Source: Lachnospiraceae bacterium (lineage in GTDB: Bacteria; Bacillota; Clostridia; Lachnospirales; Lachnospiraceae). Taken from it: a stretch of 64,000 nt of DNA. Below are positions 1-64,000 of the stretch, piece by piece; within the stretch, counting starts at the first letter, position 1; every line of letters starts with the position of its first letter. The notes below the pieces were generated by a model. The model did no database searches, was not told the DNA's origin, and saw only the letters and a list, made by a program, of their open reading frames with translations. A program made the position numbers and the translations under genes. The stretch is taken from NCBI GenBank assembly GCA_017526745.1, contig JAFXQX010000012.1, positions 62,001 to 126,000 of the forward strand, written 5' to 3'.

Positions 1-7
1 TGACATG

Positions 8-49
8 TAATAAGAAAGAACTCTGCGGATGCAGAGTTCTTTCTTATTA
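8..49. terminator. Strong bidirectional terminator hairpin
   Basis: A perfect 19-bp inverted repeat (arms 8-26 and 31-49, loop GGAT) lies just downstream of the leftward FliD-like gene. The A-rich and T-rich flanks of the stem would give a U tract on either strand. It probably ends the FliD-like transcript and may also end a rightward transcript arriving from outside the window. Confidence 0.85.
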
Positions 50-94
50 ATTATAACCGCTTGTGTGATGATTCATGCCGACAGGGCTTCGTAC

Positions 95-1402
95 TTAGCA
101 GTAACTGCTGAACATCATACCGCTGTAGTTGCTGGTCACGTAAGGTGTTGCAAACCCGTGTCCGGGATTCTTGTATGCGACCACGGTCTTCTGCGTATAC
201 TCCATGGGATCGAGAGAGACCTTGTTGGCACGTCCCAATATGCTTTCCGCAAACTTCCTGATCGATCCGAACCTTTCCATTGCGTCATCTTCGCGGGCCG
301 TCTGTGTCAGAAGGTTGTTATCAACAGATATGGTTCCGTTTTCAGAGAATGACAGTCCTATCGATTCAAGTTCCGAAGAATAAAGAGCAGCAACTTTGTT
401 CATCTCGTTCACAAGCTTCTTCGAATAAGGCTGTGACTCGGAATATGAATTGATATTATTAATGAAAGAATTATATCCGTTTACAAGATTGTTGATGTTC
501 TCCGTAACCGATTCAACGTCGGTCTTAAGACCTATACTTACCGTCTCCCCTTCAGGGCTGATGCCTTTGAGGTTGATATCATATATCTTCTCGATTGAGA
601 AGTGATTTGAGAAAGTGCTTCTTTCCTCACCGTTAAGGGTGAACCTCGAGTTCCTCGGATAAACGGTAACGTCTCCTATTCCGAAATATTCAACGGTTCC
701 TGCGGTCTTATGCGTATTATTATCGGAAACATCAAAATTGGTATCTCCTTTACCGCGTATTCCGGTCTCATCGGATACGATTGAAAGGGCAACCCTCCCG
801 TTATCATCCGTCAGAACGGAAGCGCTCACGCCGATGTTTGAACGCGTGATAAGCCTTGCGAGCTTCTCTTCTATGATCTTGTTTGTGTCATTCTCGCCGA
901 TATTGAACTGGAACTCATAATCCATATCCCTTGAGTGGATATCAAACGAATAGGTTCCGGGAGCAAGATCCATAGAATCGGGATCGAGGAATTTACCTCT
1001 GTTTTCCTGCCTGCCGGCAAGCTCCTCAACGGATATCTCAAGAGGCGGGATAGAATCCGGATCCATATCGGCTCCGCCTATAAATGATGCCTCAACAATG
1101 TTCTCGTCGGAAGAGGCAACTGCCTTCTGATCGAGCATGTTATCGGAGTCATCCATGGAAAGCGAGGAGATGACATTCTTAAGTGAACGCGCGCTTTCCT
1201 TCAGGCCTACCGCAAACTCCTGAGTCGCAGGAGATGTGTCAAGCAGGAACAGGGGCGCTTCTTTATTCATTTTGACAATGGAATTATAAAGACCACGAAG
1301 CTCGCTCTTCTTATGGGTATCATACTTGCTGTTGGTACCCTGCGGCGCATACGTAGTCAGGAAATGATTGTATACGGTTGAGATAGCTGTATTATCTGCC
1401 AT
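95..1402 (-). CDS. FliD-like (flagellar cap / filament-cap related) protein
   Basis: The 435-residue product has no signal peptide and its C-terminal half resembles the FliD_C region. There is a glycine/serine/asparagine-rich beta domain, then the stretch VNGYNSFINNINSYS near residue 310, and a helical tail ending with a capping-type LSFSENGTISVDNNLL segment. FliD caps the flagellar filament and is exported by the flagellar type III apparatus. No other flagellar gene is in this window, so the role may instead be a FliD-derived secreted or adhesive protein. I chose the ATG at 1402 because GGAAAGGAGGGG lies just upstream; an upstream ATG at 1459 has no ribosome site. The gene is monocistronic, has its own promoter (1514-1542), and ends at the hairpin at 8-49. 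A shorter FliD-like paralogue is at 54722-55474. The family call is fairly sure; flagellar function is not. Confidence 0.65.
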   Translation of the reverse strand: MADNTAISTVYNHFLTTYAPQGTNSKYDTHKKSELRGLYNSIVKMNKEAPLFLLDTSPATQEFAVGLKESARSLKNVISSLSMDDSDNMLDQKAVASSDENIVEASFIGGADMDPDSIPPLEISVEELAGRQENRGKFLDPDSMDLAPGTYSFDIHSRDMDYEFQFNIGENDTNKIIEEKLARLITRSNIGVSASVLTDDNGRVALSIVSDETGIRGKGDTNFDVSDNNTHKTAGTVEYFGIGDVTVYPRNSRFTLNGEERSTFSNHFSIEKIYDINLKGISPEGETVSIGLKTDVESVTENINNLVNGYNSFINNINSYSESQPYSKKLVNEMNKVAALYSSELESIGLSFSENGTISVDNNLLTQTAREDDAMERFGSIRKFAESILGRANKVSLDPMEYTQKTVVAYKNPGHGFATPYVTSNYSGMMFSSYC

Positions 1403-1435
1403 TGCTGCCCCTCCTTTCCTCCTTGAATGGATAGC

Positions 1436-1486
1436 TTTCCCGGAATCAGTTCCGGGCACTGTCTGTAAGGATCAGACAGACGCCTG
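1436..1486 (-). promoter_or_regulatory. Two tandem hairpins in the 5' UTR of the FliD-like gene
   Basis: Read on the minus strand, the leader contains CTGTCTG...CAGACAG followed immediately by CCCGGAA-ctga-TTCCGGG, then the ribosome site. Two adjacent stems in a roughly 110-nt leader suggest mRNA stabilisation or translational control. No known riboswitch class was recognised and no U tract follows. Confidence 0.4.
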
Positions 1487-1513
1487 GGCATAAAATGCTA
1501 CTTTTATGTCTAT

Positions 1514-1542
1514 ATACTACTCTTAAAGTTATGTAATTGCAA
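1514..1542 (-). promoter_or_regulatory. Sigma-A-type promoter for the FliD-like gene
   Basis: On the minus strand, TTGCAA (1537-1542) and TAGTAT (1514-1519) are separated by 17 bp. This is a housekeeping-type promoter, not a sigma-28 flagellar promoter (TAAA / CCGATAT), which would be expected for a late flagellar gene. It gives a leader of about 105 nt. Confidence 0.55.
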
Positions 1543-1680
1543 GGCTTTTTCAAGCAAAAACACCCGTAAAACCGCTGAAAAAATCACAATTTTCGCACTC
1601 TGTAATTGGGCAAAATCACTATTGGAGCGGGTTTGAGACAACATATAGTATGATTTTTCCCGAAAACATCATGATATTGG

Positions 1681-1721
1681 ACATTTTGGACAAAGCGGAA
1701 AAAATATACATTTTGGACAAA
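1681..1721 (+). repeat. Pair of 14-bp direct repeats upstream of rpmG
   Basis: ACATTTTGGACAAA occurs at 1681-1694 and again at 1708-1721, a 27-bp period in an otherwise A/T-rich gap. The stretch from about 1543 to 1747 holds no credible gene. The repeats lie upstream of the rpmG promoter and could be a regulator site or simple chance duplication. Confidence 0.35.
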
Positions 1722-1747
1722 AAAACCGCAAAATCAATAAAAACCGA

Positions 1748-1776
1748 TTGACTGATGCAGACCCCTGTGTTATATT
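1748..1776 (+). promoter_or_regulatory. Promoter of the rpmG-secE-nusG operon
   Basis: TTGACT (1748-1753) and TATATT (1771-1776) are spaced by 17 bp. The predicted transcript starts about 60 nt before rpmG. It is the only good promoter between the FliD-like gene and rpmG and probably drives the translation/transcription block through nusG and perhaps rplKA. Confidence 0.75.
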
Positions 1777-1842
1777 ATTCCGGCGAGACGAAACAAGGTC
1801 TTTTTTTTGTGCTGTAAAAGAACCTATCAGAGAGGTGAAAAA

Positions 1843-1992
1843 ATGCGTACCAGAATTACACTTGCCTGCACAGAGTGCAAGAACAGAAACTACGATACCA
1901 AGAAGGATAAGAAGACACATCCTGATCGTATGGAAACAAAGAAATACTGCAGATTCTGCAGAAAGCACACATTACACAAGGAGACGAAGTAA
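1843..1992 (+). CDS. rpmG: 50S ribosomal protein L33
   Basis: The 49-residue basic product is L33 of the large ribosomal subunit. It has the zinc-ribbon form with two CxxC pairs (CTEC at residues 9-12 and CRFC near 36-39) and the conserved ending [16 protein letters not shown]. The start at 1843 follows AGAGAGGTG with good spacing; an upstream in-frame start at 1807 gives residues foreign to L33. The stop overlaps the secE start by one base (TAATG), so the two are probably translationally coupled. The order rpmG-secE-nusG is standard in Firmicutes. Confidence 0.95.
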
Positions 1993-2210
1993 TGGCAGAG
2001 ACGAATAGCGGCGCTGATGCTGTTGCAAAAAAGAGCAAAGGCTGGATCAAAGGTCTTAAAGCCGAGTTCCACAAGATCAGCTGGACATCAAAAGATGATG
2101 TGACAAAGCAGACCGTGGCAGTTGTTGTAGTATCGGTCATACTTGGTCTTCTGATCGCCGTGATAGATTTCCTCCTTCAGTCGGGGATCAATTTCCTGGT
2201 AAGTCTTTAA
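1992..2210 (+). CDS. secE: Preprotein translocase subunit SecE
   Basis: The 72-residue product is the small essential subunit of the SecYEG channel. It has an N-terminal amphipathic region with FHKISWTSKDDV, the typical SecE clamp motif near residues 30-41. A single C-terminal transmembrane helix (about 45-70) follows. The ATG overlaps the rpmG stop, and GGAGACG within the end of rpmG serves as ribosome site. The position between rpmG and nusG is conserved. Confidence 0.95.
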   Translation: MAETNSGADAVAKKSKGWIKGLKAEFHKISWTSKDDVTKQTVAVVVVSVILGLLIAVIDFLLQSGINFLVSL

Positions 2211-2232
2211 TCAGAATCGAAGGAGGTAAAGC

Positions 2233-2862
2233 ATGGCAGATACGAAAGAGTTAAAAAACGAAGAGCTTTCGGAAGAAGTCAGCGAAGCGGTAAACGATGA
2301 GCTTACCGAGGAGCTTCCGGAGGACGAGGCCAAGTCAAAAGGCCCTAAGGCAAACTGGTATGTTGTCCATACTTATTCCGGATACGAGAATAAGGTTAAA
2401 GCAAATATAGAGAAAACCATAGAGAACAGACATCTTGAGGATGAGATCCTTGAGGTGCGTGTTCCCATGCAGGATGTAACCGAGGTCAAGAACGGTGTCC
2501 GCAAGACGAGCGCCAAGAAGATGTTCCCCGGATATGTTCTGATAAACATGATAATGAATGATGTCACATGGTATGTGGTCAGAAATACCAGAGGCGTGAC
2601 GGGATTCGTGGGCCCGGGAAGCAAGCCCGTACCCCTTTCCGACGGAGAGATGAAACCTCTGGGCATCAAGACGGAAAATGTGTTCATCAACTTTACCGAA
2701 GGCGATACGGTCAACGTCATCGCAGGAGTCTGGAAGGATACCGTCGGTGTCGTCCAGCGTATGGATATGGGTAAGCAGACCGCTACGATCATGGTAGAAC
2801 TGTTCGGCCGCGAGACACCCGTTGAGATCAGTTTTGACGAGATAAACAAGTCAAATTACTAA
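2233..2862 (+). CDS. nusG: Transcription termination/antitermination protein NusG
   Basis: The 209-residue product binds RNA polymerase and modulates pausing and Rho/ribosome coupling. The NGN domain starts with NWYVVHTYSGYENKVK (about residues 38-53) and includes KKMFPGYVLI. The C-terminal KOW domain contains FTEGDTVNVIAGVWKDTVGVV (about 150-170). An acidic N-terminal extension of about 35 residues precedes the NGN domain, so the protein is longer than the roughly 175-residue Bacillus form. AAGGAGG precedes the ATG. It is cotranscribed with secE. Confidence 0.96.
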   Translation: MADTKELKNEELSEEVSEAVNDELTEELPEDEAKSKGPKANWYVVHTYSGYENKVKANIEKTIENRHLEDEILEVRVPMQDVTEVKNGVRKTSAKKMFPGYVLINMIMNDVTWYVVRNTRGVTGFVGPGSKPVPLSDGEMKPLGIKTENVFINFTEGDTVNVIAGVWKDTVGVVQRMDMGKQTATIMVELFGRETPVEISFDEINKSNY

Positions 2863-2878
2863 GAGTTCCTTGTGAACT

Positions 2879-2901
2879 GTGGGAGGGAATGATCCCGCCA
2901 C
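2879..2901 (+). promoter_or_regulatory. Hairpin leader between nusG and rplK
   Basis: GTGGGAGGGA-atga-TCCCGCCAC forms a short GC-rich stem in the 66-nt gap before rplK, not followed by a U run. It sits where L1 autogenously controls rplK-rplA in other bacteria, so an L1-binding leader is plausible. That role is inferred from position only. Confidence 0.4.
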
Positions 2902-2928
2902 TACCACATTTTATTATAGGAGGCTGTT

Positions 2929-3354
2929 ATGGCTAAGAAAGTAGAAGGTTACATCAAACTTCAGATCCCTGCCGGAAAAGCAACACCGGCACCCCCGGTT
3001 GGCCCCGCACTCGGTCAGCACGGCGTGAACATCGTTGAGTTCACAAAACAGTTTAACGCAAGAACGGCAGACAAGGGAGATGTTCTTATCCCCGTTGTTA
3101 TCACCGTTTATGCGGACAGAAGCTTTTCTTTTATCACTAAGACACCCCCTGCAGCGGTTCTTATCAAGAAGGCCTGCAACATCAAGTCAGGTTCGGGAGT
3201 TCCCAACAAGACAAAGGTTGCTACGCTTTCCAAGGAGAAATGCCGTGAGATCGCAGAGATAAAGATGCCGGATCTTAATGCCGGATCCGTTGAAGCGGCC
3301 ATGAGCATGATCGCCGGAACTGCAAGAAGCATGGGCGTAACGGTTGAGGAGTAG
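2929..3354 (+). CDS. rplK: 50S ribosomal protein L11
   Basis: The 141-residue product is L11, part of the GTPase-associated centre contacted by EF-G and other factors. The N-terminal domain carries [20 protein letters not shown] (about residues 10-29). The C-terminal RNA-binding domain contains [17 protein letters not shown] and ends with ARSMGVTVE. Length is standard. ATAGGAGG precedes the ATG. rplA follows after 12 nt. Confidence 0.97.
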
Positions 3355-3366
3355 GAGGAAGCTTAA

Positions 3367-4056
3367 ATGAAACATGGAAAAAAATATGTTAAAGCGGCTG
3401 AGCTTGTAGATCGCACTGCTTCCTACGAGCCGGCAGAAGCTATAGCACTTGTAAAGAAAACAGCAACAGCTAAATTTGATGAAACCGTTGAGGTACATAT
3501 CCGTACGGGATGTGACGGAAGACATGCAGAGCAGCAGATCAGAGGCGCAGTCGTTCTTCCCAACGGAACAGGTAAGACCGTAAGGGTTCTTGTATTTGCC
3601 AAGGGCGACAAGATCGCAGAGGCTGAAGGAGCCGGTGCGGATCATGTCGGAGGAGATGAGCTCATTCCCAAGATCCAGAATGAAGGCTGGCTTGATTTTG
3701 ACGTAGTCGTTGCAACTCCCGATATGATGGGTGTTGTCGGACGTCTCGGTAAGGTTCTCGGACCCAAGGGTCTTATGCCCAACCCCAAGGCCGGTACGGT
3801 CACGATGGATGTTGCAAAGGCAATTTCCGATATCAAGGCAGGTAAGATCGAATACAGACTTGATAAGACGAACATCATCCACTGCCCTGTAGGTAAGGCG
3901 AGCTTCTCTGAAGAAAAGCTTTCGGAGAACTTCAATGCACTCATGGAAGCCATTGTCAAGGCTAAGCCCGCAGCACTTAAGGGTCAGTACCTTAAGAGCA
4001 TCAGTCTGTCAACGACCATGGGACCCGGCGTAAAGGTTTCCACGGCTAAGTATTGA
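3367..4056 (+). CDS. rplA: 50S ribosomal protein L1
   Basis: The 229-residue product is L1, which forms the mobile L1 stalk near the E site and represses its own mRNA in many bacteria. Recognisable segments are [19 protein letters not shown] at the N-terminus, [17 protein letters not shown] in the middle and [12 protein letters not shown] at the end. GAGGAGGAAGC precedes the ATG. The gene is followed within 20 bp by a rho-independent terminator. Confidence 0.97.
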
Positions 4057-4070
4057 TATGTGATATTATC

Positions 4071-4098
4071 AACCCGGCAGTTTTCTGCCGGGTTTTTG
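4071..4098 (+). terminator. Terminator after rplA
   Basis: AACCCGGCAG-tttt-CTGCCGGGTT is a perfect 10-bp stem followed directly by a T run. It ends the rpmG-to-rplA transcription unit just 11 bp before the CapA-like gene. Confidence 0.9.
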
Positions 4099-4108
4099 AT
4101 TTTACGGT

Positions 4109-5548
4109 ATGTTAAACGTTTCCTTCGGAAAAAAGAGAACAGTGACATTTGTTTTGGCCGCATCACTCGCATTGTCAGCTCTTACGGCGTGTGATGTTAC
4201 TTTTGTGATGCCCAAAACAGGCACATCATCCCCGAATGAGGAGGAGATAAAAGAGAACGCTTCCGATATTCCGGCTCCCGTTATTTCGATCGAAAATGAT
4301 GTCCCCCCGGTTATAACGGCTTTTGAGGAAGAAACCGAAGAAGAGCCCGTGGCGGAGTATGAGGAGATATATGATCCCGAAAATAAGGTGTATTCGGTCG
4401 CAACAGCCGATCCGGCAAGCGTCACTTTGGGTTTTGTGGGAGATGTCGGATTTGCCGCAGGATATGCCACGATAAACAAGTACAGGGCAAACGGGAGCGA
4501 CATTCACAACAGCATCGATGAGGGCGTGCTCGGCAAAATGCAGTCCGTCGATATCATGATGGCAAACAATGAGTTCCCTTACAGCGACAGGGGAACGCCT
4601 ACTCCGAACAAGAAATTCACATTCCGTGCCGATCCGAAGGATGTTCATATCATGAAGGACATGGGCGTGGATATAGTCGGTCTGGCAAACAACCATGCAT
4701 ATGACTACGGCCCGGATGCGCTTATAGACACGATAGATACGCTTAATGATGCAAAGCTTCCTTTTGTCGGTGCCGGAAAGAATCTGGACGAGGCCATGCA
4801 TCCGGCGTATTTTCACGCAAACGGACACGTGATATCGATCGTTGCCGCGACCCAGATCGAAAGGCTCGGAAGTCCGGATACAAAAGAGGCCACGGCGGAT
4901 TCGCCGGGTGTACTGCGTACGCTCGATCCGAAAAAGGCCGTTGAGACGATCAGGGAAGCAGAATCGAACAGTGATTTTACCGTAATGTTCGTACACTGGG
5001 GAACGGAGAGCACCGATCTTGTTGAGCAGAGTCAGCGGGATCTTGCAAAGGCATATGCAGATGCGGGAGCAGACCTGATCATCGGAGCCCATCCGCACTG
5101 TCTCCAGGGAATAGACTATGTTGATGACGTACCGGTATTCTACAGCCTCGGTAACTTCTGGTTCAACTCCAAGACACTCGACACGTGTATCGTGGAGGCG
5201 ACCCTTGACGAGAACTGCAGCCTTAAGAGTGTGGCGTTCATACCGTGCATACAGAGGGGTTCGGGAGTTGCCAGCGCAACAGAGGCCGAGAAGGCCAGGA
5301 TCATCGAATACATGCGAGGGATCTCGAACTATGCCGATATAGATGATGACGGCATCGTAACAAGATCGGACAAGGATCACAATACTCAGAACGGACAGAA
5401 CACTTCTCCCGCAAGAAGACCGGCAGAGGCCGAGCCGGAGGATGCGGCAGAAGAGATACCTGCCCTGCCTGCACCCGAACAGATGCCAGATGAAGCAGCC
5501 GGGCAGCCGGCGGAAGCTCTTCCCGATTGGGCGGTAAATGCTCAGTAG
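4109..5548 (+). CDS. CapA-family (PGA_cap) lipoprotein
   Basis: The 479-residue product starts with a basic n-region and a hydrophobic segment ending LSALTAC, a lipobox with Cys28. An acidic linker leads to a CapA/PGA_cap metallophosphatase-like fold. Its features are LGFVGDVGFA (residue ~108), MANNEFPYSDRGTP, VGLANNHAYDYG, VHWGTES and IIGAHPHCLQG. The fold is shared by CapA proteins of poly-gamma-glutamate synthesis and by calcineurin-like hydrolases; the substrate here is unknown. The tail is rich in Pro, Ala and Glu. The gene is sandwiched between rplA and the rplJ leader, an unusual place. No clear ribosome site precedes the ATG, and an in-frame GTG at 4142 would drop the n-region. It probably depends on readthrough of the preceding terminator. 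Confidence 0.8.
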   Translation: MLNVSFGKKRTVTFVLAASLALSALTACDVTFVMPKTGTSSPNEEEIKENASDIPAPVISIENDVPPVITAFEEETEEEPVAEYEEIYDPENKVYSVATADPASVTLGFVGDVGFAAGYATINKYRANGSDIHNSIDEGVLGKMQSVDIMMANNEFPYSDRGTPTPNKKFTFRADPKDVHIMKDMGVDIVGLANNHAYDYGPDALIDTIDTLNDAKLPFVGAGKNLDEAMHPAYFHANGHVISIVAATQIERLGSPDTKEATADSPGVLRTLDPKKAVETIREAESNSDFTVMFVHWGTESTDLVEQSQRDLAKAYADAGADLIIGAHPHCLQGIDYVDDVPVFYSLGNFWFNSKTLDTCIVEATLDENCSLKSVAFIPCIQRGSGVASATEAEKARIIEYMRGISNYADIDDDGIVTRSDKDHNTQNGQNTSPARRPAEAEPEDAAEEIPALPAPEQMPDEAAGQPAEALPDWAVNAQ

Positions 5549-5583
5549 TTGTGATCATTTGATAAAGATCATATGAAAATGAG

Positions 5584-5612
5584 TTGACAAGCGCATTTCG
5601 GTATGATATTTT
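5584..5612 (+). promoter_or_regulatory. Promoter of the rplJ-rplL unit
   Basis: TTGACA (5584-5589) and TATTTT (5607-5612) are spaced by 17 bp. The predicted start lies just before the first hairpin of the L10 leader. Confidence 0.65.
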
Positions 5613-5618
5613 TTACAA

Positions 5619-5785
5619 GGTTGCGCAAGCAACCGGCCGAAGACAGCAGGTAAGGCTGTAAGGAGGGGCCCACCAGAGGTGGGAAGATTCCTTACTGCAC
5701 GACGAGCCCCATCGCCGACAGGCGATTTGCATGGGCGAGTCTCCGCCTTGTAAGCAATGAGATCATCATTCGCCTGCCGAGGGAA
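5619..5785 (+). ncRNA. Ribosomal protein L10 leader RNA
   Basis: The sequence begins with a GGTTGC-gcaa-GCAACC hairpin and carries the conserved CGAAGACAGCAGG strand, later answered by CGCCTGCCGAGGG. Together these form the L10-binding kink-turn stem of the bacterial L10 leader family. Between the two strands is an enlarged, GC-rich set of internal hairpins (about 5660-5755), longer than in Bacillus. The L10/L12 complex is known to bind this RNA and reduce rplJL expression, here probably through the attenuator at 5816-5846. Confidence 0.8.
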
Positions 5786-5815
5786 ATGAGAGTTATATTA
5801 TCAGTATGATTTTAT

Positions 5816-5846
5816 ACCCGTTCCGTCTTCGGAGCGGGTTTTTATA
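5816..5846 (+). terminator. Attenuator terminator of the L10 leader
   Basis: ACCCGTTCCG-tctt-CGGAGCGGGT (one G-U pair) followed by a T run lies between the L10 leader and rplJ. It is well placed to terminate transcription when L10/L12 occupies the leader. Confidence 0.85.
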
Positions 5847-5889
5847 AACCTCGTTTTCGGCAATAACGAAAATCTATAAGGAGGTAAAT

Positions 5890-6522
5890 ATGGCCAAGGT
5901 AGAACTAAAGAAACCTGTGATCGATGAGATCTCGGAAGTTGTCAAGGATGCACAGGGCGTTGTTCTCGTAGACTATCGCGGACTCACGGTTGAGCAGGAT
6001 ACCATCCTTCGTAAGCAGCTTCGTGAGGCAGGGATCACTTATAAGGTCTACAAGAACACAATGATGAACTTTGCGTTCAAGGGAACGGATCTTGAGGTTC
6101 TTGCTCCCCATCTCGAAGGCCCCAGCGCCATCGCAGTATCAAAGGAAGATGCTACGGCACCCGCACGTATCATCGTCAAGTTCGCAAAAGAGGCACCCGC
6201 ACTTGAACTCAAGGCAGGCGTAGTCGAAGGCGTTCTGTATGATGCAAAGGGAATTGCCGAGATCGCAAAGATCCCGGGAAGAGAAGAACTTCTGTCAAGA
6301 CTGCTTGGATCACTTCAGTCACCTGTATCGAACTTCGCACGTGTTCTTAACCAGATAGCGGAGAAGGGCGGTGAGGCAGCACCCGCCGCAGAGGCAGCAC
6401 CTGCCGAGGAAAAGACTGAGGAAGCACCCGCGGCTGAGGCAGCACCTGCCGAGGAAAAGGCTGAGGAAGCACCTGCAGCAGAGGCAGCAGACGCAGAAGC
6501 AGATGCGGCTCCGGCTGAATAG
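5890..6522 (+). CDS. rplJ: 50S ribosomal protein L10 with a long Ala/Glu-rich tail
   Basis: The product is L10, the base of the L7/L12 stalk. The first ~165 residues are typical: KKPVIDEISEVVKDAQGVVLVDYRGLTVEQ, then YKVYKNTM and the helix that binds L12. At 210 residues it is clearly longer than the usual 165-180. The extra 45 residues are a low-complexity repeat of AAPAEEK-TEEAPAAE units. This tail is seen in some Lachnospiraceae-like L10 proteins, but I cannot assign it a role. TAAGGAGG precedes the ATG. Confidence 0.95.
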   Translation: MAKVELKKPVIDEISEVVKDAQGVVLVDYRGLTVEQDTILRKQLREAGITYKVYKNTMMNFAFKGTDLEVLAPHLEGPSAIAVSKEDATAPARIIVKFAKEAPALELKAGVVEGVLYDAKGIAEIAKIPGREELLSRLLGSLQSPVSNFARVLNQIAEKGGEAAPAAEAAPAEEKTEEAPAAEAAPAEEKAEEAPAAEAADAEADAAPAE

Positions 6523-6559
6523 GCAGATAACCAGTAACGACAAATAGGAGGATAATAAA

Positions 6560-6943
6560 ATGGCAAAATTGTCAACAGCAGAATTTATTGATGCTATAAA
6601 AGAGTTAACCGTATTAGAGCTTAACGATCTTGTTAAGGCTTGCGAAGAAGAGTTCGGCGTATCAGCAGCAGCCGGTGTTGTAGTTGCAGCAGCAGGCGCA
6701 GCAGGAGACGGTGCCGCAGCAGCAGAGGATAAGAGCGAATTCGATATCGAGCTTACGGAAGTAGGTCCCAACAAGGTTAAGGTCATCAAGGTCGTTCGTG
6801 AAGCTACAGGACTTGGCCTCAAGGAAGCAAAGGATCTCGTTGATTCCGCTCCCAAGGTACTTAAAGAAGGCGCTTCCAAGGAAGAGGCTGACGATATCAA
6901 GGCTAAGCTTGAAGCTGAGGGCGCAAAGGTCACACTCAAGTAA
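6560..6943 (+). CDS. rplL: 50S ribosomal protein L7/L12
   Basis: The 127-residue product forms the flexible stalk that recruits translation factors. It has the N-terminal dimerisation helices ([22 protein letters not shown]), an Ala/Gly hinge (about residues 35-55) and the conserved C-terminal domain with [32 protein letters not shown] precedes the ATG and rplJ lies 37 nt upstream. Length is standard. Confidence 0.97.
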
Positions 6944-6970
6944 AAAAGTTTCATAAATAAAAAATATTTC

Positions 6971-7047
6971 TTGACTCAAAAAAGAGCTTGTGTTACCATG
7001 GATAACGCACTATTGTGGTTTCATAGGCTCTTTTTGTGCGTTTTTTT
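6971..7047 (+). promoter_or_regulatory. rplL-rpoB junction: promoter-like and terminator-like element
   Basis: TTGACT (6971-6976) precedes a TGTTACCAT extended minus-10-like sequence at about 6990-6998. The same stretch contains AAAAAGAGC (6979-6987), which can pair with GCTCTTTTT (7027-7035) around a smaller GTTA...TAAC stem. It is followed by more T residues (7040-7047). It may be a weak terminator that sets the ratio of L12 to RNA polymerase, an internal rpoB promoter, or both. About 95 nt of leader without features remain before rpoB. Confidence 0.5.
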
Positions 7048-7142
7048 ACGAAAAAACCGCTAAATATGGGGTCTTTTGGAGGTATGCCCACAAGTGCATG
7101 CGATTAATGAAATCTAAATAGAAAAACGGGGTGAAAACGTCA

Positions 7143-10100
7143 ATGGAAAAGAACAGGATACGTCCGGTTACGGTTGGCAAGAGCACGAGGATGAGTTTTT
7201 CCCGGCAGAAGGAAGTTCTTCAGATGCCCAATCTCATCGAGGTTCAGAAGGATTCTTACCAATGGTTTCTGGATGAAGGTCTGAAGGAAGTCTTTGCGGA
7301 CATCTCTCCCATCACAGACTACAGCGGACAGTTAAGTCTTGAGTTTGTTGATTTTAAGCTTTGCGAAGAAGATGTCAAGTATTCTATTGAAGAATGCAAG
7401 GAAAGAGATGCTACTTATGCAGCCCCCCTCAAGGTTCGCGTAAGGCTGTTCATCCATAACAACGCAAACGACAAGATCCTGGAACATGAGATCTTCATGG
7501 GCGATCTTCCTCTTATGACATCTACCGGAACATTTGTCATCAACGGCGCAGAGCGTGTTATCGTCAGCCAGCTGGTGCGTTCTCCGGGAATATACTACGG
7601 GATCACTCATGACAAGTTTGGTAAGAAACTGTATTCCTGTACGGTTATCCCCAATAGAGGAGCATGGTTGGAGTATGAAACTGATTCCAATGATGTTTTC
7701 TTTGTGCGCGTAGACAGAACGAGAAAAGTTCCCGTTACGGTTCTGCTCCGTTCGCTTGGACTTGGAACAAATCAGGAGATCCTCGATCTGTTCGGCGATG
7801 AGCCGAAGATACTCGCTTCACTCGGAAAAGACGTTGCAACAAATTACCAGGAAGGTCTTCTTGAATTATATAAGAAGATCCGTCCCGGCGAGCCTCTTGC
7901 CGTTGAAAGTGCGGAGAGCCTGATCAATGCGATGTTCTTTGACCCGAGGAGATACGATCTCGCAAAGGTCGGACGTTATAAGTTCAATAAGAAGCTTATG
8001 CTTCGCAACCGTATAAGGAACAGGGTACTTGCCGAAGACGTTGTTGATCCCAACACCGGTGAGATCATAGCCGAAGCAGGAACAACCGTTACAATGGATC
8101 TTGCCGACAGGATACAGAATGCGGCAGTACCTTATGTAGTGATCCAGTGCGACGACCGCAATGTCAGGGTATTGTCCAACATGATGGTCGACATCACAAG
8201 TTTTGTGGACTGTGATCCGAAGGAACTTGGAATCACCGAGCTTGTATATTATCCGGCACTGCAGTCACTGCTTACGGAGTACAAGGATGACATGGAAGGA
8301 CTCGCAGAGGCGATCGCGGATTCCGTTCATGCGCTTATCCCCAAGCACATCACACCGGAAGATATTTTTGCTTCCATTAACTATAATATACATCTTGAGT
8401 ACGGCATCGGACATGACGATGATATCGACCATCTCGGAAACCGTCGTATCCGAGCGGTCGGAGAACTGCTTCAGAACCAGTACAGGATCGGTCTTTCCAG
8501 ACTTGAAAGGGTGGTCCGTGAGAGAATGACGACCCAGGATCTTGAAGGCATCGCTCCCCAGCAGCTGATCAATATCAAGCCTGTTACGGCTGCGGTCAAG
8601 GAATTCTTCGGATCATCGCAGCTGTCACAGTTCATGGATCAGAACAACCCTCTCGGTGAGCTTACGCATAAGAGAAGGCTCTCCGCCCTCGGTCCCGGAG
8701 GTCTTTCAAGAGACCGTGCAGGATTTGAGGTCCGTGACGTACATTACTCACACTACGGAAGAATGTGTCCCATCGAGACACCCGAAGGTCCCAACATCGG
8801 TCTAATCAACTCTCTTGCATGCTATGCGAGGATCAACGAGTACGGATTTGTTGAGGCACCTTACAGAAAGATAGATCATTCCGATCCGGAAAATCCCGTC
8901 GTTACGGATGAAGTCGTATATATGACGGCCGATGAGGAAGATAATTATCATGTAGCACAGGCTAACGAGCCGCTCGACAAGGACGGGCACTTTGTAAGGA
9001 ACAACGTTTCCGGACGTTATCGCGACGAGACCCAGGAATATGACAGATCCATGTTTGAGTTCATGGATGTGTCACCGAAGATGGTCTTCTCGGTTGCAAC
9101 GGCACTCATTCCTTTCCTGGAGAACGACGATGCCAACCGTGCCCTGATGGGATCGAACATGCAGCGTCAGGCTGTTCCGCTCCTTTGCACGGAAGCACCC
9201 GTCATTGGAACCGGAATGGAGCCGAAGGCTGCAGTTGACTCGGGCGTGTGCGTTATCGCCAAGAAGAGCGGAACGGTCGTAAGTTCCGTATCGGATGAGA
9301 TCGTGATAAAGAACGACGACAAGACGATGGAAACTTATCATCTTACCAAGTTCCTTCGTTCCAACCAGTCGAACTGCTACAACCAGAAGCCCATTGTGGA
9401 CAAGGGCGAACATGTCGAAGCAGGACAGGTTATCGCAGACGGTCCTTCCACATCAAACGGAGAGATGGCACTCGGAAAGAACCCGCTCATTGCTTTCATG
9501 ACATGGGAAGGTTACAACTACGAGGATGCAGTACTCCTTTCGGAAAGACTCGTTCAGGAAGATGTATATACTTCCGTTCATATTGAAGAGCATGAGGCTG
9601 AAGCCAGAGATACAAAGCTCGGACCCGAAGAGATAACAAGGGATGTTCCCGGTGTCGGCGAAGATGCGCTTAAGGACCTTGATGAGAACGGTATCATCCG
9701 TATCGGTGCCGAAGTCAGGGCAGGCGATATCCTTGTCGGAAAAGTCACCCCCAAGGGAGAGACAGAGCTTACCGCCGAGGAAAGACTTCTTCGTGCGATC
9801 TTCGGAGAGAAGGCAAGAGAGGTAAGAGATACATCACTCAAGGTTCCTCACGGTGAATACGGTATCATAGTCGACGCCAAAGTGTTCACAAGAGAAAACG
9901 GAGATGAGCTTCCTCCCGGAGTCAATCAGTCCGTCAGGATCTATATAGCCCAGAAGAGAAAGATCTCCGTCGGCGATAAGATGGCAGGCCGTCACGGTAA
10001 CAAGGGTGTTGTTTCAAGAGTACTGCCGATCGAGGATATGCCTTATCTGCCGAACGGACGTCCCGTTGACATCGTGCTGAACCCTCTCGGCGTTCCTTCA

Positions 10101-11045
10101 CGTATGAACATCGGACAGGTTCTTGAGATCCATCTGTCGCTTGCGGCAAAAGCGCTGGGATTCAACATCTCGACTCCGGTTTTTGACGGAGCGGACGAGG
10201 ATGACATCATGGATACCCTCGATCTTGCAAACGACTATGTCAATCTTCCTTTTGATGCAAAGGAAGCAAAAGAGTTAAAAGATAAATCAGGTGTGACTTT
10301 CGAGAGTCTTCATAAGGATGAACTCCTTCCCGAGGTATTCGAATATCTGTCGGAGAACAGGGACCACAGGTCACTGTGGAAGGGAGTTCCGATCTCGAGA
10401 GACGGAAAAGTCAGACTTCGTGACGGACGTACGGGTGAGTATTTTGACAGCCCTGTCACGATCGGACATATGCACTACCTGAAGCTGCACCACCTTGTAG
10501 ATGATAAGATACATGCCCGTTCAACGGGACCGTATTCACTTGTTACGCAGCAGCCCCTCGGCGGTAAGGCCCAGTTCGGCGGACAGCGTTTCGGTGAGAT
10601 GGAAGTCTGGGCACTCGAGGCATACGGTGCATCATATACACTGCAGGAGATACTTACCGTCAAGTCTGATGACGTCATTGGCCGTGTCAAGACATATGAG
10701 GCTATCATAAAGGGCGACAACATACCTGAGGGCGGAATACCCGAATCCTTCAAGGTGCTTCTGAAGGAGCTCCAGTCGCTCGGACTTGATGTGAGAGTTC
10801 TTAAAGACGACAATACGGAAGTAGAGATCAAAGAGACCGTTGACTACGGTGAGACTGATATGCGAAGCGTGCTTGAAGGTGACTTCAAGGATTACCGCAA
10901 GGACGAGAACTTTGCAAAGAGCGGATACAGTACGCAGGAGTTCGACGAGGAAAGCGGAGATCTCGTGGACGTCGAAGAAGGATCCGATGAAGAATATGAT
11001 TCGGATGAAAGTTTTGATGAGAGCTTTGACGACGCTGAGGAATGA
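7143..11045 (+). CDS. rpoB: DNA-directed RNA polymerase subunit beta
   Basis: The 1300-residue product is the beta subunit. Visible landmarks are [20 protein letters not shown] near the N-terminus and the rifampicin-region sequence [20 protein letters not shown] (residues ~485-505), which has the drug-sensitive residues. Also visible are GHEGK-type switch segments ([16 protein letters not shown]) and the C-terminal [18 protein letters not shown]. The tail is acidic ([16 protein letters not shown]). I chose the ATG at 7143 because GGGGTG sits at ideal spacing and the product then starts MEKNRIRPV like related proteins; the GTG at 7131 is less likely. It is cotranscribed with rpoC. Confidence 0.98.
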
Positions 11046-11080
11046 TTATAAATCCAATACTTTTCGTAAAGGAGTAAACA

Positions 11081-14000
11081 ATGGCAGAACAAAATAAAGA
11101 AGCTTATGAGCCTTTAACATTTGATGCGATCAGGATCGGACTTGCATCACCCGAAAAGATCAAAGAGTGGTCAAGGGGTGAGGTAAGAAAGCCCGAGACC
11201 ATCAACTACAGAACACTTAAGCCCGAAAAAGACGGACTGTTCTGTGAAAGGATCTTCGGACCGTCCAAGGACTGGGAGTGTCACTGCGGTAAGTACAAGA
11301 AGATCCGCTATAAGGGCGTGATATGCGACAGATGCGGAGTTGAGGTCACCAAAGCAAACGTAAGACGTGAGCGCATGGGCCATATCGAACTTGCCGCACC
11401 CGTTTCGCACATATGGTATTTCAAAGGTATCCCGAGCCGAATGGGTCTGATACTCGATCTTTCACCGAGAACACTTGAGAAGGTCCTGTATTTTGCCAAC
11501 TATATCGTTCTCGATCCCATGGCTACGGATCTTAAGTACAAGCAGGTACTCACCGAAGCGGAATATCAGAAGGAATACGAGGAGTACGGCTACGGCAAAT
11601 TCCGTGTCGGAATGGGCGCCGAAGCCATCAAGGAACTCCTTATGGCGATCGATCTTGATGCCGAGGCAGAAGAACTCAAGGCAGAACTTCTTGATTCGAC
11701 CGGTCAGAAAAAGGCCAAGATCATAAAGAGACTTGAAGTCGTTGAGGCATTCCGCGAGTCCGGAAACAAGCCCGAGTGGATGATAATGGATGTAATTCCC
11801 GTTATCCCTCCGGATCTTCGTCCCATGGTTCAGCTTGACGGCGGAAGATTCGCAACAAGTGACCTTAACGATCTGTACAGAAGGATCATCAACCGAAATA
11901 ACCGTCTGAAGAGACTTCTCGAACTCGGTGCCCCTGACATCATCGTCAGGAACGAGAAGAGAATGCTTCAGGAAGCAGTCGATGCACTGATCGATAACGG
12001 TCGCCGCGGACGTCCCGTAACGGGCCCCGGCAACAGGCCTTTAAAATCATTGTCAGACATGCTCAAGGGAAAATCAGGGCGTTTCCGTCAGAACCTGCTC
12101 GGAAAGCGTGTTGACTATTCGGGACGTTCGGTTATCGTCGTAGGTCCTGAACTTAAGATATATCAGTGCGGTCTCCCCAAGGAGATGGCGATAGAGCTCT
12201 TTAAGCCCTTTGTTATGAAGGAACTTGTTGCAAACAAGTCAGCTCACAATATCAAGAATGCCAAGAAGATGGTAGAGAGACTCCGTCCCGAGGTATGGGA
12301 CGTGCTCGAGGATGTCATCAAGGAACATCCCGTAATGCTCAACCGTGCACCTACACTGCACAGGCTCGGTATCCAGGCATTTGAGCCGATCCTTGTCGAA
12401 GGTAAGGCGATAAAGCTCCATCCTCTTGTATGTACTGCATTTAATGCGGACTTTGACGGTGACCAGATGGCCGTGCATCTTCCGCTTTCCGTAGAGGCGC
12501 AGGCAGAGTGCAGATTCCTTCTGCTCTCACCCAACAACCTGTTAAAGCCTTCAGACGGAGGCCCTGTTGCGGTTCCTTCTCAGGATATGGTTCTTGGTAT
12601 CTACTACCTTACAATGGAAAAGATGAGAGATCTTTCCAAGGATCCTGATTTTGACGGAGAACCTGCGATCAGCTTCCCTGCCACTGATGAAGAGGCACAG
12701 AAGGCGAAGGCGCGCATCAAGGAGCTCAACAAAGATGCTTCTGATAAAGGCAAAGCCGAAAGAGAGCAGATCCGCTCATCATTCGTGGAAGCTTCCGCAG
12801 CGGCCTTTTATGCATATCAGGAGGCAAAGGCCAAGGCAGTCAAGGCCGGAAAGAGTGTTGATTCCGTTAAGGAGATACCCATCGAGCGTGATACGCTCAT
12901 AAGGGTAAACATAGATCCCGAGCGAGACAGGTGGATAGTGTGTGAGATGGTCGATATACTCGGCAGATATTACACATCGATGAACCAGGCGCTTCTGGCA
13001 TACGAGAACCAGGAGGTCACACTTCATCAGCCGATCAATGTTTACAGACAGAAGACCCTTCCGGACGGGACAAAGGTATCCGGCGTCATTAAGACCACAC
13101 TCGGAAGACTGATCTTTAATGAGATCCTTCCTCAGGACCTTGGATTTGTTGACAGGGAAGATCCTGATAATGCTCTTAAGCTTGAGGTTGATTTCCATGT
13201 CGGAAAATCACACCTTAAGAAAATACTTGAGAAAGTCATAAACAACCACGGTGCCACAAAGACCGCCGAGGTTCTTGATGATATCAAGGCTATGGGTTAC
13301 AAGTATTCAACGCAGGCAGCGATGACGGTTTCGATCTCGGATATGACCGTTCCCGCAGCCAAGCAGAAGATGCTTGACGAGGCGCAGGTTACCGTTGAGA
13401 CGATCACACGTAACTATAAGCGCGGTCTTATTACGGAAGAAGAAAGACACGACGGCATCATCAATACATGGAAAGCTACCGACGAGAGCATCACGAACGA
13501 GCTTATTGACGGCCTCGATAAGTACAATAACATCTACATGATGGCTGACTCGGGTGCCCGTGGTTCAAACAAGCAGATCAAGCAGCTTGCCGGAATGCGC
13601 GGACTGATGGCCGATACAACAGGTAAGACGATCGAACTGCCGATCAAGTCAAACTTCCGTGAAGGACTTGACGTTCTGGAGTACTTCATGTCAGCGCACG
13701 GTGCACGTAAAGGTCTGTCCGATACCGCACTTCGTACGGCTGACTCGGGATACCTTACAAGACGTCTTGTAGATATCTCGCAGGAGCTCATCATACGTGA
13801 GCAGGACTGCTCCGAGAACAGGAAAGAGATCCCCGGAATGTACGTTAAGGCATTCACGGACGGTAAGGAAGTTATCGAAACACTTCATGACCGTATACTC
13901 GGACGCTATGCTGCAGAGGATATTCTCGACGCAAAGGGTAACGTTCTTGTAGCGAAGAACCACATGATCACTCCGAGGCGTGTTGAAAACGTTCTCAGGA

Positions 14001-15112
14001 ATGCGGTTGATTCGGAGGGAACTCCCATACTTGAGTCCAGGATTGGTCTTAAGATACGTACCATACTTACATGTAAGTGCCATAACGGAATATGCAGTAA
14101 GTGCTACGGTGCAAATATGGCATCAGGCGAGATGGTTCAGGTCGGTGAGGCGGTAGGTATCATCGCTGCCCAGTCGATCGGTGAGCCCGGTACACAGCTT
14201 ACGATGAGAACATTCCATACCGGCGGTGTTGCCGGAGATGATATCACGCAGGGTCTTCCCCGTGTCGAGGAGCTTTTCGAGGCACGTAAACCGAAGGGTC
14301 TTGCGATCATATCCGAGATCGCGGGACGTGCTGTTCTTCATGACACCAAGAAGAAGCGTGAAGTTGTCGTGACCAACGATGAGACCGGAGAATCCAAGAC
14401 ATACCTGATCCCCTACGGATCACGTTCAAAGATAACCGAGGAAGGTATCGACATCGAAGCCGGTGACGAGCTTACCGACGGATCGGTAAATCCTCATGAC
14501 ATATTGAAGATCAAGGGAGTGCGTGCCGCACAGGACTACATGCTCCGTGAGGTTCAGAGGGTTTACAGACTTCAGGGTGTTGAGATCAATGACAAGCACA
14601 TCGAGGTCATTGTACGTCAGATGCTCAAGAAGGTCCGCATTGAAGATGACGGAGATTCGGAACTGCTGCCCGGATCACTTGTTGATGCACTTGAACTTGA
14701 GGACATCAATGAGGCTCTTGAGGCGGAAGGAAAGAAGCCTGTTGAAGCAAAACAGGTAATGCTCGGTATCACGAAAGCTAGCCTTGCAACGAGTTCGTTC
14801 CTTTCGGCGGCATCGTTCCAGGAGACGACCAGGGTTCTTACCGAAGCAGCGATCAAGGGTAAGGTCGATCCTCTTATCGGTCTTAAGGAAAACGTTATCA
14901 TCGGTAAGCTGATACCTGCAGGTACGGGAATGAAGCAGTACAGGAACGTATTGCTTGACACATCCGTTCCGGACAGTCTGATCGTTCAGAAGGAAGAAGA
15001 ACCTCAGGAAGAATTTGACGAGGTTGATGAGGACTTCGAAGCTGAAGAGATCGCCGAAGAGGAAACTTCCGAGGTGGTATACGAGGAAGAGGAAGTACTC
15101 GTCGAGGAATAA
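11081..15112 (+). CDS. rpoC: DNA-directed RNA polymerase subunit beta', with an extra segment
   Basis: The 1343-residue product is the catalytic beta' subunit. It has the N-terminal zinc ribbon (CHCGKYKK...CDRCG), the active-site [12 protein letters not shown] with Asp457, Asp459 and Asp461 binding Mg, and the bridge/trigger elements ([22 protein letters not shown]). The second zinc site ([13 protein letters not shown]) is also present. Between residues ~512 ([10 protein letters not shown]) and ~634 ([16 protein letters not shown]), where Bacillus has about 20 residues, there is a ~120-residue Lys/Glu/Ala-rich stretch. A long acidic tail follows residue ~1300. AAAGGAG precedes the ATG. Confidence 0.98.
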
Positions 15113-15134
15113 GATCGGATATTAACAGATAAAC

Positions 15135-15166
15135 AAAAGGCAGAGGATTTGATCCTCTGCCTTTTA
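15135..15166. terminator. Terminator after rpoC
   Basis: AAAAGGCAGAGGAT and ATCCTCTGCCTTTT form a perfect 14-bp stem with a 3-nt loop. A/T runs on both sides allow it to serve rpoC and the convergent gene at 15213. Confidence 0.9.
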
Positions 15167-15212
15167 TATGCTCTTGATCGATCATTACCGCTTCATAAGC
15201 ACCCGGGAATGA

Positions 15213-15653
15213 TCAGATATAATGGTTATATATCGAAGCCACGGTATCCTCGACTTCCCTTGAAAGCTGATAGAACCTGACCGGATGGAAGAAACTCTGC
15301 GGGATAAAGAATGACCTTCTCTCGGAAGGGCGGAGCCTTCCCGACAGTTCCCTGATGTTTTTTTGAACCGAAAAATACCATGCGGAATATACGAACAGTA
15401 TCATTATCATCGTTGAAGCAAGACATATCCACAAAATATAGGCCGAACTTTCCACTGTCGGAGCTGCGGCAAGCGGCACATCATTGTTCTCAACAATGAA
15501 GAATACGTAATCACCGGTATGTACTGCTGCCTCTTCGGGTGTTGAATCCGCGGAAGTATTAACGGCAGAAAGCGCCATCATCGGAAGAGCGATCAGTATA
15601 AAAAAAGAAATTGCTAAAAGAACATGTACTGCGATCCTTCGTTTTGCTGACAT
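15213..15653 (-). CDS. Small membrane protein of unknown function
   Basis: The 146-residue product has a basic start (MSAKRRIAVH) and a hydrophobic helix at about 9-30. A short extracellular loop carries VENNDVPLAAAP, and a second helix lies at about 78-100. A basic cytoplasmic tail follows (SVQKNIRELSGRLRPSERR). The VPLA segment just before the second helix recalls the stalk region of small Lachnospiraceae surface proteins; no function is known to me. The start at 15653 follows AGAGGA; a longer frame back to 15722 has no ribosome site. It converges with rpoC. Confidence 0.6.
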   Translation of the reverse strand: MSAKRRIAVHVLLAISFFILIALPMMALSAVNTSADSTPEEAAVHTGDYVFFIVENNDVPLAAAPTVESSAYILWICLASTMIMILFVYSAWYFSVQKNIRELSGRLRPSERRSFFIPQSFFHPVRFYQLSREVEDTVASIYNHYI

Positions 15654-15738
15654 AATAATCCTCTTTCTCCAAAAATAGTTACAGTTTACTCTTTCATAAT
15701 AAAGGACACATTTATTTCCCAAAAAGGTTCAATAATCT

Positions 15739-15767
15739 TTTACATTTTATATCACAAGGTATATAAT
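15739..15767 (+). promoter_or_regulatory. Promoter giving a near-leaderless transcript
   Basis: TTTACA (15739-15744) and TATAAT (15762-15767) are spaced by 17 bp. Initiation about 7 nt after the minus-10 box would place the RNA start at roughly 15774, only about 3 nt before the ATG at 15777. No Shine-Dalgarno sequence would be in the RNA. Confidence 0.7.
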
Positions 15768-15776
15768 TAATTCACT

Positions 15777-16475
15777 ATGAGAGACGATTATTTCAAGAGT
15801 TACAAGATTTTTAAGTTTGTTCAGCTTGCACTTCTGGTCATATTTGCCGTCTGCTTTTTTCTTTTTATTTTTCTGGATGACAGTCTCAGAACAAGCGTTT
15901 TTTCAAACAAGGTACTTCTGACCATATGTGTATTCCTGTGGGCGTTCATGCTTTACAGTGTTGCATGTATCATAATGGATTTCAGGCTTCTGGAAGGCCA
16001 TATCGTTCACGACCATGTTCTGAAGAGGGCGGTTTATGTTGATACCCTCACAGGTATTCCCAACAGATTCTCATGCGACAGGATATTTGAAAAATACGAG
16101 GACGATCACGATATATCCGGACTCGGATGCGCCCTTATCATGATCGCAAACCTGGATGAGATCAACCGTACCCACGGCCGTTCGAGCGGAAATGTCGCAC
16201 TTAAGGAGTTTTCATCCGTTGTTGAAAGGATAAGCGCATATTATGGTTTTGTCGGAAGGAATAACGGTAACGAGTTCCTTGTTGTGATAGAGAACTGCAA
16301 CCGCGAGAAGATGGACCGCTTCAAGGCGGAACTTCAGAAAGAGATAGACCAGTATAACAAAACCTCCGGCGGTTACGAGATAAAGCTTAAAGCAGCAGAC
16401 ATCCTCAACGAGACAGTCGGTCTTGGAGATTTCAGGGAACTTGTAGCGAGGTTATACGGGATAGCCAGGGTGTAA
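15777..16475 (+). CDS. Membrane-bound degenerate GGDEF protein
   Basis: The 232-residue product has two N-terminal transmembrane helices (about 14-34 and 45-65) and a single GGDEF-type domain. The domain begins with DTLTGIPNR (residue ~88), the usual DxLTGLxNR opening. The signature loop reads NNGNEF instead of GGDEF, so the first two glycines are missing while the Asp/Glu pair is partly kept as NE. Diguanylate cyclase activity is therefore doubtful; a nucleotide-binding or signalling role is more likely. The downstream sigma-factor gene starts 2 nt after its stop, so the two are probably one operon. Confidence 0.75.
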   Translation: MRDDYFKSYKIFKFVQLALLVIFAVCFFLFIFLDDSLRTSVFSNKVLLTICVFLWAFMLYSVACIIMDFRLLEGHIVHDHVLKRAVYVDTLTGIPNRFSCDRIFEKYEDDHDISGLGCALIMIANLDEINRTHGRSSGNVALKEFSSVVERISAYYGFVGRNNGNEFLVVIENCNREKMDRFKAELQKEIDQYNKTSGGYEIKLKAADILNETVGLGDFRELVARLYGIARV

Positions 16476-16477
16476 GA

Positions 16478-17050
16478 ATGGCTGATTTTAATCATGCATA
16501 TATCGGCCGCCTGGTTGTGAAATCGCAGAACGGCGACAGTGATGCATTCGCAGAACTATATGCAATAACCTACCAGCATACATACAATTATGCGGCACAC
16601 TATCTGAGAGATACAAATCTGGCGCAGGATGCCCTGCAGGAAACATATATCCTGGCCCTGAGAAACATCTCGGGGATCAAGGAACCGGCACTATTCGTGG
16701 CATGGCTCAACCAAATATGTTTCAGGGTATGCTACGACATGGAACGCAAGAACCGGCAGGAATACGGAGAGAACAACCCGGAACTTCTCGAATTCATCAG
16801 CGACGAATACATGGACCACAATCCGGAGGACATGACCGAAACGGCTGATGAAGCTTCAAGACTCAAGGAAGCGATAATGTCTCTCCCCTTTAACGAGCAA
16901 CAGGTAGTAGTCATGCGTTACTACAACGACATGAAGCTCGAGGAGATAGCCTCGGCGCTGTCATGTTCACGAAGCAGCGTAAAAAGGTACCTGATATCGG
17001 CCAAGGACAGGCTGAAGAGCATGCTCAGAAAGGGGGATGAAGATGTTTAG
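16478..17050 (+). CDS. ECF-type RNA polymerase sigma factor
   Basis: The 190-residue product has sigma region 2 (DAFAELYAITYQHTYNYAAHYL, with AQDALQETYILALRNI, residues ~20-65). It also has region 4 with the helix-turn-helix MKLEEIASALSCSRSSVKRYLISAKDRLK (~150-180). This is an alternative sigma factor of the extracytoplasmic-function class. It begins 2 nt after the GGDEF gene. Its 3' end overlaps the next gene, a membrane protein that probably holds it at the membrane. Confidence 0.88.
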   Translation: MADFNHAYIGRLVVKSQNGDSDAFAELYAITYQHTYNYAAHYLRDTNLAQDALQETYILALRNISGIKEPALFVAWLNQICFRVCYDMERKNRQEYGENNPELLEFISDEYMDHNPEDMTETADEASRLKEAIMSLPFNEQQVVVMRYYNDMKLEEIASALSCSRSSVKRYLISAKDRLKSMLRKGDEDV

Positions 17051-17528
17051 AAGAAACAAGATATACAGTATTAATAAAAAAGCAGCGAACGAAGCACTTC
17101 AGAATGTCTTCGCCGCCTGCGAGCAGGAACCCAACACAAAATCGCTGGATGCACTGCTGTTTAAGAATATTGCAAATACGACACTTGTCAAGACCGGCAA
17201 GTGGATAGCGGTCGCTCTGCTCATTCTGGTCCTTTTAAGTCCGCTTGTATTCTACATGTCGTCAAAGGATGCGGCAAACAGCCCGAAGAATACTGATATT
17301 AAGGTGACACAGCATTATCTCGACGAGGAGAATGAACGCTTTGTCATGGAAGTGAGCGGCAGCAACATATACTACGAAGGTATATATGCCAGAAAAGAAG
17401 ACGGATCAACGATCTATCCTATCGAAGCATCTGACGGTACCGTAGTATTTCATTTTGAAAGCGGTACGATCAATATATTTATCCCCGATACGGAGGGCGG
17501 AATTGTTCAGGCGGTTTTATCCAAGTAA
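17043..17528 (+). CDS. Putative anti-sigma membrane protein
   Basis: The 161-residue product has a cytoplasmic N-terminal ~55 residues with Cys in FAACEQEP. One transmembrane helix (WIAVALLILVLLSPLVFYM, ~58-77) and an extracellular beta-rich domain follow. A short cytoplasmic domain, one helix and an outside domain, encoded next to and overlapping an ECF sigma gene, is the usual anti-sigma layout. A clear zinc-binding HxxxCxxC is not present. I preferred the ATG at 17043, which is spaced better from AAAGGGGG than the one at 17037. It overlaps the sigma gene by 8 nt. Confidence 0.6.
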   Translation: MFRRNKIYSINKKAANEALQNVFAACEQEPNTKSLDALLFKNIANTTLVKTGKWIAVALLILVLLSPLVFYMSSKDAANSPKNTDIKVTQHYLDEENERFVMEVSGSNIYYEGIYARKEDGSTIYPIEASDGTVVFHFESGTINIFIPDTEGGIVQAVLSK

Positions 17529-18447
17529 ACATATCATGACGGCTTGCGTGCTTGCATCGGCTCTCGTTCTGACATCATGCGGTGAACCCGAGGAAACGGA
17601 AGTCAAGATCACCAAGTTTGCATCCGCCCAGAACCGGAGCAATGAGCCCAAATGTCTGACCCCCGTAGCCGGCGGGGTTGACGTTCTCGGAGGTGACGAG
17701 CTTACCGTGGACGTTACGAATAAAAGTGACGGGTACATGTATGTCACAAACACGGGAGAGGTCAAGGATATTAAGATCCAGCTCTCGTGTAATGACAGCG
17801 TTACCTATACATACATAATCCCCGAAGGAGATTCCACAATACCGTTTTCTCTAGGCAACGGTACATACTCCATCATCGCTTATGAAGGAATGGGCGAAGA
17901 GGGAATGTATGCGACAAAGTTTGCCGAAGAAGTCGATGTGACCGTTTCCGACCAGTTTCTTCCCTTTTTGTACCCCAACTGTTATGTACAGTTTGATATC
18001 AATTCCGACGTAGTCCGGCTTGGCAAAGAACTTGCGGCAGGCAAACAGTCGGATATAGAAGTTGTTGCGGCAGTCTACGATTATGTCGTCAAGAACATAA
18101 CCTACGATCACGAAAGGGCTGAAACGGTCAAGCCCAATTATGTTCCGAGTGTGGACGACGTCCTCCGGGAGAAGAAGGGCATCTGCTTTGACTATGCTGC
18201 CCTGATGGCGGCCATGCTGAGGTCCCAGAGGATCCCCACAAGGCTCGAGTTCGGTTATGCCGGAGACGCATATCACGCATGGATTACTTCATTTATCGAA
18301 GACGAGGGATGGATCAACGGGATCATTGAGTTTGACGGGGTGGACTGGACGCTCATGGATCCGACCTTCGCCGCAAATGCAGGGACGAAGAAGATAAAGA
18401 GCTTTATCGGCGACGGAAACAACTATACTACGAAGTATACATATTAA
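17503..18447 (+). CDS. Transglutaminase-like lipoprotein (TTG start)
   Basis: The 314-residue product is a lipoprotein: MFRRFYPSKH is a basic n-region, and a hydrophobic stretch ends in VLTSC. The C-terminal half is a transglutaminase-like (cysteine protease fold) domain with Cys228 in GICFDYA, His258 in YHAWI and Asp286 in MDPTF, the complete triad. A middle beta-domain precedes it. TTG at 17503 follows GGAGGGCGG with good spacing and keeps the charged signal-peptide start; ATG 17536 would remove it. The start lies 26 nt inside the anti-sigma-like gene, so the three genes form one unit. It may act on cell-wall peptides. Confidence 0.8.
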   Translation: MFRRFYPSKHIMTACVLASALVLTSCGEPEETEVKITKFASAQNRSNEPKCLTPVAGGVDVLGGDELTVDVTNKSDGYMYVTNTGEVKDIKIQLSCNDSVTYTYIIPEGDSTIPFSLGNGTYSIIAYEGMGEEGMYATKFAEEVDVTVSDQFLPFLYPNCYVQFDINSDVVRLGKELAAGKQSDIEVVAAVYDYVVKNITYDHERAETVKPNYVPSVDDVLREKKGICFDYAALMAAMLRSQRIPTRLEFGYAGDAYHAWITSFIEDEGWINGIIEFDGVDWTLMDPTFAANAGTKKIKSFIGDGNNYTTKYTY

Positions 18448-18509
18448 GTGTTGGTAGGAGGGACCCGGTTACAAACCTATTTTATTGTTGGCAGGAGGAT
18501 TTATTTGAA

Positions 18510-19559
18510 ATGAGCAACAAGAAAAAGACTCTGAACAATCAGGAGCTGTCCATGTTCTGCGATCAGATAGCCATGATATTGAATGCGGGCATCTCGCCGA
18601 TGGAAGGTATATCGATCATGCTTGACGATGCCACCACGGATGAGGGACGCGAGATTCTTCAGACGATACTTGACAAGTGCAACGAGGGCGATACCTTTCA
18701 TCATTCCGTTGAAGCATCGCAGGTTTTTCCCAAGTACGCTCTCGATATGATAGAGATCGGTGAGCAGTCGGGTAAGCTCGAAGAGGTCATGAGGGCTCTG
18801 GCATTTCACTATAACCGCGAGGAGAATGTTGCAAGGGGTATCAAGAGTGCGGTCACATATCCGATGCTCATCGTGGGCATGATGCTTATTGTGATCCTGG
18901 TGCTCGTGATCAAAGTACTCCCCATATTCAACGATGTGTTCAGACAGCTGGGTACGGAGATGACCGGATTTTCAAAAGGAATGCTTGACTTCGGAAGTGC
19001 CGTGAGCAAATATGCTCTGGTCATCGTCATTGTTGCCGCCGTACTCGTGATAGGTATATTCATCCTGACAAAGACAGGATCGGGACGTGCAAAGCTTCGC
19101 GGTTTTCTGTCAAAGTTTTTTGCAACAAGAGGCCTGTACGACAAGATCGCTGCAGGAAGGTTCGCATCCGGAATGGCACTTACGATGAGTGCGGGACTTG
19201 ATACGGATGAGAGCCTTGCGATGGTATCGAACCTTGTTGATAACAATGATATGAAGGAAAAGATCGAAAAGAGCAAGGAACTTATGACAAACGGTTCTTC
19301 GTTTGCTGATGCCCTGTGCTCGGCGGGGATCTTTTCCAATATGTATTCAAGGATGATCTCGGTCGGATTCAGAACGGGCTCGGTCGATAAGGTCCTTGAA
19401 AAGATCGCCGTAGGCTATGACGAAGAAGTCGACGAGAAGATGACCAATCTCATATCGGTACTTGAGCCAACACTCGTCATAATACTTTCGGTAGTGGTAT
19501 GCCTTATCCTTTTGTCGGTAATGCTTCCTCTTATGGGTGTGATGGGTAGTATAGGATGA
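18510..19559 (+). CDS. pilC: Type IV pilus / type II secretion inner-membrane protein PilC (GspF)
   Basis: The 349-residue product is the polytopic platform protein of type IV pilus and type II secretion machines. It has two T2SSF repeats, one starting LSMFCDQIAMILNAGISPMEG (residue ~12) and one starting ASGMALTMSAGLDTDESLAMV (~215). Three hydrophobic segments lie at ~110-132, ~165-187 and ~320-343. GGAGGATTTATTTGAA precedes the ATG. It leads a pilus-like operon whose genes mostly overlap by a few bases. Confidence 0.88.
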   Translation: MSNKKKTLNNQELSMFCDQIAMILNAGISPMEGISIMLDDATTDEGREILQTILDKCNEGDTFHHSVEASQVFPKYALDMIEIGEQSGKLEEVMRALAFHYNREENVARGIKSAVTYPMLIVGMMLIVILVLVIKVLPIFNDVFRQLGTEMTGFSKGMLDFGSAVSKYALVIVIVAAVLVIGIFILTKTGSGRAKLRGFLSKFFATRGLYDKIAAGRFASGMALTMSAGLDTDESLAMVSNLVDNNDMKEKIEKSKELMTNGSSFADALCSAGIFSNMYSRMISVGFRTGSVDKVLEKIAVGYDEEVDEKMTNLISVLEPTLVIILSVVVCLILLSVMLPLMGVMGSIG

Positions 19560-19891
19560 ACAGATTTAACAGACCGGGCCTGAAAAAACGAATAGCGGAA
19601 TCGGTTAATTTTTCGGTGATATTCTTTATCGGCATCATCATTTTGTTCCTTTTCGGGATAGCGTTCATCTCATCGACATCCAAAAAGGACCAGCACCAGG
19701 TGCTGTCGGATGCGGTCAGCAAGGATATCATCCACTGTTACGCTGTCGAGGGGTATTATCCTCCCAGCCTGAAGTATATAGAGGACCATTACGGTCTTAC
19801 ATATGACAAAGAAAGATATATCGTTGATTATGTTCCGATAGGCGATAATATCATGCCATCGGTTACCATAGTGGAGATCTACGGAAAATGA
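19556..19891 (+). CDS. Small pilus-operon membrane protein (pilin-like)
   Basis: The 111-residue product has a basic start, one long hydrophobic helix (about 19-42) and a soluble domain. The architecture is that of a minor pseudopilin, but there is no GFTxxE prepilin cleavage site. The ATG overlaps the pilC stop by 4 nt and the stop overlaps the next gene by 4 nt, so translation is coupled. I do not recognise the family. Confidence 0.6.
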   Translation: MNRFNRPGLKKRIAESVNFSVIFFIGIIILFLFGIAFISSTSKKDQHQVLSDAVSKDIIHCYAVEGYYPPSLKYIEDHYGLTYDKERYIVDYVPIGDNIMPSVTIVEIYGK

Positions 19892-20412
19892 ATTTTGCCA
19901 AGAGAAACAAATCGGTTGTGGATTTTCTGTTCATACTGGCACTGTTTGGCGCATTTGCCATAACAGCTCTCTTTGTTGTACTGTTCGGGGCAAGGATATA
20001 TAAGACAACGGTTGCGAACATGAACACGAACTATGAAAAGAGAACGGCAATGTCCTATGTGACCGAGAAGATAAGATCACACGATTACTCGGGCGGCGCG
20101 ATCGTTTCGGATACGACCGGATCAGAGTCTTCAGGCGAAAGCTCGGTACTGAAACTGTATCAGACCGTTGCCGACAGGAGATATGTTACATATCTGTTTG
20201 TAGACGACGGATACTTAAAAGAGTTTACCGCAGATGACGCATATGATTTTGACTATAAGACGGGAACGCCGATACTGGCGATCAGGGATTTTTCGGTAAA
20301 GAAAGAGAGCGGGTCGCTGTATCACTTTAACGTCACCGATACAAACGGAGAGAAGACGGAGTTCTTCGTTACCATGTACAGTCAGACGGACGGAGAGGAA
20401 GCGGATGAATAA
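19888..20412 (+). CDS. Pilus-operon membrane protein (DUF4860-like)
   Basis: The 174-residue product starts with a short basic segment and one helix (VVDFLFILALFGAFAITALFVVLFGARIY, ~10-38), followed by a beta-rich soluble domain. The pattern matches DUF4860 proteins, which are found in Lachnospiraceae pilus-like operons. Function is unknown; a minor pilin-like subunit or assembly factor is the natural guess. It overlaps both neighbours. Confidence 0.6.
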   Translation: MNFAKRNKSVVDFLFILALFGAFAITALFVVLFGARIYKTTVANMNTNYEKRTAMSYVTEKIRSHDYSGGAIVSDTTGSESSGESSVLKLYQTVADRRYVTYLFVDDGYLKEFTADDAYDFDYKTGTPILAIRDFSVKKESGSLYHFNVTDTNGEKTEFFVTMYSQTDGEEADE

Positions 20413-20845
20413 ATATCTCAAATCAAAAACATCGCTTTTTCTTATGGAGCTGATCATAACCATACTCCTGTTTGCCGCATGCGGTGCCGTATGCGTCAGG
20501 CTGTTTGTTACGTCTTATGTCATGACAAAGGATACGGTCGAACTTAATGAATCGGTGTCTATCGCTCAGGGGTTTGCCGAAGTCATGAGAGGCTGTGACG
20601 GCGACATCGACTCGGTGATGGCGTATTATCCCGATGCCATACGCGGAGGTGAGGGATTCTTTGAAGTGTTCTATGATGAGGACTTTGAGGTGTGTACGTT
20701 TGAGGATGCGGCATATGTAAGCGATGTCACCATGACTCCGAACGGTGCCATCCAGAACATGGAAGTACGCATCGTTAGACTCAGGGATTACAAGGATATT
20801 TATACACTTAACGCCACGAAGTACATGAACCGGACGAAGGGATAA
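20405..20845 (+). CDS. Prepilin-like protein
   Basis: The 146-residue product begins MNKYLKSKTSLFLMELIITILLF. After the basic leader the hydrophobic segment has Glu at the fifth position (LFLME), as in type IV prepilins, although the residue before the putative cleavage site is Ser, not Gly. The rest is a small soluble domain. It is encoded in an overlapping run of pilus-type genes, so a minor pilin is likely. Confidence 0.6.
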   Translation: MNKYLKSKTSLFLMELIITILLFAACGAVCVRLFVTSYVMTKDTVELNESVSIAQGFAEVMRGCDGDIDSVMAYYPDAIRGGEGFFEVFYDEDFEVCTFEDAAYVSDVTMTPNGAIQNMEVRIVRLRDYKDIYTLNATKYMNRTKG

Positions 20846-20848
20846 CAG

Positions 20849-21361
20849 ATGGAAAAGAAACATTCCGGCGGTATCAATATAGGAACCAGTTCCATACTGG
20901 TAACATTTGTGCTCCTCGCACTTGTTACTTTTGCTGCCCTTTCATATATGTCAGCGCGGTCGGACTATGTCCTTTCGAAGGAGGCGGCCGACAGGACAGC
21001 AAGTTATTATGATGCAAACAGGATGGCCGAGATCTATCTTGCAAACATTGAGGCACTTCTTTCCAAGGAACTTGACAGGTCATCTTCCGAGAAGGAATTC
21101 TATAACGGGATAGACTCGCTTTTTGCGGATAATGAGAACATAGAAGTGACTCAAAAGGATGACGGTTCCAAGCAGCTTTCGTATTCAATAGCGGTAACCA
21201 ACGGACAGAATCTGAACGTTGCGCTCACGGTTCATTATCCCGATATAAACGATGACAGGCTGTTCTTTATCAACAGATGGGCAACAAGTGTCAACAGACA
21301 GTGGCTTGAGAGCGTCAAGGAAGGCGAAGAGGGCGAGTCGGGAACCAAACTCTTGTTTTAG
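20849..21361 (+). CDS. Pilus-operon membrane protein
   Basis: The 170-residue product has one N-terminal helix (SSILVTFVLLALVTFAALSYM, ~12-33) and a helical then beta soluble part. There is no prepilin peptidase motif. It starts 3 nt after the upstream stop and is followed by pilT. I do not recognise the family beyond its place in the operon. Confidence 0.55.
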   Translation: MEKKHSGGINIGTSSILVTFVLLALVTFAALSYMSARSDYVLSKEAADRTASYYDANRMAEIYLANIEALLSKELDRSSSEKEFYNGIDSLFADNENIEVTQKDDGSKQLSYSIAVTNGQNLNVALTVHYPDINDDRLFFINRWATSVNRQWLESVKEGEEGESGTKLLF

Positions 21362-21385
21362 ATCAATTTGAATGGAGAGAAAATC

Positions 21386-22456
21386 ATGGCAGTAGAAGAA
21401 ACCCTGGCAAAGATCACACAGGACGGCGCATCGGATATATTTATCGTTGCGGGACTTCCCCTTTCTTATAAGAAGAAAGGGCAGTTCATTGAGGAGAGCA
21501 GCGAAAAGCTCATGCCCGCGGACACGGCAGTTCTTATCACCGAGATCTATGAGCTTGCCGGAGGCAGGGACATGTCCCGTCTCCAGAAGTACGGCGATGA
21601 TGATTTTTCCTTCGCTCTTCGAGGCGTTGCGCGATTCAGGATAAACGCATACAAGCAGAGAGGTTCTCTGTCTGCGGTCATCCGTGTCATAACATTCAAG
21701 ATCCCTGATCCCAGAGAGAGAAACATACCCCAGAATGTCATTGATTTTGCAGACAGAAAAAAGGGAATGGTGCTTGTCACAGGACCCGCCGGAAGCGGAA
21801 AATCAACGACGCTCGCATGTATGATCGATCATATCAATTCTACAAGACATGCACATATCATCACGCTTGAGGACCCTCTCGAGTATCTTCATATGCATAA
21901 GATGAGCATAGTCAGCCAGAGAGAGGTCGTTACCGATACGGAAAGTTATCTTACCGCACTTCGGGCATCGCTGCGACAGAGCCCTGATGTTATACTGCTT
22001 GGTGAGATGCGTGACTATGAAACGATGAACGTAGCCATGACTGCAGCCGAGACAGGACATCTGGTACTGTCGACACTTCATACAATAGGTGCGTCTAACA
22101 CCATAGACCGTATCATTGATGCATTTCCGCCTAACCAGCAGCACCAGATCGCTCTCCAGCTGTCGATGGTACTGCAGGCTGTCGTATCCCAGCAGCTCGT
22201 TCCGTCAACGGACGGAGGACTTGTTCCCGCATTCGAGATCATGACGTTGACCCCTGCGATCAGGAACATGATAAGGGAATCAAAGGTCCACCAGATCGAC
22301 GGAATGATCTATGCTTCCGCTGCGGATGACATGATCGCCATGGACTCGAGTCTCCTCAATCTATATAAGGAAGGAAAGATCACGGACAAGACTGCACTCA
22401 CGTTTGCGACAAATGCCGAACTGCTCCAGAAGAAGATCCAACTGGCAGGAAAGTAG
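21386..22456 (+). CDS. pilT: Type IV pilus motor ATPase, PilT-like
   Basis: The 356-residue product is a secretion/retraction ATPase of the GspE/PilT superfamily. It has a Walker A GPAGSGKST (~133-141) and an Asp box HIITLEDPLEYLH. It also has Walker B VILLGEMRDYETM and a His box TGHLVLSTLHTIGA. The short N-terminal domain and overall size match PilT rather than the larger PilB/GspE. PilT normally powers retraction; here it is the only motor in the operon. I chose the ATG at 21386, preceded by GGAGAG. The gene ends the operon. Confidence 0.88.
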   Translation: MAVEETLAKITQDGASDIFIVAGLPLSYKKKGQFIEESSEKLMPADTAVLITEIYELAGGRDMSRLQKYGDDDFSFALRGVARFRINAYKQRGSLSAVIRVITFKIPDPRERNIPQNVIDFADRKKGMVLVTGPAGSGKSTTLACMIDHINSTRHAHIITLEDPLEYLHMHKMSIVSQREVVTDTESYLTALRASLRQSPDVILLGEMRDYETMNVAMTAAETGHLVLSTLHTIGASNTIDRIIDAFPPNQQHQIALQLSMVLQAVVSQQLVPSTDGGLVPAFEIMTLTPAIRNMIRESKVHQIDGMIYASAADDMIAMDSSLLNLYKEGKITDKTALTFATNAELLQKKIQLAGK

Positions 22457-22487
22457 TCTTATCGTGCGATCTTAACGTAAAAAATCC

Positions 22488-22516
22488 TTGACATCCCCCA
22501 GATTAGTACGTATAAT
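22488..22516 (+). promoter_or_regulatory. Consensus promoter of the str operon
   Basis: TTGACA (22488-22493) and TATAAT (22511-22516) are perfect consensus boxes at 17 bp, about 65 nt before rpsL. It drives rpsL-rpsG-fusA and probably tuf. Confidence 0.92.
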
Positions 22517-22582
22517 CGACTAGCGTGCACAAAAATGCGCGTTGTTTTGTGATGAAAAATTATACGACAGGAGGTGAAAAAG

Positions 22583-22996
<414 letters not shown>

Positions 22997-23086
22997 GGCT
23001 TTCACAGGAAATTTCGTTGAGTGTTGGAATTTTTCACCAGCGCGAACACAAAGATTTCTGATGTGAGTACCTAAGATCTAACATGA

Positions 23087-23578
<492 letters not shown>

Positions 23579-23593
23579 TAGGAGGAGAAAATC

Positions 23594-25717
23594 TTGGCTG
23601 GAAGAGATTACCCATTGGAGAGAACCAGGAATATCGGTATCATGGCTCATATCGATGCGGGTAAGACCACAACGACAGAGCGTATACTGTATTACACCGG
23701 TATCAATCATAAGATAGGTGAGACTCATGATGGTACTGCTACCATGGACTGGATGGAGCAGGAACAGGAAAGAGGTATCACCATCACTTCCGCAGCTACA
23801 ACCTGCCACTGGACATTGCAGGATCACTGCAAGCCGAAGGCCGGTGCTCTTGAGCACCGTATCAATATCATTGATACCCCGGGCCACGTTGATTTTACGG
23901 TCGAAGTTGAAAGGTCGCTCCGCGTCCTTGACGGTGCCGTCGGCGTGTTCTGTGCAAAGGGCGGTGTTGAGCCCCAGTCGGAGAACGTATGGCGTCAGGC
24001 CGACACATACAATGTTCCCCGTATGGCTTTCATCAACAAGATGGATATTCTGGGCGCAGATTTTTATGCGGCTGTGGATCAGATCAGGAATCGTTTGGGT
24101 AAGAATGCCATCGTCATTCAGCTGCCTATAGGCAAGGAAGATTCATTCAAGGGAATAATCGACCTTTTTGAGATGAAGGCATATATCTATAACGATGACA
24201 AGGGAGAGGATATCTCTATAGTTGATATCCCCGATGATATGAAGGATGAGGCCGATATGTATCACGAAGAGCTCGTGGAAAAGTGTGCCGAGCTCGATGA
24301 TGACGTGATGATGGCCTATCTGGAGGATCCCGACAGCGTTACCGTTGATGACCTCAAGAAGGCGCTTCGCAAGGGTACGTGTGAATGTACTGCAGTTCCC
24401 GTTTGCTGCGGAACCGCATACAGGAACAAAGGTGTCCAGAAACTTCTTGATGCTGTCATTGAGTACATGCCGTCGCCTCTTGATATTCCCGCGATAAAGG
24501 GTGTTGACCTTGAAGGAAACGAGACGGAAAGACATTCTTCCGATGAAGAGCCTTTCTCGGCACTCGCATTCAAGATTATGTCGGATCCTTTTGTAGGAAA
24601 GCTTGCATTCTTCAGAGTATATTCCGGTACGATGAACTCCGGTTCGTACGTGCTTAATGCAACAAAAGGCAAGAAGGAGCGTGTAGGTCGTATCCTTCAG
24701 ATGCATGCCAATAAGAGGGAAGAGCTTGAGAAGGTATACTCCGGTGATATCGCCGCAGCAGTCGGATTCAAGCTTACAACCACAGGTGATACCATCTGTG
24801 ACGAGCAGCATCCTGTTATCCTTGAGTCCATGGAGTTCCCCGAGCCCGTTATCGAGCTTGCGATCGAACCCAAGACAAAGGCAGGGCAGGGTAAGCTCGG
24901 TGAGTCCCTTGCAAAGCTTGCTGAAGAAGACCCGACCTTCCGTGCCCATACCGATCCCGAGACCGGACAGACCATCATCGCCGGCATGGGTGAGCTTCAC
25001 CTTGAGATCATCGTCGACAGACTCCTTCGTGAGTTCAAGGTTGAGGCAAATGTAGGTGCGCCCCAGGTTGCTTACAAAGAGGCTATCACGAAGCCTGTTG
25101 ATATCGAGAGCAAATATGCGAAGCAGTCAGGCGGACGCGGTCAGTATGGTCACTGTAAGGTACGCTTTGAGCCGATGGATGCCAACGGAGAAGAACTGTT
25201 CAAGTTTGATTCCGAGGTTGTCGGCGGAGCGATCCCGAAGGAGTACATCCCCGCAGTCGGAGAGGGTATCGAGGAGGCTACAAAGGCTGGTCTTCTCGGA
25301 GGATTCCCGGTTGTCGGTGTTCATGCGACTGTTTATGACGGCTCATACCATGAAGTCGACTCATCCGAGATGGCATTCCACATTGCAGGTTCACTTGCAT
25401 TCAAGGATGCCATGGCAAAGGCCGGTGAGGTGCTTCTTGAGCCTATCATGAAGGTTGAGGTGACAATGCCCGAGGAATACATGGGTGATGTTATCGGCGA
25501 TATCAATTCACGACGCGGCCGCATAGAAGGTATGGACGATGTCGGAAACGGCAAGATCGTACGCGGATATGTCCCGCTTTCGGAAATGTTCGGTTATGCG
25601 ACAGACCTTCGTTCCAAGACGCAGGGACGCGGTAACTACTCGATGTTCTTTGAGAAGTATGAACCTGTTCCCAAGTCAGTTCAGGAAAAGGTACTGGCTA
25701 AACCAAAAAATCCTTGA
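23594..25717 (+). CDS. fusA: Elongation factor G (TTG start)
   Basis: The 707-residue product is the translocation GTPase EF-G. The G domain has [22 protein letters not shown] (P loop, ~16-36), [13 protein letters not shown] (switch I), DTPGHVDFT (G3) and NKMD (G4). Domains II-V follow, with [13 protein letters not shown] and [11 protein letters not shown] near the end. Start is TTG, preceded by AGGAGGAGAAAATC, 16 nt after rpsG. Confidence 0.97.
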
Positions 25718-25799
25718 TAATAAAGGGAAAATGAAATATAATCTTTGTTAACCGAGCGTAAAGCTCATGAGAAGCGATTTTTAAGGAGGAGAAATAAAA

Positions 25800-26987
25800 A
25801 TGGCAAAAGAGAAATTTGACAGAAGTAAGACCCATTGTAATATCGGTACAATCGGTCACGTCGATCATGGTAAAACAACTCTTACCGCAGCTATCACAAA
25901 GGTTCTTGCCGAGAGAGTTGCAGGTAACGTTAAGGTAGATTTCGAGAACATCGATAAGGCTCCTGAAGAGAGAGAACGTGGTATCACTATCTCAACAGCT
26001 CACGTTGAGTATTCAACAGAGAAGAGACACTATGCACACGTTGACTGCCCCGGCCATGCTGACTACGTTAAGAACATGATCACAGGTGCAGCTCAGATGG
26101 ATGGTGCTATCCTCGTTGTTGCAGCAACAGACGGTGTTATGGCTCAGACCAAGGAGCACATCCTCCTGTCACGTCAGGTTGGTGTTCCTTACATCGTAGT
26201 ATTCCTTAACAAGTGTGATATGGTAGACGATCCCGAGCTTATCGAGCTCGTTGAGATGGAAGTTACCGAGCAGCTTGAAGAGTATGGATTCAAGGATTGT
26301 CCTATCATCAAGGGTTCAGCTCTTAAGGCTCTTGAAGATCCCAACGGAGAATGGGGCGACAAGATCATGGAGCTTATGGATACAGTTGATTCATACATTC
26401 CTGATCCTCAGCGTGATACAGATAAGCCTTTCCTTATGCCTGTCGAGGACGTATTCACAATCACAGGTCGTGGTACTGTTGCTACAGGTAGAGTTGAGCG
26501 TGGTACACTTCATATGTCTGACGAAGTTGAGATCATCGGTATCAAGGAAGAGACTCAGAAGTCTGTTGTAACAGGTATCGAGATGTTCAGAAAGCTTCTT
26601 GACGAAGCACAGGCAGGTGATAACATCGGTATCCTTCTTCGTGGTATCAACAGAACAGATATCGAGCGTGGACAGGTTGTAGCTAAGCCCGGTTCGGTTA
26701 AGTGCCACAAGAAGTTCACCGCTCAGGTTTACGTTCTTACAAAGGACGAGGGTGGACGTCATACACCTTTCTTCAACAACTATCGTCCTCAGTTCTACTT
26801 CAGAACAACAGACGTTACAGGTGTTTGCGAACTTCCCGCAGGTACAGAGATGTGCATGCCCGGTGATAACATCGAGATGACGATCGAACTGATCCATCCC
26901 GTAGCATGTGAGCAGGGTCTTACATTCGCTATCCGTGAAGGTGGACGTACAGTAGGCTCAGGAAGAGTTGCTTCCATCATCGAGTAA
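25800..26987 (+). CDS. tuf: Elongation factor Tu
   Basis: The 395-residue product delivers aminoacyl-tRNA to the ribosome. Motifs are [14 protein letters not shown] (P loop), [34 protein letters not shown] and NKCDMVDD. Domain III ends [14 protein letters not shown]. Codon use is visibly more biased (many CTT, GTT, ACA) than in neighbouring genes, as expected for a very highly expressed protein. AAGGAGG precedes the ATG. Confidence 0.98.
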
Positions 26988-27029
26988 TCTACGCGAAAGC
27001 AATGAGATAAGCGCCAAAAAGGCGATAAG

Positions 27030-27065
27030 AATAGGGACTTCAAGTTTACTTGCAAGTCCCTATTT
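27030..27065. terminator. Bidirectional terminator between tuf and the MerR gene
   Basis: AATAGGGACTT...AAGTCCCTATT with one bulged base forms a stem closed by T and A runs. It ends the str operon, and its right edge overlaps the last codons of the convergent MerR-family gene. Confidence 0.85.
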
Positions 27066-27884
27066 TATTGCCGGATCACTTACCGGAACAGCGCACTCAT
27101 AGCAGTAATCTTCAGACTTGTAGTGTGCGCCGGCATAAGCGCCGACGTGCATTATGAATCTCGCAGGTCCGGATGGCGACAGCTTTCGCTTGTCGACTTC
27201 ATCCCATAAGATCTCCCACAGTACCGGAAAAACGGAGTAATCCCCAAATCCGACGATGGAGAAGCATTGCACTTCATCAAATCTTCTGATCTGAGAGCTT
27301 GGAGTAGTATTGGGAATGACAGGGATGCATAATGTATAATGTATCACGGAGACCGAACTGTCTGTCCATGCGTCCGGATCATCGAATATTCCGAACAAAG
27401 GCTCGCTGCCGAGCAGCTGATAGCAATTTTCCACGCATTTCAAATGGGTCAGATAGTTCAGCTTTGCGGCTTCCTCCGGGGAGTAGGCTATGATATCCTC
27501 ACAATAACAGGTTACGGCCGGGATCGTTGTATATGATCTTGACAGTTTTTTTTCCTGACTATGACAGAGTTCATATTTGTCAAGAAACCGCTGCATCGCG
27601 TTCAACCTTCGGCGCTGTTCTTGCAGAAAATCCTCGCTGTTAACCCGTTCGTGGTAAACATCCACTATTTCCTTCTTTGATAATCCTATCCCCTGCAATC
27701 TTTGAAACTGTCCGACAGCAGTAATATTCTGCAGATCGTAATAGCGGTAACCGGTGTCGGGGTTGATGCGGTAGGGCTTCAGAAAGCCGATCTCCTCCAA
27801 TCGGAAGAGAGAGGTCCTGCTGATCCCGCAGGCATGACAGACTTCTGCGCTTGTAAACAGCCTTCTCTTATCCGGGAAAATCAT
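27060..27884 (-). CDS. MerR-family regulator with GyrI-like effector domain (copy 1)
   Basis: The 274-residue product has an N-terminal winged HTH (RRLFTSAEVCHACGISRTSLFRLEEIGFLKPYRINPDTGYRYYDL) with the MerR wing. A coiled-coil linker (~85-120) and a C-terminal GyrI/SoxS-like ligand domain (~130-274) with PSGPARFIMHVGAYAGAHY follow. Multidrug-type MerR proteins of this form bind small ligands and twist promoters with 19-bp spacers. The ATG at 27884 follows AGAGAGGGA; upstream in-frame codons would include the operator. It is divergent from the M4 protease gene and shares the dyad at 27911-27926. A close paralogue is at 33382-34203. Confidence 0.85.
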   Translation of the reverse strand: MIFPDKRRLFTSAEVCHACGISRTSLFRLEEIGFLKPYRINPDTGYRYYDLQNITAVGQFQRLQGIGLSKKEIVDVYHERVNSEDFLQEQRRRLNAMQRFLDKYELCHSQEKKLSRSYTTIPAVTCYCEDIIAYSPEEAAKLNYLTHLKCVENCYQLLGSEPLFGIFDDPDAWTDSSVSVIHYTLCIPVIPNTTPSSQIRRFDEVQCFSIVGFGDYSVFPVLWEILWDEVDKRKLSPSGPARFIMHVGAYAGAHYKSEDYCYECAVPVSDPAIK

Positions 27885-27904
27885 ACAAAATCCCTCTCTT
27901 TCTC

Positions 27905-27962
27905 TTGACTTTACCATGGGTGGTAATGATTTAATGATAGTGGATTTTTGTAAGAGAGTCAA
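27905..27962. promoter_or_regulatory. Divergent overlapping promoters with MerR operator (copy 1)
   Basis: On the plus strand TTGACT (27905-27910) and TTTAAT (27930-27935) are 19 bp apart, the over-long spacer typical of MerR-activated promoters. Centred in it is the dyad TTACCATGGGTGGTAA (27911-27926). On the minus strand TTGACT (27957-27962) and TATCAT (27934-27939) are 17 bp apart and would start inside the dyad. Binding would therefore repress the regulator gene and, with ligand, activate the protease gene. This is inferred from layout. Confidence 0.8.
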
Positions 27963-27991
27963 CAAGTCACATAAATGCGTGATGCAAGAGA

Positions 27992-30184
27992 ATGGACATG
28001 AGAGTTAAAAAGAGATTTATTCCGATATTACTGATCATGACCGTATGTGCACAACTGTTTGTCGGATGCGGAAAAGATGACCCGGATTCCGATATGGTGG
28101 GTGATCTGGAAGGTTATACAGACGAAGAATGGTATGATGACGAAGAATGGTATGATGATGAGGAGGAATGGTACGAAGACGAGGGGGACGATCACGATGA
28201 AGAGATCGATCTGAGGGAAGAACTGACTGACGAGACATTGAATAGAGCCCTTTCAGGTGAAGGGATAGTTACATCGTTTATAAGCGAACAATTTTACGAT
28301 GGGACGATAAACAGCAGTGAGGATGCACTTGAAGCGGTGTACAGCGTTACAGACCGGATCGGAGGAGATAAAACCACGGAATTTGTTCTTGACGCAGTTG
28401 ATTCCACTGAGGATGGGATTGATTTCTACACATTCAGACAGGCGGTCGGTACGGTTTCGGTCTATGGTGCTTCGGCAAAGCTGATCACGGACAGAAATAA
28501 AAAGGCTATAGGCCTTGTCAGCGCCATTCTGCCGGATCTTCAGGCTCCTCCTGAGAATATATGGTCGATAACCGGACCGGAGGCAGAAGAGATCGTAAAA
28601 GAAGAGTGCGGTGATACCAATGTCAGGATTTATTCAAAAGCAACCGGGCAGACCCTTATCCCACTTGTTGAGGGAAATGAACAGAAAGTGTATGTCTGGG
28701 TTGTATACACTGACAATAAGGATGCTTCAGATGCAAAGAACAAGGTGGATGCTGCATACATTGCACATTATGTCAGTTGCGACGGGGAGTATCTCAGCAG
28801 TATCCCCGTATCGGATGTTGGGAACGAAGAGGCTCTATCGGGGAGTGTCGCCGCATTTGCTTTCAAGGACATGGAAAGCGACGAGTGGAGCGGAACAGTA
28901 AAAACATTTGCCGGAAAGAAAAAGACAATTGAGATACCGATAATGGTGGATCCCAAGACGGGTGAGCAGTATCTGGGAGATAAAAACAGAAAGATCCTTT
29001 GCGGCATGCAGCCTGATTTTGAATATGAAGACACACTGACACCGTGTGTTTCTGAAAACGGCAAATGGGATGATGAATACATAATTACATATTACAACTT
29101 CATTCAGATATATGACCTGTACGAAACAACCGGATGGGTAGGCCCGGACGGTGCAAAAACCCCTTCGCTTCTGCTTATGGGAGCTGAGAATGAAGAGGGA
29201 TCACCGCTTGAAAATGCGTGCTATTCAGGTAAAAAGCAGGGGTTCCAGGTTTTTGAATTTGATTCTGCCTCTCCATATGGCGAGTGTACGGATATTATGG
29301 GGCATGAGTTTACACATTGTGTAACGGGTACACTTATGACCGCAAATCTTTATCTGAACGATTACGGTGCCATTAATGAGGCAATGAGTGACATTCTTGG
29401 AAATCTTGCGGCCATTATGGTTGATGAAGAGGATGAGCCGTATGTTATCGGGGAGAAAATGCCGGAAGGCGCTGTCCGATCGATGAAGGATCCGAACTCT
29501 CATGAACAACCCGGTTTTGTGGGGGATATATATTTTGCCCCTGCAGTTGTTGTCGGAAATGACTATAACGATAACGGAGGAGTTCATACCAATTCATCTC
29601 TATTAAACTATATTTCATATAAGCTGAATCAGGCGGGAATGGAACCGGAGGACGAATTCTATTATTGGATGAATGTAGCAAGGGCTATGACATCCCGGAC
29701 GGATTATAAACAAATGGCGAGACTTCTTCCATGGGTCATGACTACCTTCGGTGAAAACGACTATGTGGCCGCAGTAGAAGATGCCATAACCCAAACGGGT
29801 ATTGATGAAATGGTCTTCCCGGATGAACCTCCGGCAGGACTTGCCAGGGTCAGCTTTGATATGCCGGGATCTGATGAACTGTCGGATAAAAAAGTGTTCG
29901 TTTCATTCGAGGAATTTGACTCGGAAATGACATTTATGAGCTGGCCGGGCGCAGGAACGGAACAGGTGAACGCAACTCTTCCAAAGGGTAAATACCTGAT
30001 ATTTATTACAGTCAATGATCAGGAAACCGGAGAAACTACCATTACAGTTTATGATGGTGGTGAGTGGAAAACAATGGGAGAAGAGGATTTTGATGTATGG
30101 ATGCAAGAGGATTGCAGCATGGAAAGCTTTTTGAACGTAACTGCCGGGGATGTCATCGATCTTGAGGAAGTGGAAATTAAATAG
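27992..30184 (+). CDS. Thermolysin-like (M4) metallopeptidase lipoprotein
   Basis: The 730-residue product is a lipoprotein (signal ending LFVGC) with a very acidic linker of repeated EEWYDDE units (~35-70). A propeptide region follows (~75-270, FTP/PepSY-like). The catalytic M4 domain has HEFTH at 438-442, third zinc ligand Glu463 in GAINEAMSD, and the transition-state His532 in GGVHTNSSLLNY. All catalytic residues are present. A C-terminal ~110-residue beta domain follows. M4 enzymes are usually secreted; anchoring as a lipoprotein is less common. ATG 27992 or 27998 both fit a weak AAGAGA site. It is the first gene after the MerR-type promoter. Confidence 0.88.
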   Translation: MDMRVKKRFIPILLIMTVCAQLFVGCGKDDPDSDMVGDLEGYTDEEWYDDEEWYDDEEEWYEDEGDDHDEEIDLREELTDETLNRALSGEGIVTSFISEQFYDGTINSSEDALEAVYSVTDRIGGDKTTEFVLDAVDSTEDGIDFYTFRQAVGTVSVYGASAKLITDRNKKAIGLVSAILPDLQAPPENIWSITGPEAEEIVKEECGDTNVRIYSKATGQTLIPLVEGNEQKVYVWVVYTDNKDASDAKNKVDAAYIAHYVSCDGEYLSSIPVSDVGNEEALSGSVAAFAFKDMESDEWSGTVKTFAGKKKTIEIPIMVDPKTGEQYLGDKNRKILCGMQPDFEYEDTLTPCVSENGKWDDEYIITYYNFIQIYDLYETTGWVGPDGAKTPSLLLMGAENEEGSPLENACYSGKKQGFQVFEFDSASPYGECTDIMGHEFTHCVTGTLMTANLYLNDYGAINEAMSDILGNLAAIMVDEEDEPYVIGEKMPEGAVRSMKDPNSHEQPGFVGDIYFAPAVVVGNDYNDNGGVHTNSSLLNYISYKLNQAGMEPEDEFYYWMNVARAMTSRTDYKQMARLLPWVMTTFGENDYVAAVEDAITQTGIDEMVFPDEPPAGLARVSFDMPGSDELSDKKVFVSFEEFDSEMTFMSWPGAGTEQVNATLPKGKYLIFITVNDQETGETTITVYDGGEWKTMGEEDFDVWMQEDCSMESFLNVTAGDVIDLEEVEIK

Positions 30185-30239
30185 TAGATCATGTGCCCTG
30201 ATAGGGAATAATTAAATCAGCAGATAGGAGGATAATGAA

Positions 30240-31055
30240 GTGAAAAAGAAGATCAGAAGGATGATGGTGTTCATATTTGCACTGACACTATGCGCAGACA
30301 TTATGACAGGATGCGGCAAAAAAGAGGAACCTGTTGCCGAATTACCGGAGGAAGCGGAAGAGTATTACGATGATGAGGGGTTCGAGGAGTATGAAGATTA
30401 CGAAGACATTGAAGAAGAACCCGAGGAGTATGAGGAAGAAGAATCCGAGCCCGAAGAGGATGCGAAGGATTCCGGAAGCCTGAGCAACGATGAGATAGTT
30501 GAACTGGCAAAAAAACACAGCGGAGCTCCGGTTGCTGAACTTGATCAGATAATGGATAACGGAAATCTGTATATTCATTTATATGAGGATATGGATGATC
30601 ACACAGCGACGATCGACTGGTATGAGATAGATCCCAAGACTCTTAAAGGTACAAACTTCGAAGGCGAAGAGGTAGATCTTACGAAAGCAGGTGCTTCGAA
30701 GGCAGATGCTTCTGATGCTGAAGGCGATGAGGGAGAAGGAGTAGCTATAGCAGACGGAGAATATGTTACCGATGAAGAGTATAAAGGGGAATTGTCTGCT
30801 GACGGAAAAACCATGACGATCACGACAGCTCTTTCTGAATTCGTGAACAGCCCGAAGCCCTCCTATCCGAAGCAGACATATGTAATCACGGTGGCAGATT
30901 CGTGCAAATGTGTCGAATATCAGGAGGATGTAACTACGAGTTCGTTTTTTGACAAAATGGATCTTATCAATGATTTTCTGAAGGGACAGAGCGGCCTTCC
31001 GATCACTTTGAAGTTTAAAAACAATGAACTTGTAGAGATCATGTTTTCTTCATAA
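30240..31055 (+). CDS. Acidic lipoprotein of unknown function
   Basis: The 271-residue product starts at a GTG preceded by ATAGGAGGATAATGAA. The signal peptide ends ADIMTGC (Cys25). A ~50-residue Asp/Glu/Tyr-rich linker follows (EYYDDEGFEEYEDYEDIEEEPEEYEEE in part), like the linker of the upstream protease. The rest is a beta-rich domain with a second Ala/Asp/Glu linker (~155-180). No catalytic motif is seen. It lies 55 nt after the protease gene, in the same direction, and is probably the same operon. Confidence 0.65.
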   Translation: MKKKIRRMMVFIFALTLCADIMTGCGKKEEPVAELPEEAEEYYDDEGFEEYEDYEDIEEEPEEYEEEESEPEEDAKDSGSLSNDEIVELAKKHSGAPVAELDQIMDNGNLYIHLYEDMDDHTATIDWYEIDPKTLKGTNFEGEEVDLTKAGASKADASDAEGDEGEGVAIADGEYVTDEEYKGELSADGKTMTITTALSEFVNSPKPSYPKQTYVITVADSCKCVEYQEDVTTSSFFDKMDLINDFLKGQSGLPITLKFKNNELVEIMFSS

Positions 31056-31092
31056 ACGTTACAGGTAATAATGACCGAAAGGGAGCACTGAT

Positions 31093-33039
31093 ATGTTCAA
31101 AAGATCAACTTCCGTATTATTGTCTTTAATAGTATGTTTATTTACATCAGCGTGTTCTGTTACTGTAACAGATGATGTGATAAAGACATCTCCTGAGTCG
31201 GAGGCTGCGAAAAGCTCTGATACGGAAGTGATCTTTGAAGAGACAGATATTCCGGATTCTGACTGGCAGCTTGACGTTACATTTCCCGATTGGAGGGGTG
31301 ATGTCAGTTCGACATATCCGATCAATAACTGCGTTGGTTTTTCCGGATACAGCGGGCAGGGCCGGATCTATCTTGAATGTGATGAGGATGTTTCAGGATT
31401 TGAGCTGTTCGTAAACGGCAAAAAGATTGATGTATCCTCTGCCGCTGCCGGGAAGTCATATCTTGCGGATGTATCAGATGTCACGGTAAACGGTATCAAT
31501 ACCGTACAGGTAAGTGCGCTTGAGAAAGGAACTGTAAGGGTATGTATACCTTACCCTGTTGTTATTCCGGGGACTCCTGAAGAAGTCGGTATAGATGCCG
31601 GTGCTTTTGAACTAATCGACAGGATAATATCCGCTGATATTGAGAACGGTTTTTCTTCTGCGCAACTGGCGGTCATAAAGGACGGAAGACTGGTATATGA
31701 GAATTCATGGGGTAATGTAAAGACTTATGATGAAAACAAAGATCCGTCAGAAGGTGCTCCGGTAACTGCCGGCACCATGTATGACCTGGCCTCCAATACC
31801 AAGATGTACAGTGTGAATTATGCGCTGCAGTATCTGCTGACAAAAGGAGAGATCGATCTTGGCAGCAGGGTAGTGGATATCATGGGAAGTTCTTTTGCCG
31901 ATGATACGATAAAGATCGATTATGAGGGATATGATGAGGTATCTCTTGATACGAATAAAAAATGGAAAGAAGAACTGACGATAAGGGACCTTTTAAGGCA
32001 TCAGGGAGGCTTTCCCCCGGGACCTCACTATTATAATGACAGGTATGATCACGCCACGCAGGACTTTGACTCTGATAAGGGAAATGTGATATATGTAGGA
32101 ACAGCCGGTGATGACAAGACAAGAGAAGACACATGGGATGCCTTGTGCCAGACACCGCTCATGTATGAACCCGGAAGCAATACTGTCTATTCCGATGTTG
32201 ATTACATGATCCTGTGCTACTGCATAGAGAAGATAACCGGAAAGGGACTTGATGAATACCTCTCGGAAGTATTCTTTGATCCGATGGAGCTTGAGCATAT
32301 AACTTATAATCCATTGGAGAACGGTTTTTTGGCAGATGACTGTGCAGCTACCGAGCTTATGGGAAACACAAGGGACGGAAGGCTTCATTATTCGGGGATC
32401 CGCAAGAATACACTTCAGGGTGAAGTACATGATCCGAACGCATATTACTGCATGGCAGGTGTGTCCGGACATGCCGGTCTTTTCAGCAGTGCTACGGATC
32501 TTGCCAAGCTTGGATCTGTCATGCTGACGGGAGGCTATGGCGATAAGAAGTATTTTTCACGGGATGTTATAGATCTGTTTACGGCACCCAAGAGTGAGGC
32601 TTACCCCAATTTCGGTCTGGGATGGTGGAGAGAGGCTGATCACAGGAGAGACTGGTACTTCGGCTCCATAACGGATTCCGGTGCATTTGGACATCAGGGA
32701 TTTTCAGGTACTTTGTCCGTGATAGATCCGGATAATGATCTTGTGGTCGTTCTTCTTACGAACAAGATACATACACCGATGATGGAAAATGATGAAACGC
32801 TTGGCAAGTGGTACGGCAACTTCTATACGACGGCATCTCTCGGGTTTGCGCCGCAGATCATCAAAATGGGAATGGCGGAAGCTGTTGATGAAAGCGTATG
32901 GAGCGCATTGGTATCCGATATGGCTGCCGATGCAAAAAGACAGCTTGATAATGAAGGCATAACGGATGAGGATCACCCGCGGATGAAAGCTTACAAGGCA
33001 CTGCTGTCTGTCTCGGATCTATACAGGGATAGTGATTAA
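31093..33039 (+). CDS. Class C beta-lactamase / esterase-like (S12) lipoprotein
   Basis: The 648-residue product has a signal ending LFTSAC. A beta-sandwich (~55-150) is followed by a beta-lactamase-fold serine hydrolase domain (~165-560). The catalytic set is Ser234-x-x-Lys237 in ASNTK, Tyr366 in VYSDVDY and a His534-containing HQGFSG in place of KTG, as in S12 esterases and D-aminopeptidases. True beta-lactamase action is unlikely; cell-wall peptide or ester hydrolysis is more probable. AAAGGGAGC precedes the ATG. Weak hairpin 33042-33070 follows. Confidence 0.82.
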   Translation: MFKRSTSVLLSLIVCLFTSACSVTVTDDVIKTSPESEAAKSSDTEVIFEETDIPDSDWQLDVTFPDWRGDVSSTYPINNCVGFSGYSGQGRIYLECDEDVSGFELFVNGKKIDVSSAAAGKSYLADVSDVTVNGINTVQVSALEKGTVRVCIPYPVVIPGTPEEVGIDAGAFELIDRIISADIENGFSSAQLAVIKDGRLVYENSWGNVKTYDENKDPSEGAPVTAGTMYDLASNTKMYSVNYALQYLLTKGEIDLGSRVVDIMGSSFADDTIKIDYEGYDEVSLDTNKKWKEELTIRDLLRHQGGFPPGPHYYNDRYDHATQDFDSDKGNVIYVGTAGDDKTREDTWDALCQTPLMYEPGSNTVYSDVDYMILCYCIEKITGKGLDEYLSEVFFDPMELEHITYNPLENGFLADDCAATELMGNTRDGRLHYSGIRKNTLQGEVHDPNAYYCMAGVSGHAGLFSSATDLAKLGSVMLTGGYGDKKYFSRDVIDLFTAPKSEAYPNFGLGWWREADHRRDWYFGSITDSGAFGHQGFSGTLSVIDPDNDLVVVLLTNKIHTPMMENDETLGKWYGNFYTTASLGFAPQIIKMGMAEAVDESVWSALVSDMAADAKRQLDNEGITDEDHPRMKAYKALLSVSDLYRDSD

Positions 33040-33117
33040 AACGGGAAAATACATGTGTGGTATTTTTCCGACAAATATGTATATTAAACATAAGGCATTT
33101 TTATAAGGAGACATAGT

Positions 33118-33375
33118 GTGAAACAGGTAAAAATGTTGATCAGATATGGATTAATAAGTTTGTTGGGTCTGTTGATGTGCATAATCTTTTCCGTAAATGT
33201 TTATGCGGCAGGATCTTATGTGCATGATCCGATGGCTAATCCGAGTGCGGCCAAGGACATCGTTGTCGATCCAAGTGCCGTGTACGGATATGCACCGAGT
33301 CCGTCCTCAGCACGCCTGAAGGATTATGCTGAATATGACTGGTCTGACCCCGAACTTGTTAAACAACATATATAG
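33118..33375 (+). CDS. Short secreted protein, probably truncated
   Basis: The 85-residue product (GTG start after AAGGAGACATAGT) has a good signal peptide ending VNVYAAG. About 55 residues follow with PSAVYGYAPSPSSARLKDYAEYDWSDPELV. Such a segment in other clostridial secreted proteins is followed by a larger domain, but here the frame stops 15 bp before a region that repeats the 3' end of the MerR gene. It may be the stub of a larger gene cut by the rearrangement that duplicated the regulator. Confidence 0.5.
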   Translation: MKQVKMLIRYGLISLLGLLMCIIFSVNVYAAGSYVHDPMANPSAAKDIVVDPSAVYGYAPSPSSARLKDYAEYDWSDPELVKQHI

Positions 33376-33381
33376 AGCGGT

Positions 33382-34203
33382 TTATACTGCCGGATCACTT
33401 ATCGGAACAACGCACTCATAGCAGTAATCTTCAGGCTTGTAATGTGCACCTGTATATGCGCCGACATGCATAACTACCCTTGGGGGTCCGGAAGGTGTAA
33501 GCTTTCTTTCACTCATCTCTTTATGGAAGGTTTCGATATTCATGGGTACAACCGAATAATCTCCGAATATGATGCGGGAGAAGACCCGAGTTTCCGGGAA
33601 AATGCGGATATCGGGTCCGGGAGTCGTATCGGGTGATATGGGGATGCATATGGTGTAATGAATGCCGGAAACAGCCAGGTCTTCCCAGACAGCACCGTTA
33701 TCGATAACAGCAAACACAGGCTCGCTGCCAAGCAGCCTGAATCCCTCCTGCACGCATTTCTCATGCGTAAGATAGTTGTGCTTTACCGCTTCCGGTATGG
33801 AATAAGCGATATGGTCTGAACAGTAACAGGTCACGGCGGGAAGTGTTATGACTGCTCCGGAACGAACCTGGTCATGGTTATGACGAACCTCGTATTCATC
33901 CAGGAAGCGTTGCATCATATTCAGCTTTTGACGTTGTGTTTTCAAAAACTTCTCACTGTCAATCCGTTCCAGATAAACATCCACGATCTCCTTTTTGGAC
34001 AGACCTATCTCCTGCATCTTCTGAAACTGTCCGACAGCCGTAATATTCTGCAGGTCATAATAGCGGTAGCCGGTGTCGGGATTGACGCTGTATGGCGTAA
34101 GAAAACCGATCTCCTCCAACCGGAAGAGAGATGTCCTGCTGATCCCGCAGGCGCGACACACCTGCGCGCTTGTAAACAATCTTCTCTGTTCCGTAAAAAT
34201 CAT
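33382..34203 (-). CDS. MerR-family regulator with GyrI-like effector domain (copy 2)
   Basis: The 273-residue product is a close paralogue of the regulator at 27060-27884. The HTH part is nearly identical (RRLFTSAQVCRACGISRTSLFRLEEIGFL), the coiled coil aligns, and the ligand domain diverges more but ends in the same pattern (YCYECVVPISDPAV). Start ATG follows GAGGGGA. It sits downstream of and convergent with the 5-kb cargo, and its own promoter region carries the same 16-bp dyad as copy 1. Confidence 0.85.
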   Translation of the reverse strand: MIFTEQRRLFTSAQVCRACGISRTSLFRLEEIGFLTPYSVNPDTGYRYYDLQNITAVGQFQKMQEIGLSKKEIVDVYLERIDSEKFLKTQRQKLNMMQRFLDEYEVRHNHDQVRSGAVITLPAVTCYCSDHIAYSIPEAVKHNYLTHEKCVQEGFRLLGSEPVFAVIDNGAVWEDLAVSGIHYTICIPISPDTTPGPDIRIFPETRVFSRIIFGDYSVVPMNIETFHKEMSERKLTPSGPPRVVMHVGAYTGAHYKPEDYCYECVVPISDPAV

Positions 34204-34223
34204 AAAAAAATCCCCTCACGCTC

Positions 34224-34281
34224 TCGACTTTACCATGGGTGGTAATGATTTAATAATAATGGTTTTTTATGTTCAGGTCAA
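34224..34281. promoter_or_regulatory. Divergent overlapping promoters with MerR operator (copy 2)
   Basis: The dyad TTACCATGGGTGGTAA recurs exactly at 34230-34245. Plus strand: TCGACT (34224-34229) and TTTAAT (34249-34254), 19-bp spacer. Minus strand: TTGACC (34276-34281) and TATTAT (34253-34258), 17-bp spacer. The layout is the same as at copy 1, so both regulators may bind both sites. The plus-strand promoter leads into the small ORFs at 34312-34484. Confidence 0.78.
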
Positions 34282-34311
34282 CTGATCCCGGCAAGGAGAC
34301 AAGGAGCGAAA

Positions 34312-34484
34312 ATGGAAGGAAGATCGATATTTGAAAGAAGAGTCTGGAGCGGGTGACATCTCCCGAGCAGGAAATCATACCGCCTTTTGTTCGCAGACTC
34401 CTACAGCGTGCGCTTAACGGGGAGGATCTGTCTAAGACACAGGGTATGGACCAGTCTCGAAAGATACGTCAGATCACTCGCTAA
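34312..34484 (+). pseudogene. Tiny coupled or frameshifted ORF downstream of the copy-2 MerR promoter
   Basis: An ATG at 34312, preceded by AAGGAGCGAA, encodes 14 residues (MEGRSIFERRVWSG) and stops at 34354-34356. The stop overlaps a GTG (34353) that opens a 43-residue frame ending ALNGEDLSKTQGMDQSRKIRQITR at 34484. A single-base shift would join them into one ~57-residue protein. Either this is a remnant of a gene or two coupled micro-ORFs. The product is not recognised. This is the only coding-like sequence behind the copy-2 activatable promoter. Confidence 0.4.
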
Positions 34485-34509
34485 TAGCGCCTATTATGCG
34501 AAGAGAATA

Positions 34510-34595
34510 TTGCAAAAAGAGGTGCTTGGGATATAATATCAATACCCGGAGCAGGAAAACCTGCCTCCGAGTATTTTTCTCGGGAGAAATATTTC
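34510..34595 (+). promoter_or_regulatory. mntP promoter followed by two tandem hairpins
   Basis: TTGCAA (34510-34515) and TATAAT (34532-34537) lie 16 bp apart. The start would fall at the base of a stem (34542-34577: ATAC-CGGAG-CAGG-aaaa-CCTG-CTCCG-GTAT then T5), which looks like a terminator. A second stem TATTTTTCTC / GAGAAATATT overlaps it (34571-34595). The element could be the terminator of the upstream unit, a structured 5' UTR of mntP, or an alternating pair of structures. No yybP-ykoY manganese riboswitch core was recognised. Confidence 0.5.
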
Positions 34596-34621
34596 GTATA
34601 AGTTGATTTTTTTGAGTATAT

Positions 34622-35197
34622 ATGAATCAGATCTTTATATTTAACAGCATAATGCTCGGCACAGGTCTTGCCATGGATGCATTTTCCGTCTCGGTTGCAA
34701 ACGGACTGGCCGAGCCGGGAATGAGAAAGAGACGGATGTGCGCCATAGCCGGAGTGTTTGCCGGATTCCAGGCTCTTATGCCGATGACCGGGTGGATATG
34801 TGTTCATACCATTGTCCTTTATTTTAAGGCATTTGAAAAGGCAATACCGTATATCGCGCTCATCCTCCTTGCGTTTATCGGCATCAAGATGATCATAGAA
34901 GGAGTAAGGGGCGGGAATGACGATGAGATCAGTAAGATCGGAAAGTCCACGCTTCTCATTCAGGGAGTTGCCACATCCATTGATGCCCTTTCCGTGGGGT
35001 TTGCGATCGCGGACTATGATCTTACAATGGCACTTATCTGTGCTGCGATCATAGCTACCGTCACGTTTATTATATGCATGCTCGGTCTTGTCATAGGAAG
35101 ACGGTTCGGTACAAAACTGTCGGGCAAGGCAGAGATCATCGGAGGGATCATTCTGATCCTGATCGGCCTTGAGATATTTTTTACCGGTATTTTTTAA
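34622..35197 (+). CDS. mntP: Manganese efflux pump MntP (YtaF/MntP family)
   Basis: The 191-residue product has six predicted transmembrane helices in two homologous halves. Each half carries the acidic family motif: GLAMDAFSVSVANGL (~17-31) and SIDALSVGFAIADYD (~121-135). The family exports Mn(II) from the cytoplasm. Length is normal. The ribosome site is poor (TTTGAG), which fits control at the level of the structured leader. It stands alone between accessory DNA and the DUF6033-like gene. Confidence 0.85.
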   Translation: MNQIFIFNSIMLGTGLAMDAFSVSVANGLAEPGMRKRRMCAIAGVFAGFQALMPMTGWICVHTIVLYFKAFEKAIPYIALILLAFIGIKMIIEGVRGGNDDEISKIGKSTLLIQGVATSIDALSVGFAIADYDLTMALICAAIIATVTFIICMLGLVIGRRFGTKLSGKAEIIGGIILILIGLEIFFTGIF

Positions 35198-35321
35198 ATT
35201 TGCTGTTAAGTATCTGTTAGTTTTATCCGATATAATAGTTACGAATAGGTGTGGTCTCGAATGGAGTCGGGATCCGTAAACGGGGATCCGTTCCCTATAA
35301 TTCAAGGAAGAAGGTGTAATC

Positions 35322-36122
35322 GTGACAAATTCTATTTACGGTGTCGGCGGCACTTCGTCGCCTCTTAGCGCATATTCTGCGCAGCAGTCAGCCAAAAAGG
35401 ATAAAATCGCAAAACAGCCATCGGCGGTTGAAACAAAGGCATGGAAAAGCGTTTCACCCGAAAGCTCTCTGGTTCCGACCGAAAAGGCAGGATACGGGGC
35501 AACAGTCGGTGATGTAAACCTTTCGGACAAGGCAAAGGATTATTATGCCAAACTTAAGGAAAAGTTCGGCAATGTTGATTTTTTGCTCGTAAGTAAGGAT
35601 ATGAAGGAACAGGTTGAAGCAAATGCAAGCCGATACGGCAGTGCAGCCAGACCTATTGTACTTATCGATGACGAGAAGATCGAGAGGATGGCAAACGATC
35701 CCGCTTATGCGAAGAAGTTTGAGGGTATCATACAGTCATCACTCGATAAGCTTGAAGCAGCAAGGAATTCTCTTGCGGCAAGCGGTGCTACCGTTAAGAA
35801 TTTCGGGATGTCGGTAGGAGCGGACGGCAAGACATCGTTCTTTGCCGTGATCGAAAAGGCCGGGGAAGCCGCCAATAAGATAAGAGAAAAGAATATAGCG
35901 AAACATAAAGCCGAGAAGGCTGAAGAAAAGAAAAAGACAGAAAAGAAAGAAGCAAAAGAAAGACTTGAGAAGATCGCAGAGGATGATACGGAATATATAG
36001 AGTTTTCTTCGGAATCCCTGGAGGATCTGATCGACAAAGTCAGCAGATATGCATTTAACACTTCGGCAAGCGCACTCGAGGTGCAGGAAGGTCTCGGACA
36101 GTCCATAGATTTCAAGGGGTGA
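35322..36122 (+). CDS. DUF6033-like protein
   Basis: The 266-residue product (GTG start after AAGGAAGAAGGTGTAATC) has a Ser/Ala-rich N-terminus without signal peptide. A globular part follows with VLIDDEKIERMANDPAYAKKFEGIIQSSLDKLEAARNSL (~108-145), and then a Lys/Glu coiled coil (~190-225). The pattern fits the DUF6033 family of Lachnospiraceae, of unknown function. A related protein is at 59491-60399. The absence of a signal and the Ser-rich start resemble substrates of flagellar-type export, which is only a guess. Its stop overlaps the next frame. Confidence 0.6.
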   Translation: MTNSIYGVGGTSSPLSAYSAQQSAKKDKIAKQPSAVETKAWKSVSPESSLVPTEKAGYGATVGDVNLSDKAKDYYAKLKEKFGNVDFLLVSKDMKEQVEANASRYGSAARPIVLIDDEKIERMANDPAYAKKFEGIIQSSLDKLEAARNSLAASGATVKNFGMSVGADGKTSFFAVIEKAGEAANKIREKNIAKHKAEKAEEKKKTEKKEAKERLEKIAEDDTEYIEFSSESLEDLIDKVSRYAFNTSASALEVQEGLGQSIDFKG

Positions 36123-36127
36123 TGGAC

Positions 36128-37090
36128 ATGATGTGGATGGATAACAGGCTTATAAATTCATCTTACATGCAAAAGAAGTCTGTTACTGTGCCGAGAAATG
36201 TCAGTCAGGTCATTTCGGGTTTTGAAGCAACGGACAGGTCAGGTAAACCGAAAACCGACGTGTCAGCTATGCGCCGGGCGTTAAGGAATGCCGGAACGCA
36301 GTCTTCGCCTCAGGCTCCGCCCTCTGTCATCGACGGCATGAAGCTTTACTCGATGGCGCTCAAAAAGGCACGTCAGACCTCAAAGAACACTGATCTTGAG
36401 AAGAAGAAACTGAAATACAGTTTTAAAAAGATCTCCTCTAAGATCATAAGCAGCAAAACCTCGACATCGGCAAGAGAAGCGGTGTCGCAGGCAAAGCGTG
36501 AGGTGGAAAAGCTCAAGAAGGCGGCACGTACGGGAAAATACGATCCCGAAGAGATCCAGGCGGCACTTGACCATGCAAAAGCTATGGAGCGTATAGCCCG
36601 CAAAAAGGTTAAGCATCTCGAGGAAGAGGAGATGGCCAGGAGATGCTCGCAGGGATCGGGTGGTGGCAATACCCCGGCAGTAGATACCGAGGGGCTCGAC
36701 GATAAGAAGGATCCCGTACGCGAAGAGATCGACGGTATCAGAAAAGAACTGAAGGAAATAGACGATAGAGCCGAAAACGAGGAATACATCGAATCGGAGA
36801 ATGTCACGAACGAGATGATAGATACGATCACCGACGGCATGGAAGAGATGCTTGATGCGATCGAAGAACTCAATGACCTGCTGAACGAGCTTACCCAAAA
36901 CGTGACCGATATGGATCCCGAAGATATAAGATCGATGGAGATCAAACACCGCAATAAGGAGATGAAGGAAATAACAAAAGCGGATGCAGAATATCTCAAA
37001 GCGATGTTTGAGCATTACGAGCAGATAAAAGCAGACGGAGGAATACCTGTTACATCAGCTCCGGCAGCTGTCGTAGATGTTGCGTTGTAG
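36128..37090 (+). CDS. Coiled-coil protein paired with DUF6033-like gene
   Basis: The 320-residue product is highly charged. A basic region (~75-165) with KAKRE and DHAKAMERIARKKVKHLEEEEMARR leads to a long acidic coiled coil (~190-290). It has no signal peptide or membrane helix. ATG 36128 is preceded by AGGGGTG; upstream starts GTG 36119 and ATG 36122 are in the same frame. It is cotranscribed with the DUF6033-like gene and ends at a terminator. I do not recognise the family. Confidence 0.6.
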   Translation: MMWMDNRLINSSYMQKKSVTVPRNVSQVISGFEATDRSGKPKTDVSAMRRALRNAGTQSSPQAPPSVIDGMKLYSMALKKARQTSKNTDLEKKKLKYSFKKISSKIISSKTSTSAREAVSQAKREVEKLKKAARTGKYDPEEIQAALDHAKAMERIARKKVKHLEEEEMARRCSQGSGGGNTPAVDTEGLDDKKDPVREEIDGIRKELKEIDDRAENEEYIESENVTNEMIDTITDGMEEMLDAIEELNDLLNELTQNVTDMDPEDIRSMEIKHRNKEMKEITKADAEYLKAMFEHYEQIKADGGIPVTSAPAAVVDVAL

Positions 37091-37110
37091 TTATTCAATC
37101 CCCGTCGTGG

Positions 37111-37145
37111 TAAGGCCCGGGTGCTATGCCCCGGGTCTTATTTTG
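37111..37145 (+). terminator. Terminator after the DUF6033-like pair
   Basis: TAAGGCCCGG...CCGGGTCTTA with one G-U pair forms a 10-bp stem followed by TTTT. Confidence 0.85.
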
Positions 37146-37202
37146 TGCGAAGCCGGGCCCTGCGAAAGGGTATATTATACAGCATCTTTTGTACAGCAGA
37201 TG

Positions 37203-37231
37203 TTGGCAACAGAGCGCTAAACTATTATAAT
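37203..37231 (+). promoter_or_regulatory. Promoter of glf (and probably dnaE)
   Basis: TTGGCA (37203-37208) and TATAAT (37226-37231) are 17 bp apart, 27 bp before the glf start. Confidence 0.75.
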
Positions 37232-37257
37232 AGTGAATATATGTTCGGAGGTAGATC

Positions 37258-38376
37258 ATGGCTGTAAAATACGATTACCTGATCGTGGGAGCGGGCCTGT
37301 ACGGGGCGGTTTTCGCACATGAAGCCGTAAAAGCGGGACGAAGCTGTCTTGTTATAGATAAAAGAGACCATATAGGCGGAAATATATACACCGAAGAGAT
37401 CGAAGGTATCAATGTTCATAAATACGGTGCACATATATTCCACACGAGCAACAAAGCCGTATGGGCTTTCATGAACGGCTTTGCCGAGTTTAACAGATAT
37501 ACCAATTCGCCGGTTGCGATCTACAAAGACGAACTATATAACCTTCCTTTTAACATGAACACTTTTCATGCGCTCTGGGGTGTTATAACACCGGAAGAGG
37601 CAAAGCAGGAGATAGAGAGGCAGAAAATGGAAGCCGCACTTCCGGAGGGAAGGCAGCCGCAGAACATGGCTGAAGCTGCGATCGGACTCGTTGGAAAAGA
37701 CATCTTTGAAAAACTCGTCAAAGGATATACTGCCAAGCAGTGGGGAAGATGTGCCGAAGAACTTCCTCCCTTTATCATCAAAAGACTTCCGGTAAGGTTT
37801 ACGTATGACAACAACTACTTCAATGACAGATACCAGGGTATTCCCATAGGCGGGTATACCCGGATCATAGAGAAGATGCTTGAAGGTTGTGATGTACGCC
37901 TGTCATCTGATTTTTTCGCGGACCGAAAAGAGCTGTGCGCACTGGCGGATACCGTAGTATTTACGGGAATGATCGACGAGTATTATGATTACCGTTTCGG
38001 GGAACTTGAGTACAGGAGCTTAAGGTTTGAGAACAAAGTGCTTGATACTCAAAATTTCCAGGGAAATGCGGTCGTAAACTATACCGAATACGAGATCCCC
38101 TACACCAGGATCATAGAGCATAAGCATTTTGAATTCGGAGCGCAGGATAAAACGGTTATCACGTATGAATATCCCATGGCATGGAAGAAGGGTGACGAGC
38201 CGTACTATCCGCTCAATGACGACAGGAACAATAGACTGTACGAACAGTATCGGGCACTTGCGGACAAAGAGAAGAATCTGATCTTCGGAGGCCGCCTCGG
38301 CCGGTACAGATACTATGACATGCACCAGGTGGTCGCCTGTGCCCTCGAGGACTCTTTACAAGCACTGAAAGGCTGA
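37258..38376 (+). CDS. glf: UDP-galactopyranose mutase
   Basis: The 372-residue FAD enzyme interconverts UDP-galactopyranose and UDP-galactofuranose for cell-surface glycans. It has the dinucleotide motif YLIVGAGLYGAVFAHEA (~6-22) and the family signature IGGNIYTEEIEGINVHKYGAHIFHT (~40-65). Further motifs are NLPFNMNTFHALWG, GYTAKQWG and, near the end, GGRLGRYRYYDMHQVVACAL. Length is standard. GGAGGTAGATC precedes the ATG. dnaE starts 4 nt after its stop. Confidence 0.95.
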   Translation: MAVKYDYLIVGAGLYGAVFAHEAVKAGRSCLVIDKRDHIGGNIYTEEIEGINVHKYGAHIFHTSNKAVWAFMNGFAEFNRYTNSPVAIYKDELYNLPFNMNTFHALWGVITPEEAKQEIERQKMEAALPEGRQPQNMAEAAIGLVGKDIFEKLVKGYTAKQWGRCAEELPPFIIKRLPVRFTYDNNYFNDRYQGIPIGGYTRIIEKMLEGCDVRLSSDFFADRKELCALADTVVFTGMIDEYYDYRFGELEYRSLRFENKVLDTQNFQGNAVVNYTEYEIPYTRIIEHKHFEFGAQDKTVITYEYPMAWKKGDEPYYPLNDDRNNRLYEQYRALADKEKNLIFGGRLGRYRYYDMHQVVACALEDSLQALKG

Positions 38377-38379
38377 TAT

Positions 38380-41300
38380 ATGTCATTTGTACATCTTCAT
38401 ACCCATACGGAGTATTCTCTCCTGGACGGGTCCAACAAGATAAAAGAATATGTGCGGTATGTCAAGGAACTTGGCATGAATGCGGCAGCTATCACCGATC
38501 ACGGCGTTATGTACGGCGTTATTGATTTTTACCGTTTTGCAAAGGAAAACGGCATCAAGCCCATCATCGGCTGTGAGGTGTATGTTGCGCCCAATTCCCG
38601 CTTTGACAGGGAACAGACCGGGGGTGAGGACAGGTACTACCACCTGATCCTTCTTGCCGAGAACAATACAGGCTACCGGAACCTTATGAAGATCGTGAGT
38701 GCGGGTTTTACCGAAGGATATTACTATAAACCCCGTATCGACAAAGAGCTCCTTGCAAAATACCACGAGGGACTGATAGCCGCTTCCGCCTGTCTTGCGG
38801 GCGAAGTTGCGAGATACATTCAGAAGAATATGTATGAGGAGGCCAAAGAAGCCGCAAGATCATACCTTGAAATATTCGGGAAGGATAACTATTTTCTCGA
38901 GCTTCAGGACCATGGCATTCCAGAACAGAAGACAGTCAACCAGGCACTCCTTCGCATCAGCCGTGAACTGGACATCCCGCTTATCGCAACGAATGACGTT
39001 CATTATACGTACGCCGATGATGCCAATGCGCATGATCTTCTCCTGTGCATCCAGACAGGCAAGAAGGTTACCGATGAAGACAGGCTCCGCTATGAGGGCG
39101 GACAGTTCTATGTAAAATCAGAGGATGAGATGAAAGAACTCTTCCCCTATGCTCCCGAGGCGCTCGAGAATACCCAGAAGATCGCCGACAGGTGCAATGT
39201 CGAGATTGAATTCGGAAAATCACGACTCCCTCATTTTGAGGTACCCGAAGGGTATGATTCGTGGACTTACCTTCGCAAGCTCTGTTATGACGGGCTTGAA
39301 AAAAGATACAGCGGATACGGGGAGGATATCAGACAGCGCCTTGAGTATGAGCTCGATACGATTAAGACAATGGGATTCGTGGATTATTTCCTTATTGTCT
39401 GGGACTTCATCCATTACGCAAAATCAAACGGATTCTATGTCGGACCCGGGCGGGGAAGTGCGGCCGGATCCATTGTTTCATACTGCCTTGAGATAACGAA
39501 CATAGATCCGATCAGATATCAGCTGCTGTTTGAGAGGTTCCTCAATCCCGAGAGAGTCACCATGCCTGATATCGACGTGGACTTTGACGAGCACCGCCCA
39601 GACGTTATCGATTATGTGGTCAATAAATACGGCAAGGACAAGGTCGTCCAGATAGTCACATTCGGAACTCTTAAGGCAAAGGGCGTTGTAAGGGATGTGG
39701 GACGTGTACTGGACCTTCCGTATTCCTACTGTGACAATATTGCCAAGGCGATCCCGAATGTTCTGGATATAACGCTTAAGAAAGCTCTTGATATGGGAGG
39801 TGACCTGAAGAACATCTATGAATCCGATCCTCAGGCCAAAAACCTCATAGACATGGCGATGAGGCTTGAAGGACTGCCTCGTCATTCTTCCATGCATGCC
39901 GCCGGAGTCGTGATCTGTCCCGATTCTGCCGACGAACTGGTACCCCTTGCCAGAGGATCCGACGGAACGATCGTGACGCAGTATGTGGCAACAACACTTG
40001 AGGAACTGGGTCTTCTCAAGATGGATTTTTTGGGCCTTGTTACGCTTACCGTTATCAAGGAGGCAATAAGGTATGTCCGCGAGAACACGGGGGAAGTAAT
40101 AGACGTTGACAGGCTCGATTATAACGATGAAAAAGTATACGACTATATAGGGACCGGCAAGACTGACGGAATATTCCAGCTTGAAAGTTCGGGTATGAAG
40201 AACTTTATGAAAGAACTGCGCCCCAAGAACCTTGAGGATGTCATTGCGGGAATATCATTGTACCGTCCGGGGCCCATGGACTTTATCCCGGTATATATAA
40301 AAGGCAAGAACTCAAGGGGAGATATATCATATGATACTCCTTTGCTTGAGCCGATACTTGCGCCGACTTACGGCTGTATCGTTTACCAGGAACAGGTAAT
40401 GCAGATAGTGCGGGATCTGGGAGGATATACCCTCGGAAGGTCAGACCTTGTCCGCCGTGCGATGAGTAAGAAAAAACGTGACGTGATGGAGAAGGAACGC
40501 AAGAATTTCGTATACGGCAACAAAGAGGAAAATGTGCCCGGATGCCTTTCCAAAGGCATTTCGGAGTCTGTTGCGAACAAGATATACGACGACATGATGG
40601 ATTTTGCGGAATATGCCTTTAACAAATCACATGCCGCAGCTTACTCCGTTGTTGCATATCAGACAGCATACCTTAAGTATTATCATCCCGTTGAGTTCAT
40701 GGCGGCATTGCTTACAAGCGTTATCGACAACTCGGCGAAAGTATCGGAATACATATACTCATGCAAGCTGATGGGCATCCCGATACTTCCTCCGGACATA
40801 AACCGCGGAGTGGCGGGATTTTCGGTTGAAAAGGATTCCATACTGTACGGGCTTGCTTCGATCAAAGGTGTCGGCTGGCCGGTGATAGAGGCAGTTGTAC
40901 GAGAGAGAGAGGCCGGCGGAAACTTTATCGACATTTTTGATTTTCTGTCAAGAATGGAAGGCAGGGAAGTCAATAAAAGGGTTGTTGAAAACTTTATCAA
41001 GGCAGGTGCATTCGACTCATTTAAAGGCACCCGCAAACAGCTGATGAGTGTCTATGGGATATTCATGGATGGCGTCTTAAAGGACAGAAAGAAAAACATG
41101 GCCGGACAGATGTCATTGTTTGATATTGCCGATGCGGACACAAAAAACGATATGGCTGTCGATTTTCCGGATGTGGGAGAGTTTTCGAAAAACGAACTGC
41201 TCTCATACGAAAAAGAAGTTCTCGGTGTATATGTTTCCGGGCATCCGCTTGAGGAGAACGAAGCGTTATGGCGCAGGCACATCACGAACATGACGACCGA

Positions 41301-41826
41301 TTTTCTCTACAATGAGGAAGAACGGCGCGTCAAGGTCAGTGACGGCGAAAAGGTCGTGATAGGCGGAATAATAGAATCTAAGACCGTCAAGTATACAAGG
41401 AACAACAAGATCATGGCATTTCTTACCATAGAGGATCTTGTCGGAACCGTTGAGGTCATTGTATGGCCCGATGATTACGAAAAGAACTCCGCATCGCTTA
41501 CGGAAGAATCAAAAGTGTTCATCGAGGGGCGTGTTTCGGCCGAAGAAGACAAGGATGCCAAGGTGATCTGCAACAGGATCATCCCTTTTGATGATATCCC
41601 CAAGAAACTGTGGATCAAGTTCGCGGCAAAAGAAGACTATACACAAAATGAGGACAGACTGAATAAAATAATTGCGGATTCTGATGGTAAGGATATAATT
41701 GTAATATACGTTGAGAGCACAAAAGAAAAGAAAGAGTATTCAAGAAACAGAGGAGTGCTGGCAAACGAGGAACTGATATCAAGACTCTCATCAGCGTTCG
41801 GAAGCGAGAACGTGAGACTGACATAA
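38380..41826 (+). CDS. dnaE: DNA polymerase III alpha subunit (DnaE)
   Basis: The 1148-residue product is the DnaE-type replicative polymerase. An N-terminal PHP domain starts FVHLHTHTEYSLLDG. The palm carries GPGRGSAAGSIVSYCL and the catalytic PDIDVDFDEHRPDVIDYV. The tau/beta-binding region and a C-terminal OB fold (KTVKYTRNNKIMAFLTIEDLVGTVEVIVWP, ~995-1025) follow. Length matches Gram-positive DnaE. The gene starts 4 nt after glf without a strong ribosome site, so it is probably coupled to glf. Confidence 0.96.
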   Translation: MSFVHLHTHTEYSLLDGSNKIKEYVRYVKELGMNAAAITDHGVMYGVIDFYRFAKENGIKPIIGCEVYVAPNSRFDREQTGGEDRYYHLILLAENNTGYRNLMKIVSAGFTEGYYYKPRIDKELLAKYHEGLIAASACLAGEVARYIQKNMYEEAKEAARSYLEIFGKDNYFLELQDHGIPEQKTVNQALLRISRELDIPLIATNDVHYTYADDANAHDLLLCIQTGKKVTDEDRLRYEGGQFYVKSEDEMKELFPYAPEALENTQKIADRCNVEIEFGKSRLPHFEVPEGYDSWTYLRKLCYDGLEKRYSGYGEDIRQRLEYELDTIKTMGFVDYFLIVWDFIHYAKSNGFYVGPGRGSAAGSIVSYCLEITNIDPIRYQLLFERFLNPERVTMPDIDVDFDEHRPDVIDYVVNKYGKDKVVQIVTFGTLKAKGVVRDVGRVLDLPYSYCDNIAKAIPNVLDITLKKALDMGGDLKNIYESDPQAKNLIDMAMRLEGLPRHSSMHAAGVVICPDSADELVPLARGSDGTIVTQYVATTLEELGLLKMDFLGLVTLTVIKEAIRYVRENTGEVIDVDRLDYNDEKVYDYIGTGKTDGIFQLESSGMKNFMKELRPKNLEDVIAGISLYRPGPMDFIPVYIKGKNSRGDISYDTPLLEPILAPTYGCIVYQEQVMQIVRDLGGYTLGRSDLVRRAMSKKKRDVMEKERKNFVYGNKEENVPGCLSKGISESVANKIYDDMMDFAEYAFNKSHAAAYSVVAYQTAYLKYYHPVEFMAALLTSVIDNSAKVSEYIYSCKLMGIPILPPDINRGVAGFSVEKDSILYGLASIKGVGWPVIEAVVREREAGGNFIDIFDFLSRMEGREVNKRVVENFIKAGAFDSFKGTRKQLMSVYGIFMDGVLKDRKKNMAGQMSLFDIADADTKNDMAVDFPDVGEFSKNELLSYEKEVLGVYVSGHPLEENEALWRRHITNMTTDFLYNEEERRVKVSDGEKVVIGGIIESKTVKYTRNNKIMAFLTIEDLVGTVEVIVWPDDYEKNSASLTEESKVFIEGRVSAEEDKDAKVICNRIIPFDDIPKKLWIKFAAKEDYTQNEDRLNKIIADSDGKDIIVIYVESTKEKKEYSRNRGVLANEELISRLSSAFGSENVRLT

Positions 41827-41854
41827 GACTATTTCGCTCTAAGGAGACATGAAC

Positions 41855-42829
41855 ATGGCAAAAGAGATTCGTACGATCGGTGTGCTTACAAGCGGAGGAG
41901 ATGCTCCGGGTATGAATGCGGCCATAAGAGCCGTTGTCCGCAAAGCCATTGCGTCAGGCATGAAGGTAATGGGCATTGAAAAAGGTTACAGGGGACTTCT
42001 CGACGAGGAGATATATGAGATGTCACCAAGGGATGTATCCGATTCCATTCAGAGAGGCGGAACCATTCTGCGTACCGCAAGGTGTGAGGAGTTCCTTACT
42101 GAAGAGGGACAGAAGGCAGGAGCAAGAGCCTGCAAGAAGCACGGGATTGACGGACTGGTTGCGATAGGGGGAGACGGGACTTACCGCGGAGCACAGAAGC
42201 TTGCGGCTCTCGGTATCAATACGATCGGCGTCCCCGCTACCATTGACCTTGACATATCGTCGACCGACTATACGATAGGTTTTGATACAGCTGTTAATAC
42301 CGCAATGCAGGCGATAGATAAGGTAAGGGATACGTCATCTTCCCACGAGAGATGTTCGATAATCGAAGTTATGGGAAGGAATGCCGGATATATAGCCCTC
42401 TGGTGCGGTGTTGCAAACGGAGCGGAGGACATCCTTATACCCGAGAAATATGCTTATGAAGAGCAGGAGATAATCAACAATATAATCAACAACCGCAAGA
42501 AAGGAAAGACACACCATATCATCATTAATGCGGAAGGTATCGGCCATTCGACCTCAATGGCACGAAGGATAGAGGCTGCAACAGGACTCGAGACAAGGGC
42601 TACGATACTCGGGCATATGCAGCGCGGAGGATCACCCACATGCCGTGACAGATATTATGCGTCAATGATGGGTGCATATGCTGTCGACCTGCTTTGCGAC
42701 GGTCAGAGTAACCGTGTTGTATGCGTCAGAAACGGCGAATGGTGTGATTATGATATAGATGAGGCACTTGCCATGGAGAAGCATATCTCCGAGTACGAGT
42801 ATCAGGTCAGCAGGGCCCTGGCTATATAA
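41855..42829 (+). CDS. pfkA: 6-phosphofructokinase
   Basis: The 324-residue enzyme phosphorylates fructose-6-phosphate in glycolysis. It has GVLTSGGDAPGMNAAIRAVVR, the ATP-type GGDGTYRGA, the catalytic TID-x-D in GVPATIDLDISSTDY, and MGRNAGYIALW. The Gly after GGD fits an ATP-dependent enzyme. The usual PGTIDND reads PATIDLD here. I chose ATG 41855, since AAGGAG is only 2 nt before the alternative ATG 41849. It follows dnaE by 28 nt. Confidence 0.95.
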   Translation: MAKEIRTIGVLTSGGDAPGMNAAIRAVVRKAIASGMKVMGIEKGYRGLLDEEIYEMSPRDVSDSIQRGGTILRTARCEEFLTEEGQKAGARACKKHGIDGLVAIGGDGTYRGAQKLAALGINTIGVPATIDLDISSTDYTIGFDTAVNTAMQAIDKVRDTSSSHERCSIIEVMGRNAGYIALWCGVANGAEDILIPEKYAYEEQEIINNIINNRKKGKTHHIIINAEGIGHSTSMARRIEAATGLETRATILGHMQRGGSPTCRDRYYASMMGAYAVDLLCDGQSNRVVCVRNGEWCDYDIDEALAMEKHISEYEYQVSRALAI

Positions 42830-42841
42830 ACAGGGAACGGT

Positions 42842-43612
42842 ATGATAACGAGCACATCCAACGAGAGAATAAAGTATGTGACATCTGTCGTTAAAAACAC
42901 AAAAGCCCGCCGCAAGGAGGGCGTTTTTGTGGTAGAGGGTGAAAAGATGGTACAGGAGATACCTTCGGGGATCCTTCTGGAGTGTTTTGTTTCGGAAGAC
43001 TTTACACCGTCCGCAGGGTTTGATCCGGCCGGATCCTTAGGACAGGAGCCTGTGGTAGTATCTGCCGGCGTTTTCAAAAAGATGTCTGACACGACGACTC
43101 CTCAGGGAATACTGTGTCTTTGCAGGCAGGACAGACTGACACTGAGCGATCTTCTCTCCCAAAGAGATAAGGGAGGATTGAAGTTGCTTATACTTGAGGG
43201 GATCCAGGACCCCGGAAATCTCGGGACGATGATAAGGACCGCGGAAGGAGCAGGCTTTGATGCGGTCATAGCGGATGAGAATACGGTAGATGTTTATAAT
43301 CCGAAGACCATCCGGTCTACGATGGGTTCACTTTTCAGGGTTCCGGTGATAACCGTTCCGGATCTTTACGGTGCCGTAAGTGATCTTAAAAGATCATCGG
43401 TTACGGTTTATGCCGCCGCCCTTGATGCGATGGCGGATTTTCGGGAAGAAGAGTACGGTATGCGTCTTGCGTTTCTTATAGGAAATGAGGGGAACGGCCT
43501 TTCCGCCGGGATGATAGATGCGGCGGATAGGACCGTAAAGATCCCGATGAAAGGAAAACTTGAATCATTGAATGCTGCGGTTGCAGCTGCGATTCTGATG
43601 TACAGCGTTTAA
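42842..43612 (+). CDS. SpoU/TrmH-family RNA 2'-O-methyltransferase
   Basis: The 256-residue product has an N-terminal substrate-binding part (ITSTSNERIKYVTSVVKNTKARRKEGVFVVEGEK) and a SPOUT knot domain. The three motifs are LILEGIQDPGNLGTMIRTAEGAGFDAV (~115-141), LAFLIGNEGNGLS (~206-218) and VKIPMKGKLESLNAAVAAAILMY (~230-252). This fits enzymes that methylate 23S rRNA ribose with SAM, such as the RlmB-like group; the exact nucleotide is not predictable. It starts 12 nt after pfkA. Confidence 0.9.
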   Translation: MITSTSNERIKYVTSVVKNTKARRKEGVFVVEGEKMVQEIPSGILLECFVSEDFTPSAGFDPAGSLGQEPVVVSAGVFKKMSDTTTPQGILCLCRQDRLTLSDLLSQRDKGGLKLLILEGIQDPGNLGTMIRTAEGAGFDAVIADENTVDVYNPKTIRSTMGSLFRVPVITVPDLYGAVSDLKRSSVTVYAAALDAMADFREEEYGMRLAFLIGNEGNGLSAGMIDAADRTVKIPMKGKLESLNAAVAAAILMYSV

Positions 43613-43622
43613 GGAGGCTACT

Positions 43623-44417
43623 ATGAAACTTGCAGTGATCGGACTTGGCAATATGGCAACGGCGATGATCTCCGGGATCATCAGGGCAAAGCTTGTCGCA
43701 CCTTCCGATATTTACGGGTCGGACGTGAACCCTTCCCAGACCCAAAAGGCTCAAACGGATCTGAAGATCAATACATGTGCGACAAATGAGGAAGCCGTAA
43801 AAGGGAGCGATTATGTTATCATAGCCGTTAAACCTCAGGTTTATGAGTCTGTTCTTCCCGAGATCAGGGCATGTCTTAATGACGCTCAGACAGTCATTTC
43901 GATAGCACCGGGAAAGACACTGTCTTATCTTGAGGACAAACTCGGAACAAATGCGTCGATCGTACGTATCATGCCCAACACGCCGGCGCTTGTGGGAGAA
44001 GGATGCACAGGTGTGTGCAGGAATGCGAATGTCTCTGATGAGGGCTTTACATTTGTTATGAAGCTGCTTTCGTCGTTCGGAAAGGCTTTTGAAGTGGCGG
44101 AGCATGCCATGGATGCAGTTGTTGCCGTATCGGGCAGTTCCCCTGCATATGTGTTCATGCTCATAGAAGCGATGGCTGACGGAGCCGTGGCTGAAGGGCT
44201 TGACAGGGCAACCGCCGTAAGGATGGCAGCGCAGGCTGTACTCGGAAGTGCAAAGATGGTCCTCGAGACCAGAAAACATCCCGGAGAGCTTAAGGACATG
44301 GTCTGCTCTCCTGCGGGAACAACGATCGAGGCAGTTGCGGTGCTTGAAGAGGGCGCATTCAGAGGTACTGTGATGGATGCGATGAGCGCATGTGCCGAAA
44401 AATCACGCAAAATTTGA
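43623..44417 (+). CDS. proC: Pyrroline-5-carboxylate reductase
   Basis: The 264-residue product makes proline from pyrroline-5-carboxylate with NAD(P)H. It has the Rossmann motif LAVIGLGNMATAMISGI at the start and IAVKPQVYESVLPEI. The catalytic signature DAVVAVSGSSPAYVFMLIEAMADGAV lies at ~160-185, and PAGTTIEAVAVLEEGAFRGTVMDAM is near the end. AAGGAGGCTACT precedes the ATG. The stop TGA lies inside the minus-35 box of the next promoter. Confidence 0.95.
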   Translation: MKLAVIGLGNMATAMISGIIRAKLVAPSDIYGSDVNPSQTQKAQTDLKINTCATNEEAVKGSDYVIIAVKPQVYESVLPEIRACLNDAQTVISIAPGKTLSYLEDKLGTNASIVRIMPNTPALVGEGCTGVCRNANVSDEGFTFVMKLLSSFGKAFEVAEHAMDAVVAVSGSSPAYVFMLIEAMADGAVAEGLDRATAVRMAAQAVLGSAKMVLETRKHPGELKDMVCSPAGTTIEAVAVLEEGAFRGTVMDAMSACAEKSRKI

Positions 44418-44442
44418 CTTATACCGGTAGGTTTGGTATAAT
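44414..44442 (+). promoter_or_regulatory. Promoter of the SleB-like hydrolase gene
   Basis: TTGACT (44414-44419) and TATAAT (44437-44442) at 17 bp. The minus-35 box contains the stop codon of proC (44415-44417). Confidence 0.88.
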
Positions 44443-44488
44443 TCCAAGGCCGTATGTGTAACAGTTTTGTAACATTTTGGAGGAAGAA

Positions 44489-45658
44489 ATGAGAAAACTT
44501 ACATGGCCGGCATTGGTGACAGCGTTATTGCTTGTCTTTGTCGGAACATGGGGGAGTACGGTCAAGGCAACGGCAGCCGATGCGAAGATGCGCATCGTGA
44601 CAGCGGGGGCAGCAAAAGCCGTTACTGTTGACAGAACAAAAAGTGTTGCATCGAACAATACACTGAATATCGAGATCGTTAAGGACACAGCGGCGACAAA
44701 GAAGGGAGAAGTCGCAGGTATTCCTTACGATAAACTGGTGATGGCCGACGTTGATGAGGCTGTCAATGTCAGGGACAGTGCATCCGAAGACGGTAAGCTT
44801 ATCGGTAAATTCTTCAAGGAGTGCGGAGGAGAGATACTCGAAAAGGGCGACGGATGGACAAAGGTCAAAACAGGTGATCTTACAGGCTGGATCAAGAACG
44901 ATTTCCTTCTGTTTGGTGATAAGGCAGCAGAGCTCGCCGAGAAGGTTGTTGAGAAGACGGCTACATGTACTACAGATTGTCTTCGTGTACGTAAGACTGC
45001 TGATCCTGACGGAACGGTCCTCGATCTTCTTGCCAACGGAGACCAGATGGCAGTCCTCGGACAGGATGGCGAATGGACCAAGGTTGAGTTCTCCGATGGT
45101 GAAGAGGGCTACGTATCTTCTGAATTTGTGAAGGTCGCCGATACACTAGGTACCGGTAAGACCATGGAAGTTATAAATGCCGAAGAGGAAGCGGTAAAGA
45201 AGGAAAGGGCCAAGGCCGAGGAAGCAGTCAAAAAGGCAGAGGAAGCGTCCAAGAAGGCTGAAGTTGACAAGAACCGCACGACGGAAACAACCAAGACCAA
45301 TACCGGTGCGGTTGCAGCCGAGGTAAGCGACCAGGTACTGCTTGCGGCGCTGATACAGGCAGAGGGGGGCAACCAGCCTTATGAAGGCCAGGTATCGGTG
45401 GGAACGGTCGTGATGAACCGCTTAAAGAGCGGACGATACGGAGGAAGTGTTGCATCCGTAATATATGCAAAAGGACAGTTTGGCCCGGCCGGAAGCGGAC
45501 AGGTCGCTCAAATCGCGGCAGCAGGCCCCAAGGCATCATGCCTCCAGGCAGCTTCGGATGCGTTAAGCGGAGTCAGCTATATCGGCGGAGCAACCCATTT
45601 CAGAAATGTCAGGTCAGGCTATCCCGGAATCGTTATAGGATCTCACGTTTTCTGGTAA
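44489..45658 (+). CDS. Secreted SleB-like cell-wall hydrolase with two SH3 domains
   Basis: The 389-residue product has a signal peptide (about 1-30, ending near VKATAA). Two bacterial SH3 repeats (VNVRDSASEDGKLIG... and LRVRKTADPDGTVLDLL..., ~85-215) precede an Ala/Lys/Glu coiled coil (~225-275). The C-terminal Hydrolase_2 domain starts LAALIQAEGGNQPYEGQVSV, whose Glu in QAEGG is the expected catalytic acid. Such enzymes cleave peptidoglycan glycan strands; outside spore formers they act in wall turnover. ATG 44489 follows TTGGAGGAAGAA. Confidence 0.88.
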   Translation: MRKLTWPALVTALLLVFVGTWGSTVKATAADAKMRIVTAGAAKAVTVDRTKSVASNNTLNIEIVKDTAATKKGEVAGIPYDKLVMADVDEAVNVRDSASEDGKLIGKFFKECGGEILEKGDGWTKVKTGDLTGWIKNDFLLFGDKAAELAEKVVEKTATCTTDCLRVRKTADPDGTVLDLLANGDQMAVLGQDGEWTKVEFSDGEEGYVSSEFVKVADTLGTGKTMEVINAEEEAVKKERAKAEEAVKKAEEASKKAEVDKNRTTETTKTNTGAVAAEVSDQVLLAALIQAEGGNQPYEGQVSVGTVVMNRLKSGRYGGSVASVIYAKGQFGPAGSGQVAQIAAAGPKASCLQAASDALSGVSYIGGATHFRNVRSGYPGIVIGSHVFW

Positions 45659-45701
45659 AAGGAGCGGATCCGAAAACCCGGATATTGAAAGGATCGATTT
45701 A

Positions 45702-46415
45702 ATGAAGAAGATAAAGGTTATGACCGCACTTGTTTGTGCTCTGGCATGCTTAATGGCGACGCCTGTTTGCGCAACTGTTGCGGACTATTATGATCTTGGT
45801 TTTGTTAAGTTCAACGGAACATACGTTAACCGCTGGGGAACGCCGATCCCGAACGTTACGGCAAGGGGTATAGATGTTTCTTCATATCAGGAGACTATCG
45901 ACTGGGCTGCCGTTGCAACCGATGATGTAAGTTTTGCCTTCATCAGATGCGGCACGACCAATACGGGTCCCGATAAGATGTTTGAAACAAATGCGGCAGG
46001 AGCTGCTGCGAACGGGATCCCGTTCGGGATATACTATCGTACATATGCTCCGAATGAAGAGATCGCAAAACTTGAAGCACAGTACACTGTTTTGTGCGCT
46101 CAGAACACAGGAGCCACACTTCCGCTTGTTATGGATGTGGAAGGAAGCACGCTTGCAGCACTCGGTACAACGCAGCTTCAGAAGAACATCCAGGCTTGGT
46201 GTGATGTCGTAAAGGCCGCAGGATACACTCCGATGGTATACACATCCAAGAGCTTTATGAACACTTACATAAAATCGTGCCCGTGTGACAAATGGATCGC
46301 CCAGTACGGCGACACCTTCACATATACGGGCGGAGCAAGTTACTGGCAGTGTTCAAGTCACGGATTTGTAAACGGTATCCCCGGACGCGTTGATATAGAC
46401 TTCAGATTAAACTGA
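45702..46415 (+). CDS. Secreted GH25 lysozyme
   Basis: The 237-residue product has a signal peptide ending ATPVCAT (~26). The glycoside hydrolase 25 domain has TARGIDVSSYQETIDW, FAFIRCG, the catalytic acids in LPLVMDVEGS, and the end GIPGRVDIDFRLN. It hydrolyses the N-acetylmuramoyl bond of peptidoglycan. It follows the SleB-like gene by 43 nt and probably belongs to the same transcript. Confidence 0.92.
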   Translation: MKKIKVMTALVCALACLMATPVCATVADYYDLGFVKFNGTYVNRWGTPIPNVTARGIDVSSYQETIDWAAVATDDVSFAFIRCGTTNTGPDKMFETNAAGAAANGIPFGIYYRTYAPNEEIAKLEAQYTVLCAQNTGATLPLVMDVEGSTLAALGTTQLQKNIQAWCDVVKAAGYTPMVYTSKSFMNTYIKSCPCDKWIAQYGDTFTYTGGASYWQCSSHGFVNGIPGRVDIDFRLN

Positions 46416-46437
46416 TCATATTTCATTCATGATATAC

Positions 46438-46466
46438 TTGCATTGATGTGATGCTTCGTGTATAAT
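46438..46466 (+). promoter_or_regulatory. Promoter of tRNA-Gln
   Basis: TTGCAT (46438-46443) and TATAAT (46461-46466) at 17 bp, 28 bp before the tRNA. Confidence 0.8.
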
Positions 46467-46494
46467 TACGTTCGTTGCAGTTGCAGCGGACCAT

Positions 46495-46566
46495 AGGGCT
46501 ATAGCCAAACGGTAAGGCAGCGGACTCTGACTCCGTCATCTGAAGGTTCGAATCCTTCTAGCCCTG
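46495..46566 (+). tRNA. tRNA-Gln (anticodon CTG)
   Basis: A 72-nt cloverleaf: acceptor AGGGCTA pairs with TAGCCCT, D arm AGCCAAACGGTAAGGC, anticodon stem GCGGA/TCCGT with loop CTCTGAC (anticodon CTG, reading CAG), and T arm GAAGG-TTCGAAT-CCTTC. Discriminator is G and CCA is not encoded. It has its own promoter and terminator. The plasmid-like island starts immediately downstream. Confidence 0.95.
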
Positions 46567-46571
46567 GTCAA

Positions 46572-46609
46572 AAAAAGGCCATTGTATGATTACATACAGT
46601 GGTCTTTTT
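46572..46609 (+). terminator. Terminator of tRNA-Gln
   Basis: AAAAAGGCCATTGTATG-atta-CATACAGTGGTCTTTTT is a 17-bp stem with two wobble pairs and a T run. Confidence 0.88.
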
Positions 46610-46706
46610 GTGTTGATTTTACGGCATTTCTCGAGAGTCGATCATAAGAAAATCTTTCATGATCATGTCAGTACAGATCAGTAATCATTTTCTCAATTTC
46701 ACTCAA

Positions 46707-46802
46707 AATTAGCATATTTTCCCGAGCAAATTAGCATACGAATTAGCATACGGACAAAAATGAGGTCCAAAAGCGGAAAAAATGGCTCCGAAAATTAGCA
46801 TA
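46707..46802 (+). repeat. Iteron array, four copies of AATTAGCATA
   Basis: AATTAGCATA occurs at 46707-46716, 46729-46738, 46741-46750 and 46793-46802, all on the same strand. Copies 2-4 extend to AATTAGCATACG. They end 22 bp before the start of a RepA_N-type replication initiator gene. Direct repeats just upstream of an initiator gene are the classic layout of an iteron origin or autoregulatory operator. The stretch 46610-46706 shows nothing else. Confidence 0.8.
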
Positions 46803-46824
46803 CGGAGTCCGGAAAGGCGCATAA

Positions 46825-47448
46825 ATGGGGAAAAGTTTGCGGTTTTTTTACCTGTACGGTAATGAAGCAGAGAAGTTCCAATTCTATAAAATTCCAAAAA
46901 CACTTATTGTAAATGACTACTTTTCATCGGTATCGACCGATGCAAAGCTCTTATACGCTTTGTTCCTGGACAGGGCTGCACTGTCATGTGCAAACAACTG
47001 GATGGACAATGAGGGGTGTGTTTATATCCATTATTCAACTGATGCGATCATGGCTGACATGCACTGTGCCAACGGGAAGGTCGCCAAGCTTAAGAAGGAA
47101 TTATCAGATATAGGCCTGATAGAGATCAAGAGGATGGGCCAGGGCAGACCGGACCGGATCTATGTAATGAATTTTGAGCCGGTTCTTATTGGAAATCAGG
47201 AAGATGTTCAGGAATCGCATTTCCAGAAGTGTGAAAATCGCATTTCTAGAAATGTGAAAACCGAATCTCATGATATGCGAATATCGCACGCTAATAAGAC
47301 TAATGATAATCAGACTGAGAATAATCATACTGACATCAATCAAACTAAAGAACGATTGTCGAATCGTAAGAACTGGTTTCATCTTTCAAACGAAAGACAT
47401 TACACGAAAGAAGACTACGAGGCAATGATGCGTTTGGCAATGACCTGA
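46825..47448 (+). CDS. RepA_N-family replication initiator
   Basis: The 207-residue product has the winged-helix RepA N-terminal domain: EKFQFYKIPKTLIVNDYFSSVSTDAKLLYALFLDRAALSCANNW (~14-57), then VYIHYSTDAIMADMHCANGKVAKLKKEL and GLIEIKRMGQGRPDRIYVMNF (~97-117). The C-terminal part is short and Asn-rich, and ends with HYTKEDYEAMMRL. RepA_N proteins initiate replication of low-copy Firmicute plasmids and some integrative elements. It is shorter than many plasmid versions (250-350 residues). GGAAAGG precedes the ATG. Confidence 0.8.
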   Translation: MGKSLRFFYLYGNEAEKFQFYKIPKTLIVNDYFSSVSTDAKLLYALFLDRAALSCANNWMDNEGCVYIHYSTDAIMADMHCANGKVAKLKKELSDIGLIEIKRMGQGRPDRIYVMNFEPVLIGNQEDVQESHFQKCENRISRNVKTESHDMRISHANKTNDNQTENNHTDINQTKERLSNRKNWFHLSNERHYTKEDYEAMMRLAMT

Positions 47449-47493
47449 TCAGTTGTTTATTTCATATCAGCTTGAAGAGGGAGGTACGAACCG

Positions 47494-47844
47494 ATGAGTG
47501 AGAAAAGATATCGAATAGCAGGCAGTGACAGTGACCTGGCCAGGTCATATCCCGATGTGGCAAAAACGCTGTCGATATCCGGAAGGAACATGTCAAATAT
47601 CTGCTACGGCTGTGTGGCGTTATTTATCAGATGTCTGGGGTTTTGCCCTCAGAGCAGGGAAGAAGTGAAGGAGATGAGTGCCCTGATAAAGACAATAAAT
47701 GACCACAACGTAAGGCCGTGGTTGATCACATCATCCGGAAGTCTCCCTGTCGGGGGAGAAGAGGGCGCATCAAATGTATTTCCATCATCGGAGGATCCGG
47801 TCGTTGGTTGGAGTAATCCGGACATGGAAGAAGAGTTTTATTAA
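47494..47844 (+). CDS. Small unrecognised protein between rep and parM
   Basis: The 116-residue product starts after GAGGGAGGTACGAACCG. It has a predicted helical region at about 15-75 with three Cys (NICYGCVALFIRCLGFCP holds four) and a disordered Ser/Glu tail ending DMEEEFY. It lies 18 nt upstream of the ParM-like gene and probably in its operon. A partner of the partition filament or a Rep accessory factor are possible, but no motif proves either. Confidence 0.5.
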   Translation: MSEKRYRIAGSDSDLARSYPDVAKTLSISGRNMSNICYGCVALFIRCLGFCPQSREEVKEMSALIKTINDHNVRPWLITSSGSLPVGGEEGASNVFPSSEDPVVGWSNPDMEEEFY

Positions 47845-47862
47845 GAAAGAGAGGTATTTGAA

Positions 47863-48867
47863 ATGATCAACACAATTATTGCAGTAGATGCCGGAAAGGC
47901 AGAGACAAAAACAGTAGTACTTCATGACAAGAAGGATATCGTCAGGGATCATTTTCCTACGGCGATAGGCACGGCAAACGATGGGAGAGTTGATCTTCTT
48001 GATGGCGTTCACACCTTCTCATCAAAGACACTCGGCGAAGCGGGTAAGGAAGTCAGGATCGGTTGCGGAGAGCTTCCGATCAAGTCAGATGATAATTACT
48101 CGAAGGATACTGATATCAACAGGTTATGCACCCTGTATGCTATCGCACGAAGTGTTCAGCCCGGTGAGACAGTAAATGTCGTGACCGGGTGTCCGCTCTC
48201 AATATACAGCCGTAAGGAAGAAAGAATGGAGTACGGACGAAACATTGTACCAAATGGTAAGGTTGAATGTGCCATTGACGGAAAACCGATCGAGTTTAAC
48301 ATCGACAAACGACTTGTGTGCGCTGAGTCAACCGGGATTCTCACCATGCATCCGGATCTTTTTGCCAAGAAGGAATATGATGCGGCGATCGTTGACATGG
48401 GTGGCCTTAACATGAATATCGCTGCTGTCAACAACGCCAATATCATCATTGAATCCTCACACACATCCAGGCATGGCGGCAGGGAACTTGTACGTGAGAT
48501 AAGAAGGGCTCTTATGGATCACGGGATGGAGATCACGGATACACAGATACTTACCTCGATAACGCGCGGATCCGTAAACTATCATGATGATGACCGAAAG
48601 GAAGAATCTAAGGCGATCATCGGTCAGGCGGTATGTTCATTTATTGATGAGATCGAAAAGACTCTTCGTAACAGCTGGAAGAACTTTGATACACTGGAGC
48701 TTTTCTTCATCGGTGGAACATCGTTTCTCCTGAAGGATTTCCTTACAGAACGTTTTGGCGAGCATGCTCATTTTGAGAAGGATTTTGAGACGTCACGCTA
48801 TGCAAATGCTGAAGGTTTTGCACGCAAGATGTATCAGAAGCTCGCTGAAGGATCCGGCACAAAGTGA
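47863..48867 (+). CDS. ParM/StbA-like actin-type plasmid segregation ATPase
   Basis: The 334-residue product has the actin-fold ATPase signature. Phosphate-1 is IIAVDAGKAETK (~4-15), connect-type VVTGCPLSIYS is at ~105-115, phosphate-2 is DAAIVDMGGLNMNIAAV (~170-186), and the adenosine motif is LELFFIGGTSFLLKDF (~283-298). ParM filaments push plasmid copies apart with the help of a DNA-binding adaptor. GAGAGGTATTTGAA precedes the ATG. The neighbouring rep and mob genes support a plasmid origin. Confidence 0.82.
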   Translation: MINTIIAVDAGKAETKTVVLHDKKDIVRDHFPTAIGTANDGRVDLLDGVHTFSSKTLGEAGKEVRIGCGELPIKSDDNYSKDTDINRLCTLYAIARSVQPGETVNVVTGCPLSIYSRKEERMEYGRNIVPNGKVECAIDGKPIEFNIDKRLVCAESTGILTMHPDLFAKKEYDAAIVDMGGLNMNIAAVNNANIIIESSHTSRHGGRELVREIRRALMDHGMEITDTQILTSITRGSVNYHDDDRKEESKAIIGQAVCSFIDEIEKTLRNSWKNFDTLELFFIGGTSFLLKDFLTERFGEHAHFEKDFETSRYANAEGFARKMYQKLAEGSGTK

Positions 48868-48949
48868 TATGACCACTTCGCCAGGGTCCCTGTGGCCGTA
48901 ACAGCCGATAACTCAGCAAAAAACGCTTCGTTATCTTCGTTACGACCAC

Positions 48950-49116
48950 GTCTGTAGCTGCCAAGTGGCTGTATCTACCGTTTTTTTTGATTTACATGGC
49001 AGCTACAGACAAAACCACTACCATCCCCCGCAAATAAGCGGCAGGATCTCCCTCGGATCTTCGTTGGGGATGGTAGGCAAGTTTCGCATTGTGGCAAGCC
49101 ACAATGCAAACTTGCC
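48950..49116 (+). other. Probable oriT region: three nested inverted repeats
   Basis: Three perfect or near-perfect inverted repeats are stacked here. They are GTCTGTAGCTGCCA (48950-48963) with its complement at 48997-49010, CTACCATCCCC (49018-49028) with 49066-49076, and GGCAAGTTTCGCATTGTGG (49076-49094) with 49099-49116 (one bulged base). A C-rich stretch (CTTCGCCCCCTTGGAACCCC) follows. The position just upstream of mobC and the relaxase is where a transfer origin is expected. A nick site cannot be assigned by eye. The 316 nt from 48868 to 49183 hold no convincing gene. Confidence 0.6.
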
Positions 49117-49183
49117 AGTGGGCTTCGCCCCCTTGGAACCCCTTTTTGCACCCCGCCAGGGGATATCAAAGGATGTGATCACA

Positions 49184-49576
49184 ATGCAACGCGCAAACCG
49201 CAAACGAAACCGGGCCGTCACCGTACGGATGAACGATCGCGAATATGCCCGCATGCAGAAGAAGATAGCCGAGTCCGGGCTGTCCCAGCAGGCATATATC
49301 ATAAGTGCGGTCTGCTCGTATCCGATCACATCATCGAATGAGATGGCGGAGCTTAAGAACATAAGCAAGACGTTTTCAGACTTTGAGCGACAGATACGCG
49401 GTATGGCGACGAATGTGAATCAGATGGCTCATGTTGCAAACGGTCAGGGGCAGGTAGCGAGTGAGAAGAAACTGGAAGAGTTGGCGGAACAGATCCGCGA
49501 TTACCGGAGGGAGAGTGAGGCTATATGGCAATCAATAAGGTCGTCAATAACGGGGGCTGTTCACACGGAGCCATGA
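49184..49576 (+). CDS. mobC: MobC-like mobilization accessory protein
   Basis: The 130-residue product begins MQRANRKRNRAVTVRMNDREYARMQKKIAESGLSQQAYII, a ribbon-helix-helix DNA-binding start. It continues with the MobC-type helix NISKTFSDFERQIRGMATNVNQMAHVANGQG. MobC proteins help the relaxase melt and recognise oriT. I chose ATG 49184 with AAAGGA upstream; the longer frame to 48965 runs through the palindromic region and is not credible. Its 3' end overlaps the relaxase start by 52 nt. Confidence 0.82.
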   Translation: MQRANRKRNRAVTVRMNDREYARMQKKIAESGLSQQAYIISAVCSYPITSSNEMAELKNISKTFSDFERQIRGMATNVNQMAHVANGQGQVASEKKLEELAEQIRDYRRESEAIWQSIRSSITGAVHTEP

Positions 49577-50616
49577 GAAATGCCATGGAATATGTTCTGC
49601 GGGATAACTCGCTTGAGGAAGAGTATGTAGAGATAACCGGGCCGTATAACGGGGAGACTATTAATTATGATGAAGTATACCAGACGTGGCTCGCAGAAAA
49701 GAGAATGTGGGATAAAGACTCCGGCAGGATGTACGCCCACAATATCATAAGCTTCCATAAGGATGAACAGATAACACCGGAGCAGGTACTTGAGATCAGT
49801 CGCCATTTTGTTGACAGGTTTTTTCCGGACCACCAGAGCTTGATAGCAGTACACCGGGACAGGGAGCATCTGCATTGTCATATCCTGACAAACAGCGTTT
49901 CGTATGTTGACGGGCATAAACTTCACCAGACGAAGAAAGATCTTGAGATCCAGAAGGAATTCACGAATGATCTCTGCCGGAACCGGGGATTATCGATCGC
50001 CGAGAAAGGACATCACTTTGACGGAAAACCGATCGAACAGGGAGAGATCAGGTCATGGAGTAAAGATAAATACAACCTGCTGATCAATGATACAAAGAAC
50101 AGTTTTGTTGCAGACTGCGCCCTGGCAATAATGGATGTGATGTCGAACTGTACCTGCAGGGATGAGTTTATCGCCGGTATGGCTGGACATGGGTGGTCAG
50201 TACAGTGGGAAGACAATCGGAAACATATCGTATTTGAGAACGAGGACGGTGACAAGGTCCGCGACAGCAGGATCGAGAAAACATTTGAAGGGATGGAAGT
50301 AAATAAGGAGGCGCTGATACATGAATTTGAAAGACAGAATGCAATCAGACTCGAGCACTGTGGATTCGAACCGGAACTCGAAGAAGAACGAGAGCCAGAA
50401 CCGGAACACGGAGATGCAGCAGAAGATATCGAGTCTTTCCTCTCAGGTATCGATGCTGAAGAACAAAGTGCAAGCGCAGAAGCAAGAAATAGTCGAGCTG
50501 AACGAGTATATCGTGAAGTTGAGCGAGAGCGACAAGCAATTGAAAGAAGCATACAGCTTGAAATCAGCCGCAGAGGAAGCCATAGCCACGAGCTCGAAAT
50601 TGGTCTCGGATTATAA
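49525..50616 (+). CDS. mobA: MOBP-type relaxase (mobilization nuclease)
   Basis: The 363-residue product has the relaxase domain (MobA/VirD2 type). The N-terminal motif AINKVVNNGGCSHGAMRNAMEYVL is followed by the histidine triad region VHRDREHLHCHILTNSV, with His110, His115, His117 and His119. No clear tyrosine context can be confirmed by eye. Relaxases nick oriT and pilot the strand into the recipient. The protein lacks primase or helicase domains, so it is a mobilization rather than self-transfer enzyme. The last 99 codons overlap another long ORF in a different frame. Confidence 0.85.
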   Translation: MAINKVVNNGGCSHGAMRNAMEYVLRDNSLEEEYVEITGPYNGETINYDEVYQTWLAEKRMWDKDSGRMYAHNIISFHKDEQITPEQVLEISRHFVDRFFPDHQSLIAVHRDREHLHCHILTNSVSYVDGHKLHQTKKDLEIQKEFTNDLCRNRGLSIAEKGHHFDGKPIEQGEIRSWSKDKYNLLINDTKNSFVADCALAIMDVMSNCTCRDEFIAGMAGHGWSVQWEDNRKHIVFENEDGDKVRDSRIEKTFEGMEVNKEALIHEFERQNAIRLEHCGFEPELEEEREPEPEHGDAAEDIESFLSGIDAEEQSASAEARNSRAERVYREVERERQAIERSIQLEISRRGSHSHELEIGLGL

Positions 50617-51391
50617 AGAGGCACATAAGGAGAGGATGGCTATACTCGATGAACGTGAAGATGCGATAAATAAAAAGGAGGCCAGGGTAAAACAGATAGC
50701 AAGTGATCAGGAGGCCGAGATATCCAAGAGAGTCAAAAAGGATGTTTCTAAGATAGAAAGCAGACTCCAAAGAGATTATAACGATAGAAAACAGATTCTG
50801 GAAATGTGTGACAAAGAAATGGTAAGAGCGCATCTGGCCGGATATATAACATCGATCGTAGGACTGATCTTTGCAGCGCTAGGCATTCTTGCTTTATCAG
50901 AGCCTTACCAGAATGAAGCTGAAGAATTCTTTAAAGAACTGGCAAACATAATATGTCCAATAGCAACCGGTCCATATAAAGCTGCTATATTCTTTGCGGG
51001 AAAGATGTTAAGTGAAGCAGCGAATCCTGCCGGTTATTGGATCATAGGAATACTGTTCATGGTCATTTTTTATGGAATACTGATCACCCTGTTTATACTG
51101 CTGTGCGTGTTTGTGTATAAAAAGATCAAAGAGTGTATGTGGGATGGAATAACGGTTGCGGTGGTGGAATTTGCGGTGTTAGTTCCGATGTTCTTTGCAT
51201 CGATTCTCGTAGAATTACCAATAAACCTGTTGCTGTTAAGTTGTATCATATTTATCATATACATGATCATACGTATATACATAGCATGGGACAATGAAGA
51301 ATCAAAAAAGGAATTTAACAAGTACTTCATATTTCTCGTATTTTTGATAGTCTGCTTATATTCGATAGTATATTTAGTTGGGCATATATGA
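50321..51391 (+). CDS. Coiled-coil membrane protein nested in the relaxase 3' end
   Basis: The 356-residue product begins inside the relaxase gene, in another frame, after a strong AATAAGGAGGCGCTGATAC ribosome site, and overlaps it by 296 nt. Residues ~25-160 are a long coiled coil (MQQKISSLSSQVSMLKNKVQ..., ending in KRVKKDVSKIESRLQRD). At least five hydrophobic helices follow (about 170-190, 225-235, 245-275, 288-315, 335-353). The arrangement recalls ColE1-type mobB nested in mobA. The coiled coil plus membrane anchor suggests a mobilization accessory protein linking the relaxosome to the membrane. Confidence 0.65.
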   Translation: MNLKDRMQSDSSTVDSNRNSKKNESQNRNTEMQQKISSLSSQVSMLKNKVQAQKQEIVELNEYIVKLSESDKQLKEAYSLKSAAEEAIATSSKLVSDYKEAHKERMAILDEREDAINKKEARVKQIASDQEAEISKRVKKDVSKIESRLQRDYNDRKQILEMCDKEMVRAHLAGYITSIVGLIFAALGILALSEPYQNEAEEFFKELANIICPIATGPYKAAIFFAGKMLSEAANPAGYWIIGILFMVIFYGILITLFILLCVFVYKKIKECMWDGITVAVVEFAVLVPMFFASILVELPINLLLLSCIIFIIYMIIRIYIAWDNEESKKEFNKYFIFLVFLIVCLYSIVYLVGHI

Positions 51392-51514
51392 GAACGAGGG
51401 AGATCCGATTATCAACTTCACATTCTTCCGATTAGAAACCTATCAAGTATCCGATTCAAAATTGATATAAAACATAATAAATCCAGAAAAACTATTTGAG
51501 TGAGGAGGTTCGAT

Positions 51515-51760
51515 ATGATAGACGATAAGGATAGGCCAATATTTGGCAATTTGAGGAAAATGATTGACAGAACTGCAAGAATACAAATATGTGATCATAA
51601 GACTGGATTCTACAAAGACTATAAATATATAGAAGATGTATCCCACGATTACGATAATAGATTGGTCTTTGGTATTGGTTTGGTAAACAGTGAGTATAAT
51701 AATCCTGAAGCATTGAATACGGGAAGATATGCTTATGCTATTGAGATTCGATTGCTATAA
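51515..51760 (+). CDS. Small unrecognised protein after the mobilization genes
   Basis: The 81-residue product (MIDDKDRPIFGNLRKMIDRTARIQICDHKTGFYKDY...) starts after GAGTGAGGAGGTTCGAT. It has no signal, helix or motif I know; it looks like a small beta-rich globular protein. The codons are AT-rich like the preceding membrane-protein gene. Confidence 0.5.
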   Translation: MIDDKDRPIFGNLRKMIDRTARIQICDHKTGFYKDYKYIEDVSHDYDNRLVFGIGLVNSEYNNPEALNTGRYAYAIEIRLL

Positions 51761-51812
51761 TTTACTGTTATGATGAGATAGATACTGTCAGGTGGATTGT
51801 CCAATAAAGAAC

Positions 51813-51882
51813 GTGGGGAGCTACACTCCCCACACCCCCAGTCTACCGCCCTACACGGCAAGTCGAAAAGAAGACTTGCCGT
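51813..51882. repeat. Two GC-rich inverted repeats between mob and BlaI modules
   Basis: GTGGGGAG (51813-51820) pairs with CTCCCCAC (51826-51833). ACGGCAAGTC (51855-51864) pairs with GACTTGCCGT (51873-51882, then TTTC). C-rich spacers separate them. The GGCAAGT/ACTTGCC core also occurs in the oriT-like repeat at 49076-49116. It may be a terminator, a second transfer-related site or an element boundary. The surrounding 51761-51996 stretch holds no gene. Confidence 0.45.
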
Positions 51883-51996
51883 TTCGGTTGGTAAAAAGGA
51901 TAGTTGTCCGAATTCGATTCATATTATTACAACGCGTATTCTGCAGATCTTCACTAAGGTGACATTGAAATCATCCCATACATGTGTTTGAAACCG

Positions 51997-52050
51997 TTGA
52001 CAATTGTAGTCTACTGATGTAAACTACAGATAGACGACAATAGTAGACTA
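51997..52050 (+). promoter_or_regulatory. Promoter with BlaI-type operator
   Basis: TTGACA (51997-52002) and TAAACT (52020-52025) lie 17 bp apart. TGTAGT and ACTACA flank the spacer as a dyad, and TAGTCTACT within the spacer is repeated in inverted form as AGTAGACTA near 52042-52050. BlaI/MecI repressors bind such TGTA/TACA dyads over promoters, so autorepression of this operon is likely. Confidence 0.72.
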
Positions 52051-52070
52051 TTTGTTTAGGGAGGGAAAAT

Positions 52071-52436
52071 ATGCCTACACCTAGAATTAATAACAGCGAA
52101 TTCAGGTTTTGCGAGATATTATGGGCAAATGAGCCGATAAGTAGCACGGAACTTGTAAAACTGTGTAAGGATAAGCTCGAATGGAGCAAATCTACCACAT
52201 ATACGATAATTAAACGACTTTCTGAGCGTGGTGTCGTAAAGTTTGAGGATAAAACTGTATCATCTCTTGTCAGCAGGGACGATGCATGCAAAGCAGAGAG
52301 CATTTCGGTTGTTGATCGCAACTTTGCTGGTTCACTTCCGGGGTTTGTAGCAACTTTTGTCGGAGGCAGACAGCTTTCCGAAGAGGAACTGGATGAACTA
52401 CAGGCAATAATAGACGGATGCAGGAAGGGTAAATGA
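52071..52436 (+). CDS. BlaI/MecI/CopY-family repressor
   Basis: The 121-residue product is a winged-helix repressor: NSEFRFCEILWANEPISSTELVKLCKDKLEWSKSTTYTIIKRLSERGVVKFED (~5-58), followed by the dimerisation tail with LSEEELDELQAIID. BlaI proteins are cleaved or released after signalling by a BlaR1 partner. GGGAGGGAAAAT precedes the ATG. The next gene overlaps by 4 nt (ATGA), the usual blaI-blaR1 arrangement. Confidence 0.88.
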   Translation: MPTPRINNSEFRFCEILWANEPISSTELVKLCKDKLEWSKSTTYTIIKRLSERGVVKFEDKTVSSLVSRDDACKAESISVVDRNFAGSLPGFVATFVGGRQLSEEELDELQAIIDGCRKGK

Positions 52437-54658
52437 TAGGCGGGATCCTTATTCGATATCTCATCAACTCAATATACGGAGGTGTTTTCATTGCCATAGC
52501 CATCTTGATCAGACTGGCGGCAAAAGACAGAGTACCAAGAAAATATATTTGTATCTTGTGGCTTATAGTAGCCCTTCGGCTTATTGTTCCGGTATCTGTT
52601 GAATCTTCATACGGTGTGCTTCCACAGATTACATTCGGACAGATGAAACCGATAAATATGGTACAGCATTCTTACAGTAATGAACCGGTCATTCAGACAT
52701 CAGAATATGATGAAGATCAATCTCCAACAGCCGAGGAGATAAGCACAGAGAGTACTATAACAGATGATCAGGATAATGTTGAAAATATAACGGAAACGCC
52801 GATTACGAATCCGACTGTATCAGCTTTTGCGGATATCTGGCTATTTGGATTTGTGTTGATGCTTGTGTATATGACGGTGGGCATGATACGCACAGGAAAA
52901 CGGGTTAGTTTTGCTGTACCGGATATATACCGGATACATATAAATCCTTCCGGAGCGGAAGAAGAAGTTAAAGTGTATACCGCAGAGGATATCAGTGTTC
53001 CGTTCCTGTTTGGGTTCATTAACCCAAAGATATATCTTCCGTATGATCTTATAGAAGAAGACAGGATACACGTTATACGTCACGAGATCGCCCATATCAA
53101 GCGCTTTGATCATATATTGAAACCGGCTTTTTTTGTTGTACTGGCAGTTCATTGGTATAACCCGCTGGTATGGGTGGCTTTTAAACTGTTTTCTACTGAT
53201 ATGGAGATAGCCTGCGATGAGGCGGTAGTGGACGGATATGATGCGGATACCAAGAATGATTACATACTTGCGCTCTTATCTGCAGCGGGCAAAAATCATG
53301 ATATGAGGATGTTTTCATTGCCATTTGGCAATGCTCCGATTAAGGAGAGGATAAACAGGGTTATAACCTATAAGCGATCCGGATGGGAAATCAGAGTATC
53401 GGCAATCGTGGTCATTGTTGTTGTTTCAATGATTTTTGCAACAGTTCATGTAAATGCAGGACAGGAAAACACTGTGATCACGGATTATGATCTTGTAATT
53501 CCGGTAATCGATGAGGATAGCGGCGAAAGATATCTGTTAATACCGTATTATAAAGATTTAACAGCGTATGAGATGGTAGAATCTGACGATACGCTGGAGG
53601 CAGAAGTTAAAGATAAATCGGATCAGTTCTGGTATGAACGCGATTTATCTGATTATACGATAAAAAGAGATGCACCTACGAACCTTGAATATATAGTAAA
53701 AAATGGTGACGCACTTTGGGAAGGGCATGTGTTGCTGCGTAATGACCGTGACAGAAAAAAGTACGATGAACTGGCACAGGATTATTCTGACAGATATACA
53801 CAAGTAATCCCAGATGCCGAAACGGGATACATTTATGCAGCCGAAGAGGTCAAGGGGCTTTCCGAAAGGCATGAGAATGGTTTTCTGTTCCTTCAGACAG
53901 GAACGCTGATGTATATCGATCTGAAGGATCCGCAAGCTTACGGATGGAGACTGGCGCTTACTACGGAAGAGTATATGCGTCTTGAAAAGTGGATGTCAGA
54001 GAGCATGGATAATGACTTTGATCATACCAATCTTGAGGCTTGGAAGCCTGTGCTTGATAAGCTTGATATCGATTATGGCGCCAACATAGATACAGACAGC
54101 AAGCAGTATAAGGCCGCGTATGATGCCCTGATGGGTGAATCAACTGATTTTCCTCCAAGGGGAATGTCCGTTGAACAGGCACAGGAGCAGTTAAGATATA
54201 ACATGAAACAGTTTGACGAAGACGGTGATCCGGTTAGTTTCGGAACAGTTCCGGGAATGCTTGTTACCGAGGAGAATGATAAGGATCGAAGGACGATCAT
54301 ACAGATACCCGATGAAATAAAGCAGATGATGTTCGATCTGAACAAGGAAGAGTTTATTAAGTGGAACGGTATGGGCGGTGACACGCAAAGATCAGATGTG
54401 TATCGGACTTATCAGGAACAGGCGCCCAAGGATGAAAGACTGAAAGGAACATGGACACTCGGTCAGTACGAGAGAATATACATAGGGTATTTTATAGACG
54501 TTGTAAGGTCTGTGGATCCCGACTGGCAGCCAGGTGATGATTTTGACAGTGATCTGATAAACGGGATTACGAGAGATCAGATAGAAATGTATGTTTATTC
54601 GGATGGATCGGAGCTTATATATGATCCGCAGCAGTTTATTACCGAATCTGTTGAGTGA
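52433..54658 (+). CDS. BlaR1-like M56 sensor peptidase with a C-terminal DUF3879-like domain
   Basis: The 741-residue product has the BlaR1 membrane half: helices at ~5-25, ~38-55 and ~125-143, then the zinc peptidase motif RHEIAHIKRFDH (~216-227) with HWYNPLVWVAFKLFSTDMEIACDEAVV. A last helix lies at ~320-342. The extracellular part (~345-741) has no penicillin-binding SxxK/KTG motifs. Its end (~540-700) aligns by eye with the protein at 56382-57041: FDEDGDPVSFGTVPGM, the shared RLKGTWTLGQYER block and a GITRDQIE / GVTRESID stretch. It probably senses something other than beta-lactams and inactivates the BlaI-type repressor. Confidence 0.82.
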   Translation: MIGGILIRYLINSIYGGVFIAIAILIRLAAKDRVPRKYICILWLIVALRLIVPVSVESSYGVLPQITFGQMKPINMVQHSYSNEPVIQTSEYDEDQSPTAEEISTESTITDDQDNVENITETPITNPTVSAFADIWLFGFVLMLVYMTVGMIRTGKRVSFAVPDIYRIHINPSGAEEEVKVYTAEDISVPFLFGFINPKIYLPYDLIEEDRIHVIRHEIAHIKRFDHILKPAFFVVLAVHWYNPLVWVAFKLFSTDMEIACDEAVVDGYDADTKNDYILALLSAAGKNHDMRMFSLPFGNAPIKERINRVITYKRSGWEIRVSAIVVIVVVSMIFATVHVNAGQENTVITDYDLVIPVIDEDSGERYLLIPYYKDLTAYEMVESDDTLEAEVKDKSDQFWYERDLSDYTIKRDAPTNLEYIVKNGDALWEGHVLLRNDRDRKKYDELAQDYSDRYTQVIPDAETGYIYAAEEVKGLSERHENGFLFLQTGTLMYIDLKDPQAYGWRLALTTEEYMRLEKWMSESMDNDFDHTNLEAWKPVLDKLDIDYGANIDTDSKQYKAAYDALMGESTDFPPRGMSVEQAQEQLRYNMKQFDEDGDPVSFGTVPGMLVTEENDKDRRTIIQIPDEIKQMMFDLNKEEFIKWNGMGGDTQRSDVYRTYQEQAPKDERLKGTWTLGQYERIYIGYFIDVVRSVDPDWQPGDDFDSDLINGITRDQIEMYVYSDGSELIYDPQQFITESVE

Positions 54659-54721
54659 TCGAAGGCCGGGATATTTAATTGGCATGAGATAAATAATCGG
54701 ATAAGAAAGGAGGTGAAGAAG

Positions 54722-55474
54722 ATGACGAACTTCGGGTTAAGCAACATCGCATCACTGTTTGGAATGGGCAATACAGGAAGCACTAGTTCGCTGTACAGCC
54801 AACTGGCTCAGTATTCGAGCATAAAGTCAGGTGCTTACGCCAAGCTCACAAGAGCATATTATGGAAAGAATACCGATACATCAAAGAAAACGGAAAGCAC
54901 GGCCAAGAAATCTGATGTTACAGACAAGTTATATACATCAAAGGCAGCTGATTCTGTTAAAGCTTTAAATGCTGTAGAAACCGAGGCTAATGAACTTGTT
55001 AAATCCGCAAAAAAACTTGTAGATAGCGGGAAAGACAGCCTGTTTACAAGCGAGAAGGATTATGACAAGGATAAAGCGTATGAGGCAGTAAGCAAGTTTG
55101 TTACAGATTATAACGACACCATTGATAAACTTGCAGGAACAAGCGACTCCACTGTTCATAACAATGCAAGCAGTATGAAGCGCATGACCGATATCATGAA
55201 GAACAGCCTGTCAAAGGCGGGTATCAGTATCGGGGATGACGGGAAACTCTCGGTTTCCGAGGAAGATTTCAAGAAGGCTGACTTCAGCAAGATAAAATCA
55301 GTATTCTCCGGCAAAAACTCATATGCTGATATCATATCGAATTCAGCCTCACGTATTGCTTCTGCTGCAAGTACCGCAGAAAACAAGTATGGCAGCGGTG
55401 CATATGGAAGCGACGGAACATACGGCTCATACAACAGTTATTACAGCGGGTTGTACTACAATGGATTCTTTTAA
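54722..55474 (+). CDS. Short FliD-like protein
   Basis: The 250-residue product has no signal peptide and a Ser/Tyr-rich start (GMGNTGSTSSLYSQLAQYSS). It resembles the C-terminal part of FliD: ALNAVETEANELVKSAKKLVDSG, YEAVSKFVTDYNDTIDKLAG (~120-140), MTDIMKNSLSKAGISIGDDGKLSVSEEDFKKADFSKIKSVFSG. The tail is Gly/Ser/Tyr-rich. It lacks the large beta domains of a true cap. ATG 54722 follows AAGGAGGTGAAGAAG. It follows the BlaR1-like gene by 63 nt and starts a run of similar secreted-looking proteins. Confidence 0.65.
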   Translation: MTNFGLSNIASLFGMGNTGSTSSLYSQLAQYSSIKSGAYAKLTRAYYGKNTDTSKKTESTAKKSDVTDKLYTSKAADSVKALNAVETEANELVKSAKKLVDSGKDSLFTSEKDYDKDKAYEAVSKFVTDYNDTIDKLAGTSDSTVHNNASSMKRMTDIMKNSLSKAGISIGDDGKLSVSEEDFKKADFSKIKSVFSGKNSYADIISNSASRIASAASTAENKYGSGAYGSDGTYGSYNSYYSGLYYNGFF

Positions 55475-55517
55475 GAAAACAAATGGATTTGGACAAATCA
55501 CAAGGAGGTGAAGAGAA

Positions 55518-56213
55518 ATGTCAATGACAATAGGAACAGATTATTCGGCTTACAGAGCGGGACATACGAGTGTTGATATTCCCGATGCGGAAAAGGGTGA
55601 TTTTGAAGAACACCGTAAATGGTCAGAATCAATTAAGCCGGAATTGGATGAGTGGAAAGCAAATAACGAGAGGATTCGCAGCAGCCGGCCGGGCTACCAT
55701 CAGGGGGTTGTCTATGAAAAGTCTGATGAACCGGTTGATAATTCCACATATTCCATCAACAAGATGAATGCGACCGACAGGGCAGCTATAGTTGATCAAC
55801 TGAAGGCGGACGCGAGACAGCGTGAGCAGCAGCTTGTAAGTATTGTAAACAAGACCATTTCTGATCAGGCGCAAGCTTTTGGTAAGGCAATAGGAGATGA
55901 TTTCTGGTCGAAGTTATCCAGCGGAAACTTTAGTGTGAGTGCTGCAGACAAAGCGCAGGCACAGAAGGATATCAGCGAGGATGGTTACTTCGGAGTCAAA
56001 CAGACATCACAGAGACTGTTTGATTTTGCAAGTGCACTTGCAGGCGATGATGTCGACAAGATGAAGGAAATGCAGGCAGCAATGGAGAAGGGATATAAAC
56101 TTGCCACAAAGGCATGGGGCAATGAACTCCCGGGAATATGCAAGGAGACCATTGACGCTGCAAACAAGTTATTCGACGAGTATTATAAGTCGAAGGAAAG
56201 CATAACTGCCTGA
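55518..56213 (+). CDS. DUF5610-like protein
   Basis: The 231-residue product starts after AAGGAGGTGAAGAGAA. It has a polar N-terminal half and an all-helical C-terminal domain with ISEDGYFGVKQTSQRLFDFASALAGDD (~155-181) and YKLATKAWGNELPGICKETIDAANKLFDEY. This is a pattern I associate with DUF5610, often found near flagellar genes. No signal or membrane helix. It shares the ribosome-site sequence and orientation of the FliD-like gene 43 nt upstream. Confidence 0.5.
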   Translation: MSMTIGTDYSAYRAGHTSVDIPDAEKGDFEEHRKWSESIKPELDEWKANNERIRSSRPGYHQGVVYEKSDEPVDNSTYSINKMNATDRAAIVDQLKADARQREQQLVSIVNKTISDQAQAFGKAIGDDFWSKLSSGNFSVSAADKAQAQKDISEDGYFGVKQTSQRLFDFASALAGDDVDKMKEMQAAMEKGYKLATKAWGNELPGICKETIDAANKLFDEYYKSKESITA

Positions 56214-56308
56214 ATATAGCTGCTTATATGATATAAGACAATAAGCTACCCTGCTTCGAAGAGGCAGGGTGCTCCCGGCGAGGGTTGTGTAATATACTAC
56301 CAGTGTAG

Positions 56309-56349
56309 GATGCAGGCAGTGGATCTTTATACCGCTGTCTGCACCTTTT
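56309..56349 (+). terminator. Terminator after the DUF5610-like gene
   Basis: TGCAGGCAGTGG...CCGCTGTCTGCA with two wobble pairs and a TTTT tail. A smaller stem ACCCTGC/GCAGGGT lies just before it (56250-56271). A CTACcagtGTAG dyad (56297-56308) abuts the first arm. Confidence 0.65.
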
Positions 56350-56381
56350 GCATTTGGCACTTTAACAGGAGATAGACTATT

Positions 56382-57041
56382 ATGATAATGATCAGAGATA
56401 TTAGAAATATGTTTCAACAGATGTCTGGTATGCCGATCAACAGCAAAAACGGAAAGGCTCTGCTCAGGAAATATGGTATAAATACAAACAGCGCACAGTA
56501 TAAAGCAGCCATGAAACAGATGTCAGAAGCGTCGCATGGTGGGGTGGGGTATACCAATCCGCAGGCGATAAAGAATCTTATGGCAAACTTTGATAAGGAT
56601 GGGGATCTTATCAATGCACGCGGTGTGGCAGGCATGGATGCTACAGGGATCCCGCAGTCTCAGCGGCATAAGATCATCGGCGTTTCCGAGGAGTCAAGAC
56701 AGGATATGTTTAATGAGACAAAACGGCATTTCTTGGCGGAAAATGGCGTAGGAAACGGCGATACAACAAGGCGATCCGAGGTATTTACAAGATACCAGCT
56801 CAGCGTTCCGAAGCAGGACAGATTAAAAGGAACCTGGACGCTTGGGCAGTATGAACGGGCGTACAGGCAGGCGTTCTATGATGCATGCAAAAAAGCTGAT
56901 CCCAAGTGGGAACCTGGCAAGGATATTCCTGCGGGCGCATTGGATGGTGTTACCAGAGAGAGCATTGATAGCTGTTTGGTCAAGGGTCGGGGAGAGTACG
57001 GAGAGACACTTGAAAGAAGAACGGTGGATTTGACGATATGA
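56382..57041 (+). CDS. DUF3879-like protein
   Basis: The 219-residue product starts IRDIRNMFQQMSGMPINSKNGKALLRKYGINTNSAQYKAAMKQM. It continues with FDKDGDLINARGVAGMDATGIP and the block RLKGTWTLGQYERAYRQAFYDACKKADPKWEPGKDIPAGALDGVTRESID. I associate this with DUF3879, an uncharacterised family of Bacillus and clostridia. There is no signal peptide. The same domain forms the outer end of the BlaR1-like sensor at 52433-54658. AGGAG precedes the ATG at 10 nt. Confidence 0.65.
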   Translation: MIMIRDIRNMFQQMSGMPINSKNGKALLRKYGINTNSAQYKAAMKQMSEASHGGVGYTNPQAIKNLMANFDKDGDLINARGVAGMDATGIPQSQRHKIIGVSEESRQDMFNETKRHFLAENGVGNGDTTRRSEVFTRYQLSVPKQDRLKGTWTLGQYERAYRQAFYDACKKADPKWEPGKDIPAGALDGVTRESIDSCLVKGRGEYGETLERRTVDLTI

Positions 57042-57066
57042 TCAGATGTTAAAAGGAGTGACAACC

Positions 57067-57693
57067 ATGGATATCAAAATCAAGTCTTCAATGGAAATAT
57101 ACAAGAATCCCAGCATAGATCCGAATAATACCAATGTACAGCATAAGCATATTCTCATGACTAACATGGGGGATACGCTTACAGCTATCCAGAAGGGGCG
57201 CCTCAGCGTGGATGGTGATGTCCTGGAACTGTCTGATGAAGCCAAAGGGGCTTTGCAGGAAGCGTTTGATAAAGCCATGAAAGAAAATGAAAAAGTAAAT
57301 GAAATGAACGCCGCCATGCATGACAGTGTTTGGGCACAACAGACAGGTGATGCACAAAGGAAAATGATGGAGGATGAAGCCAGAGCCATAAAGATCGCTA
57401 CGAGTATAGGTAAAGGTGACGTTGTGCCGGCGAAAGATGAAGCATTCCTTATGACTACGAAACCTGATCTGTATAAACTTGCTAAGATGCGGGCGCTGAT
57501 GGCTGAGGAACATAAAAAAGAGAAATCTGTTCTGGATGATGATGAAGAGCCGAAGGAATATGATTGGGATAAAGGCCAGGATGACACCATTCATCGTGTA
57601 GCTGTGGATATAGCAATTGGAGATGATGGAATGTCGGTTGCAGGAGTTTCCGAAGTGGCTGTATCTAGCAGTGATATCAATAATTTGGAGTAA
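57067..57693 (+). CDS. Unrecognised soluble protein in the DUF3879 cluster
   Basis: The 208-residue product begins MDIKIKSSMEIYKNPSIDPNN after AAAAGGAGTGACAACC. It is charged, mostly helical, with GKGDVVPAKDEAFLMTTKPDLYKLAKMRALMAEEHKKEKS (~115-155), a pattern I have seen in Lachnospiraceae proteins encoded near DUF6033-like genes. An acidic tail follows. No signal or catalytic motif. It follows the DUF3879-like gene by 25 nt. Confidence 0.55.
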   Translation: MDIKIKSSMEIYKNPSIDPNNTNVQHKHILMTNMGDTLTAIQKGRLSVDGDVLELSDEAKGALQEAFDKAMKENEKVNEMNAAMHDSVWAQQTGDAQRKMMEDEARAIKIATSIGKGDVVPAKDEAFLMTTKPDLYKLAKMRALMAEEHKKEKSVLDDDEEPKEYDWDKGQDDTIHRVAVDIAIGDDGMSVAGVSEVAVSSSDINNLE

Positions 57694-57711
57694 AAACATA
57701 CAGCAATTATC

Positions 57712-58746
57712 ATGAAAAAGATGCGGATAGTTCTGATCTTGGCGGTATTAACAGTAATCCTGGGAGGTTGCGGGACAACTACATCAAATCCTGTTGTAAG
57801 AGCTATAACATCAAAACCGGGAACAGACGAAAAGGAATACTCTATCGTATATGATAACGGCAAAATAGAAGCGACCAGCGAGTTTGCTCCTGACGAAGCG
57901 ATCGTTCTGTATGCAGATAGTGATGACTTTGTAGCTAATACGGAAAACGGAAAGGTTAATGTCAGGTTAGATGATACGAAACTAACCGATGATACCGGTA
58001 ATCCATATGATACAGATGATGTGATACAGTCTTTGATGCAAGACATTGCCGATAATGCAGAGCATGACATATTTGACGTAAGTATCATTATCGACGGTGA
58101 CCGGTATTTTGTTTTCGAGAAACATAATGTAAACATACAAACCCCGTGCGTACTATATGAATATGATACTGCGACTAAGGTGTTGGATGAACTATGTCGA
58201 TGGGATGATGTGGATCTGAAGGGAATTGCTATTTACGGATCTGACAGCGATGGTTCTACAGTTATAATCGGAGGTGCAGACGGTCCGACATCAATATATC
58301 TTGCATCCAAAACTGATTCGGATGGTGAAAGGAAACAGGATATAAATGATTCAGATTATACAGCGGTTATCGACAGGGTTCTTAATGAATACAATTTCGA
58401 ACCTGTTGAATGGAATAATACTATTGAATGGTCTGAGGATGCGGATGCCCTTATAAAGATGGCCGAAGAAAACAAGGGTCGATACAAAGCGTATGGAATA
58501 ATCAGTAAAGAAGCGGGTCCGTATGGGATAGTATTGATCGATACAATTGACTGGACAGAGATCAACACAAACTATGTTTACGAAAAGTGGTTCTATACGG
58601 GAAGTTCCGCCGGGGAGCCGGAACTCAAATGGGATAAGAGCAGGTTGTACTTTACATATCCCGTTCCGTCAATCATAGGATATAAGATGAAAACGGTTAT
58701 GATCGATTGCGGATATGATACGGGACATATGGAATTTGTCGAGTGA
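57712..58746 (+). CDS. Lipoprotein with an IIGGADGPTSIYL motif
   Basis: The 344-residue product is a lipoprotein (signal ending VILGGC, Cys19). Two beta-rich regions flank a short conserved-looking peptide, TVIIGGADGPTSIYLASK (58258-58311, residues ~183-200). This resembles the GGADGPT core of sodium-pumping decarboxylase beta subunits, yet the rest of the protein bears no resemblance to that membrane enzyme. No ribosome site is seen before the ATG, which follows the upstream stop by 18 nt. Function unknown. Confidence 0.65.
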   Translation: MKKMRIVLILAVLTVILGGCGTTTSNPVVRAITSKPGTDEKEYSIVYDNGKIEATSEFAPDEAIVLYADSDDFVANTENGKVNVRLDDTKLTDDTGNPYDTDDVIQSLMQDIADNAEHDIFDVSIIIDGDRYFVFEKHNVNIQTPCVLYEYDTATKVLDELCRWDDVDLKGIAIYGSDSDGSTVIIGGADGPTSIYLASKTDSDGERKQDINDSDYTAVIDRVLNEYNFEPVEWNNTIEWSEDADALIKMAEENKGRYKAYGIISKEAGPYGIVLIDTIDWTEINTNYVYEKWFYTGSSAGEPELKWDKSRLYFTYPVPSIIGYKMKTVMIDCGYDTGHMEFVE

Positions 58747-58810
58747 TCATTGCCAGAAACATTAAAGGATCAAGGGTAATATGCCGATAATATATTTGAT
58801 AGGGCTATGG

Positions 58811-58854
58811 AAAGCGCATTTTTCAAGGGATTGTTTTTGAAATATGCGCTTTTT
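58811..58854 (+). terminator. Terminator after the lipoprotein gene
   Basis: AAAGCGCAT (58811-58819) pairs with ATGCGCTTT (58844-58852), with a further internal TTTTCAA/TTGAAA pairing, and TTT follows. Confidence 0.75.
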
Positions 58855-58875
58855 GTATGAAGGGGGATGTATAGC

Positions 58876-59448
58876 ATGAATGTATTATTCCAAAAAGAGG
58901 AAGAGAAGAAGATAACAACGCAGAGAGAACTTGTGGAGCATTTACTTGCCGGTTCTGGCGATGTTGGTGAAATGTCGGAGGAAAACCGCAGGGAGATAGA
59001 TGCCAGAATAATGGCGAAGCTTAAGTCCGGAAAGAAACTATCACAAAAGGAACTGGATTATCTGAGGAGAACTAATCCGATATTATATGCCGAGGCAATG
59101 CGAGTACAGAGGATGGCGGAAGCACTTGAGGAACAGTTAAAACACGCAAAGAGTAAAGAAGAAGTAAACCAGATATTCACGACGGCACTGTCCGGGATAT
59201 CCAAGAACGATCCTGACAGGGAGTACCTGATCGCCTCATTTAACAGGATATCCGAAGAATTCCGAAAATCAAAGGCATATAACGAGCTGCCGACCACTAT
59301 TGAAGAGGCAAAAAAGAAAAAGAAACAGGTGGATCCGGATCCAGACCTGTTCAAGGAAGATGACGAAGACGATGATCAGAATTTAAAAAACTGGAGTCCT
59401 CTCCAGGAAATGTTTGATCAGATGCCGTCGTTTTCGGTAAGTGCATAG
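58876..59448 (+). CDS. Unrecognised coiled-coil protein
   Basis: The 190-residue product starts at ATG 58876 behind AAGGGGG. It is helical and charged: ARIMAKLKSGKKLSQKELDYLRRTNPILYAEAMRVQRMAEALEEQLKHAKSKEEV (~45-100). A Lys tract and a very acidic stretch (DPDLFKEDDEDDDQN) follow. No signal. The first half resembles small Lachnospiraceae proteins that accompany DUF6033-like genes. It is 120 nt downstream of the lipoprotein gene and has a terminator before it. Confidence 0.5.
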   Translation: MNVLFQKEEEKKITTQRELVEHLLAGSGDVGEMSEENRREIDARIMAKLKSGKKLSQKELDYLRRTNPILYAEAMRVQRMAEALEEQLKHAKSKEEVNQIFTTALSGISKNDPDREYLIASFNRISEEFRKSKAYNELPTTIEEAKKKKKQVDPDPDLFKEDDEDDDQNLKNWSPLQEMFDQMPSFSVSA

Positions 59449-59490
59449 ATATATATGTCATTTGTGAATAAGCATTGATAGGAGACTTGC

Positions 59491-60399
59491 ATGCAGATAA
59501 GCTCTTTGTTGAACAACCTTTCAGTACAAAACAGAACATCTTCCGTTATGCCATATGATAAAATGGATCAGGCTTCCTTCCTGGATTACATGAAGCAGGC
59601 AACTGAAACTGGATCAAATGCTGAGCTGACAGGAATAGCGGAATTAAGCAAAGCATATAGTGTTGGCAAGGCGGATGCAGCTTGTTTTGCCGATGCATTT
59701 ACACGGTATGATGTTACAACGCATGTCGGGAATGCAAATATATCCGATGCCCACTGGCAGAGAAATGATTTTCCAATATGGAAGTATTTTGAAAAGGGAG
59801 CATCTGCCGACTGCTTGAATAATTGGGAGCCGTCCGGACCCAATCCGCCGCAAACAGATCCGGGTGTTCAGCGGGGACTGGCATCGATTGGCCCGGGGAA
59901 AATGTCTGTCATTATTCCTGACGCACTGCAAAAAAAGATGGACGCTGATCCGGAGTATGCTAAAGAAATAATGCGGAAGGTACAAAAATGGAAGGAAGAT
60001 TACGACAACTGGGATAATGCTACCGCTCTGTCTTTGGGAATGGATGTTGCTGAACATCAGGCAAGCAAGAATTATCTTATTAATCTTGATGAAGACGGAA
60101 ATGTTAAGCAATATGCAGTTTCAGGAGGCGGGAACAGTATCAAGGGCCCTTCAAAGGAAGAGCAAAGACAGTTCGAGGAAGAGCAAAAGGCTAAAAGAGA
60201 AAAACAGATAAAGCTGGAGAGAGAGAAACAAGAATACAACCGCAAGGTTGCAGAACAGAAAAGACTTTTTGAGGAAGAAAGATATCACAGACAGGTCATT
60301 GAAACAGTTATGAAAGATCAGATAGAATCGGACACGAGTATACAGGGAATTCTCTCGACATACAGTACGAACTCTTCACCGAAAGGTGGAAAAGCATAG
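59491..60399 (+). CDS. DUF6033-like protein (island copy)
   Basis: The 302-residue product has a Ser-rich start without signal peptide. A globular part follows with MSVIIPDALQKKMDADPEYAKEIMRKVQKW (~132-161). This corresponds to IVLIDDEKIERMANDPAYAKKFEGI in the core protein at 35322-36122. A highly charged coiled coil lies at ~208-270. Overall plan and C-terminal charge pattern match the core homologue. ATAGGAGACTTGC precedes the ATG. It closes the cluster that begins with the BlaI-type repressor. Confidence 0.58.
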   Translation: MQISSLLNNLSVQNRTSSVMPYDKMDQASFLDYMKQATETGSNAELTGIAELSKAYSVGKADAACFADAFTRYDVTTHVGNANISDAHWQRNDFPIWKYFEKGASADCLNNWEPSGPNPPQTDPGVQRGLASIGPGKMSVIIPDALQKKMDADPEYAKEIMRKVQKWKEDYDNWDNATALSLGMDVAEHQASKNYLINLDEDGNVKQYAVSGGGNSIKGPSKEEQRQFEEEQKAKREKQIKLEREKQEYNRKVAEQKRLFEEERYHRQVIETVMKDQIESDTSIQGILSTYSTNSSPKGGKA

Positions 60400-60432
60400 A
60401 AGTCCAGATAGTATAGAATATTGAGCAATTGT

Positions 60433-60466
60433 GCGGTCTCTTGTGAAAACGGGAGACCGTTTTTTG
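60433..60466 (+). terminator. Terminator after the island DUF6033-like gene
   Basis: CGGTCTC...GGAGACCG followed by TTTTTT. Confidence 0.85.
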
Positions 60467-60559
60467 GAAAAATGAAAAATTACTGTCAGGTTTTGGGCAG
60501 CTGAGTTGTATTATATGTAGAAGGCCTTCAAAGAAACATATTCGGAAAGCGAGAGGAGT

Positions 60560-61027
60560 ATGGATGAAAGGGAAGCAAGACGGCTGGTAGAGAGTTATGC
60601 CGACATGATCTTGCGTATAAGTACAAACTATCTGAAGAGCACCTGCGAAGCAGAGGATGTATGCCAGACGGTTTTTCTCAAGTTTATGACATCAGCCCCG
60701 GAATTCGAAAGCCCTGAACATGAAAAAGCATGGGTCATAAGGACCGCCATAAATGTATGTAAGAATGAACTTAAGAGTGCGTTTTTCAGAAGGACTACGG
60801 GAATTGATGATATCTCGGAACTTACCGCACTGGAAAATCCGGATCCGGGAGTTATGGAAGAAATCATGAAATTGCCTGTCAATTACCGGATCAGCATATA
60901 TCTGTATTACTACGAAGGGTATTCTGCAGCGGAGATAGCAGATGTTCTTGGCAAGAAGGAATCAGCCGTGATGGCATATCTGTCAAGGGGACGAAAAAAG
61001 CTGAAACTGGTATTTGCCGAAGAGTAA
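60560..61027 (+). CDS. ECF-type RNA polymerase sigma factor
   Basis: The 155-residue product has sigma-2 (YADMILRISTNYLKSTCEAEDVCQTVFLKF, ~13-42) and sigma-4 (YRISIYLYYYEGYSAAEIADVLGKKESAVMAYLSRGRKKLKL, ~108-150). GCGAGAGGAGT precedes the ATG. It is paired with a downstream membrane protein that fits the anti-sigma role. It is unlike the sigma factor at 16478 beyond the family motifs. Confidence 0.9.
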   Translation: MDEREARRLVESYADMILRISTNYLKSTCEAEDVCQTVFLKFMTSAPEFESPEHEKAWVIRTAINVCKNELKSAFFRRTTGIDDISELTALENPDPGVMEEIMKLPVNYRISIYLYYYEGYSAAEIADVLGKKESAVMAYLSRGRKKLKLVFAEE

Positions 61028-61040
61028 AAGGAGTACCGTG

Positions 61041-61829
61041 ATGAGTATAAACAAAGAAGAATACATTGAATCCATGCGACGCCTTGAGTTTTCTGACGAA
61101 ACAAAAGGGAAAATGATCGGGAACCTGACTAAGATCAGTACTCCCGGAAATGGAGGCGTTATGAAAAAAGGAATAAAAGCGGGCAAGGCGGTCATTATTG
61201 CCGCTGCATGCGTTATGATCTTTGGTGTTACTGCAGCGGCTGCCGGAATAGCTTCTGTAGTTGTAAGCCATAACAGACTGGGATCGAGAACGGATGACTT
61301 TGGGAAACTGTCAGAGCTTGAGGAAAAAGTCGGGTTAAATGTTACTGCGGTTGATTCTTTTTCCAACGGGTATATATTTGATCATATGGAAATACAAGAT
61401 TCTACCGAACAGGATGAAAACGGTAATGATTTAGAATCATATTCCGGCATAGATCTGCAGTATGTGAAAGAAGGCTCCCCAGAGGTTTGGATAAACATGG
61501 ATCCGGCAAGAATGTATGATGAGAGTTATGAAGCCGATAAAGCACAGGAAATGCGCGAATTTAACGGTGTAAAGCTCTATTACAGCCGTGATGAGTATCT
61601 GTTTCTTCCGGTATCAGGAGAGGATCAAGTAACTGAAGAAGAACGTAAACGGGAGGAAGAAGATCCGCATTTCTATATCAGTTATGGAAGTGATGAAAGA
61701 GAGATAAAACACCCCAGCTTTGTTACATTCGTAATGGACGATGTCATGTATTGTATGTTATCGTTTGACACGAACATGACCAGTGAAGAAATGCTGGATA
61801 TGGCTGAGGAGATCATAACGGCAAGGTAG
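61041..61829 (+). CDS. Putative anti-sigma membrane protein
   Basis: The 262-residue product has a short cytoplasmic helix (SINKEEYIESMRRLEFSDETKGKMIGNL) and one transmembrane segment (KAVIIAAACVMIFGVTAAAAGIASVVV, ~47-73). An extracellular acidic domain follows (~80-262). It is 13 nt after the ECF sigma gene, the normal place of a cognate anti-sigma factor. ATG 61041 follows AAAGGAGTACCGTG. The outer domain is not recognised; the layout is like DUF4179-type proteins. Confidence 0.65.
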   Translation: MSINKEEYIESMRRLEFSDETKGKMIGNLTKISTPGNGGVMKKGIKAGKAVIIAAACVMIFGVTAAAAGIASVVVSHNRLGSRTDDFGKLSELEEKVGLNVTAVDSFSNGYIFDHMEIQDSTEQDENGNDLESYSGIDLQYVKEGSPEVWINMDPARMYDESYEADKAQEMREFNGVKLYYSRDEYLFLPVSGEDQVTEEERKREEEDPHFYISYGSDEREIKHPSFVTFVMDDVMYCMLSFDTNMTSEEMLDMAEEIITAR

Positions 61830-61852
61830 TATATAGTAATCATGAGTTCAGA

Positions 61853-61889
61853 AAAGGCAGGGCGCCGATGGTATGCGCCCTGTCTTTTT
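61853..61889 (+). terminator. Terminator after the anti-sigma-like gene
   Basis: AAGGCAGGGCGC-cgatggtat-GCGCCCTGTCTT followed by TTT. Confidence 0.88.
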
Positions 61890-61906
61890 GGTATTGAGAA
61901 TGCTCC

Positions 61907-61965
61907 TTGACAAATATAGAATATCGATATAGTATATAGAATATCAATATATAGATATTCGATAC
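61907..61965 (+). promoter_or_regulatory. Promoter with AT-rich PadR-type operator
   Basis: TTGACA (61907-61912) and TAGTAT (61930-61935) at 17 bp. ATATAGAATATC occurs twice (61914-61925 and 61934-61945), and GAATATC-N8-GATATTC (61939-61960) is a perfect dyad. PadR repressors bind long AT-rich dyads of this kind, so the operon is probably autorepressed. Confidence 0.65.
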
Positions 61966-61978
61966 AGAGGAGGTTTAT

Positions 61979-62311
61979 ATGAGTAACATAGATAAAACAC
62001 TTTTATCCGGAAGCATGGGAACTATGCTGTTAAAGCTTTTATCAGAGAAAGATATGTACGGATATGAGATGATCGAGACGCTCCGGTCACGTTCACAGAA
62101 TGTCTTTGAACTTAAAGCCGGGACATTGTATCCGCTCCTTCATACGCTTGAGTCAAAGAACTATCTGACATCATATGAACAGGAAGGAGTTGGAAAGACA
62201 CGCAAGTACTATTCTATAACAGATGCCGGCAGGAAGTATCTAAAGACTAAGCTCACCGAGTGGGAAACGTTTACAGGGGCCGTTGCCGGGGTACTGGCAA
62301 TTGCATTTTAA
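61979..62311 (+). CDS. PadR-family transcriptional regulator
   Basis: The 110-residue product is the minimal PadR fold: GTMLLKLLSEKDMYGYEMIETLRSRSQNVFELKAGTLYPLLHTLESKNYLTSY (~13-65), followed by GKTRKYYSITDAGRKYL. Such regulators repress membrane-protein genes next to them. GAGGAGG precedes the ATG. It ends 15 nt before the FtsW-like gene. Confidence 0.9.
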   Translation: MSNIDKTLLSGSMGTMLLKLLSEKDMYGYEMIETLRSRSQNVFELKAGTLYPLLHTLESKNYLTSYEQEGVGKTRKYYSITDAGRKYLKTKLTEWETFTGAVAGVLAIAF

Positions 62312-62325
62312 GGGGGGGATCGATC

Positions 62326-63726
62326 ATGAGTTTGGAAGAGTATATGGGAGAACTGAAGGGGCAGATCCGGGATAAGAATGCAAGGGTACTTGTTTCAGAT
62401 GAGATATATGCCCATATCGAAGAACAGGCCGGTTCATATCAAAAGGACGGAATGGACAGGGAAGAAGCATTATCAAAAGCAGTGGAAGAAATGGGAGATC
62501 CGGTAAGTGTTGGGGCAGACCTTGACAGGATCCACAGACCGCACATGGAATGGAGATATCTGATTTTTATATTGTTTATCAGCGTATTGAGTATATTAGT
62601 TCAGTACCTGATCACAAAAAACATAGATTCGGAATCTGTAACCGGAAGCATATTGGGAGATCTTTCAAGAAGGCATCTCGTCGGAATTATGGCGGGTATC
62701 ATTGCAATGCTTCTGGTATATCGTGCTGATTATACCATTTTGATCGGAAGGAGCAGGTTGATTGGAGGGATTTTCATTGTGATCGTCACAATCCTTACGG
62801 CTACCCTCGGATACAGGATTAATGGTATGAGCGGATGGGTCAGTATAGGATCTGTGTCATTTTCGATGCGAGCACTTATGTTGTTATATCTTCCGGTATT
62901 TGCAGGAATTCTTTACGAGTTCCGAGGAAGCGGAAGGTGGGTTATTGCAAAGATCATCTTCTGGATGATACTTCCGGCACTATCGACATTCATCACGGGA
63001 GATCTGTCTGCGCCTTTTACGCTGCTTATCCTACTGTCAGAAACAATACTTGTGTTTATTGCCGTTCATAAAGACTGGTACGGTATTAACAGAAAGATCG
63101 TATATGGCGGGTTTGCAACAGTATTTGCCTTAATGATTACAGCTGGTGCGGTATTCATATACAGGCTTAACGGATATCAGAGTGCAAGGCTTGCAAACTG
63201 GCTGGCGCATTTCGGAATAGGAAACCGTATCACGGATGATAACGGGATCAACTATGTCAATGCTCAGCTTGGTAAGGCATTTGCAAGCAGTACGATCATA
63301 GGAAAAAGCGAAGAAGCAGTCGATATCATGTCGAACACGCCCGGTTTCGGATCCGATTATGTTGTGGGCTCTGTAGCTGCGACATGCGGATTACTTGCTG
63401 TTGCCGTGATAATAATCTGTATGCTTGCTCTTGCAATATACATGGTAAGGATTTCGGTTAGCCAGAAGAACAGTCTGGGATTTATAGTCGGATGCGCCTG
63501 CGGGGTCACAATAGCAATACAAAGCATCAGCAATATCCTTATCGTATTCGGACTTCTTCCGATGACGAGTTCCGTGCTCCCTATATTTACGAGTCGCATT
63601 TCGTTTTGTATAGTAGACTACATGCTGATCGGCCTTGTCTTATCTATATACAGATATAAAGATATACGGAGGGATTGCATGGGCAATACTGTTCAAGAAG
63701 GAAACAGTGAAGAGTTGGCTATATAG
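62326..63726 (+). CDS. FtsW/RodA-like membrane protein with permease-prefix domain
   Basis: The 466-residue product has an N-terminal ~70-residue cytoplasmic helical domain (SLEEYMGELKGQIRDKNARVLVSDEIYAHIEEQ... ALSKAVEEMGDPVSVGADLDRIHRP) of the kind joined to PadR-controlled permeases. About ten transmembrane helices with SEDS-like segments follow (NGMSGWVSIGSVSFSMRALMLLYLPVFAGILYE; SDYVVGSVAATCGLLAVAVIIICMLAL). SEDS proteins are peptidoglycan glycosyltransferases. Whether the catalytic acid is kept cannot be settled by eye. AAGGGGGGATCGATC precedes the ATG. Confidence 0.75.
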   Translation: MSLEEYMGELKGQIRDKNARVLVSDEIYAHIEEQAGSYQKDGMDREEALSKAVEEMGDPVSVGADLDRIHRPHMEWRYLIFILFISVLSILVQYLITKNIDSESVTGSILGDLSRRHLVGIMAGIIAMLLVYRADYTILIGRSRLIGGIFIVIVTILTATLGYRINGMSGWVSIGSVSFSMRALMLLYLPVFAGILYEFRGSGRWVIAKIIFWMILPALSTFITGDLSAPFTLLILLSETILVFIAVHKDWYGINRKIVYGGFATVFALMITAGAVFIYRLNGYQSARLANWLAHFGIGNRITDDNGINYVNAQLGKAFASSTIIGKSEEAVDIMSNTPGFGSDYVVGSVAATCGLLAVAVIIICMLALAIYMVRISVSQKNSLGFIVGCACGVTIAIQSISNILIVFGLLPMTSSVLPIFTSRISFCIVDYMLIGLVLSIYRYKDIRRDCMGNTVQEGNSEELAI

Positions 63727-63824
63727 AAGAACAAACAGAACAGGCAAGTACGGATAGCAATTGACTATAATACTTCCAATCAATATAATGGTTTGAAAGA
63801 ATGATCACAGATGTGGGAAGTATT

Positions 63825-64000
63825 ATGTACAAGAAAAAGCTTACAATTGAAGAACAGATAGAAGATTTAAGATCAAAGAACATTAAATTTGATCTGTATA
63901 ATGTTGAGGAAGCCAAAAAATTCCTACAATACAACAACTATTACTTCAAGTTAAAATCTTACGCGCAGAACTATACAAAATACAGCAAGGTTGAACTAAG
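63825..64000 (+). CDS. Abi_2-type abortive infection protein (5' part, runs off the window)
   Basis: Only the first 58 codons are present. The product begins MYKKKLTIEEQIEDLRSKNI and continues with VEEAKKFLQYNNYYFKLKSY (~28-47). This is the typical start of Abi_2 (AbiD/AbiF-like) proteins: LT-x-x-EQI-x-x-L, then an FL-x-x-x-NYY-F-x-x-K-x-Y motif. Abi proteins abort phage infection; several are RNA-guided-like or toxin-like. An upstream in-frame ATG at 63801 is possible, but GGGAAG favours 63825. The 98 nt before it are plain. Confidence 0.7.
   Translation, partial: MYKKKLTIEEQIEDLRSKNIKFDLYNVEEAKKFLQYNNYYFKLKSYAQNYTKYSKVEL

Follow-up and report, generated by a model that had tools for sequence, protein, structure and literature searches.

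The window analyzed here, a stretch of 64,000 nucleotides from a Lachnospiraceae bacterium, carries a cluster of nine genes on its forward strand, together with candidate promoters, operators and hairpins (Table 1). All nine genes had been claimed in a first-pass annotation of this DNA and were recovered where it placed them: a BlaI-type repressor gene, an M56 receptor gene whose start overlaps the end of the former by 4 nt, and seven cargo genes. Its family labels held for the repressor and the sensor, strongly for the DUF3879-like protein, and at weak scores that are yet above cut-off for the FliD-like and DUF6033-like proteins. The label "DUF5610-like" given to the 231-aa protein had to be abandoned, as no Pfam or NCBIfam family matched this protein at E values up to 1. 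DUF3879 scored 138 bits in the receptor and 261 bits in the cargo gene, against a Pfam gathering score of 27. Neither a beta-lactamase nor a penicillin-binding protein was found among the Pfam matches in the cluster, in agreement with what had been noted before. By eye, the ATG at 54,722 is the likely start of the FliD-like gene. The cluster region adjoins RepA and relaxase genes.

Table 1. Genes and other features of the BlaI-M56 cluster (window coordinates).
Feature	Position	Strand	Evidence or remark
Candidate BlaI operon promoter, TTGACA-N17-TAAACT	51997..52025	+	Consensus scan, 10/12
Putative BlaI-type operator 1, GTCTACTGATGTAAAC	52009..52024	.	Between -35 and -10; 0 mismatches to GTYTACN4GTARAC
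Putative BlaI-type operator 2, weaker dyad GACGACAATAGTAGAC	52033..52048	.	2 mismatches
BlaI/MecI-type repressor, 121 aa	52071..52436	+	PF03965 (Penicillinase_R), E 4e-21, residues 8-115
M56 receptor, 741 aa	52433..54658	+	M56 match, E 1.9e-40
FliD_C-like protein	54713..55474	+	PF07195, E 1.4e-8 (weak, above cut-off)
231-aa protein	55518..56213	+	Relatives adjoin FliD-like genes in L037, L064, L066
Hairpin 3' of the fourth gene	56298..56350	+	-23.6 kcal/mol, z -4.3; T-run weak
Standalone DUF3879 protein	56382..57041	+	PF12995, E 8.3e-78; FliK-like tail TVDLTI
215-aa protein	57046..57693	+	Relatives in L037, L064, L075
Lipoprotein, 344 aa	57712..58746	+	N-terminal hydrophobic stretch; lipobox by eye
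Sigma-28-type promoter, TAAA-N16-GCCGATAA	58763..58790	+	Score 12/12
Hairpin between this promoter and the 58,867 gene	58800..58860	+	-22.8 kcal/mol, z -5.2
193-aa protein	58867..59448	+	Ends SFSVSA (no Asp)
DUF6033-like protein, without tail	59491..60399	+	PF19498, E 5.2e-8 (weak, above cut-off)
Terminator	60433..60467	+	12-pair stem with T-run; z -5.1

The hairpins near 56,309 and 58,811 had been read as internal terminators. Each of them folds better than 200 out of 200 shuffled sequences, but a strict terminator scan of the + strand between and after the genes lists only the terminator at 60,433 and neither of these two. The first hairpin is likely the end of the BlaI-controlled unit, and the second may be either a terminator or a leader.

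Repressor, operators and receptor

BlaI/M56 pairs are known antibiotic sensors, and the operators of BlaI and MecI are dyads with a TAC-N4-GTA core. The repressor of the window aligns with MecI and BlaI structures over nearly its length. At the known site of BlaI cleavage (taken from the part of PMC9834060 available to us), the Phe is retained, and the residue before it is Thr instead of Asn. Its best NCBIfam score was 63, where 180 is needed for the BlaI/MecI proteins of known resistance loci; this protein is therefore a relative, outside the BlaI proteins of known resistance loci. By its domain and its candidate operators, it belongs among the BlaI/MecI-type proteins.

The consensus scan that listed the operon promoter found overall no more sites than in shuffled sequences; TTGACA and the 17-nt spacing are conserved in four related promoters (L035, L064, L066, L067). 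The dyad previously noticed in the promoter is real: these four promoters share the same layout and the second dyad is present in related promoters too. Operator 1, a putative site, is the sole perfect GTYTACN4GTARAC place in the 2.6 Mb genome, and with one mismatch the pattern occurs at 10 places versus 24 for a control pattern, i.e., it is rarer than the control. In Clostridium thermocellum, two BlaI proteins act at two inverted-repeat pairs of the GTCTAT/GACTAT type and have, as proposed here, a small autoregulated regulon; in the portions of PMC8457756 at hand, those regulons read as an antibiotic response, without flagellum-linked cargo.

The M56 domain of the receptor spans residues 13-308, with HEIAH from residue 217. 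Its N-terminal part shows multiple hydropathy peaks and has the HExxH motif with the downstream Glu of M56 gluzincins, and the HEIAH and gluzincin region aligns, weakly (E 0.005), with BlaR1 structures; the NCBIfam blaR1_generic score was 100 bits, where 400 are needed. Behind the last hydrophobic helix (residues 322-340), the outer part consists of an unnamed domain, at about 345-545, and of a DUF3879 domain at 550-718 (E 2.8e-40) which is 40% identical to the cargo protein encoded at 56,382. This composition of the C-terminal part, made of cargo-family domains, was absent from the first-pass annotation. Searches of solved structures with the DUF3879, unnamed-domain and DUF6033 profiles returned no matches, or weak and unlikely ones. 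No SxxK, KTG or KSG motif occurs after residue 340, and beta-lactam sensing by the receptor was rejected on this ground.

The pair resembles BlaI/BlaR1 and MecI/MecR1 in its overlapping genes for a repressor and an M56 gluzincin receptor, in its paired promoter dyads and in a conserved Phe at the repressor cleavage site. It differs from them in that two cargo-family domains replace the penicillin-binding sensor motifs, that the cluster holds no beta-lactamase or penicillin-binding protein gene, and that the genome has one perfect operator. Also, the DUF3879 (PF12995) and DUF6033 (PF19498) proteins of the window score above the Pfam cut-offs, and the difference from ordinary DUF3879 is that one copy is fused here to a receptor.

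Conservation of the fusion and linkage to cargo genes

The full-length fusion was found in five genomes of the same genus (our own, then at 99, 85, 64 and 31-40% identity). Conservation is higher in the outer part of the receptor than in the protease part (70-77% versus 52% identity in G307, 40-43% versus 30% in G324), and the outer part is under purifying selection (dN/dS of the two outer domains of 0.15 and 0.10, versus G331). One genome, G304, carries a shortened receptor of 301 aa from which most of the protease and of the outer part is gone, as would be seen if the fusion had arisen by chance or misassembly and had no function; the five genomes with full-length open frames, and the purifying selection on the outer part, refute this for the full-length forms, and leave it extremely improbable as a whole. 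The four distinct sensor copies of DUF3879 form one clade (support 98/90). The receptor domain as a recent copy of the neighboring cargo gene was rejected, the sensor copies being a clade of their own, and the nearest relative of that cargo gene is a phage-borne copy. No DUF3879 was found in plasmid records; 41 of these records match the receptor, none over 80% of the query, and the eight listed of the 41 cover the M56 part. No locus with the full receptor was kept from viral contigs.

At two loci (L070 and L135), whose operons are near-identical copies in two genera, an unfused BlaI-M56 pair shares its operon with one gene for the unnamed domain and another for DUF3879. Fused in the receptor and separate there, the two domains display, at the level of sequence, a Rosetta-stone pattern. 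At L186, an unnamed-domain gene adjoins BlaI. The FliD-like gene lies 3' of the M56 gene in 6/6 same-genus loci read. This arrangement, and the domains common to receptor and cargo, would suit an assembly monitor in which the receptor, instead of having an external ligand in common with the free proteins, binds its own exported cargo (e.g., FliD-like or DUF3879 proteins, from the same or sister cells) in a feedback or kin-sensing loop. However, homology does not imply mutual binding, and G331 has lost about two thirds of the neighboring DUF3879 cargo gene beside an intact receptor, which thus does not need that neighbor. We regard such a loop as possible, with considerable doubt.

A same-strand M56 gene was present at most 5 kb upstream at 9 of 37 DUF3879 places (26 genomes), where 0.11 would be expected; the G281 case among these nine is doubtful. 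This count uses 37 of 40 DUF3879 places, after removal of two receptor-internal copies and of the second piece of a broken gene in G173, and 95 of 115 M56 matches, the weakest and second pieces being left out; at the other 28 places no such M56 gene was seen, and short contigs hide some. Our data support a tie between the pair and the cargo far beyond chance. According to the first-pass annotation, the pair controls or monitors a set of exported or surface proteins, and independent occurrence of sensor and cargo genes in most genomes would speak against it. The linkage and the cargo domains within the receptor favor this proposal, while the 28 unlinked places go part of the way towards such independence. 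BlaI control over all seven cargo genes does not fit the locus, which has one perfect operator, a hairpin 3' of the fourth gene and a separate sigma-28-type promoter before the 58,867 gene.

Many members of the family have M56 genes (115 matches, in 21 of 26 genomes), and RepA and relaxase genes border the region, as might be seen if the BlaI/M56 pair were of the ordinary kind, responding to an antibiotic or to cell-wall stress, with unrelated mobile cargo next to it. This explanation was already disfavored, and it is improbable against a cargo domain within the receptor, an ectodomain free of SxxK and KTG/KSG motifs and the observed linkage. Unfused BlaI-M56 pairs were also found upstream of such cargo in six other genera, and several cargo clusters adjoin LytTR/GHKL regulators instead, labels given by similarity to one Pfam-checked pair (L036). 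Gene calls at these loci are longest ORFs, of which some starts are wrong (e.g., L139), and genes under longer overlapping frames can be missed.

Flagellar association and FliK-like tails

Among 299 Lachnospiraceae genomes, and uncorrected for shared descent, DUF3879 co-occurs with FHIPEP in 25 of 26 genomes and DUF6033 in 98 of 99. The exceptions without an FHIPEP match are G270 (DUF3879), G235 (DUF6033) and, for the unnamed domain, G159; another genome, G272, was scored as flagellated on weak partial matches alone. The first-pass annotation had not foreseen a flagellar link. The sigma-28-type pattern before the 58,867 gene is the sole match in the window (0.08 expected; present in 8/100 shuffles), and it fits the Butyrivibrio sigma-28 consensus quoted in PMC3720852. 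TTAA-N17-CCGATAT occurs in 7/9 class-2 BlaI promoters, and unfused BlaI-M56 pairs appear to lie mostly behind sigma-28-type promoters. With the widest tail pattern described below, such promoters precede 18 of 80 tailed genes versus 28 of 548 others. Genome-wide, the sigma-28 word is hardly enriched (13 matches versus 10 for a control word), and the best match before the DUF3879 gene of the window scores 8/12, short of the pattern.

Some cargo proteins share with FliK a C-terminal Phi-D-Phi-x-Phi tail (VDIFA in E. coli FliK, VDFTA in the FliK of our genome). With the strict pattern, it ends 20/20 standalone DUF3879 rows of alignment A1 and 0/4 sensor rows. Within the cluster, DUF3879 is the one cargo gene of seven with this tail, and unnamed-domain proteins are without it. 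In the 30 best-scoring DUF6033 loci, it was found in 12 (strict) or 29 (wide pattern, made after seeing them), weaker DUF6033 proteins such as the one at 59,491 being without it. A relaxed FliK pattern, likewise made once the ends had been seen, matched 27 of 30. In the broader survey, the first pattern matched 38 of 551 ORFs from the loci and also the ORF of the window itself. This pattern was widened twice after the proteins had been seen (G, then M, C or W, admitted as last residue, and S as third); with G, it matched 44 of 612, where the frequency within proteins would predict 1.9, and the near copy of the window at L035 affects the counts of this survey. Of the partner proteins in alignment A6, three are 12-15% identical to the first and may be another family; as all were chosen for ending in the tail, their tails are no independent count. 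Homology of DUF3879, DUF6033 and partner proteins as the cause of the common tail was rejected (hhalign probability 0.2-0.6%). The three groups differ from FliK in that Flg_hook (PF02120) was absent from the Pfam matches of the proteins scanned.

In the excerpts available, PMC13344023 proposes that the C-terminal pentapeptide of FliK acts on FlhB, and PMC6972891 places the contact with FlhB in the core domain, residues 268-352, and not in the disordered tail. An N-terminal hydrophobic stretch was found in 0/39 tailed proteins versus 91/349 others (widest pattern). This, the tail itself and the strong link to flagellated genomes would fit DUF3879 and DUF6033 proteins that stay in the cytoplasm and regulate the export gate as FliK-tail mimics on FlhB, the receptor domain being an unrelated reuse of the fold. 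We consider this unlikely: FliK itself is exported (PMC13344023, same excerpt), comparison with BlaR1 predicts that the fused copy lies outside the membrane, and class-2 operons are a further link between these families and BlaI-M56 pairs. DUF3879 and DUF6033 were named in no paper of the open-licence literature searched, and titles and abstracts of the matches listed included no relevant paper on BlaR1 in Lachnospiraceae, flagellar export in Lachnospiraceae or FliK-type tails outside FliK.

Proposed mechanism and meaning

Most likely, to judge from these sequences, domains derived from the cargo allow a BlaR1-like receptor to detect an event outside the cell and to lift the repression of its own operon. 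To the reading of the locus as an autoregulated BlaI/M56 signaling operon, whose receptor senses via domains common to flagellum-linked accessory proteins, we assign a probability of about 0.55. BlaI dimers on the two promoter dyads would repress the first four genes of the cluster, from BlaI to the gene for the 231-aa protein. By analogy with BlaR1, we infer that the M56 protease faces the cytoplasm, and that the unnamed domain and DUF3879 are displayed outside, behind the last transmembrane helix. There, they would meet what the free DUF3879 and unnamed-domain proteins meet, namely a shared partner, an assembly site or a ligand; contact would release the protease, BlaI would be cut, again on the model of BlaR1, and the operon induced. 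Many of the free proteins would be made under flagellar (sigma-28) control, and the FliK-type tail of the free DUF3879 and DUF6033 proteins probably makes contact with FlhB at the flagellar export gate. The receptor copy has no such tail, perhaps because it reaches the surface within a membrane protein. The sequences themselves show the domain composition, the operator, the tail, the co-occurrence with flagella and, for part of the genes, sigma-28-type promoters. We also infer the export of the cargo through the flagellum, the partner shared by the receptor and the free proteins, and the role of the cargo.

The outer domains of the receptor are those of accessory genes nearly confined to flagellated Lachnospiraceae, which suggests that the cell senses something linked to proteins possibly sent out through flagella. 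More tentatively, and at less than even odds, flagellated Lachnospiraceae may have a large and mobile repertoire of accessory proteins that belong to unrelated families, share a FliK-type tail, are made with the flagellar regulon and leave via the flagellar export gate; these would be watched by BlaR1-type (or LytTR/GHKL) receptors, one lineage using the cargo itself as the sensing part.

To our knowledge, inputs of BlaI/M56 pairs other than antibiotics remain largely open. Here, the input domains of the receptor have free relatives in neighboring genes, which makes the question of the ligand testable. Also, the DUF3879 and DUF6033 families gain a context. The FliK-like tail on unrelated families is a simple marker of a possible class of flagellar cargo in a family that is frequent in the guts of animals, and it predicts which proteins to seek in secretomes.

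A receptor with a DUF3879 outer part

The positions given in the first-pass annotation for all nine genes of the cluster hold, and its BlaI-type repressor, M56 receptor and FliD_C-like, DUF3879 and DUF6033-like proteins are all backed by Pfam, while its DUF5610 label was not borne out by the Pfam/NCBIfam search. The receptor consists of an M56 part (residues 13-308), a last hydrophobic helix (322-340) and about 400 further residues. The stretch 345-545 is a member of an unnamed family, and residues 550-718 form a DUF3879 domain (Pfam, E 2.8e-40) sharing 40% identity across 188 positions with the adjoining cargo DUF3879 protein. Free members of the unnamed family, roughly 300-600 aa long, exist at other loci (L070, L075, L077, L178, L182-L184); three that were scanned matched no Pfam family above its cut-off, and the one in L186 passes DUF6440 (29.9 bits; 26.5 needed). 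No SxxK or KTG/KSG motif was found in the receptor ectodomain, which is therefore unlike a penicillin receptor in appearance.

Receptor matches (E up to 0.001) were present in 10 of the 37 genomes searched of this genus, and five of these ten carry the full fusion (the window's own genome G000, G193, G331, G307 and G324); G304 has a shortened form. Two named records came up in the genome scan, one being Lachnospiraceae bacterium UBA3762 and the other an uncultured Lachnospiraceae from reindeer. In the tree, a single clade (98/90) unites the four distinct receptor DUF3879 copies, separate from the free ones. Identity to G307 was 52% in the M56 part, 77% in the unnamed domain and 70% in DUF3879 (30, 40 and 43% to G324), and dN/dS against G331 was 0.16, 0.15 and 0.10, respectively. 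Thus, the sensing part is the one guarded most by selection, and the fusion is old and maintained. G331 lacks about two thirds of the DUF3879 cargo gene between the 231-aa and 215-aa genes (L034 13781-14133), and its receptor is intact. The window's own genome contains a single M56 match in total.

Features of the window
Feature	Position	Description
FliD_C-like gene	95-1459 (-)	454 aa, E 1.1e-9
Second tailed pair	35,322-37,090	DUF6033 (E 2.1e-61, ends SIDFKG) and 323-aa partner (ends VVDVAL)
Mobile-type genes upstream of cluster	46494-51391	tRNA-Gln, RepA_N, actin-like ALP, NikA/MobC, relaxase, DUF6040
BlaI operon promoter	51,997-52,025	perfect dyad GTCTAC-TGAT-GTAAAC between -35 and -10
Second, weaker dyad		behind -10 of BlaI operon promoter
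OAD_beta-like stretch of lipoprotein	58252-58320	residues 181-203; Na+-pumping decarboxylase beta subunit, E 8.6e-4, below cut-off
Sigma-28-type promoter	58,763	TAAA-N16-GCCGATAA, ahead of 193-aa gene
Hairpin	58800-58860	z -5.2; directly behind sigma-28-type promoter, ahead of 193-aa gene

Operon control and unfused receptors

The perfect dyad occurs once in the 2.6-Mb genome, and the two-dyad arrangement recurs in related promoters of L035, L064, L066 and L067. With up to two mismatches, the dyad was found at 14 places in the window against 4.9 expected; with one mismatch, 10 places were counted genome-wide against 24 for a control pattern, and the nine other places are therefore no evidence for a regulon. 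GTCTAT/GACTAT repeats, arranged in two pairs, are the sites used by two BlaI proteins of Clostridium thermocellum (PMC8457756). We predict, with a probability of about 0.9, that BlaI autoregulates its operon. Similarity to the window starts at this promoter in G193 (52,009), G307 (51,997) and G331 (51,988), and the module therefore appears to take its control along when it moves.

We read the cluster as three units. The first (BlaI, receptor, FliD-like and 231-aa genes) is predicted to be BlaI-controlled and is followed by a hairpin (z -4.3); the second (DUF3879, 215-aa and lipoprotein genes) has no assigned promoter or depends on read-through; the third (193-aa and DUF6033-like genes) lies behind the sigma-28-type promoter, which has the form described for Butyrivibrio flagellar sigma-28 (TAAA, N16-17, MCGATAa; PMC3720852), and the cluster ends in a clear terminator. 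The strong hairpin of the third unit could act as a leader attenuator instead of a terminator.

A same-strand M56 gene lies within 5 kb upstream of 9 of 37 DUF3879 places (0.11 expected); these nine include the fused receptors of G000 and G193 themselves, and the link in G281 is doubtful (4.4 kb apart, other genes intervening). Eleven loci in seven other genera (L043, L070, L074, L133-L139, L141) present an M56 gene whose product has a small outer part; DUF6033, often together with DUF3879, lies downstream. Their M56 proteins measure 414-433 aa where complete (L137 starts inside the gene, the L141 frame is short), and BlaI is present at nine of the eleven loci, across six genera. TTAA-N17-CCGATAT was found in seven of these nine BlaI promoters, L070 and L135 being near-identical copies; L139, where the gene start is unsure, and L141 gave no match. 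A pattern derived from these promoters precedes 27 of 622 ORFs, and its reverse precedes one. In L070 and L135, an unnamed-domain gene stands in the same gene row as the M56 receptor. Pieces fused in the window's receptor are thus separate M56 neighbours elsewhere, a pattern that indicates partners in a common pathway.

Other clusters adjoin LytTR response regulator-like and GHKL kinase-like genes (L036, L039, L044, L051, L065, L071-L073). On the 14-kb contig L066, a single strand bears the fused BlaI-receptor genes together with a regulator-kinase pair, two tailed genes and another BlaI-M56 pair, this one unfused.

A FliK-type tail and the link with flagella

All 20 free DUF3879 proteins of the alignment end in Phi-D-Phi-x-Phi, versus none of the four receptor copies. 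Among the 30 best-scoring DUF6033 loci, the DUF6033 protein bears this tail in 12 by the strict pattern and 29 by a wide one made after the proteins were seen. It was also detected on neighbouring proteins roughly 320-400 aa long at eight of the 30 loci and in the window (selected for the tail), and on an FlxA-family protein, among others. Pairwise profile comparison of the DUF3879, DUF6033 and partner alignments revealed no recognisable relationship. Altogether, 44 of 612 ORFs in the loci and window are tailed (1.9 expected), many of them mutually homologous. An N-terminal hydrophobic stretch occurs in 0 of 39 tailed proteins versus 91 of 349 others. As a counterpoint, DUF3879 is the sole tailed protein of the window's cluster.

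FliK of the same genome, encoded at the flagellar locus (Flg_hook, E 2.9e-18), ends in VDFTA and that of E. coli K-12 in VDIFA. Across the family, 27 of 30 FliK loci end in Phi-(D/N/S/E)-Phi-x-(A/T/V), a relaxed pattern made after the ends were seen, and 14 of these fall inside the wide tail pattern. Judged by sequence, the tail of the free DUF3879 and DUF6033 proteins is that of FliK. In Salmonella, single residues of the FliK tail matter. The last five residues of FliK have been proposed to act on the cleaved FlhB C-terminal domain, switching export (PMC13344023, 2026); a different study assigns the FlhB contact to the core domain of FliK (PMC6972891). The three flagellar stretches read in the window's genome contained no tailed ORF besides FliK. 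The FliD_C-like gene at 95-1459 lies on a contig different from these stretches, and a sigma-28-type word precedes a 121-aa gene just beyond the window. Away from the flagellar locus, the same genome encodes another Flg_hook protein, FliK-like, with a 692-aa frame (G000:C22:53443-53676), and many family genomes have a second one of this kind.

A sigma-28 word (at least 10 of 12, within 250 nt upstream) precedes 18 of 80 tailed genes versus 28 of 548 others (p 2e-6), and the reversed control word 3 of 80 and 26 of 548. A single draw of 299 genomes from the family (298 genera; many assemblies incomplete) had DUF3879 in 26, DUF6033 in 99 and FHIPEP, the flagellar export protein, in 155. With kinship ignored, FHIPEP accompanied DUF3879 in 25 of 26 genomes (Fisher 4.3e-7), DUF6033 in 98 of 99 (1.5e-36) and the unnamed domain in 12 of 13 (p 0.003), G272 being scored as FHIPEP-bearing on weak partial matches. 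The genomes with no FHIPEP match were G270 (DUF3879), G235 (DUF6033) and G159 (unnamed domain). At L045 in G270, a tailed DUF3879 gene adjoins ABC exporter and subtilase genes, with a relaxase-like gene.

Mobility, mechanism and novelty

The mobile-type genes upstream of the cluster resemble an integrated plasmid or a mobilisable element; DUF6040 also adjoins DUF3879 in L038. Identical DUF3879 proteins turn up in two genera. On a viral contig (L132, 5977-7452), a DUF3879 gene (ending SVNISV) and a FliD-like gene stand amid tail genes, directly before the tape measure gene, a possible moron. A tailed DUF3879 gene (L095 5875-6567, 46% identity to the window's) was found in MT836337.1, an 11-kb entry that is unannotated and listed as an unverified phage of human faecal origin.

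Domain make-up, operator, tail and co-occurrence are direct sequence observations. The receptor protease would act on BlaI: cleavage is likely by analogy with BlaR1 (PMC9834060) and from the Phe kept at the cut site. Free DUF3879- and DUF6033-type proteins could, with roughly even odds, leave through flagellar export. More tentatively, the receptor ectodomain might meet an outside partner shared with these free proteins.

The open-licence literature searched contained no mention of DUF3879 or DUF6033, and nothing relevant on BlaR1 or flagellar export in Lachnospiraceae, or on FliK tails elsewhere, among the matches listed. The BlaI/M56 kind is already known, and the window's system differs as a new form within it; the tailed cargo class may be of a new kind.
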